NCBI GenBank assembly: GCA_947561395.2 | Contig: OX387184.1 | Location: forward strand, 32,912,766-32,976,765 | Length of the DNA stretch: 64,000 nucleotides | Source: Buxus sempervirens | Taxonomy: Eukaryota > Streptophyta > Magnoliopsida > Buxales > Buxaceae | Reading direction: 5' to 3' | Shown: positions 1 to 64,000 of the stretch, one piece after another | Position numbering within the stretch: the stretch's first letter is position 1 | Layout: each line of letters starts with the position of its first letter | Notes under the pieces: model-generated | What the model was told of the DNA's origin: nothing | Databases searched by the model: none | Seen by the model: only the letters and a program-made list of their open reading frames with translations | Position numbers and translations under genes: made by a program

Positions 1-65
1 AACCGTATGTTGGATGAGCAATCAAAGTGATTAAATCATGTAAAAACTGAAAAAACGGAAAAAAA

Positions 66-178
66 GCTCCGTAAATCGCAGTTAGTATACGGGCTGGGCT
101 TGACCGTATTAGTTATACGGGCAAGGCTCGCTCGTAATTTAAATGCGGGCAAGGCCAGACCGTAATATATTTACGGGT
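66..178. repeat. GCCCG/CGGGC hairpin-prone block (copy 1, leader of A)
   Basis: Short GCCCG...CGGGC arms alternate with AT-rich spacers such as TAATTTAAAT, giving degenerate units of about 25-30 bp that can fold back on themselves. Similar blocks occur at 21975-22125, 27845-27965 and 35251-35405, all tied to the A/B family or to the gene antisense to A. Confidence 0.75.
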
Positions 179-324
179 TTTGCGGAAAATCCAATTTTTG
201 CATTCTTTTCCCACCAAATCTTGTTCTTTTAACCTTTAAGTGATGATAAAGAGAAATGAGTTTGAATAAAATGTTTCAAAAAAATAAAAAATAAAAATAA
301 TAAAAATAAAAATAAAAATGTGAA

Positions 325-1030
325 ACAAAATCCTTGGGCCTCTAAAAGCCTTTGAATTTTAGAAAATGCTTGGGCCTCTGAAAGCCTTTGAATTTTAGAC
401 CTTTTTCAAAAATATCCCTGGGCCTCTGAAAGCCTTTGAATTTCAGACTTTACCATTGGGCCTTTGAAAGCCTTTGAATTTTAAAAAATCCTTGGGCCTC
501 TGAAAGCCTTTGAATTTCAGATCTTTTTCAGAAAATCCTTGGGCCTCTGAAAGCCTTTGAATTTTAGACCTTTTTCAAAAAACTCCTTGGGCCTCTGAAA
601 GCCTTTGAATTTCAGATCTTTTGGGCCTTTGAAAGCCTTTGAATTTCAGATCTTTTTCTTTGAGCCTCTGAAAGCCTTTGAATTTCAGACTTTACCATTG
701 GGCCTCTGAAAGCCTTTGAATTTCAAATTTTACCCCTGGGCCTTTGAAAGCCTTTGAATTTCAAATATTTTTCTTTGGGCCTCTAAAAGCCTTTGAATTT
801 CAGACGTTACCCCTGGGCCTCTGAAAGCCTTTGAATTTCAGACTTTACCGTTCGGCCTCTGAAAGCCTTTGAATTTCAGACCTTTTTCAAAAATATCCCT
901 GGGCCTCTGAAAGCCTTTGAATTTCAGACCTTTTTCAAAAATATCCTTCGGCCTCTGAAAGCCTTTGAATTTCAGATCTTTTTCTTTGGTCCTCTAAAAG
1001 CCTTTGAATTTTGGATCCTTTTCTTTTGTG
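325..1030 (+). repeat. Leader minisatellite of element A (hairpin units)
   Basis: About 18 degenerate units share the core GGGCCTCTGAAAGCCTTTGA followed by ATTTCAGA and a variable spacer (TTTACC, or CTTTTTCAAAAATATCC), spaced about 30-50 bp. Each unit is an inverted repeat with 7-bp arms around the loop GCCTTTGAA. Stem variants keep pairing: TCTGAAA with TTTCAGA, TCTAAAA with TTTTAGA (341-363), TTTGAAA with TTTCAAA (743-765). The same array occurs in element B at 33840-35100. Confidence 0.9.
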
Positions 1031-1249
1031 GGACCTGTTGGAAGCCCTATAATATTCCAACACCTCTTTTTTTGGTCTTTTTTTGTACCAATCAATCCTT
1101 TTTGTGGGACCCTTGGAAGCCCTAAAATATTCCAACAATTCAAAAAAAAAAAAAAAAGCAAATAAGAAAAAAATCCAAACTCGTGTTCACCTAACTTGCA
1201 TATAGGCATTCATAGGTATGTAACTAGATTGAATTGGTACTGATATTTT

Positions 1250-1272
1250 TATTTATTTTTATTTTACCAGGT
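1250..1272 (+). promoter_or_regulatory. Splice-acceptor-like site just before gag of A
   Basis: A T-rich run ends in TTTTACCAG followed by GTACCAATAC. The same CAG|GTACCA junction sits just before gag in element B (near 33656) and element D (near 53315). It fits a 3' splice site that would remove a long leader; splicing itself is inferred. Confidence 0.45.
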
Positions 1273-2765
1273 ACCAATACACTTGCAACCATAGCTCCTG
1301 TGACCAGATCAAGAGCTCGCACCATGAATCCCATTGATAATGAAGCTGATGTCCCTAACCCAGATGTTGCCCTGCTACAGGAACAAGTGGCAGGACTAGC
1401 CCGAATGCTAGAGAACTTACTGGCAGTGCAGGCCCAACAAGTGCAAGCCCAGAACCAAGCCTCCACTTCCAACCACGCACCCCAACCTCAAACCAACATT
1501 CCACCTCCGGTTCAACCTATTCCTGAACCCATTTATGAACCCACCCCTGAACCTATATTGATCAGGGATGAGACAGTTGAATCAGAAAAAGAAAAAGAAA
1601 AAGAGATAATGAGGGAAGAGGTTGAAAGGAAATTCATGCACAGACTGGAGGTGATCCTAGATGAACTGAGGGAGGTAAAAGGGGTGAACAACTTTGGGGG
1701 CACCAACTTTGAAGACTTGTGCCAATATCCTAATTTTAACCTACCAGCCAAGTTCAAGTGCCCGGACTTGGACAAATATGATGGCATTGGCTGCTCCATG
1801 AGCCATATGAAGTTATACTGTAGGGCCCTATGCCAGTTCGATCGAGATGAGGGCATTCTGATTCAGCTCTTCCAAAGGAGCTTGACTGGAACTGCTTTGA
1901 GGTGGTTTGCCACCTTAGACCATGGAAGAATCAAAAGAAGGAAAGACCTAGTGGATGCCTTCTTGGCTCAATACAAGTTTAATTCAGAGATCGTACCAGA
2001 CAAGTACGATGTAATGAGGATGAGCAAAGGAAGGGATGAATCTGTAAGGCAGTATGCCAAGAGATGGAGGGAGACGGCCTCTCAGGTCAGGCCACCTATG
2101 CTGGAGCAAGAGATGATTTCTACCTTCATCAGTACACTGGGTCAACCATTCTACAGCCACCTGGTGGGTCAGACCACCACTAATTTTGCCGCCTTGGTAC
2201 AAGTGGTCGATCGAATCGAGGACGGGATTAGGTCGGGTAAAATAATTGACCATTCTGCTATGGTCAGTTAGCAGAACCCCAATCTAAAGAAAGGAAGTGG
2301 GATAAAAAAGAATGGGAACAAGAAAGAGGGGGAGGTGAACATGGTACAACCACTATCTGGACCTAACAAGCCCATACAAATCAATATACCCGCTCATTTT
2401 CCTACTCCATCCACTCCACCAACCCAGCAGGCCCCTATGAGGGTTAATGTTCCAGCAGCACCCTCAGACCAAAAGAGGGCTTTTACTAAAGAAGAAAGGG
2501 ATGACTATTTTGCAGCAAGGAGAAATAGGGTTTTCACCCCTATTCCAATGTCTCCATCTCAGCTGCTACCAACTCTATTGCAAGCAGGGTATATCACCTT
2601 AAGAGAGCCAAATCCAAATGCATCAAAGGGGAGAAATTTTGACCCCTCCACCACTTGCGATTTCCACATGGGTGCACCTGAGCACCCTACTGACAAGTGT
2701 TGGCCTTTGAAACACGCCATTTAGGACTTGCTTGACCAGAATACCATGTATTTCAATACAGGACC
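1273..2765 (+). pseudogene. gag: Element A gag (capsid/nucleocapsid) relic
   Basis: The frame open from 1234 holds TRSRARTMNP near the start, a coiled, glutamine-rich stretch, a charged EKEKEKE run and a retrotransposon gag core with LTGTALRWFATLDHGRI and ESVRQYAKRWRETASQV. Downstream is a zinc-binding-like motif of the form C-x2-H-x5-H-x4-C (CDFHMGAPEHPTDKC). It would package the element RNA. Element B carries a close relative at 31989-33692. The gag-protease linker resumes after F1 at 5707. The copy is broken. Confidence 0.85.
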
Positions 2766-3340
2766 TGTAACGCCCCGGATCCGAGTCACATGAAAAACCC
2801 GTAACTCGTCTCCAGAGGTTATTATAAATAACAGGATCGCACTACCAGAGTAAGGGAAACATGAATTCAATAGTACTATGTAATAGAGTGCGCTAAAATA
2901 TTCCCAAACTAAAATAAAACTTACATGTCCAAGTAACTACCCGCAAGTATCGTCCTCTCCAGGAGCAGCTAAAAACAAAACAAAACAATACGGAATGAGA
3001 TACGAATATCCCAGTGAGCAGCACATGCATGCACAAATACATTTATTTCAGTTCTAAAACATGCCACGATTATAACCATGTACAATGATGATAATACGCA
3101 TATTCCGAATAATCTGACTAAACTTCAATAATCCAATTCATATCAGTGCGGAAAAACCATCAGGTAAATGAAGCAATAACAATCCGTTTCCAATCCCGAA
3201 GATATTGATAAAATAATGATTAACTGACAACAACATAGCAATTAACCATAGTTTCGTATCTCAAGATATAATTCCAGATATACCAATGTCATATAACACA
3301 AAGTCTTCTCATAACCATGCCCACACCTCCAAATGTATAT

Positions 3341-3775
3341 CCGGCCTACTCAGGGTTTCGGATATTGAAATGACTGCGTCATCCAATGCAAGCCTACTCC
3401 TCGGGTTTCTGCATTGACAACCAGGCCTACTCAGGGTTTCTGGCTGCTCTACACCGGCGGGAGGTACAATACCCAATAATCGGTAAACAATATTCCATGA
3501 ACCATAAATACCAACAAACCAACAAATAAAACATATCACGTCAAACAAAATCAAATACCAACATTGGTCAATGTCATGACTATTGTTTAGTTGATAAATT
3601 AAACATGCCAAGTAAACACTCCACACCTCCATGTACACAATTCCGGCCTACTCAGGGTTTCGGAAACTCTGAAATGACGGCCTACTCAGGGTTTCATCAT
3701 CCAATGTAGGCCTACTCCCTGGGTTTCTGCATTGACAACCAGGCCTACTCAGGGTTTCTGGCTGCTCTACACCGG
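3341..3775. repeat. Repeats of CCTACTCAGGGTTTC inside F1
   Basis: The motif CCTACTCAGGGTTTC recurs six or more times, including slightly altered forms. A block of about 130 bp ending in GGCTGCTCTACACCGG is present twice (3341-3470 and 3640-3775), with a non-repetitive stretch between. Confidence 0.85.
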
Positions 3776-4375
3776 TCGTGGCAACACACAAGGCCATGCA
3801 ATTTCAACAACCAACAATAACATTACATTACTAAGCTTAGACTCTGGATCCAGGACAAGCTAAACCAAAAATAGTAAATCATCGTATAATCTCAATTCCA
3901 ATATCAAAGTAAAACCATTCATTCCACATCACGTATAACTCATCACAGTTCATCACCTGTCCCTCTGGACCAAGCAGTATCTCAAGTACTTTCAGTATTT
4001 TCTCATTTCCGCAACACATGCCATTTGAATACAAAACACAGTTATTCATACCAAGAAAACCTTACAATACATTCAGAATTTTCCAAACAAGTGAAGCCAG
4101 AAGTCAATAATTTCTCAATCACAACAGTGTATAAATTCGAGGGAAAATTACTAGGAACTCCCATTGTTTTGGTATCCAGCACAACATATACAAATAACCT
4201 AAACTCAACCTTAGAAGCCTTTGGGAATTTGCCACTAGAATTTCCTCTAGGAATTTAATAAGTAATGCAGGTTCCAAGGTTCCCAAACAAGTGATTTGTT
4301 AAATGGTATAAACCTCAAGACATCAAAATCCCCCTTGGTTCAGTCAAGAATCACTTTCGGCAAGTTAAATTGGGT

Positions 4376-4655
4376 ATGCGCTCACTTCCTGAAGTGAGCG
4401 CCAGGTGAGCGCCAGTCGACGGATAGGATTTAGGCCGAAATGGGACTATGCGCTCACTCGACGCTAAGTGGGCGTGAGCTGAGCGAGAAAAGGGCGCGAG
4501 ATGGGAGCCGGCTTCGCGCGAGATTCGCGCATACATTTTAGTGAGCGCGAGCTGAGCGCCAAGTGGGCGCCAACTCGGCGGATAATAGAATTTCAACAGG
4601 GTGCCTACTTCCTAAGTGAGCGCGAGTGGGCGCCAACTCGGCGGATACCCACTGT
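4376..4655. repeat. GTGAGCGC palindrome cluster inside F1
   Basis: At least eight copies of GTGAGCGC/GCGCTCAC and related GTGGGCGC words occur here. The clearest palindrome is at 4378-4401: 11-bp arms GCGCTCACTTC and GAAGTGAGCGC around CT. The same 24 bp is found at 58238-58261 inside LTR C4. Confidence 0.85.
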
Positions 4656-5184
4656 GATTTTCGACTCTCTGTTATTTCGAGATCTCTATCTCTGGCCGAT
4701 TTGTTTTGGTCTGTAATTGTTCCAATACACTCCTAATGTTCCCAGAATACTTCCCAACCAGTTTTGGATTTAATCTAAAGACATTTAATTTCAAGTTGCA
4801 TTTCAATCTCATGCTCGGACTCTTGGTATTCCAGAAAAACCCAGAAAACTCAGAAATCACTCATGCATCAGAATAAACTCACGAATAAACACAAAACCTC
4901 AGTTGTAAATCAATGCTACTCACTCTTATACGCTTATCCCAGAATAACAGGTTATTCCATAACCACGACCGATCACCGACTCCGACTGTGCGCGTGGCTG
5001 CGAAGGTCGCCGAACTGATCCCCTGTTCGCGAGAGGAATAACCCACTGAAATCCGACTCCACTAATCCGGTCGTAGTTCTCGCGGTTCTCATCTCTTCCC
5101 AGCGAAACCCTAATCGCCACAGTAGCCGCCATAATTTCAGAGCAGCAACCTTCCCCCAAATCCCCGAAAATTTATATGAGTTAC

Positions 5185-5196
5185 CTATTTATAAAA
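5185..5196 (-). promoter_or_regulatory. TATA-like box of LTR F1
   Basis: Read on the - strand the sequence gives GTTTTATAAATAGG, a good plant TATA box. A short open frame (4926-5159) and a donor-like GAGTGAGT follow downstream. F2 has a matching box near 20578-20590. Confidence 0.5.
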
Positions 5197-5706
5197 CATC
5201 GCAAAAGTTTAACCTAATTCACCCTCGAGGTTTTATTAACCCTCGGAATCCCGTTTCTTCCCCTCATTCAACTTGGCTTTCCCGTATTTACTTATTGGCT
5301 AATTTCCTATTCACTACCATATTTTTAAGTTCGATAATTAATTACGTATTAATATTCCACCTCATTCTCTTTGACAACTAATGACCACAAATCTCTAGCA
5401 ATAAATAAATTTTGATTAAACCTGTCCATAAATCCTTGTGTTCATACTTGTGCATATATTTTATTTTATCTACTATTTTATATTGTTTATTTTTTTTCTA
5501 CTCAAAACCTAATTTCCCCTTTAGTATAAATACCTTCCATACATATTGCCGCTTGACAATCTTTGAAAATCATTGATTCCGTGTACGCTCGTCCACCGAA
5601 ATCCCTACGTATACCCGTATCTACTTAAGTTAATATGTACACATAATGAATTTTAATAAATAATAAATAAATAAAAGCTTAGCAAAAATCGGGGTTTTAC
5701 AGGACC

Positions 5707-6592
5707 TGAATCAGCTGTACCATGGAACTACAGCGAAAGCTTCACAACCACATCTCCTGCAGTTGCGGCAAAAAGCAAGAAAGAAGTGAACCTCATGATG
5801 AGGCCAGGAAAGGGTGTAGGTGAGGGAGAGAAACAAAAGGAGACTGAGAAGGAAAGGGAAAAAGCTGAGAAAGAGAAAAATAAAGGAAAGACCAAGGTAG
5901 GGGATGATACCCCTCAGGTAATTGACAGTGAGACTACTGACCTCATCAAAATCATAAGAAAGAGTGAGTTCAATGTCGTTGAGCAGTTGAACAAGGTCCC
6001 TGCCCAGATCTCAATACTGGGATTATTGTTAAATTCTGAAAAACATAGGGACTCTCTATTAAGGGTACTTCAGGGCGCCCATGTGCCTAAAAATATTGAA
6101 CCAAACCAACTAGGCAAGATGGTTGAACAGATTTTGTCTCATAATGTTATATCTTTTTTTGAAACCGAGATCAGCCCAGCAGGGTACTATCATGTTGATC
6201 CTTTGCACATAGCTGTGCTCTGTAAGGGTTTCATAATAGCTCGGGTTTTAATTGATAATGGGTCGGTTCTGAATGTCTGCCCTTTAATTACCTTTGTAAA
6301 GCTTGGTCTGGAGCAAAACAAAATCAAACAAAATGGGAATATCATAAGCGCCTTTGATAGCTCTAAAACACACTCCCTAGGGGAGGTTGAACTGCCGGTC
6401 ACTATTAGACCATACATTTTTAATATCACATTTGAAGTGACGGATATACTGGCAGCCTTCAACCTACTCCTAGGAAGGTCGTGGATTCATACGGCTAGGG
6501 CTATACCATCTACCCTCCACCAAAGAGTTAAATATATTAGAGGGCAAAAGGTGATTACGGTCCTTGCTGAAAATTTGGTTCCTTCCATGTGA
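5707..6592 (+). pseudogene. pro: Element A gag-protease linker and aspartic protease relic
   Basis: After F1 the frame continues with a highly charged Lys/Glu linker (about 5786-5930), then KSEFNVVEQLNKVPAQIS, typical of the segment in front of the Tat-group protease. The active-site loop reads VLIDNGSVLNVCP (Asp codon 6254-6256); DNGS in place of DSG/DTG is usual in this group. A second hallmark, FNLLLGRSWIHTARA, lies near 6455-6500. Retropepsins cut the Gag-Pol precursor. Element D has the same domain at 49990-50535; element B lacks it. Confidence 0.85.
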
Positions 6593-6616
6593 TCCCCTGA
6601 TGTACCCTACATAAAC

Positions 6617-6865
6617 ATGGAAATGACTGCAGACAAGATGGCATTTCACTCTTTCCAGTTTGAAACTGTCAATTTTATACCTGGGGGGTATCAGGAGAAA
6701 GAAGAGAAGTTGACCAATGCTGAGAGAATGGTCAAGAAAGTGCTGAGAAAATACAATTTCAACCCTGGAAAAGGTCTGGGGGTTAACCTGCAAGGAAGAA
6801 TAAAACCGGTAAAGGTTAAGAAGCTGGCCCCTAGAGCAGGATTGGAGTCCAAGGCAAGAGATTAG
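6617..6865 (+). pseudogene. Element A G-patch domain after the protease
   Basis: The segment reads VLRKYNFNPGKGLGVNLQGR, the glycine pattern of a G-patch (aromatic, x-G-x-GLG, QG). G-patches bind nucleic acid or helicases and are known after the protease in betaretroviruses and in some plant Ty3/gypsy elements. D carries a clearer copy (49678-49780). Function here is inferred from that likeness. Confidence 0.6.
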
Positions 6866-7790
6866 AGAAGACAGAAGCAGTTGGAAGACATGAAATTCCC
6901 TCATATCAGGGAAACTTTTCCTAAGCTTTCTCATATGATTCAACTGTCTCCATCCTAGGATCAGTCCAAACCTCCATACTATAACATCAACCCATTCCGG
7001 AAACCCAAGTCCCCAACCTTGCAACCATATGTTCTACCTTCACCCTCACAAGCATTGGGTGAGCCTGAGCCATGGACAGAATAGGAGCAGGATTTTTTTG
7101 AAGATGTTGGAGCCTTCTTTGCCATGCCTGAAGGCAAAAGAGAAGAAGGAGTAGATGAGATACCTTTCATTGACTGGGCTGCAGTAGAAGTTCCATCTGG
7201 GTCAAGCCCTAGAGCAGAGGCAGGAGTCGCAACTCACCCAGTAATGGTGGTCTCGGATGCGGATGCTGAGCTTGGGGAGCAGGCTTGTGTTATTACCCCT
7301 GCTCCAGAACTTTTTATTTTGAACAATTGGGAGGAAACTCCCCTTACTTTTGAAGCTACGTTTGTTTGGCAAACAGACACGGCATCCAAAAAAAAAACTC
7401 CATTAGTGGAATGCCCATTTCCTGAAGGTTTTAATGAGCCTTTGTCTTCAGGAAAAGATTTTTTAGAAGGCTCTCAAAAAACAAAAAAAGGTTTTCCCAT
7501 TTTTCTAGAAAAGTTAAATTTTTAAAAAAGGTCCAAACCACTTATGAACCCTATAAGCAAACGGAATTGGATCAGGTTGAGCATGACTTCGACCTCGAGC
7601 TCGACTTTGACCTAATGGGGGTTGAGGAAGAGACCGAGGTCGAAGAAGAAGATCCTCCAAAAGAAATCACATATCAATTAGAGCGTCATGAAAAGGGGGT
7701 CCAACCCAATATTGAGGAGACCATCTCAATAAATCTAGGGATCGAAGATGACCCAAAAGTAGTGAAGATTGGGGCATGCCTATCGGAGTT
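6866..7790 (+). pseudogene. Element A linker between protease and RT, low complexity, broken
   Basis: This stretch is acidic and proline-rich, with IDWAAVEVPSGSS near 7160, matched in element B by LIDWAAIQIPYQG near 31790. An Asp/Glu-rich run follows (7570-7660), then QLERHEKGVQPNIEETISIN, matching QLALERHKKALQANIEETEP in D near 48190, and IGACLSE directly in front of the RT. The LINE at 7791 separates this linker from the RT. No catalytic domain is seen. Confidence 0.6.
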
Positions 7791-8069
7791 ATTTATTTAT
7801 TTATTTATTTATTTTAAGGAAAACCCACTATTACTAGTGGCTCTCCAACGGTGGGAGGAGGGTTGAGGTAGACCCTGACCTGTAGATTAATTCAAAAGCA
7901 ACAAGTACACCTAGCCAGGGGGGGACATAAAAACCTTACCCCTCAAAGAAAAGCTAATTACAGAAGAGAGCAAGAGACTAATATCTGAGACTATAAAGAC
8001 CTGTTCTATCATGACAAAGAGAAATATGAGCTTTAACAGGCAAAAGGGATTCTAAATTATAAGAAGTAA

Positions 8070-8790
8070 ATTGCAAAGAACTACACCCTTCATTAGCAAG
8101 AGCATCAGCCACCATGTTTGCTTCATGATAGATATGCTGAATAATTCTATCATGTTTTGCTATCCTTGATAGAATTTCTTTCCACCAAAAAGAACACTTC
8201 CAGGGAATGGAAGAATTTTTGTTAATAGCATCTGCAATGACCTAGGAATCCTTTTCATTAACAATATTATGAAAACCTTCAGTATCTCCCATTCGAAGAC
8301 CATCTCTTAAAGCCAACATTTATGCACAAGTGTTAGTCAAAACTCCATAATAAGCAAAAAAACCCATGAGAAACTTACCACAATTGTCTCTAAAAACACC
8401 TCCACCACCACTTACTCCAGGATTTCCCTTAGAGGCACCATCAATATTAAGAATGATAAAGCTGGATCGAGCCCTTTTCCATTTGACAGACTTAACATGA
8501 GGACCTAAAATATAAGGACAATAGATGTTGAAGGAATCTAGAACAAGCTGCCTAGAAAAAGAACATGTGATTTTCGGCTTAGTAAAATATGCAGCTTCAT
8601 GTAATCTATGAGTGATATTGGAAATTATTTTATCAATATCCATAGGCTGATTATCAAATCTGTGATTGAACCTAGCAATCCAAATTTCCCAAGTAGCAAA
8701 TAACGACAATGCATGAACAAGAAGACCCAATTGATCTTTACTACTAGAACTGCCAAACCAGTAAGAAATTCTACTATAAATGTCATGCAA
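8070..8790 (-). pseudogene. LINE RNase H domain relic
   Basis: The frame 8790-8320 holds ILNIDGASKGNPGVSGGGGV, the first RNase H strand with its catalytic Asp and the GNPG turn, then FRDNCGKFLMGFF and NTCA. Directly after that block a stop sits where the family has Glu (NTCAE.LAL). The downstream sequence still reads MLALRDGLRMGD and later HIYHEANMVADALANEGCSS, the C-terminal RNase H motif with its Asp, around 8080-8140. A further in-frame stop lies near the third catalytic position (NEKDS, about 8240). Plant L1 elements commonly carry this domain. It is no longer functional. Confidence 0.85.
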
Positions 8791-8814
8791 TCGATAATAT
8801 TGTAGTTTGAATTT

Positions 8815-9130
8815 CTAAGAAAAATGCATCCAGATTTTTTGGGCTGCCTCCCCGAAAGAAAACAAATGATCCATGCTTTCTTGTTTTACATTTCTACAGC
8901 AACAACATTTTGAACATAAAGATATTCCAAGCCTTTGTATTTTGTCATCAGTGGGAATAGCACCCTTAAGAACTCTCCAGATATGAGTCCATATTTTGGA
9001 GGGTATGAAAACTTTCCAAAACTTTTTGATAAAAGAAGAAGGAGCCTTTCGTCTAATGAGATGCCATGCTGAACCAACAGTGAAAATTCCTTTCGAAGAT
9101 GGGATCCAAATAGCTCTATCTTTTTGAGTA
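8815..9130 (-). pseudogene. LINE zf-RVT region relic
   Basis: On the - strand the frame gives IWIPSSKGIFTVGSAWHLI, later WTHIWRVLKGAIPTDDKIQR, CSKCCCC and SMDHLFSFGEAAQKIWMHFS. This is the zinc-finger-like segment after the RT of plant LINEs (W-x-P-x2-SG-x-FTV, lPT-x-D, C-x2-C, HLF-x-C). The last Cys of the usual HLF.C is Gly here. The frame closes with a stop near 8817, ahead of the RNase H block. Confidence 0.75.
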
Positions 9131-9135
9131 CTATT

Positions 9136-10189
9136 GGAGTTGCAACGTGATGAAATGACACGGTTCTTGGCTTATTATAAAGATGTATTTGCATGGTCGT
9201 ATCGGGATATGCCAGGATTAGACACTGATATGGTTGTGCACAGGCTACCAATTCTGCCAGATGTTAAGCCAGTTGAGCAGAAGTTGAGAAGGTTGAAACC
9301 AGAGTGGACATTGAAGGTCAAAGATGAAATGGTTAAACAATTCCAAGCAGGATTTTTTGCAGTCTCCACGTACCCCGAATGGCTTGCAAATATAGTGCCA
9401 GTGCCAAAGAAGGATGGAAAGGTCAGAATGTGCATAGACTACAGTGATTTGAACAAGGCAAGCCCAAAGGATGATTTTCCACTTCCACACATTGACATCT
9501 TGGTTGACAACACTGCTGTACATAGCCTGTTCTCATTCATGGACGGCTTCTCTGGGTACAATCAAATTAAGATGGCTAAGGAGGATCAAGAGAAAACAGC
9601 CTTCATTACACCTTGGGGTACCTTCCACTACACTGTCATGCCATTTGGGCTTAAGAATGCCAGGGCAACCTACTAGCGGGCCATAACAGCATTATTCCAT
9701 GGAGGTCTATGTGGATGATATGATAGCCAAATCATGTGAAGAAGAAGACCACTTGATCAACTTGAAGAAGGTGTTTGACAGGCTCAGGAAATACAGTCTA
9801 AGGCTTAACCCAGCAAAATGCGTCTTTGGGGCTACATCAGGGAAATTGTTGGGCTTTATAGTGAGCAGAAGAGGAATTGAGATCGACCCAGATAAGGCCA
9901 AAGCAATCATTGAAATTCCATCACCTACAATGGAGAAGGAAGTTTGTGGTTTTCTGGGAAGGATTCAGTACATAAGCGGGTTCATAGCACAGCTCACTGC
10001 TATCTGTGAACCAATTTTCAAGCTTCTGAGAAAGAATAACCCGACAGTCTGGAATGACGATTGCCAAGAAGCCTTTGACACAATAAAGGAATATTTATTG
10101 AATCCACCTGTGCTAGTGCCACCAACTCTAGGAAGACCATTGATTCTATACTTGTCAGTTTTGGAGACGTCGATGGGGTGTGTCTTGGG
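9136..10189 (+). pseudogene. pol: Element A reverse transcriptase and start of RNase H, relic
   Basis: The frame begins LQRDEMTRFLAYYKDVFAWS, then DMPGLDTDMVVHRLP, WLANIVPVPKKDGKVRMCID, FSFMDGFSGYNQI, MPFGLKNA and the catalytic VYVDDMIAKS (about 9703-9732), followed by the thumb (GKLLGFIVSRRGIEIDP, FLGRIQYISGFIAQL) and the first RNase H strand (LILYLSVLETSMGCVLG). These are textbook Ty3/gypsy motifs in their Tat form. LTR C1 cuts the RNase H right after GCVLG. The copy is broken. Confidence 0.9.
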
Positions 10190-13100
10190 TGTGCGCGCGT
10201 CGGAAACGGGGCACTGGAAAATTCGGAGTCGGAACCGCCTGATGGGGTGCAGGCGGACACCTAGGTGCCTAATCTTGTCTATTGGGCTAGGTCTGCGGCT
10301 TTGAGATACAGAGAAAGGTCTCGGTTGTGGTCTGGGGAAGTCCGTAGACACCCCAGACCACCCCGTCGGATGACAGGTCCCGTGGGTTCCCTGGTTTGAG
10401 TCAGCTTGTTTTGGTTTCTCACCCGATTCCTAATCCGATATGCAACTTGGTTAAGTCTGGCGGGACCACCTGAGTGGTGTGGGGGTCCCTTTAATTGATT
10501 TTATCTTGCTTAATTTAGGTGATCTGAGTCTGACTGGGTGGACCCCGTTGGAAGGCCCACGGCGTCCCTGGTGGACTTGGTCAAGCCCATGTACCCTTGG
10601 TGGGCCTCTGTCTAGTCAGGGAGGCCTTGTGGGCTTAGTTGAAATGAATTGATTTTACTTAGCTTATTCAAGTTGGAGACTTATGTGATTTTCATGCAAC
10701 AAGTGAGTCTGCATTGGTTTGCGGGCCCCTGGGTGGGCCCCCATGGCGGTTGCCAAAATATTTTTAGATTATCTTGTTTATTTTTGCCAAAGTGAACTGG
10801 ACATTGGGCTAGGGGCCTGTAGTCCAGTTCTGGGCTCGAAAGCCCGAATTCCTTGAAGCTTAGGGTTTGCACCTTTGCTTGGTTCAATTAATGGGCTTGG
10901 CAAGCCCGAGAGGCCCTTACCCTTGGTCTCAGCCAAACCATACAATTCAAATATATCATTCCACACATCAAATTCGGGTGGGCCGCGTCGGGTTTAGCCC
11001 GCCCGGTTCGATTAGTTAATTTTGCTTTATCTTGCTTTTTGGCATGCAAAGAAGTTTATTGGTCTTGGTGGGCCCCATTGGAAGGCCCACAAATGTTCCG
11101 AGTTAGACCGGTGGGTTTTTTGCCATGTAGCCGCCCTTAGTTGCCGGATATACACAAGCCATAGGTGATCTGACCTGAGTTGTCGGACCACCTTAAAACT
11201 TTCCTTTTCGAGGTTTGGCCATTGGGATGCTTCTGGGGGGTTTCTAGGGGTCTTCTACAAGTAATGTGGGCCCCTGGGTGGGCCCACATTGGTTCAAGTT
11301 TAGGGTGGCTTCCACTTTAATCCCTTTTGGGGTTTTCTAGCAAAGGCAAGGGTGTAGGCAATGGTGCCTGGAGGTGCTGCCCTCCTCTCCTCTTTTCAAT
11401 AATTGCAGCAACAAGGTGGGGGTCTTGGCACCCCAACTTCTATGATTTCATGTCCTAAATCAACCAACAATCAAAGCCCAACAATCATGCATCTCCGTCT
11501 AAACAAGCCGGTCATGAAAAAACCACATGTTATAAGGCATGAAGCAGCAATAACAATAATAAAAAGAGTAATTAATATGTAAGGATCTAAACAGTAATAA
11601 AGGGGCTAGGAGATGCATAGGGTTCGGTATGAGGGGCTGCCTTCACACACAAGCTTGGGGATCATCCTAGGGATGCAAAATTGGTAATTAACCTTGCTGG
11701 GACAGCTGCTGTCTCAAGTGGTTTTGGGCATGCTAGAAATCAGCACAAGTAAAGGAAGATGGGATCATGCATTCTTGGGTTCATGGGTAGCAAGTTGCTT
11801 GAGAAGGGTAGCATACCTTCCTAACTAGAAAACAAAGGAAGTTAACATAATTACATAGCTTGGCTGTGGGTTAACACAGGGGTGGCTTTGGGACTCCAAA
11901 GCTGCTGGGACAGCAACAAATAATGAAGGTTTGCTGTTGTCCCCAATAGCCACTCATTTGGGTCATGGCAAAGGGAGTTGAGGGGTGATGGGGGCATGTT
12001 TATGGCTGGAGATTACCAAAAACAAGAAAAGGTTTCTCATGCATTGGAAGAGGGAGGATTGTGTGCCTACAATGTGTAAATAAGAAAGCCAAAATGTGTT
12101 CACAAGCAATCAAGTGAAAACAAATAGACTTGCTGTAGAAATAGAAAACGGCAGTTAATAAAAGGCATTTCAAATGGGCTTTGAGCACACTAGTGGGAGT
12201 GGGCAATGCATGGGGGCTGTGGGGGATGGCATGCATGCTTAGGTGTGCGAAAAAACAGTAACGTGTTGCATGAGAAGGAAACAATGGCCTGCTGGGGACA
12301 AAGGGGGACAGCAACTAATGAAGTGAATCTAAATGATGCTTAAGTATGTCAATAGGGGTGGGAGGTGTTTAGGGATTTGTGGTAGGGGCAGCCCTCATGC
12401 ATGCCACCTAGTGGGTAGTCCCAGAGATGCCTGGGTATTGGAACATGCGGGTACAGCAACATTTGAAAGGGAGTAGGGGAACCTGCTGGTGCATCTAACA
12501 GCAGCACATGGTATGTGTGTGTGCAGCGGAAAGAACAAACCATGCAAACATGGATAAAGAGAGGGCATGCTGTAAAGGGAATGGTGCAACAGCTGCAAAA
12601 ATGGGAAAGATGGGGGGTTGACATGATGGAAAGTAGTAGGGGAAGGTAAGGGAATGGCAAGAAGCAAGGCGTGCTACCTAGACACTCATAAAAAACTTAA
12701 AAGCATGCTGGAACAGTAACTATAATGGAGGGTTGCTGCTGTCTCCAGCAGCAACTTGCATGGGTCATGGCAAGGGGTCATGGGGTAAAGGGGATTGGGA
12801 GCATGTGAGAAAGGGGATCATGACAGTGGCTGGTTAGGCAGTGTGTTAATACCAATAAGACCGACAAATAACAAATCAGCAACAGAAATATTTCCCATCA
12901 AAGTGGGCATGCATGTGTTCATTGTATTTCCCTACAGAAAAAGTCAGAGAACATGAATGAGCCATGAGATGGATCCATGCAACACAATAAATGAAACCAC
13001 ACTCGCATGGTCATAACAGCACTAGCATGCTCAACCGACAAAGAACAAAGCATTCACACACCAAAAAAAGGGAGTTGCCTTAACATGCATGAAAAATATG

Positions 13101-13512
13101 AGAATAAAGCAAGAACCAAAAGAAACCAACATGAACCGTCTGAGATCATTCAACCCTTAGAACCCGAACAACCTATCTTCGCGGCCCGAGGACGGCCTAA
13201 AGAAGGGTGGGGAAGGGGGGTTACATGGGGGGTACATGAGGTGAGCCATTTGTGGGGAACATGCTCCCTTCAAACATAAAAAAAAAACAGCAGCTCGTGT
13301 GACACAAACGTGCATGGAGAATCCCTCACCCTTTCCTTAGAACCCCATGTGGACATCTCCCTTACTTGGAGACTCCCATGTATTGACAATGAGCACATGA
13401 TACGTACAAGATTAACCTTAAAACAGATTTTATAGCATGGAGGAAATCAAGCTTATTAGACACTTTAGAAAGACTTCCTTTTGATATATGAGGAATAAAA
13501 TATGGTAAGGAT

Positions 13513-13524
13513 CCTCACCTTTGG
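13513..13524 (-). promoter_or_regulatory. Splice-donor-like site in LTR C1
   Basis: On the - strand the sequence reads CAAAG|GTGAGGAT. Comparable donors occur at 41532-41540 (D's 3' LTR), 59236-59244 (C4) and 61115-61123 (C3), each roughly 180-340 bp downstream of a TATA-like box. Confidence 0.45.
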
Positions 13525-13853
13525 GGTTTTAGGTCCTCCTTATGGTGTGTAGGGTCACCCTTTGCAGCAAAACCAGGCTGGAAGCTCTCTTTCAACTTCA
13601 ACAACAGCAAGCCTTCTTTTTGTTTCAATAGAGAAGATGAAGAAGAAGAAGGCAAGGGTTGGGTAGTCTTGGGATGAAATGGGAAAGTTATGGAGGCCAA
13701 GGGAGCTGAGGAGAAGGGGGTTCAGGTGGGAAGAGAGTGGAAGTGGAGCCAACGGGAGCAAGGGAGAGAGATTTCACGCCAAGTGGATGGGGAGGAATAA
13801 GTGGGAAAAAGGACAAATGAAGCCAACCCTTTTAAAAAAGCTTGCTGTTGGCT

Positions 13854-13863
13854 TTTTATAAAG
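13854..13863 (-). promoter_or_regulatory. TATA-like box of LTR C1
   Basis: The - strand reads CTTTATAAAAAGCC. D's 3' LTR has CTATAAAAAGCC at the matching place (41821-41832), so the site is shared by family members. Confidence 0.6.
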
Positions 13864-13867
13864 AAAA

Positions 13868-14125
13868 AAATGTATCTGACCATACAGGTCGGATAAACTA
13901 CCTCCTTAGTGTATCCGACCATATATGGTCGGATACACTAGGTTCCATTTGTATCCGATATTAAATATCAGATACAAAACATAATAAGTTGAAAAATTAA
14001 TGCCACCGCGAATTTGTCGGGGAATCGGCACGAATCTCGCTGGCGGATCTCTTTGTATCCGATGAATAGTGCTGGTTATACAAAAAAGCATGTGTATCCG
14101 TCATATTTGGTCGGATACAAATTGA
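13868..14125. repeat. GTATCCGA palindromes upstream of the C1 TATA box
   Basis: Inverted repeats of the type GTATCCGACC-ATATA-GGTCGGATAC occur at 13871-13893, 13910-13937, 13951-13977 (arms around TATTAAATATC) and 14092-14118. D's 3' LTR has the same set at 41841-42090; C3 and C4 do not. They lie in U3, so they may be promoter elements. Confidence 0.8.
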
Positions 14126-14397
14126 AAAAATTACAGATTTACCTCTCGACTTGACCAATTTGACCGATTTGACACTTTTGGATATCTACGGATTGCCCCC
14201 TGTGAATTTTGGTTTAGTCCCTGAGATATTTGACAATTTTTGGATATTTGAGATTTAGTCCCTGAGATATTTTGCTGCTTTTGTCGCCATGTGCGCAGTT
14301 TCCGCGCCACGTGTGCAGTTTCCGCGCCACGTGTGCAGTTTCCAATTTTGCTGCTCGGAAACTTCGACAGCTCATATCTCCTTCATCCTCTAATTTG

Positions 14398-14718
14398 GGC
14401 AAACTCAATTGCGTTAGAACCGTATCGGAGACCTCTATCTAATGAAATAGGGCTAAGCACCTGGCACAGGGTTCGGCAAAAAGTCAACTTTCAGCTCCCC
14501 TTTAAGTTTGACCGGCCTACAGAACCTTCATCCGGACTCCGATTCCAGCAAACTCAGTTGCGTTGGAACTGTGTCGGGATTCTCTATACATTCAGATAAA
14601 GCAAGGTGGCCAATTTTCACTTGATCAAAAAGTCAATTTTCGACCACTCAGGGTTTGACTTTTTAGGCGGGTTTTGCAGTTCCGGCTCTTCCGGGAGCGC
14701 AAAAATGAGGTGCTTACA
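14398..14718. repeat. Two copies of a ~150-bp U3 unit at the 5' end of LTR C1
   Basis: A unit beginning AAACTCA.TTGCGTT.GAAC and containing AAAGTCAACTTT and CCTTCATCCGGACTCCGATT is present twice. C4 holds about four copies (59755-60250), so the number varies between family members. Confidence 0.75.
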
Positions 14719-15060
14719 TTGGGACAGCATGACGACACAGGCAGAAAGAAGGGGCGATTTACTATCTAAGTAAAAAGTTCACAGAATATGAAGCAAAATA
14801 TTCCCCTTTAGAAAAGACCTGTTGTGCTTTAGTGTGGGCTACTAAGAGACTATGGCATTATTTCCTTAGTCATTCCACCTTATTGATATCCTGAATGGAT
14901 CCTTTGAAGTATTTATTCAAGAAACCAGCACTAACTAGCAGAACGGCAAAGTGGCATCTGTTATTCTCTGAATTTGACCTCACATACATCACTCAGAAGG
15001 CCATTAAGGGTCAAGCCATTGCTAATCACTAAGCTGCACATCCTCTACCAGAATACCAAC
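14719..15060 (+). pseudogene. pol: Element A RNase H relic (continues after C1)
   Basis: The reading GQHDDTGRKKGAIYYLSKKF, then FTEYEAKYSPLEKTCCALVW, WHYFLSH and KWHLLFSEFDLTYITQKAIK is the Ty3/gypsy RNase H with its connecting segment, ending in the PLPEYQPL spacer that leads to the second RNase H. It is a direct continuation of the part before C1. The copy is broken. Confidence 0.85.
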
Positions 15061-15062
15061 CC

Positions 15063-15560
15063 TTGAAGACCAACTTTCCTTATGAGGTAATCCTGTTTAC
15101 TGAAGAAGAGGAAAGTGAAAGCTCTTGGCAAATGTTCTTCGATGGGGCCGCCAACATGAATGGAAATGGAATAGGGGCAGTTTTGATCAAGCCAGATGGG
15201 TCACACATCCCAATCGTAGTAAAGTTGAGATTCCAGTGCACAAATAATATTGCAGAGTATGAAGCTTGCATAATTGGGTTATAAGCAGCCTTAGACCATG
15301 AAATGGAGGAACTTGAAGTATACGGGGATTCGAGTCTTATCATCTTCCAAACAACTGGTGAATGGAAAACCAAGGATCACAAATTGATCCCCTATCACCA
15401 GTATTTGGAAGAAATAAGCACCAAATTCACTCGAATTTCCTTCAACTATATGTCAAGGGCCAAGAATCAGTTTACAGATGCTCTAGCAACATTGGCTTCA
15501 ATGGTCAGCATGCCAGAAGGTGTAGATATTAAACCACTAGAAATTAAAGTCAGAGATGAA
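15063..15560 (+). pseudogene. aRNH: Element A second, archaeal-type RNase H relic
   Basis: Motifs in order: SSWQMFFDGAANMNGNGIGA (first Asp), CTNNIAEYEACIIGL (Glu), LEVYGDSSLIIFQ (Asp) and QFTDALATLASM (last Asp). This extra RNase H, distinct from the gypsy-type one, is a known mark of plant Tat-group elements. D has a matching copy near 46230-46620. It is thought to remove RNA primer or template during reverse transcription. Confidence 0.88.
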
Positions 15561-15599
15561 TCTACTTATTGCCTTGTTTTAGAAGGAATACCAAAAGAA

Positions 15600-16860
15600 G
15601 AAGTACCATGGTTTCAAGACATTAAGAATTTCTTAAATGATCGAAGTTTGCCAGAAAATGTCACTTCTATAGAGAAATGGACAATACAGAGGTTGGCAGG
15701 TCAGTTCTTACTAAGTGGTGGACAGTTGTACAAGAGATCACACAATGATATCCTACTCAGATGTGTTGCTAAGACCGAGTAAGAAAGGTTAGTTGAAACT
15801 GTACATGGAGGAGTTTGTGGACCCCACATGAACGAGCACATGCTTGTCAAGAAGATTTTGCGATTGGTATACTACTGGTTGACAATGGAGCACGATTGCT
15901 ATACATATGTCAAAAGGTGTCTTCTTTGCCAATTATATGCTGATAACAAGAATGCACCCCCAAGTGAGTTGCACAACATGACATCTCCATGGCCCTTCTC
16001 CATGTGGGGTATAGACGTCATTGGAATGATCTTTCCAAAGGCATTGAATGGACACAGGTTTATACTTGTAGCCATCGATTATTTCACCAAGTTGGTAGAA
16101 GCAGCTTCGTATACAAATATCACAAGTAGCCATGTTCTTAAGTTTTTGAAGCACAACATCATTTGTCGCTATGGTTTGCCAAGTGCCATAGTATCAGACA
16201 ATGCTTCAAACATTAAGAACATGGATATGAGGAAGATGTGTGAGCAGTTTCAGATTACCCATCACAAGTCAGCTCCGTACAGACCAAAGATGAATGGGGC
16301 AGTGGAAGCAGCAAATAAAAATATAAAGAAAATCATTTAGAAGATGGTAGTGAGTTTCAGAGATTGACATGAAATGCTACTGCTTACTCTACATGCCTAC
16401 AGAACCTCAATCCGGACTTCTACTGGGGCAACCCTGTACTCCTTGGTCTGTGGGATGGAAGCAGTTTTACCAGTGGAAGTGGAAATACCTTCACTAAGAG
16501 TGCTAATGGAAGCTGAATTAGAAGAAGCTGAATGGATACAATCAAGACATGATCAACTCAATCTGATAGAGGAAAAGAGTTTGAAAGCACTTTGTCATGG
16601 CCAATTGTATCAGAAGAGAATGGCCATGGCTTACAATAACAAGGTGAAGCCCAGAACTTTCCAAGAAGGAAATTTAGTATTAAAGAAAATCTTACCCTTT
16701 TTGGAAGACCCTCGTGGAAAATTTAAACTAAATTGAGAAGGGCCTTATATTGTCAAAAAGGTCCTATCAGGGGGTGCTCTCATCTTAACAGAAATGGATG
16801 GGAAAGATTTACCTGAGTCAATTAACTCTGATGCAGTAAAGAGGTATTTTCCTTGATTGA
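15600..16860 (+). pseudogene. int: Element A integrase relic
   Basis: The zinc-binding region (VHGGVCGPHMNEHM, then CYTYVKRCLLCQ) is followed by the catalytic core: WGIDVIGM (first Asp), FILVAIDYFTKLVEA, AIVSDNASN (second Asp) and GAVEAANKN (Glu). The C-terminal part holds LYSLVCGMEAVLPVEVEIPS, RTFQEGNLVLKK, and a chromodomain-free end near 16860 (NSDAVKRYFP). Integrase inserts the cDNA with 5-bp target duplications. The copy is broken. Confidence 0.88.
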
Positions 16861-17800
16861 ATATTACTAGGAAATGATCTGAGGCCATTTTTCCTTATCT
16901 CCCAAAATTTTCATCCCTAGTCAAGCCAATTCGAGCCTGTTCGTCTTTTTGATAAACCTAAACTGGACTTACAGTCTTATACTGAGGCAAAGTCAATAGG
17001 GGCAAAGCCAATTGGGGCAAAGAGAAAAAAAGAAAGAAAACAAGAAAGAAAAAAATAGTGGCAAATGAAAGCCAAGTACAAAAAGGAAAGAAAAGAATAC
17101 ACTTTGGGAATGGGGTCAAATTCATCATGACTATAAGTCCGGTTGCTCTATTTTCACACTTAGAAAATTTTGAGCCTTTAATACCTTTTCTTTCATAAAC
17201 CGAGCTTAGCCTTTGTTTCGTCATATTTTTAAGCCCTTGGTGATTTTAGTATATTCATTCAACTTTCAGAGTAAGATTGGTGATAACGGAATGCAAAAGT
17301 CGGCCTTAGTGAAAACCGTAATTGGCGCTAGGGGCAATATTGTCAAAAGGAAAAAATAGAAGAAAAGAAAAAAAAGAGAGAAGAATCAAAGGTTGAGTTG
17401 ATCATGTGGTCCAAGTTTGAAATCAGCATGAGTACTAAAAACTGAGCAGATTAGCAGGGTCAGTCATGGAGGAAAAGCTATTTGGCGATGATTCTAAAGG
17501 TCATAGGATAGACGGATTTGGTCTCTCCCTATTGCTTGGATTACCCTTTTTATTATTCAACCTAATTTTAATTCCCTTAATTATATGTGATTAAGTGTTT
17601 TGGATCAAATTTAAAAAAAAAAACTATACTTTGGCCAGTGATGAGAAATCAAATACTTTTCATAAAACTTCTGTTTTTACAAGCATCTGAGAATTATGAG
17701 GCCAATAATATAAAACCTATTTTTGAATTAAATCCTTTGTCTTTCCACTATTGGAGTTTGCTTTTGTATAAAGGTATGAAAAAAAGAAAAGAAAAAAATT
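16861..17800 (+). other. Element A 3' untranslated part
   Basis: No coding region is seen. The stretch 17587-17800 matches the reverse complement of element B at 29512-29700 (shared words include CTTTTCATAAAAC and GAGGCCAATA/GAGGCCACTA), and 16940-16990 matches B near 30740-30790. This marks it as the 3' UTR of the A/B family. Purine-rich runs occur near 17020-17100 and 17345-17390. Confidence 0.75.
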
Positions 17801-18477
17801 CTAATCCCTATCCCCTAACTGCTCCTCAAGCTCCCCAATCCGAGCCACCTGAGTTGCAATGATTCCAGAAGCTCCCTCTGCGTCTGGATCGCTCAAAAAG
17901 GAGATGACCTCATCTGAAAGTGATTGCTTGATCTTCAAAGCCCTCAAGTCAGCCAGGGAATCCTGATATTTCTTCTGCATCGCTCGGACTTCAAAGCGAC
18001 GAGCCTGTCTTTGTTCCTCAAGTTTCTTCTCCATAGCAATGCGGCAAGACACCTACTCTTTAAGTTGTCTCTCCAGATCAATACCTTTTATCCTGAGTTC
18101 TTGGGCTTCTCATACCCATATTTGTTGAAGCCGCTTATGGGTTGCCCTTTCAGTGTCCAGGATGTCTTCATAAGTAGGGGGAAGAACTGCAGGAGGATCC
18201 TCTGGTACTGGGCCATGACTCTGCACCTGCTCTTTGATCCAGAAATGATAGTCCTTCACATGGAACTCAAAGAAGATCTGACCCTGCAGAAAGCGAACAT
18301 AGGACCACTCATTCATTAACCGAGCATTTAGCCCCATGGTGGCTGGTGTAAGTGTCCCAAGGAAGTTCTCATATCCAGTTGGGATCGTGATCCCCTGGGT
18401 CACTCCAAATTGTCGAAGAACCCTCAAAGGAAGATAGAGAACAATAGATTTCAAGCCTGCTAGAACCAAAAAGTTCC

Positions 18478-20811
18478 TGTAACGCCCCGAACCCGGGTCA
18501 GTGCAAACCGGCACCCGATTCGAACCCGGTTCGCTACTGTAACAACCCAAATTCAGTTCAACAACCAAATCCGAGGTGTTACTGGCCCATATCAAATATA
18601 CATCAAGAATATACCAGACTAAAGAATTAAAAATCCATTCACTTTATTATACTATCAGAGTTGCGGAAACAAGTATGTGCGGAAGTGTAGTCTAAAATCC
18701 TCAAATAAACATTTAAGTTGATCATCAATCATTAATATCAAAGTCTGGAAAAATAAACTGGTTACTATCTCTCTCATCTCTCTAGTACATCAAATCCAAA
18801 TTAAAAATAGTCAATCAAATATGACTAAGTCTAAATCAATCATCCACCTCAAATAAGATCCGGATAAAAGTAATCCTCCGGTGTATACTCAGCTATCTCT
18901 CCCTGGAAATCACTAGGATCCCCCTCTCGCGTATCAGCTGAAAAATGAAATAAAAGTAGGGTGAGATACGAATATCCCATTATGTAACACATGCATGATT
19001 AAACAGTTCATATAAGTAAAATAACAGTTCATGCACGATTAAACAATATTGACTAAGCAGGCTCGTATAATTATTCGTATCATTCATGAATACAAAACAG
19101 TATGATAAACAGTTCTAGAGATAAATTCCAGCAAGTTTTAATATAAGAATCCAATATCAAAATCAATAACATAATCCATACTTTGCTAGGATGTACTAAA
19201 CAGTCACATCCGGCCAATATCTCAATCACATGCCTCCAGCATATATACAATAATAATAACAAGTGTTGTGATTTCAGTGTCATTTGTAAGACTCACAAAG
19301 ATAGATAAACCTTTTGAGATGATTCTCAATCAATTGCTATACCACCGTGCGGCTTAGGAGCAATGCTACTAATGATACTCAAGTCCCATGCAGTGCAGCT
19401 TAGACAAGAGTCGTAGTCACTGACTTATTGCACACGTACCCATCAGAGTTGGCATGTACCACCAGCATGCAGCACCAGAATCAATACATGGAGATGGTCG
19501 CTTATCCACATGTACAGGGAATCACCAGCGGCTCACTTGGATGTCCCTTCAGACATAGGACCTTCCCAGACAAACTAACTTGAAAAGGAAGCGCATCGCA
19601 TATAGGAGTAACTCAACCCAAATGACATATCCCTCAGCTATCTAGCAACAACTATGGATCCATAACCAGCTATGCCCACTAGACTCCAAAATTCCCTAAA
19701 ATATAATATTTCTATAAGGGTTGGTGCCTAGCGGCATATAAAGGCTAAATCTGTTAATTACTTCAATATTCGGGTCATCTGAGTTCTGAATTCTCTTTAT
19801 GAAGTTTTCTGGTTTATAGTGTAGTTTAAAAGGTGTTATAGTAATTAAATACTAGTTAGGTTTTCCAAAAACTAGGTTTCTCCATTTCTTTCAAAGTTTG
19901 GCAACTAATGTCCTAAATATCTTCCTAATTTATTTTTCTATAAAACAGGGAATTAGATAATTTATTTTAGTCTTAAAACATCTTATTTAATCATTAAAAT
20001 TGTCTAAAAATAGTTTGGAATTGAATCAAGGTTTGAAATTTCGAAAATCTGCAAAATCTGAACAGAGCGCCTAGGATCGCTCAGGATCGCCCCGGCGGTC
20101 TGTGGTCGGCGGTAGTTCAAAATCGAACGCCGACAGTACGTCTTCCAGCGGTCTAATACTTTTAACTAGCGCCAAGGATCGTCGAGTACAGTCGAGGTCG
20201 GCGGTCATCCAAAAACGAACAGAAACACTTCCAAAACGTGATTTTTCCTATTCTAAGCAATCCCATAATACTTATAATGATTATATCATGCATCATACGT
20301 ATATCTACATCATAAAAACATGGTTTGAAGATTAAACGAACGTTAAATACAAAAACGAGTGTAAACTGTTTCACCTACCTCTTAAATGTGCGTGCTTCTC
20401 CTTCTTCTCCAACCAACTACACTCACAGACGTGATATAAGCCCCGGACGACGAAGAACTCCAAAAACCATACCTTTCTTCCTCCTTCTTCTTCTCCCTCA
20501 GTCGTTCGGTCGCTTGTCGCTTGCGACTGTTCAATACGTGCGAAAATACAACGAATAAGTTTTAGGTTATTTTAATTGGTATTTATACTCTCTGATCCCA
20601 TGTATCTCACTTACACAAAACTCCATACACACGCCCAATCAGAATACGTACCTCGATATCTCATGATCGAACGGTCAGATCTGCGTCTTATTTTGGATCT
20701 CCACTAATTAGATCATCCGCTACAATAATAAAATATTTCCATCAATTATAACTCTCAATAATATTATTTATTAATTTATTTTATTATTTAAGGAAAATTC
20801 GGGGTTTTACA
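18478..20811 (-). mobile_element. F2: solo LTR of family F inside the DUF7745-like gene
   Basis: Begins TGTAACGCCCCGAACCCGGG and ends TCGGGGTTTTACA, with a perfect GTTCC duplication (18473-18477 and 20812-20816). Removing it brings the two parts of the antisense gene together. Length is 2334 bp, 0.6 kb shorter than F1; the CCTACTCAGGGTTTC and GTGAGCGC repeats of F1 are absent. A TATA-like box on the - strand (RC of 20578-20590, GAGTATAAATACC) gives the orientation. No internal coding is present, so a solo LTR. Confidence 0.9.
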
Positions 20812-21033
20812 GTTCCTATCTCTGAAGCTGATCACTGTCTCTGGATTGGGCTGATAAGTGTCAGGCCATCTCATCTGATCATCCTGGAGAATACCCAAGA
20901 AAGTGACCCAACCTTGCTTGCCACCTTGGATGTTAGGACACCCCCTGTTGCTCATCAAAACAGGAACTTTCAATCTTGGAAAAAAGCGGCAAGTTATCTC
21001 TTCAACTTGACTCAGGTGGTCAAGTAACCAAAG

Positions 21034-21141
21034 CTGCAGAAAAGGGAAGTATTTTAATTTATTGCAAAAAAGAAAAAAAAAAGAAGAAGAAAAAAAAGGA
21101 AGAAAGAGAAGAAATAGAAAGAAAAAAAAATCCTTTTTTAC
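21034..21141 (-). other. GT-AG intron in the antisense DUF7745-like gene
   Basis: On the - strand CTACAG|GTAAAAAAG starts the intron and a long T-rich tract ending TTTTCTGCAG|CTTTGG closes it (108 bp). The flanking protein reads ...ACALILQ and LWLLDHL..., matching the unbroken ...IWLQDHL of D's relative near 63835. A spliced intron is unusual for a frame carried in a retrotransposon. Confidence 0.75.
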
Positions 21142-21930
21142 CTGTAGGATAAGGGCACATGCAAGGAAACGTTTCTTCTTTCTGAAATAGCAGTCAGTCA
21201 GGGCCTGGTATATCTCTGCCAATATCATAAGGGCCAATCTCTCACGTTCCCTAACCTGGCAGACAACTGAGATGAGAGCCAAGTCAACCTGGTCTTCACC
21301 CCGTGGAAAGAGCAACTGGTTGACCACTATCAAAGTCAAAGCATTAAACCGGGCATCCTTGTCCTCACCCCTTAGAAGTTTTTCAGTCAGAAAGGTCTTG
21401 GACAAAGTCAACAGTGTATCAGAACCCCTTAAATCCTTCTTCCCGATACCCAAGAAAGTGGATGCCTCATTTTTGTAGCTAGGCTTAAGGGGCGGGTTGA
21501 CTACTTCTTCAGAAAACCTTAAGCCAAGGATTGTTTCAATTTCTTCAATGGTTGGAGTCATCTCTTTGTCATCAAAGCGGAAGAGATTCAATTCAGGTAC
21601 CCAGTGCGCAATCAAAGCCTCAATGATTTCCCACTTAAAGGGAATTTTAGGGATGTGTAGGATGTGACCTAAGTGGATGGAATCCCAATGAATTTCCTCA
21701 TCAAAGGTCATAGAGTTAACCCACCTATCATAGAAGGAATCCACAACATTTTACCTGGTGAGATTAGGAGGTTCTGATCTAACAGGTTGTCTTGCAGGAG
21801 GAGCTTCATCGGCAGAAGAGAACGAGGAAAAGGAAGCCATGGAATCACCAAAGAAGCCAAGGAAAGCAAAAAACGGAGGGCTTAGGGAGTTTTCAAACTA
21901 TTAAAAACGTCACAATGACGTTCCCCATGA

Positions 21931-21940
21931 GTTTATATAG
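21931..21940 (-). promoter_or_regulatory. TATA box of the antisense DUF7745-like gene
   Basis: The - strand reads CTATATAAAC about 90 bp upstream of the ATG at 21838-21840, a normal plant TATA position allowing a short 5' UTR. Directly upstream lies the GCCCG repeat block (21975-22125). Confidence 0.6.
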
Positions 21941-21974
21941 AAAAATCGAAAATACAATAAAATCTGTATTTACA

Positions 21975-22125
21975 ATACGAGCACCGCCTGCCTATATGGA
22001 AAATGCGGGCACGCAAAATTACGGGCACTGCGTGCCCGCATTAAAATTACGGGCACCGCGTGCCCGCAATCAAAATACGGGCGTTGCGTGCCCGCATTAA
22101 CATTATGGGCACTGCTTGTTCGTAA
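21975..22125. repeat. GCCCG/CGGGC block (copy 2, promoter of the antisense gene)
   Basis: At least five GCCCGCA/TACGGGC arms separated by AT-rich spacers (ATTAAAATTA, ATCAAAATA). It is the same motif as in the leaders of A and B and in B's LTR U3 (27845-27965), where it also precedes a TATA box. Confidence 0.8.
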
Positions 22126-22352
22126 TATAAATATGGTTTTTTGGAAAAAATGCAAAAATTGGGGATTTTCAATTTTAATGCTTTCCCAAGCTTCACCTGT
22201 CCCTGCTTTAACATATATCATGCAAGAAAAGCAAGAAATAAAGAAGAAAAGAGCATAAATGAAGAAAAATGAATCAAATTTCTTTATATATATATATATA
22301 TATAGGGAAGTGTACATCATTTGTCAAATACAAGTACATGTGATATCCTAAT
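22126..22352. other. Short AT-rich spacer with a (TA)n microsatellite
   Basis: Lies between the two antisense genes. A TA run is at 22285-22304. On the - strand this would be the 3' flank of the PMD gene. No coding region is seen. Confidence 0.6.
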
Positions 22353-25229
22353 CTAATCTGTCTCTCCAGGTCTACCCCCACGGCCATGACCAAGTCCACG
22401 TCCTCTGCCTCGACCGCTGCCTAAAGGTCGCCAGCACTCAAAAACATTCACCACAAGACGACGAGCGGTACTACGGGTCATCCTGCTCAAAATAGACTGA
22501 ATATTATACCACATATATAAAGGCGCAAGGCCAGCAGTGGGATGATCAAGAGGAACGTACCCCGAGGTATCTACATCTCCCGCAGACTCTGCATCAGAAC
22601 CCGCAAGGACGTGCTCAGGCACAGGCTCGGCGGCAGGCTCTGCACTCCCACTGACCGTAGACTCGGAGACAGGAACAGACGCCCCAGGAGCATTAGCATC
22701 AGGCCCAGGCTCCACAGACTCAACAGAGACCTCATCTATTACTACAGCCTCCTCGGTAGGCTCCATCATAGCGGCATCCCCGGCCGACTCCATATCCATC
22801 TCAGCAGGTGCATCGGGAGCAGTCTCTGGTGCTGGAGCAGACTCTGGCATGTCCTCAGTAGTAGGGGCAGCAGTAGGTACAACCTCGGTCTCTATGTCAG
22901 GCTCGGCTGCAGGTACCTCTACTGATCCAGGAGGAGTCACGAGCTACATCAGTGACACAGAAAAGACCTCACCATGGGGATGTGTCTAATAAGGTGAAGA
23001 AGGACCGGCTGTGTCATCCTGAAAATAAGAAAAGGAATTTTAATCAGAACAGAATAAGAAAATATAAGAAGCAGAAATTGAAAAGGGTGAAAGAATTAAC
23101 CTGAGTATAAGATGGACCCGCCTGGTCCTGTACACCAGAAGGACCCGCCTGGCCCTGTGCCCTAGCAAGCTGTCCCCTGAGGTCGGCAATGGTAATAAGG
23201 AGGGTGTCCTGCTTAGCAGTAGCGGCATTTCGCTAGCGCTCTATATCAGCATACCGACCTCGAATCTCTGCCAACTGAGCCTCCTAAATTAGAAGAAGGG
23301 GTGTAAAAAATGCCAAGTCAAATAGAATATAAGAATGGAAGATCAAAGAGGGAAAGGCATACCGTGGTATCGTAGGCCCTGATCACTACCCCTCCTATCT
23401 CAGTAACTCCGCCACGGACAGGCATGGGTGGCATGAGGCACCCAACTGAAGCCTGCCTAAACCAGGCATCATAGTCACCCTCCTCCAACAAAGTCTCTGC
23501 CTCAGTCCAATCTAGGAACTGAGCAGGATCAATAGGCATAGAAGGAAAAGAAGGGGTAGTATCCGGAGGGATGACAGGAATCTGAGGCTCTCCAATGTTC
23601 TGATAAAAGAAGCGCTCGCCGCAATACCAAATGCTACCCATCTGACTGATAAAGAAATGGTAGCGCTGACACCTCTGGTCAAGGGCGAATGCATCATCTC
23701 TAGTAGCATGCAGGGCCAACACCTCATGAATGTCCTTCATCCGGAGAACAAACAGCTGAGAAAAAAAAAAGGAGTATTAGGCATGTGATTCAGGAAAGGG
23801 AAAAAGGAATAACTAAAGAAGCTTACCTTATTCCGATACAACCAATCAAGATGAGCCCGGGCAGATATAGGCCGACTCTTTTCAGAGTCGTGCTCCACAT
23901 GGTACCATCTATGAGCCATAGGATACGTCTCCTCTGGCATCGTAGAGGTAGGCGGAAGTAGGGAATATAAACCCTAGTAAAAAAACTGCAAAAGAAGAGA
24001 AAAAAAGGGTCAGAAGAATAAAAAAGGAAAAAAAGAGAAAGAAAGAATAGAGAAATAGGTATTTCACCTGCAAGAAGGGCTAGAAGAATCTGCACCCAAC
24101 TCCGGCTCCTCGAGAGGTAGAGAGGCCACTAACTGATCAGCGCAAGCTAGTCAAAATGGTGCCAAAAATAAGCGACCCCCAAGCGTACCTCCTCGCCCGT
24201 TGCAGCTGTCCCAATAAACTCAAAAAATGAGGACTGACAGAAGTTGTGTCCTCTAGGAAGAAACAGGAGCCCATCATGTAGAGGAAGACGAAGCGGAATG
24301 CAAAAGGAAAAGATGTATGACTGGAAGAAATCTGGCTGAGCTGTCTCCTCCGGAAGGTCTCTCTCAACCAAGTCAAAGACAATCTAGGTCTCCCTCTATC
24401 CCAGGCCTCCGGGGGCAACACCACATATCCAAGATAGGCAGCAATCTCTGCAGCATCTGGCATCACCATCTCAGGGATAATATCTCTAGTCATCCTAATC
24501 CCTGTGATGAGCGTGAAGTCAGACGGCCGGATCCCGATCTCAATATCTGGAAAATGGAAGCTCAGCGTCTCTGGGAAGAACCTCTCGAGCATCGTTGCAA
24601 TAAGAGCTCGATCTAAGCGCACATCCAGGATTGTGATGAAGAGGCCGAAACCATACAAGCCTAGCTCCCGGCGAAAGGATGAACTGCAGTCTCCGATAAA
24701 TATAATGAAGCTGGCCCAGCTCCCTCGGTAATGAGACAAGGGATACACTAAAGGGATATCCGCCCTAATACAGGCTGAGGGATGAGTCCTTAGGCCGTGT
24801 AGCAAGTCGGTATCCCTAATCTGTGCCGCGATAACCTCAGGGACCGCAACCCTAGTCTGAGCCTCCTCCCTGCCACGGCCTCCCCTGCGGCCTCCTCCAC
24901 GGCCCCCATCACGGCCTCCATCTCTGCCTCTAGCTCGTCGCTCGCCACAGCCTCTACCTCTGCCTGGAGCCTCAACCACCGGCTAAGGAAACAAGTTGAA
25001 AGAGAAAGGATCAGGGTGAAGGATGTTGAGAAGGAATTTTAATTCTAGAAAGGTTAGAGTATACCTCTGGGGATGCCTCACGTGAATCCCCAGAAGGAAG
25101 ATCTGGGATATTAGAATAAGAATCCTTTGCTGCCCCCGAAGAAGACGCCACATCAGTGGGATCCCTCCGAACCCTAGAAGAAGAGGGCTCATCTGCAGGA
25201 TCCCTAGGAGCCGAGCGAATACGGGCCAT
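22353..25229 (-). CDS. Plant mobile domain (PMD) gene, multi-exon
   Basis: Exon 1 starts at 25229 (MARIRSAPRDPADEPSSS). An intron at 24983-25064 (GAG|GTATAC ... CCTTAG) leads to an Arg/Gly-rich stretch and the PMD: YGFGLFITILDVRLDRALIA, MLERFFPETLSFHFPDIEIG, FTLITGI, YLGYVVLPPEAWDRGR and RRYAWGSLIFG. Later blocks carry ISARAHLDWLYRNK (to donor AAG|GTAAGC near 23826), then GSIWYCGERFFYQNIG (23757-23362), then a Gln/Leu-rich coil, and a Glu/Ala/Pro-rich end closing in SGRGRGRGLGHGRGG (22353-22940). PMD proteins such as MAIN/MAIL act in silencing and genome stability, and PMDs also occur in transposons. It is either a second antisense gene of element A or a stray host-type gene. At least two interruptions within the coding blocks make activity doubtful. 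Confidence 0.7.
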
Positions 25230-26178
25230 CTACGAGTTCAAATCAGGGAGATGATTTATTATTTTTGCAAATTTTATTGTTCTTATTTTAAATGGGCTTA
25301 ATTGTTTGCAGGAAGAGGAAAAGCTTTAGAAGATCCCGAACAAATCAGAAGTCAACTAAAGGAGTTTCTTTTTCTATCTTCAAAAATATCTTGAGAAAAT
25401 TTTATTTCATCTCTTTACCGTCTTTGCTTTAACCAAGAAAATATGAAAATCATATATAGGGAGTGTAGACTTCTTATATATTCTTTTTATAAGGAAAAAA
25501 GAAGAGGAAAAAAATGCGTGTTATTATTCTCAGATTTTGTCTTTTAAAGATGCCTAATCATATATTTTGCTTGGCTTCAAGAAAATCAAGGCAGGCCCAA
25601 GTTAATGCGAAGTTTGTACCAAAGCATACAAAGGTTCAACTCATCTTGGGGTAGTCAAAGCAAAATCAGAATTGAAGCATGACAGTATTTCAGGGCTAAA
25701 AGTTGGGGTTCGAAAGGGCACAAGTATCAAGAAAGGGACAAGGAAAGCAAAATCTGCATGTTAACAGTGCAAAATTAGATGGCATGACATTCAAGAGTTG
25801 ATCAAGGGAAATGTGACTCTAAATATCACTTTCAGGCAAAACTTCAGTATCCCTATTCCAAACAATGATATGCAGAAAGGAGATATCGCAAAGACCCAGA
25901 TTCATCTCCATTAGTCACCAACACAAAAGTAAATCATGATATTGCAAAACAAATCAAACAAGCATAGAGGATTTATTGTCACAGATATCAAGCATTAAAT
26001 TTTATGCAAGCATTCAAAGAATACAGGTATCAATTTCCAGATGAAGCAGAGAAATCAAATAATAAATCATGAGATCAATCAGGATTTGGGAACTTCTTAT
26101 GTAATCAAGAACAGATTGCATGTTTTAAAAAAGGGATCATAATTGAGCAAAAGTATGGAATCATTCATTCAAGGATTG
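25230..26178. other. Upstream flank of the PMD gene; no gene seen
   Basis: AT-rich sequence. On the - strand a TATA-like AATATATAAG lies near 25474-25483, about 250 bp upstream of the PMD start codon, and ...GAACTCGTAG (25230-25239) just before the ATG looks like a 3' splice site, so a leader intron is possible. Beyond 25520 I recognise nothing until the LTR of element B. Confidence 0.4.
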
Positions 26179-27180
26179 TGTATGCCGATGGACTGTTAGT
26201 CAAGAAAAGTCAATGGTCTGAGCATACCTGTTTAGGTTGAAATGAGGAATGGACTGTTAGTCAATTCAATGACTTCCTAATCATCACACGAGATAGGTTA
26301 AAAACAAAGAGTCGCCACCATTCTGTTTAGGTGTGAATGGACATCAAAATCATCAAATAAGCACAAAAAGGCAAATTTAGGGTAAAAATAACCCTATTAA
26401 AAAAACAACCAGAGGTGGGTAAGGGGATTAGGTTATGAACAGGGGAAGGTGTTATGCACCCTATTCATCCACACAAGGTGGTTGCCAGGTATTGTTCATG
26501 TTTTTCAAAGGAAAAAAGGCTTGCTAATCAAAACAAAAGTAAAAGAAAAATAAAAGAATGTATGGCTTTTTTCCATGTGAATGATCCAATTAATTCTGGA
26601 TCCTTCTTATGAAAACAAGAGCCATTTACTTGGGCTTCATGATTGACTGAAATCAAGATAAAGAAAACAAATCTAAAGTGAAAACTTAAAAAATCTGGCT
26701 TCAAGTTAAATTCTGGAAATCTAGAAAAAATATGATTTTTATAAAATATTATAGAATTGAACTTGAACAGTCCAGGACATAGATATAGCCCATATTTCAC
26801 ATTAGATCAAGAAATCAAAACCAAAAATACCCACGTTGATGAAGAACATCAAAAGGGGAGAACTTAGACCGTAGGGTCTTCTCTCAAAAATGAAAAATGA
26901 CTCAAAAACCACCTCATGAAACCCTAGAAGTTACTTTCAGGCTTTTGAATCCAGATCTATCATATAGATCATGATAGATTCAGGATCTTAGCTTAATATC
27001 ACAAAAATCGAGAAAACAGTTTTGTAGGTGCAAAAGTGGTGAAAAATCTCAAATGCAGGAGAAAAAGAGGATTTCATGCTATAAACAGTATGGATTCATA
27101 GGATTAATCCATATTCAACATAAAATCATTAAAACATTAGCAAGATATCAAAAGCGACCACATCTCACAGATTATAGCAT

Positions 27181-27475
27181 ATGGGGGTCTACCCTACGGA
27201 TCCACCTGTTCTCTTTTCCTCTAGCTCTCTCTTCACGTTTTACGGCTAGAGAGGATTCTTGAGGTACTTGGAGATAGGTTTGGTGATACAAACACAATCA
27301 AAGGCCTTATTCTAAAAGAAAAGAAAAGAACAGATTATGGGGTTCTATTCTAAGGATCCACCTGTTCTCCTTTCCCCTAGCTCTCTCTTCACGTTTTACT
27401 GCTAGAGAGGATTCTTGAGGTACTTGGAGGCAGATTTAGGAATACAAGTATAAGAAGGCCTTATTCTACAGCAAT
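27181..27475. repeat. Duplicated ~150-bp segment in B's LTR
   Basis: The words GGATCCACCTGTTCTC, CTAGCTCTCTCTTCACG and AGAGAGGATTCTTGAGGTAC occur in 27197-27275 and again in 27355-27431, with the flanking TACAA and AAGGCCTTATTCTA also repeated. It is a direct tandem duplication with few differences. Confidence 0.85.
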
Positions 27476-27530
27476 GGAGAAGATTAGATTATTTCTAGAA
27501 TTGAAAACAGAAAATAAAAGGGAAAAGGGA

Positions 27531-27540
27531 CTTACCTGGT
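27531..27540 (-). promoter_or_regulatory. Splice-donor-like site in B's LTR
   Basis: The - strand reads AAACCAG|GTAAGTCCC, an almost ideal plant 5' splice site about 95 bp downstream of the TATA box. It would pair well with the acceptor-like CCAG|GTACC before gag (33656). Confidence 0.55.
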
Positions 27541-27628
27541 TTGAGCAAGCAGAGCAGTAGGGATTCCTTTCTTCACTTGGAGCTCTTCAGACTTCAAATT
27601 AATGGCCTTTTGCTTGAGGAGAGGCCCT

Positions 27629-27640
27629 CTATTTATAGGC
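27629..27640 (-). promoter_or_regulatory. TATA box of B's LTR
   Basis: The - strand reads GCCTATAAATAGAGG, a strong plant TATA box that sets the LTR transcription start near 27600. Confidence 0.7.
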
Positions 27641-27844
27641 AAACCCAGGGGCATCGTTGGTCCAAGGGATATGCCAAGATAGAGTTTCAGATTGAATTAA
27701 AAACAGGGATAATGCCAATCCATTGCCAAATAGGATAAATAAGAGAATTCGAATAGATAAATAAGAGGATTCGCATCTCCCAGAGAGATATTTGGGTGCA
27801 GATAAGGCTCAGAAATCGAGAAAGGATAAATTTGCACAAAAACC

Positions 27845-27965
27845 CCCGTGCCCGTATATATATTACGGGCGTGTCTCGCCCGTATAGTTCATACGGGTAC
27901 AGCCTGCCCGTATATGAATTGCGGGCGCAACCAGCCCGCAAGTAAAATACGGGCAATGCATGTTT
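27845..27965. repeat. GCCCG/CGGGC block (copy 3, U3 of B's LTR)
   Basis: Arms such as GCCCGTAT and ATACGGGC alternate around AT-rich spacers about 200 bp upstream of the TATA box. Confidence 0.8.
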
Positions 27966-28058
27966 GATGAAATTTTATGCATTTTTGACCTGTTTCAAAT
28001 CCCAATTACATATTTTTAATTATTTTCTCATTTTGTAATGCAATTTGGGGTGTCTACA

Positions 28059-28075
28059 ACTGCCCCCTCTTTGCT
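28059..28075 (-). other. Polypurine tract of element B
   Basis: The - strand reads AGCAAAGAGGGGGCAGT directly before the LTR start TGTAGACACC. The matching tract of D is AAAGAGGGGCAGC at 42668-42680, so the group shares it. Confidence 0.8.
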
Positions 28076-30790
28076 AGTAATTAGAACTAATTACTAGCAG
28101 AGAGCAAAAAGACCCACAAATTGCACTTTTTGAGATTTTGTCTAACTAATTGCAATTTTCAAGGATTAAAAGGATGATTTTGGAAAAATAATTTGTGTGG
28201 AGGATTTGCTGAAAAGTCCTTAACCTTAAGGGGCAAATCCTCCTCTCTAGTCTCATTGAGCACTCGTGGCTATGAAGTGAGATTTGAGACAAATTTTAAA
28301 ACAAAATTGGATAAAGTGGCAATCCTTGCAATTTACAATTAATATAAACATTAATCTTCTGAAAAGTATAAAGAAAATGATGAAAAATGCAATTTTCTAG
28401 GGTCAAAAGTCAACAAAATGCAACCGGAAAAAGTTTGACTTTGCACAAAAATTGAATTTGGGTCTCTTCCTTTGTGGTTTTGGATTCAAATGGGTTAAGG
28501 ATCTCAAACCCAATGCTAAGAATTGAAAATTCCAATAAAATATTTCTCTCCTTCATGATTTATTAAAAATCGTGCGATTTTGGGGTGTCTACAACCTCTT
28601 TGCTGGAGTTGTAGCACAAAGAACAGACATGACTCAAAATTGCACGTTTGAAAGACATCTCATTAATTGAACTTGCTTTGGTCAAAGAAAGTAGTGATAA
28701 AAAAACATGGATTTGAAGATAGCCAATGAAACCCCTGCTTGAAGTCTAACGGGGTGGTGACTCTTCCTTATCTCAAATTTCTTGGAGCTCTCGTGGCTAT
28801 GAAAAGAAATCTGAGATAAACAAATTTTGAAAAGAAAATGGATTTAAAATTGACCTCTGCAAACTCAATTGCTTTTGATGTTTTTCACTTTACAGCTCAA
28901 AAATAAGGAATGAAATATTTCATTGAATTTTCTTGATTGATTTTCTTATTTGATTTACCTGGGTGGCATTTGATGCCCAAACTTGTGCTTGAATATTTTG
29001 CAACTTGCTTTTGCTTCTTCATCTTCTTGCTCTCTCCATAATGATGTATGTGCTCTTACTGCCCATAACCTGTTTTCATGCTTTTTAATTGCCCAAGTGA
29101 ATACCCTCTTCTTGATTGATGGATTTGAGAATCATAATCTGATGATCTAATCTCATGCCCTTACTACCCATGATCTCTTCTTCATTCCTTCTTACTGCCC
29201 CGGTAAAATCCTTCTTCATGATTGAAGAATTGGGAACCCTTGTTTAACGAAGAAAACATTCCACTGTTTCGAAGCTTCCTTTTTTTTCTTTTAAATCCAA
29301 GGACTAAGGCTTGACTGCTTCTTCCAGATGTTGTAATTCATTCCAATGAAAACCCAAAGGGAAAGACGCTGAGCATGCCCCAGTTTTGGTTGCTTGAAGA
29401 AGTATTTGCCCCTCAGCAGAGATGATCCTCTCTTTTTCTTTTTCTCTTTTTTTCTTTTTTCTCTTTCTTTCTTTCTTTATTTTTTTTCTTTTTTTTTCTT
29501 TTTTTTTTACCTTTGCAAAATGAAACCCCAATAAAAGAATGAAAATACAAAATAGGTTTTATACTAGTGGCCTCAGAATTCTCTAATGCTTGCAAACCCA
29601 ATGTTTTATGAAAAGACACAGATGCTCATCATAGGCCAAAGATATAGTTTTTTGCTTTTTGTGCCTTTTTTTTTTTGAAAAATGATCCAATCACTTATTA
29701 GTATATAGTCCAAAAGAATTAAAATCAAGTTGAATAATGAGAAGATTATTTCAGAAAATGAAGACCAAAATAAGCCTTCAGAACCTTTAGAATCATTCCC
29801 ATGACCATCAACTTGTCAATTGATGTTCCAGATATGACGACTCTTTCAATCTGACTATTTTGCCCAGTCTAGAAAGACATCTTCCTTCATCCAATTGAAG
29901 AGCAATTGTTTCTCCATTGTATCCATGATATGAGAATTTATGACTTCAACTTCAGCAATAATTTCCTAATGGTAGTTTTGATGGCCATCAACTTGTTCAC
30001 AGAAGCTTCATATCATAGTTCTGATTATATTGCTTCAGTCTTGAAAAGAGAATTTTCTTCAATCATTTGAAGAGTGACTGTATCTCAAAATAACCACCAA
30101 CATGAGGACTTCACCTGGATTTATGCCAATTCTGGCCTTTCTTCTCTGACGATTTCCTTCTTGTAGATAGCTGATTATTTGCCATGTAGCGCCCTTCCGA
30201 GTTTTCACTACATTTCCTTCATTTTTTCCTTTTTCTTTTTTTTTCTTCTTTTTTTTTTATCCTTCATCACCAGCAACTATGCAGTCCAAGCTACCTTAAT
30301 TCAAAATTTCTTAATCAAAGAGGACTTATGAATGGGACGAAACGAAGGCTTGGTGTTAGTTTAGAAAGAAAAGGAATAAAAGGCTCAAATACCCTTTGAT
30401 CAAATGGGTTAACTGAAATTGTAATTTTTAAGCCATTTCTTCCCTTAGAATGAATACAAAATTGCCCCCAGTAATGAAGTTCTTCCCTCACTTTGATTTC
30501 TTCATTTGAAACTTATTCTCTAGTATTGAACTTCTTTTTCCATTCTTCTTTTCACAATTTTGAAGACATTCTCAAAATATCCCATAGCATTTGATAACCT
30601 CTTTTTCTTCCTTCTTCCTTTTTCTTTTTTTTTCTCTTTTTTTTTCATTTCTTTGCCACCTTTTCTGAAAATATATTCAAAATCCCTTTTGAACTTCAAT
30701 AATTGTCCCTTCATTCCTTTTTTTATGCCTTAATAAATTTGCCCCAGTGTGGGGTTACAATTATCAGTTTAGGTTACTTGGAAAAATTTG
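28076..30790 (-). other. 3' untranslated part of element B
   Basis: No coding region. 29512-29700 and 30740-30790 match A's 3' UTR in reverse complement. A second LTR-start-like junction with a degraded polypurine tract lies at 28582-28607, and the words CTCGTGGCTATGAA with flanks recur at 28263 and 28791, so part of this region is an old duplication. Long polypyrimidine runs (29430-29510, 30220-30260, 30600-30650) are polypurine on the element's strand. Confidence 0.65.
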
Positions 30791-31988
30791 TCTAGCTCAA
30801 AGGGTCTAACTAGGGATTTCAAAATTTTTGGGGATATAAGAAAGAAAGGCCTCTTATAATTTTAAGAAAAAAATTGAATTTTCAGACTTGGTAAAGTTGT
30901 ACTACATGACTAGTTCAGGAAATTTTTCTCCTTTTTAAAAAAAAAAAAAATCAACTTCTATCAAGATAAAAGCATCTTCAAATAGAACCTCTGTTATGAA
31001 CAAGTTCTTCACCTTTTGATCAATCTTATGAATTTGGATTCTTTCCATCAAATGATGCGCAATTCTATTTCCAACAAAAAGGTTAGATTCTCCCATATTT
31101 TCAAGTGCAAAGCCCCAAAATTTCTTCAAACAATGTTATCAACTTCCCTTTGAACGAATCAACAAGTGATGTAATCCTTTCTGTATTCTAATGAAGAAAC
31201 TTCAAATCTTCTTCTATCTTTTCTGTTGAAGACTGTGGGTCATCTTTGGTTCCAAATGCCATAAGACTGGTCATTTCATAATTTTGCAGAATATTCTTCT
31301 CATGACACTTCAAAGGATTTGAATTTTCTTATAAAATGTCTTTTTCTTAGATTTTAGTCTCAAAATTGAGCCCAATGTCGAAGTCATATTCAACTTAATG
31401 AAATTCAATGGGAGGTATAACTCATAAGTAAAAAGGATCTTGTAGAAAACTTTTTTCTTTTTTCTAGAAAAATGTTAAAGGGAAAAATCTTTTTTTTTTA
31501 AGAGCCTTTATTAAAATCACTTCCTGAGAATAATGCTCCTTAGGATCCTCAAGAAATGTGCATTCTTCTTATGGGGGTTTCTTTTCAAAGGACATGGGAG
31601 TTCGAAAACTGCCCCTGTTCTTAAAGGGAGAAGCTGACTTTTCTTTCTTTTTTGGAAAATATCTTTCTCCTACTGAGTGAGGCAAACCTCTCATTTCATG
31701 ATTTAGGATGATCTCCTTCTCTGGGTTGTTGTGCTTAGTCTTTGAAAGAAGTGACATTCCTTGATATGGAATCTGGATAGCAGCCCAGTCAATCAATGGA
31801 AGCTTAAACCTGGCAACAATCTTTTCTTTTGATTCTTGTTCTTTCTTTTCCTGGGATTATCCCTTTTCAATTGCCCCTGCTTCATTTTCTTCTTGTATGA
31901 AGAGTGATTCCATACCCATTGGACAGTCATTATAGTCCATACTAAATTCTTGTTCAACATCTAGTGCTAGGCCATTTGTTTGCTCAAA
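30791..31988 (-). pseudogene. Element B: gag-to-3'UTR junction region with a linker remnant
   Basis: From 31985 down to about 31570 the - strand resembles A's linker between protease and RT (LIDWAAIQIPYQG near 31800-31765; A has FIDWAAVEVPSG near 7160). Between about 30800 and 31560 nothing is recognised; this is where protease, RT, RNase H and integrase would have been expected after the linker. Confidence 0.5.
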
Positions 31989-33692
31989 CTACTCAAATGG
32001 AATTGTTTGCACCTCCTTTGCCCTTTCACCTGTCATTTCATTTTCTTTCAACTTCAGCTTAAGATCTGGTCCTGTGTGAGTCTCTTTCTCCACATGGCCC
32101 CATTCATCTTCTTTTTCAAAGTAAACTCGGATTGTGGTACCAACCGGAGCAATAATTTGAGAAGGGTCAAATCCTTTTTTCCCTGGAAAAATTGCCCTTA
32201 TTGCATTTGAGCTATCTGCCCCATTGTTATTGGTAAGTGGGATGGGTGTAACTGAATTGAATGATAAAGAATTATTATCCAACAAATCCTGGATTGCATG
32301 TTTTAGGGCCAAGCAACGATCTGTGGTATGCCCTGGAGTGCTCATATGATATTCACAGATTGCAGATGAATCATAATCCTTCCCCTTACTTGCATGAGGA
32401 TTTGGCAACCTCAAAGCCAGTTTAGAAAATTCCCTTCTCTTCCTTACTTCTATTTCCTCCTTCACAGGCTGTGCAAAAGGGACATTAATTTGGATAGGCA
32501 GCAAAGGAACTTGATGAGTTGGCTTGATAGGAGGTGGATGGGCATTGATTTGAAAGGGTTCCCTGGGAATTTGCACCATATTCACTTCTGCTTCTCTCCT
32601 TTCCTCAGATTTTTTCTTTCCATTACTATTTCCCTTGTTATGAGTGGAGTCTTGTTGACTGACCATGGCGGAATGATCAATTATCTTGCCGGATCTGATC
32701 CCATCCTCAATCAGGTCAGCCACTTGTACCAGGGCAGCAAAATTAGTGTTGGTATGACCCACCAAGTGACTGTAAAACGGCTGCCCCAGTGTGCTAATGA
32801 ATGTAGAAATCATTTCTGGTTCCGACATGGGTGGCCTGACCTGAGAGGCAGCCTCCCTCCATCTCTTGGCAAATTACCTTATGGTCTCATCATTTCTCTT
32901 CGTCATCCTCATCATGTCATACCTATCTAGTATAATCTCAGAGTTGAACTTGTATTGTGCCAAGAAGGCATCTGGCAAGTCCTTCCACCTTCTTATCCTT
33001 CCATGATCCAAGGTGGCAAACCACATCAAAGCAGCTCCAGTTAAGCTCCTCTGGAAGAGCTGAATTAGTATGCTGTCATCCCGGCCAAACTGGCATAAAG
33101 CCCCGTAGTATAACTTTAAATGGCTCATTGGGCAGCCAGTGCCATCGTATTTGTCCAGGTCTGGGCACTTAAACTTGGCCGGTAGGTTAACATCTAGGTA
33201 TAGGCATAAGTCTTCAAAGTTGGTGCCCCCAAAGTTATTAACTCCTTTCACCTCCCTCACTTCATCCTGGATCATCTCCAGCCTGTGCATGAATTTCCTT
33301 TCCATCTCATCCCTCATCCTCTCTTTTTCTTTTTCTTTTTCTGATTCAACCGTCTCCTCCCTGATCAATATAGGTTCCGAGGTGGGTTCAGAAATGGGTT
33401 CAGGAATAGGTTGAACCGGAGGTGGAATATTGATTTGAGGTGAAGGTGCTTGGTTGGAAGTGGAGGCTTGGTTTTGGGCTTGGACTTGTTGGGCCTGCAC
33501 CGCCAGTAAGTTTTCTAGCATTCGGGCAAGTCCTGCCACTTGCTCTTGCAGCAGGACAATGTTTTGACTAGGAACATCAGCTTCATTCTCAGTGGGATTC
33601 ATGGTGTGAGCTCTTGATCTGGTCACATGAGCTATGGTTGCAAATATATTGGTACCTGGCGAAATAAAAATAAAGAGAAATATTAGTACCAA
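31989..33692 (-). pseudogene. gag: Element B gag relic
   Basis: Close relative of A's gag: TRSRAHTMNPTENEADVPS, the EKEKEKE run, LTGAALMWFATLDHGRIRRW, ISTLGQPFYSHLVGHTNTNF, and the zinc-binding-like CEYHMSTPGHTTDRC (C-x2-H-x5-H-x4-C) followed by LALKHAIQDLLD. Beyond that the protein differs from A (SLSFNSVTPIPLTNNNGADS and a charged end) instead of running into a protease linker. Gag alone suits a non-autonomous element that supplies its own particle protein. It has only a few breaks and is better kept than A's pol. Confidence 0.85.
33650..33665 (-). promoter_or_regulatory. Splice-acceptor-like site before gag of B
   Basis: The - strand reads TTATTTCGCCAG|GTACCAAT, matching the site at 1260-1272 in A and 53310-53322 in D. 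Confidence 0.45.
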
Positions 33693-33839
33693 TTTAATCT
33701 CAGTTACATACCTATAAATGCATGTACGCAGGTTAGATGAACACGAGTTTGGATTTTTTTCTTTTTTATTTTTTTTAATTTGAGTTAAAACAATTGTTGG
33801 AATATTTTAGGGCTTCCAACAGGTCCCACAAAGAATGAG

Positions 33840-35100
33840 AAATGTCTAAAATTCAGAGGCTTTTAGACGGCCCAAAAAGATTGATGTTTCAAATTCAGAG
33901 GCTTTCAAATGGCCCAAAAAGATTGTGTCTAAAATTCAGAGGCTTTTAGACGGCCCAAAGAGATGGATGTTTGAAATTCAGAGGCTTTCAAATGGCCCAA
34001 AAAGATTGTGTCTAAAATTCAGAGGCTTTTAGACGTCCCAAAAGGATATGTGTCTATAATTCAAAGGCTTATAGACAGCCCAAAGAAAAGATTTGTCTAA
34101 AATTCAGAGGCTTTTAGACGGCCCAAAGAAATGATTTGTCTAAAATTTAGAGGCTTTTAGACGGCCCAAAAAGGTTGTGTCTAAAATTCAGAGGCTTTTA
34201 GACTGCCCATAGAAATTTGTCTATAATTCAGAGGCTTATAGACGGCCCAAAGAAATGATTTGTCTAAAATTCAGAGGCTTTTAGACAGCCCAATGGATAT
34301 TTTTGACAAAGGTCTGAAATTCAAAGGCTTTCAGAGGCCCAATGTTTTTTTTTTTTTTTTTTTTGAAAAAGGTTTGAAATTCAAAGGCTTTTAGAGGCCC
34401 AATGGTAAAATCTGAAATTCAAAGGCTTTCAGAGGCCCGATGGTAAAGTCTGAAATTCAAAGGCTTTCAGAGGCCCAAGGGTATTTTTGAAAAAGGTCTG
34501 AAATTCAAAGGCTTTTAGAGGCCCAAGGGATATTTTTGAAAAATGTATGAAATTCAAAGGCTTTTAGAGGCCCAGGGGTAAAGTCTGAAATTCAAAGGCT
34601 TTCAGAGGCCCTGAGGTAAAGTCTGAAATTCAAAGGGTTTCAGAGGCCCAGAGGTAAAGTCTGAAATTCAAAGGCTTTCGGAGGCCCAAGGATTTTTTTG
34701 AAAAAAAAGTCTGAAATTCAAAGGCTTTCATAGGCCCAAAGGTAAAATCTGAAATTTAAAGGCTTTCAGAGGCCCAGGGATATTTTTGAAAAAGATTTGA
34801 AATTCGAAGGCTTTCAGAGGCCCAGGGATTTTTTTGAAAAAAGTCTGAAATTCAAAGGCTTTCAAAGGCCCAAAGAAAAAGATCTGAAATTCAAAGGCTT
34901 TCAGAGGCCCAAGGGAATTTTGAAAAAGGTTTGAAATTCAAAGGCTTTCAGAGGCCCAATGGTGAAGTCTGAAATTCAAAGGCTTTTAGGGGCCCAGGGA
35001 TTTTTTTGGAAAAAAGTCTGAAATTCAAAGGCTTTCAGAGGCCCTAGGATTTTTGGAAAAAAGTCTGAAATTCAAAGGCTTTCAGAGGCCTAGGTATTTT
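33840..35100 (-). repeat. Leader minisatellite of element B (covarying hairpin units)
   Basis: About 30 units on the - strand of the same kind as in A. Two sub-types: 33840-34290 has stems GTCTAAAA/TTTTAGAC, GTCTATAA/TTATAGAC (34052-34076 and 34219-34243) and TTTGAAA/TTTCAAA (33970-33992); 34310-35095 has mostly TCTGAAA/TTTCAGA. The 9-base loop (GCCTTTGAA or GCCTCTGAA) is almost constant while the stems change in pairs. The spacer often carries a T- or A-run. Confidence 0.92.
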
Positions 35101-35250
35101 TTTTTTCAAGAAATTTTGTTTCACATTTTTATTTTATTTTGTTTTTTTTTTTGAAACATTTTATTCAAACTCATCTCCCTTTATCATCACTCAAAGGTTA
35201 AAGAAACAAGATTTGGTGGGAAAAACCCATTAAAATTGAATTTCCCGCGA

Positions 35251-35405
35251 AAACCGTATACACAATACAATTTGGCCTTGCCCGTACTTAAAATGCGGGC
35301 AAGGGTGCCCGTAATTAAAATGCGGGCAAGGGTGCTCATACTTAAATTGTGGGCAAAGGTGCCCGCATTTAAATTGCGGGCAAGGCTTGCCCGTATAGTA
35401 AATAC
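35251..35405. repeat. GCCCG/CGGGC block (copy 4, leader of B)
   Basis: Units of about 28 bp with arms TTGCCCG and CGGGCAAGG around AATTTAAAT-type spacers; the best-ordered of the four blocks. Confidence 0.82.
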
Positions 35406-36395
35406 GGTTTTTGGAGTTTTATTTCATTTTTTTTCCATTTTTTACATGGTTTGATCACCTTGATTGCTCATTCAAACATACGATTCACCCTTGCAAGGCT
35501 ACTAAACTGTCCCACAGTGGACTTTGATCCTATTTACATGAATGCCTCATGAGGGCACATCCTCCCTCCAAAATTGACACCATATTCAGGGATTCTGTAC
35601 CTTTGGTTGCCTCTTGTATAAACATTGGGTAGGATTAATTCTGAACAGAGTTAAAAACTCTTCCTATGGGCTACACCAATTTTAGGATACATGCCTATTT
35701 GGGACCAACAGATGGACACCATGTTCAAAATTTAAGGCTACCTTGTTACCTTGTTTACCTTCAATATGGCATTCGCATTATGCCTTGGCTTGATAACCAT
35801 GCAAACGGCCTTCCCTCAATTACAAACCCATATCCCCACGTAATTGTGTACTTTAGCCAAAAACGTGTATCTCCACCTTCAAGCGTAGGGGTTTTGGGTC
35901 TTGGCTTAATGGCAACTTAGAACTCAAGCCTAGTGATGACCAAAATCGAATCACAGATCCACATTGTCATCACATCATTAGCCCAAAGTTCTAAGGTGAA
36001 TGTTTTCACTTTCGCTTTCCGAAGTATCGACCTCGTTGCCCCAAGCTACACATATTCGGGTTCAACTTCCTATAGGTTATGGGTAGGCTGTGTAAAAAAA
36101 TAAAATGTGTACAATGAATATGTAAAATTTGGGTACATTCACAACGTCCCAGCCCCTTTGCCACTCTTTTTCGCAACCATGCATTATACAAACCAAGGCA
36201 TAATAAGAAGCATAATTGAAGCAAATAAACATAAGTAAACAAGCAACCCTATAGCACCTAAACATGCTCACAAAAATTACCCAAATCATACAAACATATG
36301 CTCATGTTATACAACCCAAAATATATCATGGAGAACATGCTGGAAATTAAAACATGCTATTATTAAAATATAGCAAGAAATAAGCATGGTTTAAC
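35406..36395 (-). other. Leader of element B, no gene seen
   Basis: AT-rich sequence without convincing coding potential, lying between the repeats and E1. Short open frames such as 35666-35920 show no family motif. The part 35406-35470 matches positions 1-60 in element A, showing both leaders are alike. Confidence 0.55.
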
Positions 36396-36400
36396 GAAAC

Positions 36401-37974
36401 TGATAAGTCATGAAAATACCACATTATAGCTCATTTAATTCATGACTTATCTGGTTTTATTTCATATTTAATTCCCAATTTTACTTAGAAATTGTCAAAG
36501 TCTTTCATCTTTGCATTTTATTTTCATTGTCTAAATTTTGCCTAATTTGTTGATGTGGAGATACTCTTGGTGATTATAGAAGTCACGGTTCAAACGGCAT
36601 AACAATCGGAGTCAAATTGTAGAAGATATGAGCAACGTTCGCTTGTCGTTCGAACGTTGGTGATCTACAGAGAAACCCGAGAGCAACGTTCACTGAACGT
36701 TCGCTTGTCGTTCGAATGTTGGTGATCTACAGAGAAACCCGAGAGCAGCGTGAGCTGAACGTTCGCTTGTCGTTCGAACGTTGGTGAAAAATAGAGAAAT
36801 TATGAGCAGTGTTCGCTGACCGTTCGATGAACGTTCGAACAAGAGAAGAGGAAACAACTTTTTAACTTGAGCGTTCGACCCACGTTCGATGAACGTTCGA
36901 ACGATCAAGTAGTAAAACCTGTTATGAAATTCCGAACTTTGCAGATTTGTTTCCTTTTTCTTGGGGATCTTCTTCTAGTTTTTAGGAGGACTTTAAGGGG
37001 TTTCTAATTAAGAAGATTAGGTCGTTTTTGGACTTCTAAGTCGTGGATATACAAGGAAAGGAAGTTCTCTCTTCCTTAGGAGTTTTGGAAGGAAAATTCC
37101 TATTTTCTCTTCAAGGGATTTTTGGGCAAGCTTTGAGATTTCTATAAAGAAAGAGCTGGAACGTGAAGAGAGGAGGATGATGCTGGGAACGTGAGAAGGA
37201 ACCAGGAACGTGGGAGAGATCAAAGCTTGGATCTCATTAGTTTATTTCTTCTCTTTTTAATATACTCTGTTTTTTATGGTTGTTCTTAGTTCAATCATGA
37301 ACTAATTTCTCTTTCTAAGGCTTTGATGTAATCTAAGCATGATGTTTTAATTCTGAATAATATTGCTACAGGATTTATGATTCATTTTTTGAGTATTTTA
37401 TTATTGTGCTTAACCCAATTGAGTATTTGATCACCATTCAATTGTATTGAGACCGAGAGGAGATATACAATTTTAGTTCCTGTGATAAAATATCATATTC
37501 TACATGTTGATAGAGATATTGGCATGGTTTATGTAGCTTTGTGTTTTTGTATATGAAAATCTACAAATCTTAATGTGCCTTTTTGCCTTTAAATTCACAT
37601 AAGATATCTTGAATTATCGTGGGGAGGTAAGTTCGTTGGTGCTCGAGAGAGACCATTGGATAGAATAGGGATTTTCGCTTTCAAAGTGGATTATAAAATT
37701 CAGTAGCATGTGTATTCAAGAGTTAATTCAAATTTGTTTATGATGAAATCAAATGCCTTAGTATTTTAAATCCCTTATTGAATCTTACTCTTATATTTTC
37801 TTAGTTAATAATTTTAAGTGCTAGATAAAAACCCATCTCACTATTTGATTTTCCAAATAGAATTTAGGATAGTAATTTCTGTATTTAGTAGCTATAATTC
37901 CCTGTGGGTTCGACACTCTATTTCATCACTTTATTACTTGTTACGAATTCGTGCACTTGCAAAAAAGTACATCA
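36401..37974 (+). mobile_element. E1: solo LTR of family E in B's leader
   Basis: Starts TGATAAGTCATGAAAATACC, ends AAAAAAGTACATCA, flanked by a perfect GAAAC duplication (36396-36400 and 37975-37979). Length 1574 bp. Near its end CCCTGTGGGTTCGACACTC resembles the R/U5 end of many plant gypsy LTRs, giving the + orientation. The first 65 bp form a loose inverted repeat (ATAAGTCATGAA ... TTCATGACTTAT). No PBS, polypurine tract or coding is present. E2 is nearly identical outside its insertion. Confidence 0.88.
36625..36910. repeat. CGTTCGAACG-rich tandem repeat in E1
   Basis: Units of about 63 bp (ACGTTCGCTTGTCGTTCGAA, then CGTTGGTGATCTACAGAGAA and ACCCGAGAGCA) repeat about 3 times, followed by degenerate CGTTCGA words. 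E2 has the same array at 55285-55570. Confidence 0.85.
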
Positions 37975-37979
37975 GAAAC

Positions 37980-38217
37980 GAACCCCCCTACGCATGTTTC
38001 TAGAAACAATTCTATAAATCAGAATTAAGCATGTTTCTACCCCCATGAACTTTTAAGCAATAATTCAGATTTAAAACATACCAAACATGCTTAAGAACAC
38101 AAAATAGCAAGCAAAACAAAAAACATCAAAAACATGAACAAATACACCAAAAGGTTGAAATCCACAGGTCCCCAGCTGAGTCGCCAGTTGTGAGACATGG
38201 AAAATCAATTCAATGAC
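37980..38217 (-). other. Primer binding site and LTR end of element B
   Basis: The - strand at 38186-38168 reads TGGCGACTCAGCTGGGGAC, two bases after the LTR end TCTCACA (38189). This is the PBS type of Ogre/Tat elements, which are reported to use tRNA-Arg; the tRNA match was not tested here. Only 29 bp of the 5' LTR (38189-38217) remain before the D insertion. Confidence 0.75.
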
Positions 38218-41200
38218 TATGCGCGCGTTGGAAACGCGGCATGGGAAAGTTCGGAGTCGCCACCGCCTGATGGGGTTCAAGCGGACACCTGGGTGCCTAA
38301 GTTAGTCTATTAAGGGCTTTGATCTGCGGCTTGAGATTCTAAGTAGGGTCTCGGTTGTGGTCTGGGGAAGTCCATAGACACCCCAGTCCACCCCGTCGGG
38401 TGACGGGTCCTGTGGGTTCCTTGATTTGAGTCAGCTTGCTTGGGTTCTCACCCAATTCCTAATCCGACATGCAACTTGGTTAAGTCTGGCGGGACCACCT
38501 GAGGGGTGTGGGTCCCTTTAATTGTTTTTATCTTGATTAATTTAGTACTCTGAGCTTGATTGGGTGGGCCCCATTGGAAGGCCCACGGTTTCCTTGGTGG
38601 ACTTGGGTAAGCCCACATGTCCCATGTGGGTCTCTGTCTAAGCCTAAGAGGCACTTTGGGTTTAGGTTTAATGAATTGATTTTATTTTAAGTTTTAATTT
38701 AAAGATTTAAGTGGCTTTCATGCAAAAAATGGGTTGGCATTGGTTTGCGGGCCCCTGGATGGGCCCCCATGTTGGTTGCCAAAAAATGTTTTAATTTATC
38801 TTTATTTATCTTTGCAAAAGTGCACTGGATATTGGGCTTGGGGCCCGTGGTCCAGTTTTGGGCTTAAAAGCCCAGCTCTTTGAAGTCTAGGGTTGCACCC
38901 TAACTTGGTTAATTAGCGGGCTTTGGCGGGCCCGATAGGTCCTAGCCCGTGCTCTCGGCCAAACCATGCAATTCACATCATTCCGTACATCAAGGTTCGG
39001 GTGGGCCGCATTGGGTTTGGCCCGCCCGGTTCGATTAGTTAATTTTACTTAACCTGCTTGGGTGGCATGCTTTAGGGTTTATCGGGCTTGGTGGGCCCCA
39101 TTGGACGGCCCACTAATTGTTCCGAGTTGGACCGGTGGTCCATGTACCATGTTGGGTTTCCGGGTGACCTGGGAACCCTATAGGTTCACTTGGTTCAGTG
39201 TAAACATCATTCAAATTCAACAAGGATCAAAGAATATGCAAAAATGGCATTTCTGCCATGTAGCCGACATTACTTGTCGGCTACACGCAAGTCCTAGGTG
39301 ATCCGACCTGAGTTGTCGGATCACCTCAAAATTGCCTTTTTCGGGCCTTTGCGATTGGAGTAGCTCTTGTGGGCTTCCTGGAGGTTTCTACAAGTCATGT
39401 GGGCCCCTGAGAGGGCCCACATTGGTTCAGGTCATGGGGTGGCATCCCATTTGATCCCTTTTGGGATTTCTCCACATGATCAAGAGGACAAGGGGGAAGG
39501 CATGGTGCTGCTGCCCCTCCTCAATTCCCTTAGGTCCCATAACAATAGCAAAAGAAGGCCATGGCACCCCAAATGTGGCGACCCTTCATCATCAATCCAC
39601 GCATGACCCAAGGTCAATAACAAAACATGTCAAGACGTGCAAGCTTCTCACAAGATAATGCCTACCATAGAGCATGGAATAACAATCAACAAACAGAAAA
39701 AATGCAAACCAGATCTCAGCATGTACATGGAGGTAGGCAATGCGTGGAGGTTGAACTTGAGGGGTTGCATTCACACACAGGCTTGGGGATCACCCTAGGG
39801 ATGCTGGGGTATTGGCATACATGCTGGGACAGCAAGTTTAAGGTGGTTTTGGGGATTTCAAAGTGGTTAAAACAGTGGGTAGTAGGGGGCTGGGGGAGCA
39901 TGCTTATATACATGTAAAAAAAACCATATGCTACATGAAAAGAAAACAAAAGGGGCTGCTGTAGACAAAGGGGACAGCTTTGAGACCAAGTTTTGGGTGG
40001 GGTTTGGTGTGCTACCGAGGATAAAAGGTGCTGCTGCTGCCTCCAGCAGCAGCTTATTTAAACCATGACAGTGGCTAAAGGGGTGATGGGCTCATACCAA
40101 AGGCCATAATCGGCCAGGCCTGCTATGAAAATACACATGAAAGCAAATAAACAAACACTCCACAAAACAAGGAGAAAAGGAACCTGTTGTTCCTCAGAAA
40201 AAACCAGCATGTCATGATAGGGATCATGGGGGTAAAGGGATCATGCTTGCGGCAAGTTAAAGGGCTGGGGAGCATGCTAATGCACATGCAAAATCATAGT
40301 AGTTGGGCAGGCAAAACAGAAACATGGGGGGAGGTTAAACCTGCTGGTGGCTGTAGCAAATAGACAAAGTTTGTTGCTGTCCCCCAGCAGCAACTCCCAT
40401 GGTCATGGCAAAGGGTATCGTGGGGCAAAAGGGGATGCATATGTAACTTAATGGACTACATAAATACTCGTGCTAATAAGCGAACATCCTGTAAATATAA
40501 AGGAACAGCAACATAAAAACTTAGCACGCAAACGGGGGTATGCGCACACATGCCTATATGCAAGATGGTCGACCACATGAGCAGGTCCTACATGCCTTAA
40601 TTAAACCATGGAAAAGGATGCTGTGGGTAATGGGCACAGCTACTATGGTGGGGGTCGAAAGCATGCTAAGGGTGAGTGGGATCATGCCAATGACTTCAAA
40701 CAACAAGGAATGTTATGCACACACCCAAGGGGAATGAACCAAAAACCTGCTGTGATGATAAACAAGGGAGGAAAACAGCAGCCATACATGAGGATTTTAA
40801 ACATGCTCAAAGGGGTGAAAAACACACCGAGCTTGGGGAGGAGCAGCCTTCATGCGAGGTTCTAATGGGTTGGTTTTAGGGGCCTAGGCTGGTGAACAAA
40901 CCAGCTAGGAACAGCAACTGTTGCAGGGGTTTAGACATGTAGAGATCAGCAAACATAAAGGGAGAGGGGATCATTCTTTCCCAACAAGAAGCATCAAGCT
41001 GGAGGGCATGCACTGTTGGGGTATGATAACAATTCAAACAGCAATCAGGGCACGCCAAAAAGAATAACAAAACAGCAACACACGTGAGCCATGCTCATGC
41101 TAAAGAAATAGAAACAGCCTCACATGCATTTCCCCCATGTCTTCTAGCAACATCTCGACCCAAACCACATGCTTAACCCCGGGACATATAGAGAAGGGAA

Positions 41201-42667
41201 GAAGAAGGGGGGGCTTACATGGGGGTACATTAGAACATAAGCTAACGGGGAGCATGCCCCCTCCTTTAATGGAATGAACCACTACCAAGAGCACAAAAGA
41301 AAATACAGGAACTTACCATGACCAAATGATGCATGGAAACTCTCTCTTCCTCACCCTTGAACCAAGCGTGAGGTCTCTCTTACCTTTAGAGACCTCCATA
41401 TGGTAGAATGGAGAAGAAACACATGCCAAAACTCTAAGGAAATAGGTTCAGGCTAGGGGAGAAAGCAAGCTTAGTAGAATCTAAAAAAGAACCTCATTTT
41501 AATATATGTTAAGCCAAAGGTAACCAGGAGCCTCACCTGGTGGTTCTTGAGCTCTGGAGCAAGGTGGAGACACCTCCTTGAGGAGACAAATGGCGCTGGA
41601 GTTTCCCTCCACGGCAGCAACAGCAAGTGTTCTTCTTCTTGTTGGAGTGGGAGACCAAAGAAAAGGATGAAGAACAAAGGATTAAATGGTATGGAGGGGG
41701 GTAGGGGATGGGTGTGGAAGCAAATGAGGTTGGAGAGAAGGGCAATCGGATGGGGACAAGTGGTGGAAGAAGGCCAAAGAGAAGCAAAAGGAGCCAACCC
41801 CCAAAATGAGCTTGTTGGTGGCTTTTTATAGAGAAAAAAATGTATCCGACCATATAGGTCGGATACACTATCTCCTTAGTGTATCTGACCTATATGGTCA
41901 GATACACTAGGTTCCCTTTGTATCCGATATTAAATATCGGATACAAAACATAATAATTTGAAAAATTAATGCCGCTGCGAATTTGTCGAGGAATCGGCGT
42001 GAATCTCGCGGGCTAATCTCCTTGTATCCGATGAATAGTGTTGGTTATACACTAAGGTATGTGTATTCGACATATTTTGTCGGATACAAATCGAAAAATT
42101 ACGGATTTGCGCCTAGATATTCGCAGATTCATCCGATACTCTTAGATATTCACAGATTTGGTCCCTGCGAAATTTTGCTTTAAACCCAGGGATATTTTGC
42201 ATGCTTGGATATTTACGGATTGCCTCTCGAGATATTTTCTCGCACCACTCGCCACGTGTGCGGCTTTTTGCCACGTGTGCAACTTTCTGGGTTTTGCTGC
42301 TCGGAAACTTCGACAGCTCATATCTCCCTCATCCGGGCTCCGATTTGAGCAAACTCAGTTGCGTTAGAACCGTATCGGAGCCCTATATCCAATGACATAG
42401 AGCTAAGCACCTGGCTCGGGTTTCAAAAAACGTCAACTTTCGGCTCTCCCTCAAGTTTGACCGGCCCACAGAACCTTCATCCGGACTCCGATTCGAGCAA
42501 ACTCAGTTGCGTTGGACTCGTGTCGGGATTCTCTATCCATGGAGATAAAACAAGGTGGCAAATTTTCACTTGATCAAAAAGTCAATTTTCGACCCCTCAG
42601 GGTTTGACTTTTTAGCCGGGTTTTGCATTTCCGGATCTTCCGGGAGTGCAAAAATAAGGTGCTTACA
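38218..42667 (-). mobile_element. 3' LTR of element D (family C)
   Basis: On the + strand it begins TATGCGCGCGTTGG (TG changed to TA at the very end) and ends AAGGTGCTTACA, next to the polypurine tract. Length 4450 bp, close to C1 (4529 bp), with the same GTATCCGA palindromes (41841-42090) and two U3 units (42350-42600). A TATA-like box at 41821-41832 and a donor-like site CCAG|GTGAGG at 41532-41540 are on the - strand. Open frames within show no family likeness. Confidence 0.88.
41821..41832 (-). promoter_or_regulatory. TATA-like box of D's LTR
   Basis: The - strand reads CTCTATAAAAAGCC, nearly the same as in C1. A 7-bp GGTCGGA palindrome set lies just upstream. Confidence 0.6.
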
Positions 42668-42685
42668 GCTGCCCCTCTTTACTGG
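42668..42685 (-). other. Polypurine tract of element D
   Basis: The - strand reads CCAGTAAAGAGGGGCAGC immediately before the LTR start TGTAAGCACC. This shows that 38218-42667 is the 3' LTR and that the internal part lies to the right. Confidence 0.85.
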
Positions 42686-44936
42686 AGTCACCTTGTGGAT
42701 GAATGGCAAAGAGAAAAAAAAAATCTTGTTTTTGCGCTTGGCATTTCTGTCGACATAGTCGACGAGCTTAGTCCTTTGAACTTTTCTCTTGAAAAGGGAA
42801 GTGGCCAAATGAGGCGGCGTCACTTCCTGGCTTCAGAGTTCTCTTACCATTTGCTTTTCGGGTTTTTGTAGGGCAACTCTTCAGTGTTTGATTTAAGTTT
42901 GAAAGAGATTATATTGGACTTGAGCTCGCCAAACTGTTTCGGTGTTGATGCCAGACACTTTACAATATTCTTTCCTTCTTGTTTGTTCCATTAAAGCTTT
43001 TAGGTGACTTCAGATTTCTGATCCATTTTGTGTCTTTTACTTGAGGCTTGCTTGCATTTTTTTTCCTCAAGGATTTGATGGCCAAGGGTTGGTTTAGAAT
43101 GGAAAGGATGAGGAACGAAGAGAGGAAGAAAAGAGAAGGAGGTGCTGCTGCTGGTGAGGAGGTGCTTCCAGTGCTGTCTGGTGCCTCAAAGGAGCTCACA
43201 TACCTGCCCTATTCTATTTACAAAAGTGTGAAATCAAAAATTACAAAAGGGCCATCTTGCCCGATGAGATCTTCATCTTTGCTCGTCCTTCTTCATGTCT
43301 CGCCGCTTCTCTCTTCTGCAGCGTGTCTCATGGTTGGCTTTCCTTCCTTGGGTGAGGTAAAGACCTCCTAGCTTGAAGTGACTATTGCTGGGGATTATGC
43401 AGGAATCCCTGCCTCATTGCTTTTCCTTGGTCAGGCCTTGTTTTTCGACATGCGTGCTGGTTCCCTTGTGAAGGGCGCTCCGCTGGGGATAAGTGGGGAT
43501 TCCTCACTCCGTCATTCTTTCTTTGTGAGGCATTTTCCTTCTACTTGGGTGCGAGTTCTTCATGCTTGTCTGCTTTCTTGTTGTGTGCAAGAGACTCCCC
43601 TAGGGATTGATGTGAGCTTGTTTTGTCTTCTTTCTGCTCTTCTTCGTAAAGCCGGCCTCTTCAGACTGGACGAGGCTTGGGAAGTTCACACCATCAGTTA
43701 TCACTCTCTTATTGCTGGAGAGGACTCTACTGGAGATGAAAGGGTGTCGTCCTTTGTTTGCTGAAGGCCTTCCACTGGGGATTTTGGAGGGTATTATTCT
43801 CCATTTACTAAAGGAACTCCACTGGGGATTTTGGAGAAGACACTCGTTATCCCACTTTCGCTGTACCTGTGAAGGCAGGAAAAGACAACATGTTAGCCGT
43901 GGACTAGCTAGGGAATGCAAAACATCTCTCTTATTCTCGTTTTTATTCTGAGCCTTTTGCCTATCGTAGCTAGAAGAACCCTCTACCAAGGTTAAGAGAT
44001 TATCAACTCAGGTTAGTAGCCCAATGTGGAGCTCAAAATAGTTAAGCAGAACAATTATAGAGAAGACAGGTTTGTCAGTGTGTGCCTGTGTCTGCAATAT
44101 CAAAGAAATTTCCAAGGTCAGACGGGACTTGGAGTGATTGGTGTTTTCAATGGCATTGTCATCACAGGCCACTGTGAAATTTTTGACTCAGGTGCAACCT
44201 GTCAGTCTAGACCCCTCAGATTTGCTCACTCTCTCTCGTTTTATTGTCTGCCACTGTTACTGTTCTTTTTGTACTTTACTCTGCTCAATCCAGATGCGTC
44301 CAGTTCTTTCTTTTTTTTTTGGGTGACTAACCACACAACGCCCTTTTTTCGGGTTTTCGCTATGTCCAGCCTTTTCGGGAGGTTCTGAATTTCGTCATCG
44401 CTAATGAATGCAAACTCAACTGTTTGTCCTGATCATTCTTTTTGGGATCCGAGAGGTCTTAGAGATAGGACGAAACGTAGGCTTGGTCTTGGTTATGAAA
44501 GAAAGGGTAAGTGGCTCAAAAAAGGCTTATTTTATTTGGGTTTGCAAAGTGTGCTACTTTTATTGCTGGTGGGACTTACATCCTGGCTTATTTGTATCTC
44601 TATTTTTGTTGGGTAAACATTTCCCCATTTTTTTCGTTCTCTTCTTTTTCTTTTTCTTTTGCATTTTCTTCTATTTTTGAGGTTTTCCCGGGCAAGAATG
44701 CCCTGTTTCTTTCTACTTTGCCAGGAATGCCCTATTTGATGTGTAGAACACTTGCACTAGGTTGAAAGAATTTTAAGGCTCAAAATTGTCTAACTAGGTG
44801 AGAATTTAAGGTATTTGGAAGGATTTACAGTCTAAAGGAGAGTCAAAGATGGCCTCTCTTCATTTCCCAATCAGAATTATCTTAGGCGTAGTATAGTTTG
44901 ACTGTGTCTACATTTATCGGCTCAAGAAAAACTGCC
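42686..44936 (-). other. 3' untranslated part of element D
   Basis: About 2.2 kb without recognisable coding on either strand. The + strand holds several TCC(A/G)CTGGGGAT words (43387, 43479, 43771, 43818) in loosely repeated contexts. A GAGAGGTCTTAGAGATAGGA/ACGAAACGTAGGCTTGG stretch near 44450-44480 resembles B near 30335-30355 (GGGACGAAACGAAGGCTTGG), a trace of shared 3' UTR between families. Confidence 0.6.
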
Positions 44937-46130
44937 CTATCCATTTCTTGTAGGATAAGTGCTCCTCAAGACAGAACTTTGTGGACTACGAATGGTCCTT
45001 CGTAGTTTGGCTTGAATTTTCCCTTTGTTGTCCTCTTGATGGGGAAAAATTCTCCTCAACACTAGATCTCCCACTTTGAAATGTCGTGGCTTTACTTTCT
45101 TGTTGTAGGCTCGCGCCACTCTCTGTTGATAGAGTTGGCCATGGCACAAAGCCTTGATCCTCTTTCATCCAATAGTTGTAACTGGTCAAATCTGGATTCC
45201 TCCCACTCGATATCACTGATCTCAGCTTCCTCTAGAATTCTGAGTGACGGAATCTGTACTTCCACGGGGAGGACTGCTTCCATTCCGTATACCAAGGAGA
45301 ACGGAGTTGCCCCGGTCGATGTTCTAATCGACGTCTGGTAGGCGTGCAGTGCATACGGCAGCTTCTCGTGCTAGTCTCTGTAGGTAACTACCATTTTCTC
45401 GAGTATCTTTTTTAGATTCTTGTTGGCAGCCTCCACTGCTCCATTCATTTTGGGTCGGTATGCCGTGGAGTTTAGATGTCTGATCTTCAGATCCTCACAC
45501 ATCCTTTCCATGTCCTTGTTGTTCAGATTCTTTGCATTGTCTGTGATGATCGCTTCTGGCACTCCGTAGCGACAGACTATATTGTTTCTGATAAACTTAA
45601 GCACATGAGATTTCTTCACATCTACGAAGGACATGGCTTCTACCCACTTGGTAAAGTAATCGATCGCCACTAAGATGAACCTGTGCCCATTTGAAGCTTT
45701 TGGATGAACCTGGCCTATCATGTCGATTCCCCAGATGGCAAATGGCCAAGGTGATGTCATGGAGTACAACATATTCGGCGGTGCATGGATGTTGTCGGCA
45801 TAAATCTGGCATAACTGGAATTTTCTGACATGAGCGTAGCAGTCCGCTTCCATGGTCATCCAGTAATAGCCCATCCTTAGAATCGTCCTTGCCAGCATAT
45901 GCCCATTCATGTGTGCGCTGCACAACCCTCCATGGACTTCCTCAATTAACTTCTGTGCCTCATCTTCTCTGACACATAGCAGTAGAGAGTCATTGTATGA
46001 CTTCTTGTACAACCTACCTCCACTGTAGAAGTATTGCCCCGCCAACCTCTGGATAGTTCGCTTCTCTGCAGCCGAGGCACCTTCTGGCAAAGTTCTGTCC
46101 TTATGTATCTCTCGATGTCTGCATACCAAG
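44937..46130 (-). pseudogene. int: Element D integrase relic
   Basis: N-terminal zinc-binding region (VHGGLCSAHMNGHMLARTIL, DCYAHVRKFQLCQIYAD), core with WGIDMIGQVHPKASNG (Asp), FILVAIDYFTKWVEAMSF, AIITDNAKNLN (Asp) and GAVEAANKNLKKILEKMV (Glu), then the C-terminal part with VYGMEAVLPVEVQIPSLRIL and PRHFKVGDLVLRRIFP. It parallels the integrase of A but is clearly diverged, so A and D are different families of one group. The copy is broken. Confidence 0.88.
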
Positions 46131-46226
46131 GCTCCTCTTCGGGTGTGCTTTTCTCGACACTGAAGCAGTAAACAGGGTAACGCCAAATTTCTATTTCCAG
46201 TGGTTGCACCCAAGTATCATCCGTGA

Positions 46227-46625
46227 TGGTGGCCATTGATGCCAGCGTAGCTAGTGTATCCGCAAATTGGTTCCCATCTCGTGGCATGTAGTCAAATGTT
46301 ATGCTTTCAAATTCCTCTTCTAATTCCTTGACCAGCTCTTGGTATGGCACTAACTTCACATCTCTAGTCCTCCAATCTCCCATCACTTGATAGACGATAA
46401 GACTTGAATCACCAAATACTTTTAGCTCTTGTATATGCATCTCGATTGCTGCTCGCAAGCCTAACACACATGCTTCATATTCGGCCATGTTGCTAATGCA
46501 ATCAAACAGGAGTTTCGCTGCTATCGGGTAATGAACACCACCGGGGGAGATCAGCACTGCTCCGATCGCCTTTCCATTTACATTGACTGCCCCGTCAAAG
46601 AACATTTGCCACTTAGTTTCCTCTG
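46227..46625 (-). pseudogene. aRNH: Element D archaeal-type RNase H relic
   Basis: KWQMFFDGAVNVNGKAIGAV (Asp), CISNMAEYEACVLGLRAAIE (Glu), LKVFGDSSLIVYQVMGDW (Asp) and NQFADTLATLASMATI (Asp): all four acidic positions are visible. It lies between the gypsy-type RNase H connection and integrase, as in A. Confidence 0.88.
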
Positions 46626-48072
46626 TGCCCTCCACGGATGCTTCACACATCACATCTTCATCGGGGAAGTGAGTCAGGAGCGGTTGGTAGTCCGGTAGGG
46701 GGTGCTCTGCCATGTGATCTGCTACAGCCTGCCCTTTTATCTCCTTTCTAGTTGTGTAGACAATGTCATACTCAGATAAAAGGACTTGCCACCTGGCAAC
46801 CCTACCAGTGGAGATCAGCTTTTCAAATATGTATTTCAATGGATCCAGATTGGAGATCAGTAAGACTGTGTGACTGAGCAAATAGTGTCAGAGCTTCTGA
46901 GCTACCCAGACCAGGGCGTAACACGTCTTTTTGAGCACTGTGTATCTGACTTCGATGTTGGTAAATTTCTTGCTCAGGTAATAGATTGCTTGTTCTTTCC
47001 GCCCTTTCTCATCGTGTTGTCCTAACACACATCCTGCAGCCGTCTCAAACACTGTCAGGTACATAATCAAGGGTCGTCCCGGGACTGGCGGGACCAACAT
47101 CGGTGGGCTCATCAAATAGGCTTTGATCTTTTTAAACGCTACTTGGCAATCTTCATTCCAGACCACAGGGTTATCCTTCCTTAGCAGCTTGAATATAGGC
47201 TCGCACACAGGAGTCATCTGCACGATGAATCGACTGATATACTGCAACCTGCCCAAGAACCCTCTTACTTCCTTTTTAGTCGATGGAGGAGGCATCTCCA
47301 GAATTGCCTTTGCTTTGACGGGGTCGACCTCAATGCCCCGTTTGCCCACTATGAATCCGAGCAACTTCCCTGAAGTAACTCCAAACACACACTTGTTTGG
47401 ATTGAGCCGGAGCTTGTGCTCTCTGAGCCTGTCAAACATCTTCCCAAGGTTCACCAAATGATCATCTTCTTCCTTAGACTTTGCTATCATGTCATCCACA
47501 AATACTTCCATTTCTTTGTGCATCATGTCGTGGAATATTGAGGTCATTGCACGCTGATACGTAGCACCCACATTTTTCAATCCGAACGGCATCACGCGGC
47601 AATAAGTGCCCCAGTGCGTGATAAAGGATGTTTTCTCCATATCCTCAGGTGCCATCCTTATCTGGTTATAACCAGAGAAGTCGTCCATGAAAGAGAACAT
47701 TGAATGCGTTGCTGTATTGTCCACCAGTACATCAATGTACGGCAATGGGAAGTCATCCTTCAGACTCGCTCTATTCAGATCTCTGTAGTCGACACACATC
47801 CTGACTTTCCCGTCTTTCTTGGGAACTGGCACAATGTTGGCTAACCACTCCGGATAGTGAGTTACTTGTAGGAATCTGGCATCCAACTGCTTGGTGACCT
47901 CTTCCTTGATCTTCAGGGCCCATTCTGGCTTCGTGTGCTTGAGCTTCTGTTTCACAGGTATGGCCTCAGACTTTTTTGGTAACTTATGCACAACCAAGTC
48001 CGTGTCTAACCCGGGCATATCCTCGTATGACCATACAAACACGTTAGAATAAGATTTAAGAAAATCAAACAT
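46626..48072 (-). pseudogene. pol: Element D reverse transcriptase and RNase H relic
   Basis: The frame from 48072 reads VFVWSYEDMPGLDTDLVVHK, WLANIVPVPKKDGKVRMCVD, FSFMDDFSGYNQIRMAPEDM, VMPFGLKNVGATYQRAMTSI and FVDDMIAKSKEEDDHLVNL with the catalytic Asp pair, then the thumb and the RNase H start (IMYLTVFETAAGCVLGQHDE, YYLSKKFTNIEVRY). It continues through ARWQVLLSEYDIVYTTRKEI to PLPDYQPLLTHF. One of the best-preserved coding blocks in the window. Confidence 0.9.
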
Positions 48073-49158
48073 CTATTTTCTCAATAACGGTGACAGCTTT
48101 TTACCAATTTGGAGGATCCTTGGTTGTGCTATTTCACCTATGTCAATTGGCTCTGTTTCCTCAATGTTGGCTTGGAGAGCCTTTTTGTGCCTTTCCAACG
48201 CAAGTTGGATTTCAAGCGGGGTCTTCCATGATTCATCGTCGTCCTCATGCTCGAAAGGCTCATAGGGGACGATGTTTGAATCTTCTTGCTGTGATGGGCG
48301 AGTGCCCCAATCTGACATGTCGAGTTCTTGCTCGTTTTCAGGATTGGATACTGGCTCATGCATTTCATTTATTATTGCCATCTAAACTGGCTTTTCAATT
48401 TCTTTTTGTCCTTTTTGTTCAATTATGGCAATCTTATTACCTATCCCGTGCCCCAGATCTTCCAGGTGTGCGTCGGGATTGACACTAAGATTGCGATGCT
48501 CAAGTTGCTTATTCTTGCTATTTTCATTTTCAAACAGATGCAAGTAGTAGGAAGCATTCAGATATTCATTAAAAATTTCAGCAGTAGCTACAAAAGAAAT
48601 TTCAGAGGTGACCGAAACCCCTTTTAGGATAGTAGCTTTGTTGATGGCAAAAGGTGTGGCGCTCCAGTTCTTGAGCGGTGCCCCGTCTTCCTTGTTGATA
48701 GTGGCCGCCTCCTGTTCTCCAGCTAGCACCATGTTGGTGCTCTCGTCAGAAGAGATGTAGATAGGATCATGTGCTGCGCCTCCTACCGGCTTGTTCTGGC
48801 TTCTCTTTGATCTGGGGCCAGACTCTGACGATACCCTTACCCATGATCCACTAAGGGGGATTGCCATCGATATCTCGTCCTCAGGTGGCGCGTATGCAAT
48901 GGTGACTCCGTTGGCCGGGTCAACTCTGGGTGGTGCAAACATTATGGGTATTCCAGTTGGTATCCCAGGCACCGTAGAAGAGTAAGCTGGTGGTGCCCAT
49001 TTGCCATAAGCTGCATGGTACACCTCTTCGGGCACTGGCCCTAGGACCTGAGGCATGCTGCGGAACATCCGGTTCAGACCATCACGAGTCCCTGGGTGCT
49101 GGATATAGGGAGGTGGAGGAGGTGACCTGGGCCTGCGGGTTGGCGCTCCTGAGCTGTC
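48073..49158 (-). pseudogene. Element D linker between G-patch and RT
   Basis: Low-complexity, acidic and proline-rich sequence: ALERHKKALQANIEETEPID (near 48200-48140) matches A's linker just before its RT; VTIAYAPPEDEISMAIPL and MPQVLGPVPEEVYHAAYGKW are further upstream. No enzyme domain is seen. In Ogre elements this stretch between protease and RT is reported to hold an intron. Confidence 0.65.
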
Positions 49159-49800
49159 TCACCCTTCCATCATGCAGACATACATGATTGGACCTTCTTC
49201 TTTGGATTCCTCAATGGGAGCAGGTGGTGGCACTTCCATCACAATTGCAGAGTTGACCGGGATCCCATCAGGGATGAACTGTTCATCTGGTGGGGCGAAG
49301 GCCATGGTGACTTCGTCAACCGAGTCCAAGGCGACCAGTGCTGGCAGGCCATCTGGCAACCGCTCAAGAGCCAATGGGTCTACTTCTACTGCATCTCCAA
49401 TCATTTCCATAGATGGTGGCTCTTCCCAGAGCATCTGAGCTAGTCCTTGCAGGTAGTCCTCTTCCATGGCCGTGGTGTCCAGAAACTCATCTCCCCATCC
49501 TTGGGGAACTATGTTCTCGATGGCTTGGGCCGCTTCACACTCTATGTTAGTGAAGTGGTGGTACAAGTTCTCGTGCACGCATATGGGCCAGTGGGGGTCT
49601 CTTCCTTCAGTTCTGGCTCTTTTCCTTTCAGCACGGTTCCCAAGGAGTCGGGAGTAGTCTTTTGGCTGCAGCTTGAATCCTAGTCCAAACCCAGTAGTCT
49701 GGTCGTAAGGTTGGATGGCTACCCTGATGCCTTGCTTGTACTTGCCCAGTCCTTCACCTGCTTTGAGACCCCAGTCTACGCAGTCAACAGCGCTAAACAT
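49159..49800 (-). pseudogene. Element D G-patch and acidic segment after the protease
   Basis: The G-patch reads VDWGLKAGEGLGKYKQGIRV then AIQPYDQTTGFGLGF (about 49780-49678): the W-x2-GEGLGK-x2-QGI...GLGF pattern is complete. An Arg-rich segment follows, then an acidic Pro/Ala/Val-rich region with MVTMAFAPPDE-like repeats. A has a weaker G-patch in the same place. Confidence 0.75.
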
Positions 49801-50535
49801 GCTCTTTCTTTTCCTCTTCGAGAGTCATTGCCCCCTTTCAGATTCGGGGATATGATTCACTTGCACCATCTCCACAACTTGGAAATTGAGTGTGGTGGGC
49901 AACTCATAATCTACATAGGGTACTCCGACCCTTTCAAACTCTCAGTGATCCTCCGCATGTACCATGATCAACTCATTACCCGATACGAATCAGACCATCC
50001 TGTGCAGTGTGGAAGATACTGTTCCTGCATGATGCAGCCACGACCTTCCAATCAGTAAGTTAAATGAGGTGTTGATATCCATGAGTTCGAACTCTATGGT
50101 AAAGGGCCTATCTGCAATTATGATCACCAAAGTGACCTCTCCCAGTGAGTCTCTTCTGGCGTTGTCGAAGCCTCTGATATTATGAGTGCTTGGCTTGATC
50201 ATTGAAGGATCCAATTGTAAACTGTGAAATGTCCTCATCGGGCATATGTTCAAAGCCGACCCATTGTCAATCATGGCACGTTTTACGATAAGATCTGCAC
50301 ACTTCACGGTTATATAGAGCGGCTCGATGTGATTGCACCCTTCAGATGGCAGGTCTGCTGCTGAAAAGGAGATAGCCTGTGGTGCCATGATTACTGACAC
50401 CACTGCTCCTAATTGCTCAGGGTCAATATCCGCTGGTACGTGTGCGTCACCCAGGACCTTCATCAGCACTGCCTGGTGCTTCTCTGAGTCAATTAGAAGC
50501 CGCATTATGGAGATTTGGGCGGGCACTTTGTTCAA
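49801..50535 (-). pseudogene. pro: Element D aspartic protease relic
   Basis: LNKVPAQISIMRLLIDSEKH, then IVKRAMIDNGSALNICPMRT with the catalytic Asp, RGFDNARRDSLGEVTLVI, and FNLLIGRSWLHHAGTVSSTL. This is the same DNGS-type retropepsin as in A, one of the diagnostic parts of the group. Confidence 0.88.
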
Positions 50536-51770
50536 TTACTGTAGGAGGTTGTATTCGAGAGTGTAGATGCTGTGATGCAGATCCGTGATCTCCTCTTCTG
50601 TGGCCCTTCCCTTTCTCTTGAGGGTCAGTGGCAATTCTATAGCCACTTCCTTCCCTTTTTCTTTCCTTTTTGCTTCTGCTTCTACTCCCTCCTCTGGTGC
50701 GGGTGGGGGGTCGGTGTTTATGTATCGACCGGATCGGGTGATCCGATCGATTTCTAGTTCAGTGGTGGTGGTGGTGGTGGTGGTGGTGGCTTGATGGTAG
50801 AAAGATTGGGTGGGGTAAGGTGGGGGTACCGTATTGTACGAGGGTGGTTCTAGGTTGAGTTGTGAGAGGTTGAAGGTGGGGTGGTTCAAATGAAAGGGAG
50901 AAGGGGTCTTGTGGAGGCGAGTCCATGATGTCATGGATGTTGAGGGTGGAGGGGTTGCTGAGAGGGGTGGAGTAGAAAAACTCTTGGTCTGTGGGTGGGT
51001 GGAAATGCACCAGAAGGAGATCAGTAGGGAAGTCATCGCCGCCTTCTTCAATGACGTTTATTGTCTTATTTTCCTCTCGGGAGTTTACTGCTGATTCGTC
51101 TTCCGAGTCTACACTTGCGGATTCATCTAAGCTTTCATAAGGATCAGGTGGGCTTGCAAGTTCAGGAGTGGATGATGGCTCCCCTTTTCCTATGACATGG
51201 GGGAGGCCAGGCCACCCGGAGGTGCCGTGGGGGAGGCCTGAACTCGGTTCAGCTGATAGGGGATCGGTGAGGGACTGCAGGTCCGGCTCTGATGTTGCAG
51301 ACATATACTTAGGTGGCCATCCAGTAGACATCTGCGGAGGTACCCTTGAACTGCCCACTGATGCGTCTGTGTCCTGTGGCCCATCTCGGAACCAAGGTCC
51401 TTCGGAACTGCCCACTCCTTCTCTGCGTGGAGGGGACGGGAGTCACTGATCCATCCACATTGCACGGGGTTCCATGGCCCCGTGACTTCCTCACTGCTCT
51501 AAGGTTCATCCTCGATCGCACAAATGTAGACATCTGTATCCTCCTTAACCTCGAGTTCTTCTAGCAGAGTGTCCTCTTCAATCTCTCCGACAACTGTGAT
51601 TGTTGTCGATTGGATTCTTGTTTGAAGCTGCACCTTCACCGTCTGCCCTGGTTGGCCAATCAGTACAGACGGGTCAAACTGCCCAGTGCCCCGGTCACAG
51701 CTTGCCTGATTAGCTGACTTGCTGGTCGAGGCCTTAGAATGGTCGGGAAGAGGGTTTGTGGTGACATCAG
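50536..51770 (-). pseudogene. Element D gag-protease linker, low complexity
   Basis: Ser/Thr/Pro-rich sequence with ELEIDRITRSGRYINTDPPP and a Lys/Glu segment leading to the protease, like A's linker at 5786-5930. A GGT microsatellite (50762-50789) gives a Thr or His run depending on frame. The 51050-51770 part is acidic and shows no known domain. Confidence 0.65.
50762..50789. repeat. (GGT)n microsatellite in element D
   Basis: Nine consecutive GTG/GGT triplets, within the gag-protease linker. Confidence 0.9.
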
Positions 51771-53257
51771 CTACTGGGGTCTGAGCCTGTGGTGCTGGGG
51801 GTCGACCGTGATGCGTCTGCTATCAATTAGGTCTTGGATGTCGTGCCTTAGATCCCAGCACCGATTAGTGTGATGCCCCGGAGCACCAGAGTGGTATTCA
51901 CACCGTTCTGCCGCATTGTAGCTTCTGGCATTGACCAGTCTGGGATTCAGGGGTTTGATTTGCAAGTACCCTTTCTTCAGCAAAGTAGGTAGCAACTCTG
52001 CTGGCGCATACGGTAGTGGCGTGAAAACCTGCTTCATCCTAGCCTCTATTTCTTCTCTCGTCTTTCTTACCCCTTGGTAAGCTGTCTGCTCGGTCCCTTG
52101 GGGTGCCACTGCTTCTGGTCCTTGGGAGAAGTGGTGGGGTTGTGCAGGGTACACATAGTTGATGGCCTATTGCTCTTGCCTCTTGGGCTCTTGCCCCTGG
52201 TTTATACTAGCTTGCCCTGACACTGGCCTCCTTGGTGCGGCACTTTGCCCACTGCCATCTATTTTCCTAGCTCTTACTGCATCCTCAATCCGATCTACAG
52301 TCAAAATTAGGTTGTTGAAGTTCAATGTACTTTGCCCCAGCAACAAAGTGAAGAACGGCTATCCCAATGACGCGATAAACAGAGATGTCATCTCCTGTTC
52401 TAATAGTGGTGGCTGTACTAGTGTTGCCAACTCCTTCCAGCGTTTGGCATATTCTCTCACTAACTCTTGGCTCTTCTTAGTCAACCTCTGTAGTTCTGCC
52501 CTAGTCTGTACAATCTGACTATTTAGGCGGTATTGCTGGATGAAGACTGCTTCCAGGTCATTCCATGTATTTATCTTAGCCTTGTCCAGACTCAAGAACC
52601 AAGAGTAAGCGGCCCCAGTTAATAACTTCTGGAAGAACTGCACCATGATTCGCTCTTCCTTGGCGCACTGGCACATGTCGCCTGATTACAACCTCAAATG
52701 GTTCAGTGGGCACCCAGTGCCATCAAATTGGTGCAGCTTAGGGCATTTGAACTTAGCCGGGAGTTGGATGTCCGAAACGAAATAGAGGCTTTCCGGGTAG
52801 CCTCACTTTGCACTGTGCTAGGTTGGAGCTGTTTGAGCGCTCCTTCAGGGTAGCCATTTCTGTTCTGTTCTCCTCCCTTACTGCTGTCAGTTTCTCCTCA
52901 AACTGCACCTCCTGCGTTCTGTACCAGTCCTCATCGCCCTGCCCCAAATGGATAGGTAGAAACTGATCTTGTTGGGCAACGTGAAATGGTGCTGCCGGTG
53001 GTGGTGGTGCTAAGGGAGGGGGATTTATCGGACGCGGTGGTGGCGCTGCCTCCGCTTGTGGCGGGAACTGTGGCTGTGGCTGCTGGGCGACTGGTACCAT
53101 TGGCAGGACCTGCCTTAACTCTCTCAGCTCTATCATCAGTTCCCCGGATGATGGAACTCATGCTATCCATTTTCTGCTGCATCTCGTTGACTACTTGTGC
53201 ATGACTGGACTCTGCAGGATGATGCCTTGGCGGCGTCTGTTCTCCTTGCTGGTCCAT
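51771..53257 (-). pseudogene. gag: Element D gag relic
   Basis: The likely start is MDQQGEQTPPRHHPAESSHA at 53257, followed by a coiled coil, a Pro/Ala-rich stretch, the gag core (LTGAAYSWFLSLDKAKINTW, FIQQYRLNSQIV, QELVREYAKRWKELATLVQP) and the C-terminal zinc-binding-like CEYHSGAPGHHTNRC (C-x2-H-x5-H-x4-C) with WDLRHDIQDLIDSRRI. It is equivalent to A's and B's gag but diverged. The copy is broken. Confidence 0.83.
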
Positions 53258-53307
53258 ATTGAAACTTCTCCTCGATCTTAATAGGTACGGACTTCTGAAA
53301 GCAATTT

Positions 53308-53325
53308 TTGGTACCTGGTGGAACA
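53308..53325 (-). promoter_or_regulatory. Splice-acceptor-like site before gag of D
   Basis: The - strand reads ATTGTTCCACCAG|GTACCAAA, about 55 bp upstream of the gag ATG. If used with the LTR donor (41536 in the 3' copy), it would remove the whole of ORF1 and the repeat-rich leader from a gag-pol RNA. Confidence 0.45.
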
Positions 53326-53424
53326 ATTAGCAGGCATTAGTGCAATTTTACACAAATTGGTTATATAACTTATTTGATAGAATTTGTCCCTTCGATTTAT
53401 GCAGATTTTTTTGATTGGATTTGG

Positions 53425-53955
53425 ACTAACTGATCTATTTTAGCTACCCTAAGGCAACAAGGGAAGAGAACCTGATTTTGAGTCAATTGATCTATTTTAG
53501 ATACCCGTAGGTAACAAGGGAGGAGAACCTGATTTTGAATCAACTGAACTATTTTGGTTGTCCTAAGACGACCGGGGAAGAGAACCCTATAGAATTTGGA
53601 AGACTGATCTATTTGGGCCGTCCTAAGATGACTGGGGAAGAGAACCCTATTGAATTTGGAAGATTGATCTATATATATATATTATTTGGACTAACTGATC
53701 TATTTTAACTGCCCTAAGGCAACAAGGGAAGAGAACCTGATTTTGAATGAACTGATCTATTTTGGCTACCCGCAGGTAACCGGGGAAGAGAACCCTATTG
53801 ATCGAATCTATTTTAGCCACCTGCAGGTAACTGGGAGAGAGAACCCTATTTCACTGATCTATTTTAGCTACTTGGCCAAGGAAGAGAACCTGGGGTCAAG
53901 CTGATCTATTTTAGCTATTTAGACAAGAAAAGAGAACCTTCAATTTAAGGGGTTT
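53425..53955 (-). repeat. ~60-bp tandem repeats in D's leader
   Basis: About nine degenerate units on the + strand of the form CTGATCTATTTTAGCTACCC + (CGCAGGTAAC) + GGGGAAGAGAACCC(T). They lie between ORF1 and gag. Spacing runs 40-65 bp. Confidence 0.88.
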
Positions 53956-54029
53956 TGTTTGAGCTCAGAATCACAGGGTTGGACCAATCAGGGTCTCCGC
54001 AGGGGGTGAGCTGAAAAGCAGCACCCAGG

Positions 54030-54370
54030 CGTACTTCAGCCAATCTCCAGTTTATTCACTGGCGGCGTCGGTGCCTAATTTCGGCTAGTAGTTCCCGGGC
54101 GTGCCTTAGCTAGTCGTTGGTTTAATCACCATTGACTTTGGCACCTCAACTTGGGGTATGCTATGCCAGGACGTTCCTCCACCAATCTCCGGTTTAATCA
54201 TCGACGGCTTCAGTACCCCAAAACTTCAGCTAGTGATACCCGGGCATGCCTTAGCTAGTCGTTGGTTTAATCACCATTGACTTCGGCGCCTCAACTTGGG
54301 GTATGCTATGCCAAGACGTTCCTCCACCAATCTCTGGCTCATCCGTTGGTGGTTTCAGTGCCCTACAAGC
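54030..54370 (-). repeat. ~144-bp tandem repeat in D's leader
   Basis: CCAATCTCC.GTTTA recurs at about 54040, 54183 and 54328, and GCCTTAGCTAGTCGTTGGTT with TCACCATTGACTT.GGC at 54107 and 54250: roughly 2.4 units of 144 bp. No coding is seen. Confidence 0.85.
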
Positions 54371-54690
54371 TTGACCGAATGATCTTGGAAAGATACAGAC
54401 GGATGTGATCTAAGCTCAAAGTCTTGGGTGTTTTAAACACTTGCTGGGTTTCGCGATCTCAATGAGAGAGATGTAATCAAAGGGAATTAGGCGGTCGCAG
54501 CGATCCAGAGTATTGCAATTAATGAAGAAAGGTGGTCTGTCGGAGACCGAGTTGCCCTATTGGAGGGAATTAATTCTTTTATTTCAAGTTCTTGTTTTGT
54601 TAAGTCTTAACAACATAGCAGAGTGAAAATAAATTCATGCTTTTAAAAAAAGGGCCGCCGTGGCACACAATACATCATCATGCTTATCAA
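54371..54690 (-). other. Spacer between ORF1 and leader repeats of D
   Basis: No repeat or coding motif recognised. Confidence 0.5.
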
Positions 54691-55052
54691 AATACAATAA
54701 AGCCAAAGTCTAGCTAGGTTGGTCATCATCATAGTGGGAGGACACGTCTTGCCTCCTCAAGGCTCGCAGAAGCTTGTTCCGCAGACGTCAGTCCTCCTCA
54801 GCGCGCATGCGCACTAATTCCATTTCATGTTGCAAGGCCGTATTGGCCTGCTACTCTCTCGTTCCGAATCCACATAACCTGAATGGATACAGGAGTGGGT
54901 CTCCAGCAGTTCGGCCACCCTGTCCCTATAGGTGTTAGGGGCGGAACTGGAACGTCGCTTGAAGCGACAGGCTGAAGAGGTGGGGGGCCGCTGTGGCCGA
55001 ACTCCCGAGCGATCCACTGCTCGTAGTCTTGAAAATGGGATTTGATGAAGAC
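54691..55052 (-). pseudogene. Element D ORF1, C-terminal part (DUF7745-like)
   Basis: On the - strand FQDYEQWIAREFGHSGPPPL corresponds to FHVKDYHFWIKEQVQSHGPV in the antisense gene of A (18240 region). A proline-rich tail and a Glu/Arg-rich helix follow. This is the part left of E2; the rest is at 63419-64000. It is broken. Confidence 0.6.
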
Positions 55053-55284
55053 TGATAAGTCATGAAAATACCACATTATAGCACATTAATTTCATGACTT
55101 ATCTAGTTTTATTTCATATTTAATTCCCAATTTTACTTAGAAATTGTCAAAGTCTTTCATCTTTACAATTTATTTTCATTGTCTAAATTTTGCCTAATTT
55201 GTTGATGTAGAGATACTCTTGGTGATTATAGAAGTCACGGTTCAAACGGCGTAAAAATCGGAGTCAAATTGTAGAAGATATGAC

Positions 55285-55570
55285 CAACGTTCGCTGACCG
55301 TTCGCTTGTCGTTCGAACGTTGGTGATCTACAGAGAAACCCGAGAGCAGCGTGAGCTGACCGTTCGCTTGTTGTTCGAACGTTGGTGATCTACAGAGAAA
55401 CCCGAGAGCAACGTGAGCTGAACGTTCGATTGTCGTTTGAACGTTGGTGAAAAATAGAGAAGTTATGAGCAGCGTTCGCTGACCGTTCGATGAATGTTCG
55501 AACAAGAGAAGAGGAAACAACTTTTTGACTTGAACATTCGACCCGCGTTCGATGAACGTTCGAACGATCA
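55285..55570. repeat. CGTTCGAACG-rich tandem repeat in E2
   Basis: Same array as in E1 (36625-36910), with about three ~63-bp units. Confidence 0.85.
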
Positions 55571-58046
55571 AGTAGTAAAACCTGTTATGAAATTCCGAAC
55601 TTTGCAGATTTGTTTCCTTTTTCTTGGGGATCTTCTTCTAGTTTTTAGGAGGACTTAGAGGGGTTTCTAATTAAGAAGATTAGGCCATTTTTGGACTTCT
55701 AAGTCGTGGATATTGTGCGCGCGTCATAAACGCGGCACGGGAAAATTCGGAGTCGCCACCGCCTGATGGGGTGCAGGCGGACACCTGGGTGCCTAAGTTG
55801 GTCTATTTTGGGCTTTGGTCTGCGGCTTTGAGATTCTAAGTCGGTTCTCGGTTGTGGTCTGGGGAAGTCCGTAGACACCCCAGTCCACCCCATCGGATGA
55901 CGGGTCCCGTGGGTTCCCTGGTTTGAGTCAGCTTTCTAGTTGGTTTTCACCCCATTCCTAATCCAGCATGCTATTTAGTTAAGTCTTGGCGGGACCACCT
56001 GAGTGGTGTGGGTCCCTTTAGTTGATTTTATCTTGTTTTATTTAAGTTGTCTGAGTCTGAGTGGGCGGGCCCCGTTGGAAGACCCACGGTGTCCTTGGTG
56101 GGCTTGGTTAAGCCCACATGCCCATGTGGGCCTCTGTCTAGTCCTAGGAGGCCCTTTGGGCTTAGGTTAGTGAGTTGGTTTTATTTGAAGGTTTAATTCA
56201 AGGATTAAGTAGCTTTCATGCAAAAAGTGGGTCGGCCTTGGTTTGCGGGCCCTTGGTGGGCCCCCATGATGGTTGCCAAAGTATCTTTGATTTTTATCTT
56301 ACTTAAGTTTGTCAAGGTGGATTGGTCATTGGACTTGGGGCCCATAGTCCAATTTTAGGCTTGAAAGCCTAAGTTCTAGAAGTGTAGGGCTTGCACCCTA
56401 ACTTGGGTTGATTAGTGGGCTTTGGTGGGCCCTGATGGGCCCTTGCCCAGGGTCTCGGCCAAACCACGCAATTTTATAGCATTCTACCCATCGAGGTTTG
56501 GGCGGGCCGCATTGGGTTTGGTCTGCCCGGTTTGATTGGTTAATTTTACTTAACTTGCTTAAGTGTCATGCTTTGGGATTTATCGGGCTTGGTGGGCCCC
56601 GTTGGAAGGCCCACTAGTGTTTCCAAATTGGACCATGGTCCAGGTCCCATGTTGGGTTTCTGGGTTGCCCGGAAACCCTATTGGTTCACTCGATTTGGTT
56701 CAAACCATCACAAAATTCGGCAAGAAACACCAAAAAAGCATAGAAATTGTATTTCTGTGTGTATCCGGCCTTAGTTGCCGGATACACACAGGCCATAGGT
56801 GATCCGGTCTTGGTTGCCAGATATACATAGGCCATAAGTGATCCGGCCTGAGTTGCCGGATCACCTCAAAAATGGCCTTTTTCGGGTTTTGGCCATTGGG
56901 GTGGCTTCCAGGGGCTTCCTAGGGCTTGATAAGGCTTGTGTGGGCCCCTGGGTGGGCCCACAGTGGTACAAAATTAAGGGAATGGCCTTTGTGCGCGCGT
57001 GGGAAACGCGGCACGGGGTAATTCGGAGTCGCCACCGCCTGATGGGGTGCAGGCGGACACCTAGGTGCCTAATCCTGTCTATTAGGGCTTTTGGTCTGCG
57101 GCTTGAGATTCTAAGTCTGTTCTCGGTTGTGGTCCGGGGAAGTCCGTAGACACCCCCGTCCACCCCGTCGGATGACGGGTCCCGTGGGTTCCCTGGTTTG
57201 AGTCAGCTTCCATTGGTCTCACCCGATTCCTAATCCGATATGCAGTTTGGTTAAGTCTGGCGAGACCACCTGAGTGGTGTGGGTCCCTTTAATTGCTTTT
57301 ATCTTGTTTAATTAGGTGATTTGGGTCTGGTTGGGTGGGCCCTGTTGGAAGGCCCACGGTATCCTTGGTGGGCTTAGTGAAGCCCGTGTACCCTTGTGGA
57401 TCTCAGTCTAGCCTGAGAGGTCCTTTGGGCTTTGGTTAGTTCAACGGATTTTACTTTAAGTTCAGATTTGAAGATTAAGTGTTTTTCATGCACAAGTGGG
57501 GCGGACTGGTTTGTGGGCCCCTAAGGTGGGCCCACATGGTGGCCAAGTATTTTTATTAGATTTATCTTTTTAATCTGCCAAAGTGAGCTGGACATTGGGC
57601 TTGGGGCCCATAGTCCAAATCTAGGCTTGTAAGCCCAAGTTACCAGAAATTAGGGTTTGCACCCTTCCTTGGTTCGGTTGGTGGGCCCGGTAGGCCCTTG
57701 CCCTTGGTCTCGGCCAAATCACGCAATTCATGCATCAATTTCACATAACAAGGCTCGGGTGGGCCGCATTGGGTTTGGCCCGCCCGGTTCAAATTGTTCA
57801 TTTTACTTAAGTTATTTAATGGCATGCTTTGGTGTTTATTGGGCTGGGTGGGCCCCGTTGGAAGGCCCACTGGAAGTCAAGTTGGACCGAGGGTCCAAGT
57901 CCCACATTGGGTTTCCGGGTGACTCAGAAACCCTATTGGTTTATTCGGTTCGGAAATGGCATTCACATCTAGCAATAATCACAGAAAAAAAACACAAGAT
58001 GGACAATTTGTCAGAAAAAAAAACTGGCTCATTGTGCTGGGTCCAA

Positions 58047-58105
58047 GGGGAGGTACCCGGGGGCCTTGTGGGCGAAGCGGAGCCCACAGGGTAGGGTACC
58101 TCCCC
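58047..58105. repeat. Long GC-rich hairpin in C4
   Basis: Perfect 12-bp arms GGGGAGGTACCC (58047-58058) and GGGTACCTCCCC (58094-58105), with inner arms GTGGGC (58068-58073) and GCCCAC (58082-58087) and loop GAAGCGGA. A further GGGGGCGGAGGCCCCCG palindrome follows near 58157-58173. Confidence 0.9.
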
Positions 58106-58232
58106 GTACCAAGGTACGAGTTGGATGCGTAGCGAACAAAGGGGTGGGGGGTGCGGGGGGCGGAGGCCCCCGCGGTATGGTAAAGGGTATTTTTGGAATT
58201 TTCAAAAAAAATAACAATTCGGCCTGTTTTGG

Positions 58233-58690
58233 ACCTGGCGCTCACTTCCTGAAGTGAGCGCCAGAACCGGGCGAAATTTTGACCTGGCGCTCACTCGATA
58301 CCAAGTGAGCGCGAGCTGGGCGGGAGGTGAGCGCGAGATGGGCGCGAGAAGGGCGCCAGAATTTCACTTGGTTTTTAGTGGGCGCGAGCTGAGCGCCAAG
58401 TGGGCGCCAGCTCGGCGGGAAGTGAGATGAAAGGGGCGCCCACTTCCTAAGTGAGTGCCAAGTGGGCGGTAGCTCACTGCGATTTTCAACTCTCTGTTTT
58501 TTTTGAGATCTCCATCTTTGTCCGATTTTTTTCGGTCTGTAACTGTTCCACTAGCCTCCTAACATGCCCAGAACACCTCCCAACTAATTTTGGATTTAAT
58601 CTAAACACATTTTATTTCAAGTTTTGAAAACTCAGAAAACTCACAATACAACCATGCATTCAAATAATATGCCCAGGACACTTCCCCGGG
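58233..58690 (-). repeat. F-like module inside LTR C4
   Basis: This stretch matches F1 at 4374-4860: the palindrome with arms GCGCTCACTTC/GAAGTGAGCGC, further GTGAGCGC/GTGGGCGC words, GACTCTCTGTT, GAGATCTC.ATCT, CGGTCTGTAA.TGTTCCA and TTTTGGATTTAATCTAAA. Both copies lie in the same direction within - strand LTRs. No TG/CA ends or target duplication mark it, so it is a shared module or fragment, not a clean insertion. Confidence 0.8.
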
Positions 58691-59754
58691 CTTCGACCAC
58701 TCCCCAGAAGGCACTCACACTTGTATTCAAATTAACTAAAATACTTCATCCCACAACTCCCAATCTCTTTAACGGGAAAAGAAACCAAACCCGATAAAAA
58801 ACAAACAGCTACAGATGCATTAACAGCTTATAAAAGGGGGGGGGTGATGAAGCATGCTCAAGGGTACACAAACAGCAAATAGCATGTTAGCAAGTCCAGC
58901 ACAACAAAAACAAAGAAAACAACATGCAGACATTACATGCACTTTCATCCACAGACTGGTCCTTCAAGCAGGCATACTAACATCCGAAGAAGGGAATGAG
59001 GAGGGGGGTTTACAGGGATACAATGGATGAAGGGAACTGGGGAACATGCTCCCTTTTCGGCGCGAGCAACACACGCATCTACCTCTTCCTTACTTGGTGG
59101 TCTTCATCAGAGGGAGGTGAAAAGAAAGAAAAAAAAACATGGCAAGCTTTGCAGTGGTCCTATACCACCGAATAAGACCGGCTTACGAAAAAACATGCAT
59201 ACTCATATATGTATAATCCAATGTAACAGGGATGTTTACCTGGTGGTTCTTGAGTTCTGGAGCGGAGTGGGGGAGCCTCCTCTTTACCGCACCGACAGTA
59301 GCAAGCCTCCACTGGTTTAGGTTGAGCAAAAAACCTTTCGAACCCTCCCAAAAATCCCAACACTTAGCTTTTTTTCAAAAAATCTTCCAACCCTCTGCGC
59401 GAAAAGTTGCGCGACTTATATAAGGGAAAATCAAAGGGGTGCCCACTTGCTTGCCACCTCGGCTCGAGCGACCGCATGATGAGAAATCATTAAATGCGGC
59501 CGCTCGTTTGTCTAAAGAATCGGGAAATCAAGATTTAGTCCCTGGTAATTTTCAATTCAATCCGATATTCTCGGATTTTTACGGATTTAGTCCCTGGGAT
59601 ATTTCGTATGTTTGGATATTTACGGATTTGATCCCCGAGATATTTTCCTGCGCAACTCGCTACGTGTGCAGCTTTTTGCCACGTGCGCAGATTGCCGATT
59701 TTGCTGCTCGGGAATTTCGTCAGCTCATATTTTCTTCACCCGGGCTCCGATCTG

Positions 59755-60255
59755 GGCAAACTCAGTTGCGTTAGAATTGTATCGGCCCCCTCTATCCAAT
59801 GACCTAGGGGTAGGCCTCCGGATCGGATTTTAGCAGAAAGTCAACTTTTGGCTCTGCTCAGGTTTGACCGCCCGCAGATCCTTCATCCGGACCCCGATTC
59901 CTGCAAACTCAGTTGCGTTGGAACCGTGTCAAGATTCTCTATCCAGTGACCTAGGGGTAGGCCTCTGGATCGGATTTTAGCAGAAAGTCAACTTTTGGCT
60001 CTGCTCAAGTTTGACCGCCCGTAGAACCTTCATCCGGACCCCGATTCCTGCAAACTCAGTTGCATTGGAACCGTGTCGAGATTCTCTATCCAATGGTATA
60101 AAGCTAGGTACTTGGCACGGAATTCGAGGAAAAGTCAACTCTTGGCTTTTCCTTAAGTTTGACCTCCCGCAGAACCTTCATCCGGACCCCGATTCCTGCA
60201 AACTCAGTTGCGTTGGAACCGTGTCGAGATTCTCTATCCAATGGTATAAAATCAA
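59755..60255. repeat. ~147-bp U3 tandem repeats in C4 (3-4 copies)
   Basis: Units begin AAACTCAGTTGCGTTGGAAC at about 59758, 59908, 60051 and 60198, each with AGAAAGTCAACTTTTGGCTC and CCTTCATCCGGACCCCGATT. C1, C3 and D's LTR have two. Confidence 0.9.
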
Positions 60256-60494
60256 GGTGGCCAAATTTTATCAGATTTAAAAGGTCAAATTTTCACCCCT
60301 CAGGGTTTGACTTTTTAGCCGGGTTTTGCATTTCTGGCTTTTCCGGAGCGCAAAAATGAGGTGCTTACAGCCTTGTTTGGCCACCCTTGGTGATTTTAGA
60401 ACCGAAAGACATACTAAACCAAGCAACTGAACCAACATGTAAGGACATACTAAATGAGGTAGCAAAACATGCTGGAACAACAGACAAAAGGATG

Positions 60495-60508
60495 AGTGTG
60501 TGTGTGTG
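60495..60508. repeat. (TG)n microsatellite in C3
   Basis: Seven TG/GT dinucleotides in a row. Confidence 0.8.
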
Positions 60509-61507
60509 CTCTCATACACGCAAGTAGGATAAAACAAAGGGGAACTATCATGCCTTTTATTGGTGCCATGCTCATGTGTGTGCATTGGTGTATGTAAAGA
60601 GGGATAGGGTGCATGCAAAGTGACTTAAAACGGTAGCTATGAGGGGGACCATGGAAGGGGATATGGGGAGCATACTATCCAAAGCATAAAAAAAACTCTA
60701 CCCTAGGCAAGCATGCTTCATGGCACCAAATATACATAAGAGAAGAAAATATGGCACTAGATGGAAAGCCTTTAAAGAAATGATGAGAGGGGGGATTTAA
60801 GGGTACATTGGACATGGGAAAAATGGGAGAACATACTCTCCTCAATAATCTGAAAGTAACAAAAATGGAGGAAAAATGTGCTTAAACGACTCTTTATACG
60901 CCGCGGGTCGGGCTCTCCTCCCACCTTTCTATCGTAGTCATCTCCCCTTACCATAGGATTTCGTCCTCATGGAGAGGAGAAGAAGTGGAAGAGAGGAAAA
61001 AAAGATAGGAAACAACAAATAAAGAAACAACAAGGCATATGGAAAACCAAACTACCTCAAAATGCTCATAACCCCTTCATCTTCGACTATGTTAAACAAT
61101 ACATGGTAAGAATGCTTACCTTAGTGATCTAAAGTCCTCCTTGAGTGTGGTTAAAGCTCCTTGAGAGTAGGGCAGCACCTTGAGCTCACCTTATTGCTCC
61201 ACCAAGCTCTTCAAGTATATTCCTTGGTCTCCAAGTAGAGAGGAAGGGAAAAGAAGAGACTTGAGAGAGAGATTTCTTGGTGTCTTGGGGATTCAAAGGG
61301 GGTAATGGGGTGGTAAGAGATGAAGGAGAGGAGAGGCTTTTTTTTTGGGAGGGGACAAATGGGAGAGAGGTGGGAGAGATGGGAGAGAGGTTGGAGAGGA
61401 TGGGAGGATCCCACAAATGAGCTCAACCCCCATACGTATGGGGGCTTAGGCTCTTTTATAATGGAGTGCTATGACATGCATGCATGCATGGGGGGGCAAC
61501 CATCATA

Positions 61508-61529
61508 GGAGAGAGAGAGAGAGAGAGAG
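61508..61529. repeat. (GA)n microsatellite in C3
   Basis: Eleven GA units; shorter GAGAGA runs recur at 61601-61610 and 61659-61668. Confidence 0.9.
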
Positions 61530-61773
61530 TTGTATGCTTGTGTATGATTCATGGGTGATCATGGGGGATGCATGCATGGGGAACGTTAATCATTAGGGGG
61601 AGAGAGAGAAAAAGTATGCATGATGCATGCATGTATGATGGTGATGATGCCCATGTGGGAGAGAGAGATGTATGAGGGGTGGCATGCATGAGTGATGCTC
61701 ATGCATGCCCATAGGGGACACCAATCATGGGCAAATCTTGGTATTTGTGGATTGGTCCCTGGAACTTTGGATT

Positions 61774-61918
61774 TTTACAGATTTAGTCCCTGATACTTTT
61801 GGATATTTACAGATTTAGTCCTTGATACTTTTGGATATTTACAGATTTAGTCCTTGATACTTTTGATATTTACAGATTTAGTCCCTGATACTTTTGGATA
61901 TTTACAGATTGGTCCCTG
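61774..61918. repeat. 33-bp tandem repeats in C3
   Basis: TTTACAGATTTAGTCC.TGAT + ACTTTTGGATA repeats four to five times with few changes. Scattered single forms of the same words occur at the same place in C1 (14170-14275) and C4 (59575-59645), so C3 has amplified a family motif. Confidence 0.9.
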
Positions 61919-63418
61919 GGATATTTTCTCAAGTTTTGATACTTATGGATCTAGTCTCTGATACCCTTGGATATCTGTAGCTTTACCATTAAGATATTTT
62001 TCATTGATTTGGGTAATTACAAATTTAATCCCTGGGACCTTTTTGCTCTGCTGCCTGCCACGTGTGCAGACTTTTGCCATGTGTGCAGTTTTCTGGCACG
62101 CTGCCCTAGAACTTCAACTGCTTATATCTTCTTCATCCGAACTCTGATTCGGGCAAACTTAGTTGCGTTCGAATCGTATCTGAGCCCTCTATCCATTGGC
62201 ATAAGGTTAAGCAGTTGATTCGGGGTTTAGCAGAAAGTCAACTTTCTGCTCCCCTTCAAGTTTGACCGGCTCATAGATCCTTTATCCGGACTCCGATTCC
62301 TGCAAACTCAGTTGCGTTGGAACCGTGTTGAGATTCTATATCCACTGAGATAAATCAAGGTGGCCAATTATCACTGGATCAAAAAGTCAATTTTTCACCC
62401 TTTATGGTTTGACTTTTCAGCCGGGTTTTGCATTTCCGGCTTTTCCGGGAGCGCAAAAATGAGGTGCTTACAGATATACAAGGAAAGGAAGTTCTCTCTT
62501 CCTTAGGAGTTTGGGAAGGAAAGTTCCTATTTTCTCTTCAAGGGATTTTTGGGCAAGTTTATGTGATTTCTATAAAGGAGGAGTTGAACGTGAAAAGAGG
62601 AGGAGGATGCTGGGAACGTGAGGAGGAACCAAGGAATGTGGGAGAGATCAAAGCTTGGATCTCATTAGTTTATTTCTTCTCTTTTATTCTCTTTTTAATA
62701 TACTCTGTTTTTTATGGTTGTTCTTAGTTCAATCATGAACTAATTTCTCTTTCTAAGGCTTTGATGTAATCTAAGCATGATCTTTTAATTCTGAATAATA
62801 TTGCTAAAGGATTTATGATTCATTCTTTGAGTATTTTATTATTGTGCTTAACCCAATTGAGTATTTGATCACCATTCAATTGTATTGAGACTGAGAGGAG
62901 ATATACAATTTTAGTTCCTATGATAAAATATCATATTCTACATGTTGATAGAGATATTGGCATGGTTTATGTAGCTTTGTGTTTTTGTACATGGAAATCC
63001 ATAGATCTTAATGTGTCTTTTTGCCTTTAAATTCACATAGAGATATCGTGAGTTATCGTGGGGAGGTAAGTTCGTTGGTGCTCGAAAGAGACCATTGGAT
63101 AGAATAGGGATTTTCGCTTTCAAAGTGGATTATAAAATTCAGTAGCATGTGTATTCAAGAGTTAATTCAGATTTGTTTATGATGAAATCAAATGCCTTAG
63201 TATTTTAAATCCCTTATTGAATCTTACTCTTATATTTTCTTAGTTAATAATTTTAAGTGCTAGATAAAAACCCATCTCACTATTTGATTTTCCAAATAGA
63301 ATTTAGGATAGTAATTTCTGTATTTAGTAGCTATAATTCCCTGTGGGTTCGACACTCTATTTCATCACTTTATTACTTGTTACGAATTCTTGCACTTGCG
63401 AAAAAGTACATCAAAGAC

Positions 63419-64000
63419 GTCTTCTCGATATACGCACACTGTCTTCCACCCCATCTGTAGTTGTGTCCTTAGTCCCTTAGTGAGTGGACCAATCAAACTA
63501 CTCATGTCGTCCTTGACCGGGATTCCTTGTGGTTTCCCAAACTGTCTCAGAACCTGAATCGGATAGTACGGCACAGCATAGGTGAGTCCTATCAGGGAAA
63601 GGCCCTCTCTTTTCTTGAAAGCTATAATAGAGGTGTAGGGGATGTTGTATGTGCCCCACCATCGAATATCTATTTCTCCATTTAGGTGGAGGAAGTGGTT
63701 AAACCAATTCTCCCGAGCGGGTAGGTCCGGTTTGATCTCTCTTTGAGCCAATCAATAGATGTTGTCACGAGCTTAACGATAATGTGCACTGATAGGTGTT
63801 GACACCATCAGGTGGTCTTGCAGCCAAATGTGGAAAGGGGAGCGCACCCTTGAAACCTCCGGATTCCGTTTTTGGACAAAGTCAGGGAATGGAACAATTG
63901 AGCTAGGATCAGTGGCATGATTTGGTATTCTGCCCTGAGTTGATCCACAATTTCCATGAGGGCCAAATTAATGGTGTCTTCCCGAGTGGGAAAAAAGATT
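63419..64000 (-). pseudogene. Element D ORF1, central part (DUF7745-like), runs off the window
   Basis: From the edge leftwards the - strand reads IFFPTREDTINLALMEIVDQ, MPLILAQLFHSLTLSKN, RRFQGCAPL and IWLQDHLM, then LPARENWFNHFLHLNGEIDI, RWWGTYNIPYTSII and PYYPIQVLRQFGKPQGIPVK. These align in order with LFPRGEDQVDLALISVVCQV ... LWLLDHL ... LYLPLRVLRQFGVTQG of the antisense gene of A. An ORF1 ahead of gag is typical of Ogre; its function is unknown. It is broken and cut by E2. Confidence 0.7.

Follow-up and report, generated by a model that had tools for sequence, protein, structure and literature searches.

The window, i.e. the whole stretch of 64,000 nucleotides of the Buxus sempervirens genome that was analysed, harbors two copies of one element family, each with a gag open reading frame and with arrays of hairpin-bearing tandem units immediately upstream of it. 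One copy (E2) lies on the minus strand, its array adjoining the gag frame directly on the 5′ side, and the second copy (E1) lies on the plus strand at the start of the window. The features of both copies are as follows.

86..177, plus strand: E1 counterpart of the CGGGCA repeat of E2; the consensus stem has only 5 bp and is not above shuffles (p = 0.128)
340..1016, plus strand: array A of E1, 17 units of the same kind as array A of E2
1037..1061, plus strand: single hairpin of E1 downstream of the array, matching that of E2, loop GCCCTATAATA
1234..2271, plus strand: gag open frame of E1, Retrotrans_gag PF03732
32874..33692, minus strand: gag open frame of E2, Retrotrans_gag PF03732
33796..33820, minus strand: single hairpin of E2 between array and gag, GTTGGAA, loop GCCCTAAAATA, TTCCAAC
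33843..34293, minus strand: array B of E2, made up of 11 hairpin units 40-43 bp long, with GTCTAAAA/TTTTAGAC as the predominant stem and GCCTCTGAA as the predominant loop
34312..35087, minus strand: array A of E2, 18 hairpin units with several spacer lengths, stem mostly TCTGAAA/TTTCAGA, loop GCCTTTGAA
35278..35395, minus strand: second, unrelated hairpin tandem repeat upstream of array A of E2, unit of about 27 bp, TGCCCG/CGGGCA

The family comparison consists of these two copies, which share about 85% identity across gag and the sequence just 5′ of it (84.6%), with 178 mismatches among the 1168 aligned bases of the gag region. Both encode PF03732, a trait which is not specific to the Tat group. 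On the strand of E1, a reverse transcriptase with RNase H follows 3′ of gag, and beyond it come a 4.5 kb repeat, an RNase H-like RVT_3 domain (PF13456, 15285-15782) and an integrase. These pol domains presumably belong to E1, which the 4.5 kb repeat splits between RT/RNase H and RVT_3. The same domain order is found in a third element of the window, where PF13456 also precedes the integrase (45946-46881). We take RVT_3 to be the second RNase H, known as aRH. According to PMC6317226, an aRH between RH and INT is characteristic of Ogre and Retand elements, which belong to the Tat group. The family is thus probably a plant Ty3 element of the Tat/Ogre group. For E2, the six frames scanned downstream of gag gave no pol domain match. 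Relatives of the E1 gag protein in a collection of viral contigs numbered zero, and exact core patterns of the hairpin units had no match in viral contigs or in prokaryote genome contigs, collections which include no plant genomes.

Within the 64-kb window, neither the ends of E1 and E2 nor a 5′ LTR or a primer site was found, and among five tRNA-end patterns tried on positions 33691-36390 of E2 the loosest one alone matched, twice. Since the array adjoins gag and the window holds no further copy of the region, we infer that it sits in the 5′ leader and not in an LTR. With regard to a possible control by upstream ATGs, such triplets number 10 in positions 1-1323 of E1 (one within the array) and 14 in positions 33603-35440 of E2 (two within the arrays). 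A possible very short intron of 55-56 bp lies just 5′ of gag in both copies (1216-1270, plus strand, in E1; 33656-33711, minus strand, in E2), with candidate signals recognised by eye (AG/GTATGT, then TACTGAT or TACTAAT, a T-rich stretch and CAG/GTACC). Downstream of the E2 gag and on the same strand, two frames match the PMD/DUF7745 plant mobile domain (20788-21744 and 24137-24979), and a weak third match under the Pfam cut-off occurs at 18110-18643 on the minus strand.

A search with the loop pattern, one mismatch being permitted, detected 46 hairpin units: 17 in E1, all of class A, and 29 in E2, comprising 18 of class A and 11 of class B. The row of about 30 hairpins reported for E2 by the first-pass annotation is thereby confirmed, as are the stems that it had described, all on the minus strand, which is the gag-sense strand: GTCTAAAA/TTTTAGAC at 33927-33951, GTCTATAA/TTATAGAC at 34052-34076 and 34219-34243, and TTTGAAA/TTTCAAA inside 33969-33993. 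The one further family copy compared, E1, contains class A units, and the loop search found no class B unit in it. The consensus core reads CTCTGAAA GCCTTTGAA TTTCAGAC in class A and GTCTAAAA GCCTCTGAA TTTTAGAC in class B, and has the potential for a stem of 7-8 bp around a 9-base loop. Class A units measure 34-60 bp and carry several spacer types, which are found in E1 and E2 alike.

A perfect 7-bp stem is present in 10 of the 11 class B units and in 19 of the 35 class A units (9/18 in E2, 10/17 in E1). Broken or wobble stems occur in 10 of the 29 units of E2, nearly all of class A; the ATTTGAAA unit at 33886-33910 has G opposite G. When the letters of the consensus unit were shuffled (n = 1000), a stem at least as long as that of the consensus arose in 0.8% of cases for array B, 2.8% for array A of E2 and 1.7% for array A of E1, each value representing one draw per array, as units within an array share descent and classes A and B are related. 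An Rfam scan of positions 33500-36000 of E2 returned two matches at E values up to 1, both far below the gathering score, and a known RNA family was rejected on this basis. Outside the arrays, the 15-base core recurred at 10 scattered places when up to 3 mismatches were permitted, none of them in tandem. No description of the 16-base core was found in the open-licence PubMed Central literature, a result that cannot prove the array to be undescribed.

The first-pass annotation had seen in these units paired stem changes around a fixed loop, and had taken them as a mark of selection for RNA structure. In class A, 20 distinct rows were compared with 500 column shuffles. Paired cells amounted to 91.4% vs 90.6% in the shuffles; the observed covariation score was reached by 85 of 500 shuffles and the observed percentage paired by 154 of 500. 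One-sided Fisher tests of left vs right arm, applied to the two pairs with most variation, gave p = 0.26 and 0.14. RNA selection on the gag-sense strand would be expected to tolerate G-U and to remove A-C, and G-U was not favoured on that strand: the 19 non-Watson-Crick cells among 245 comprise 6 G-U, 11 A-C and 2 others. Folded as gag-sense RNA, the class A arrays were no better than their shuffles (z +0.18 and +1.39, 20 shuffles each), as antisense RNA they reached z -0.02 and -0.15, and on average a unit formed its own hairpin with a probability of 0.15 and 0.17 within the two folded arrays.

Cells changed on both sides and still paired number 4 in class A, beside 19 cells changed on one side. 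A neutral simulation matched to the 19 one-sided cells required a hot-spot factor of 20 and gave 1.1-1.2 expected doubles (P 0.027 to 0.093), while a factor of 8 yielded about 10 one-sided cells, which is too few, and P of 0.007 or less for the doubles; these simulations, like those for class B below, are a rough guide, as they rest on assumed rates and exchange models.

The changes in class A are concentrated at particular sites. CTG and CAG (CHG) sites are targets of methylation in plants. Among 32 core changes in 945 cells, 24 fall on four CHG positions (140 cells), namely those of the left-arm CTG and the right-arm CAG. In detail, transitions affect 22 of 140 CHG cells vs 1 of 245 CHH and 4 of 525 A/T cells, and the loop, which is devoid of a CHG site, shows 3 changes in 315 cells. 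Other parts of the window show a weaker hot spot: between the members of a presumed LTR pair, 6 of 77 CTG/CAG cells carry transitions vs 24 of 815 CHH cells (about 2.6 times), and in the gag region changes affect 28 of 197 CHG vs 77 of 772 CHH cells (1.4 times). Deamination is therefore not the whole explanation, and decay of methylated cytosine as the full story was rejected on this ground and because class B is without a CHG excess. A CHG account of class A variation is thus partial. The remaining class A core is steadier than the CHG rates predict, which points either to recent common descent of the units or to constraint. Class A gives no support for selection on RNA structure.

Class B behaves differently in the covariation test. 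Its 6 distinct rows include three pairs changed on both sides, and none of 500 shuffles reached the observed score or percentage paired. Because column shuffles disregard the relatedness of units, an 11-unit array was simulated under point mutation, hot spots and unit turnover in the absence of structural selection (six settings, 1500 runs each). Five or more paired cells together with three or fewer one-sided ones, the observed combination, were seen in 0 to 0.4% of runs, both-side changes at three pairs in 0 to 1%, and five paired cells alone in 0.4 to 6.6%; at the highest mutation rate, 4 to 7% of runs reached five paired cells, accompanied by many more one-sided changes. As these frequencies are low, independent point mutation is a poor account of class B. 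No G-U and no A-C occurs in the 77 cells of its inner seven pairs. The CTG of class B lies in the loop, where 2 of 11 loops vary, and changes affect 2 of 33 CHG, 4 of 55 CHH and 4 of 22 CG cells. Folding of array B gave z -2.55, none of 100 shuffles folding as well, with a mean own-hairpin probability of 0.49.

The paired changes of class B trace to about three events:

event 1: the A-to-B stem change
event 2: a change of A-T to T-A, seen in two units
event 3: the ATTTGAAA type, seen in two units, one with a broken stem

The two ATTTGAAA units lie two units apart and have an identical 14-base left flank; at least one of the events was spread by duplication of two units. Array homogenisation, which the first-pass annotation had itself named as an explanation that would speak against selection, is thus found for at least one of about three events. 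Comparison of the flanks of the two T-A units shows 2 differences among 14 bases upstream and 6 among 12 downstream, and the change in these units may represent one event or two. As a whole, the covariation inference is partly supported: it holds for 11 units in one copy, corresponding to about three events, and is unsupported in the 35 units of class A.

On balance, the evidence tips towards a minisatellite upstream of gag that arose by tandem duplication of a hairpin-bearing unit, with copying between arms as the source of the class B variants and without the need for a selected RNA-hairpin role. Amplification in tandem could have occurred by strand transfer during reverse transcription or by unequal exchange. 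Class A stems would then have been altered mostly through C-to-T changes at CHG sites of either strand, each change affecting a single arm. For the paired variants of class B, one arm may have been copied from the other by template switching, and the products would then have been multiplied by duplication. Going from A to B, the left arm acquired a substitution together with an additional G, whose partner on the right, a C, was frequent beforehand; a single template switch could supply both the substitution and the inserted base that extends the stem. Two E1 units, at 384 and 553, carry the TTTTAGAC right arm together with an unchanged left arm, and a right arm of this type may be the template that such a switch would copy. 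The lack of G-U in the inner seven pairs of class B is likewise the outcome that arm copying would give. PMC8794818 describes template switching between hairpin arms that produces compensatory changes or stem extension in one step, and states that its role in maintaining short stems is less clear. For the 3′ repeats of Tat elements, PMC7004042 gives illegitimate recombination, or abnormal strand transfer between copies packaged together, as the proposed source and leaves the exact mechanism undetermined. Template switching as the origin of the class B pairs is suggested by the arrangement of the arms in the sequence. The first-pass annotation did not expect paired change from neutral decay of a tandem repeat; neutral simulations of class B rarely gave it, but template switching could produce it without selection.

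Duplication with arm copying is favoured over selection for RNA structure, according to which the hairpins, chiefly those of class B, would be maintained on the genomic RNA for packaging, dimerisation, export or translation. We regard such selection as unlikely, even though all 7 bp are intact in 10 of the 11 class B stems, the paired changes of this class exceed both shuffles and neutral simulations, array B folds well by z score and own-hairpin probability, and further hairpin sequences also lie upstream of gag. Against it stand the 35 class A units in two copies, which lack covariation above shuffles, a G-U preference and a folding excess, as well as the small basis in class B, with 6 distinct cores from about three events that were not found in E1 and a number of paired cells that 4 to 7% of neutral runs at the highest mutation rate also attain, though with many more one-sided cells. 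A narrower form, in which class B alone would be a selected RNA-hairpin array near the 5′ end of the element RNA, with paired change around a nearly fixed loop, serving packaging or dimerisation and gained by one family lineage, is less likely again.

The core might instead be a DNA box bound by a protein, its dyad symmetry marking the binding site, as has been proposed for Sirevirus motifs. In accordance with such a function, AAGCCTYTRAATT is near-constant across all 46 units while the outer stem positions vary, and clusters of palindromic boxes are described for Sirevirus LTRs in PMC2829016. However, the boxes of that account are found in LTRs and close to env, and almost all of them possess a CGG-CCG core, and recent common descent of the units likewise yields a constant core. 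A protein-bound box appears doubtful, behind both forms of RNA selection.

Hairpins were also observed elsewhere in the window. A third hairpin array of the CGGGCA type, including one 14-bp stem, is located at 22002-22133, apart from the other two. Long perfect hairpins of the TGTATCCGACC/GGTCGGATACA type, whose stems span 11-15 bp, lie within the 4.5 kb repeat (41841-41947 and 13907-13940) and differ from each other by paired changes. Copies of the same repeat contain hairpins at 56755-56864 and 39259-39326; among the four with stems of at least 9 bp, three have the loop CTKAGTT in common and both stem arms vary (ATCCGGC/GCCGGAT, ATCCGAC/GTCGGAT), and near 56800 there is another unit, whose stem is broken. 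At 55714-62472, one copy of a 1.6 kb sequence that is whole at 36390-37974 is split by a 6.8 kb insertion of this repeat family; the alignment ends share 5 bp, an overlap consistent with a target-site duplication. In the third element, the interval from the presumed 5′ LTR to the coding frames contains tandem repeats of 51-60 and 145 bp (53418-54341), and the two shorter consensus units showed no hairpin excess over letter shuffles. Since hairpin minisatellites occur elsewhere in the window, a hairpin-bearing minisatellite is not peculiar to this leader.

The least likely reading, which overlaps with duplication and arm copying, is that hairpin content itself promotes tandem duplication, so that minisatellites of this genome would be hairpin-bearing by origin in any element or place: for 8 of 18 consensus units, hand-chosen from the 61 tandem-repeat rows of the window, fewer than 5% of letter shuffles equalled the stem, and 4 of the 8 lie outside the E1 and E2 arrays (22015, 36634, 41841, 56763), and the window holds 34 hairpins with stems of at least 9 bp vs 2-6 in five first-order Markov sequences, but 10 of the 18 are without excess, including 53428 and 53748, and both the 18 units and the 34 hairpins include several related, non-independent copies.

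Tandem repeats of Tat elements seed plant satellites, and their origin is still considered open in PMC7004042. When stems in a tandem repeat change in pairs, this alone is no evidence of RNA selection, and a hairpin array upstream of gag with variants resembling copied arms is a place to test template switching as a maker of arrays.

On the hypervariable tandem repeats of Tat/Ogre elements, PMC7004042 cites Macas 2009. As described in PMC7004042 and PMC6317226, these repeats resemble the arrays reported here in that they form short arrays in a non-coding part of Ty3 elements and vary between copies, and the elements probably belong to the same group. In contrast, the Tat repeats in PMC7004042 lie downstream of gag-pol in the 3′ UTR, whereas the present arrays are located directly 5′ of gag in both copies and their units bear hairpins. 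The PMC12786077 passages contain nothing on hairpins in plant leaders. The palindromic motifs of Sireviruses, as portrayed in PMC2829016, are similar as many copies of a short dyad-symmetric motif in non-coding sequence of a plant LTR element. They differ in belonging to Ty1/copia elements, in their location in LTRs and upstream of env, in their CGG-CCG core and in their proposed role in transcription control; the core AAGCCTYTRAATT is without CGG, and the array adjoins gag. Finally, although the template-switch mutations in PMC8794818 were inferred from reconstructed ancestors of RNA genes and those proposed here from 11 units, both share paired stem changes and the extension of a stem by insertion in one arm, attributable to a single event.
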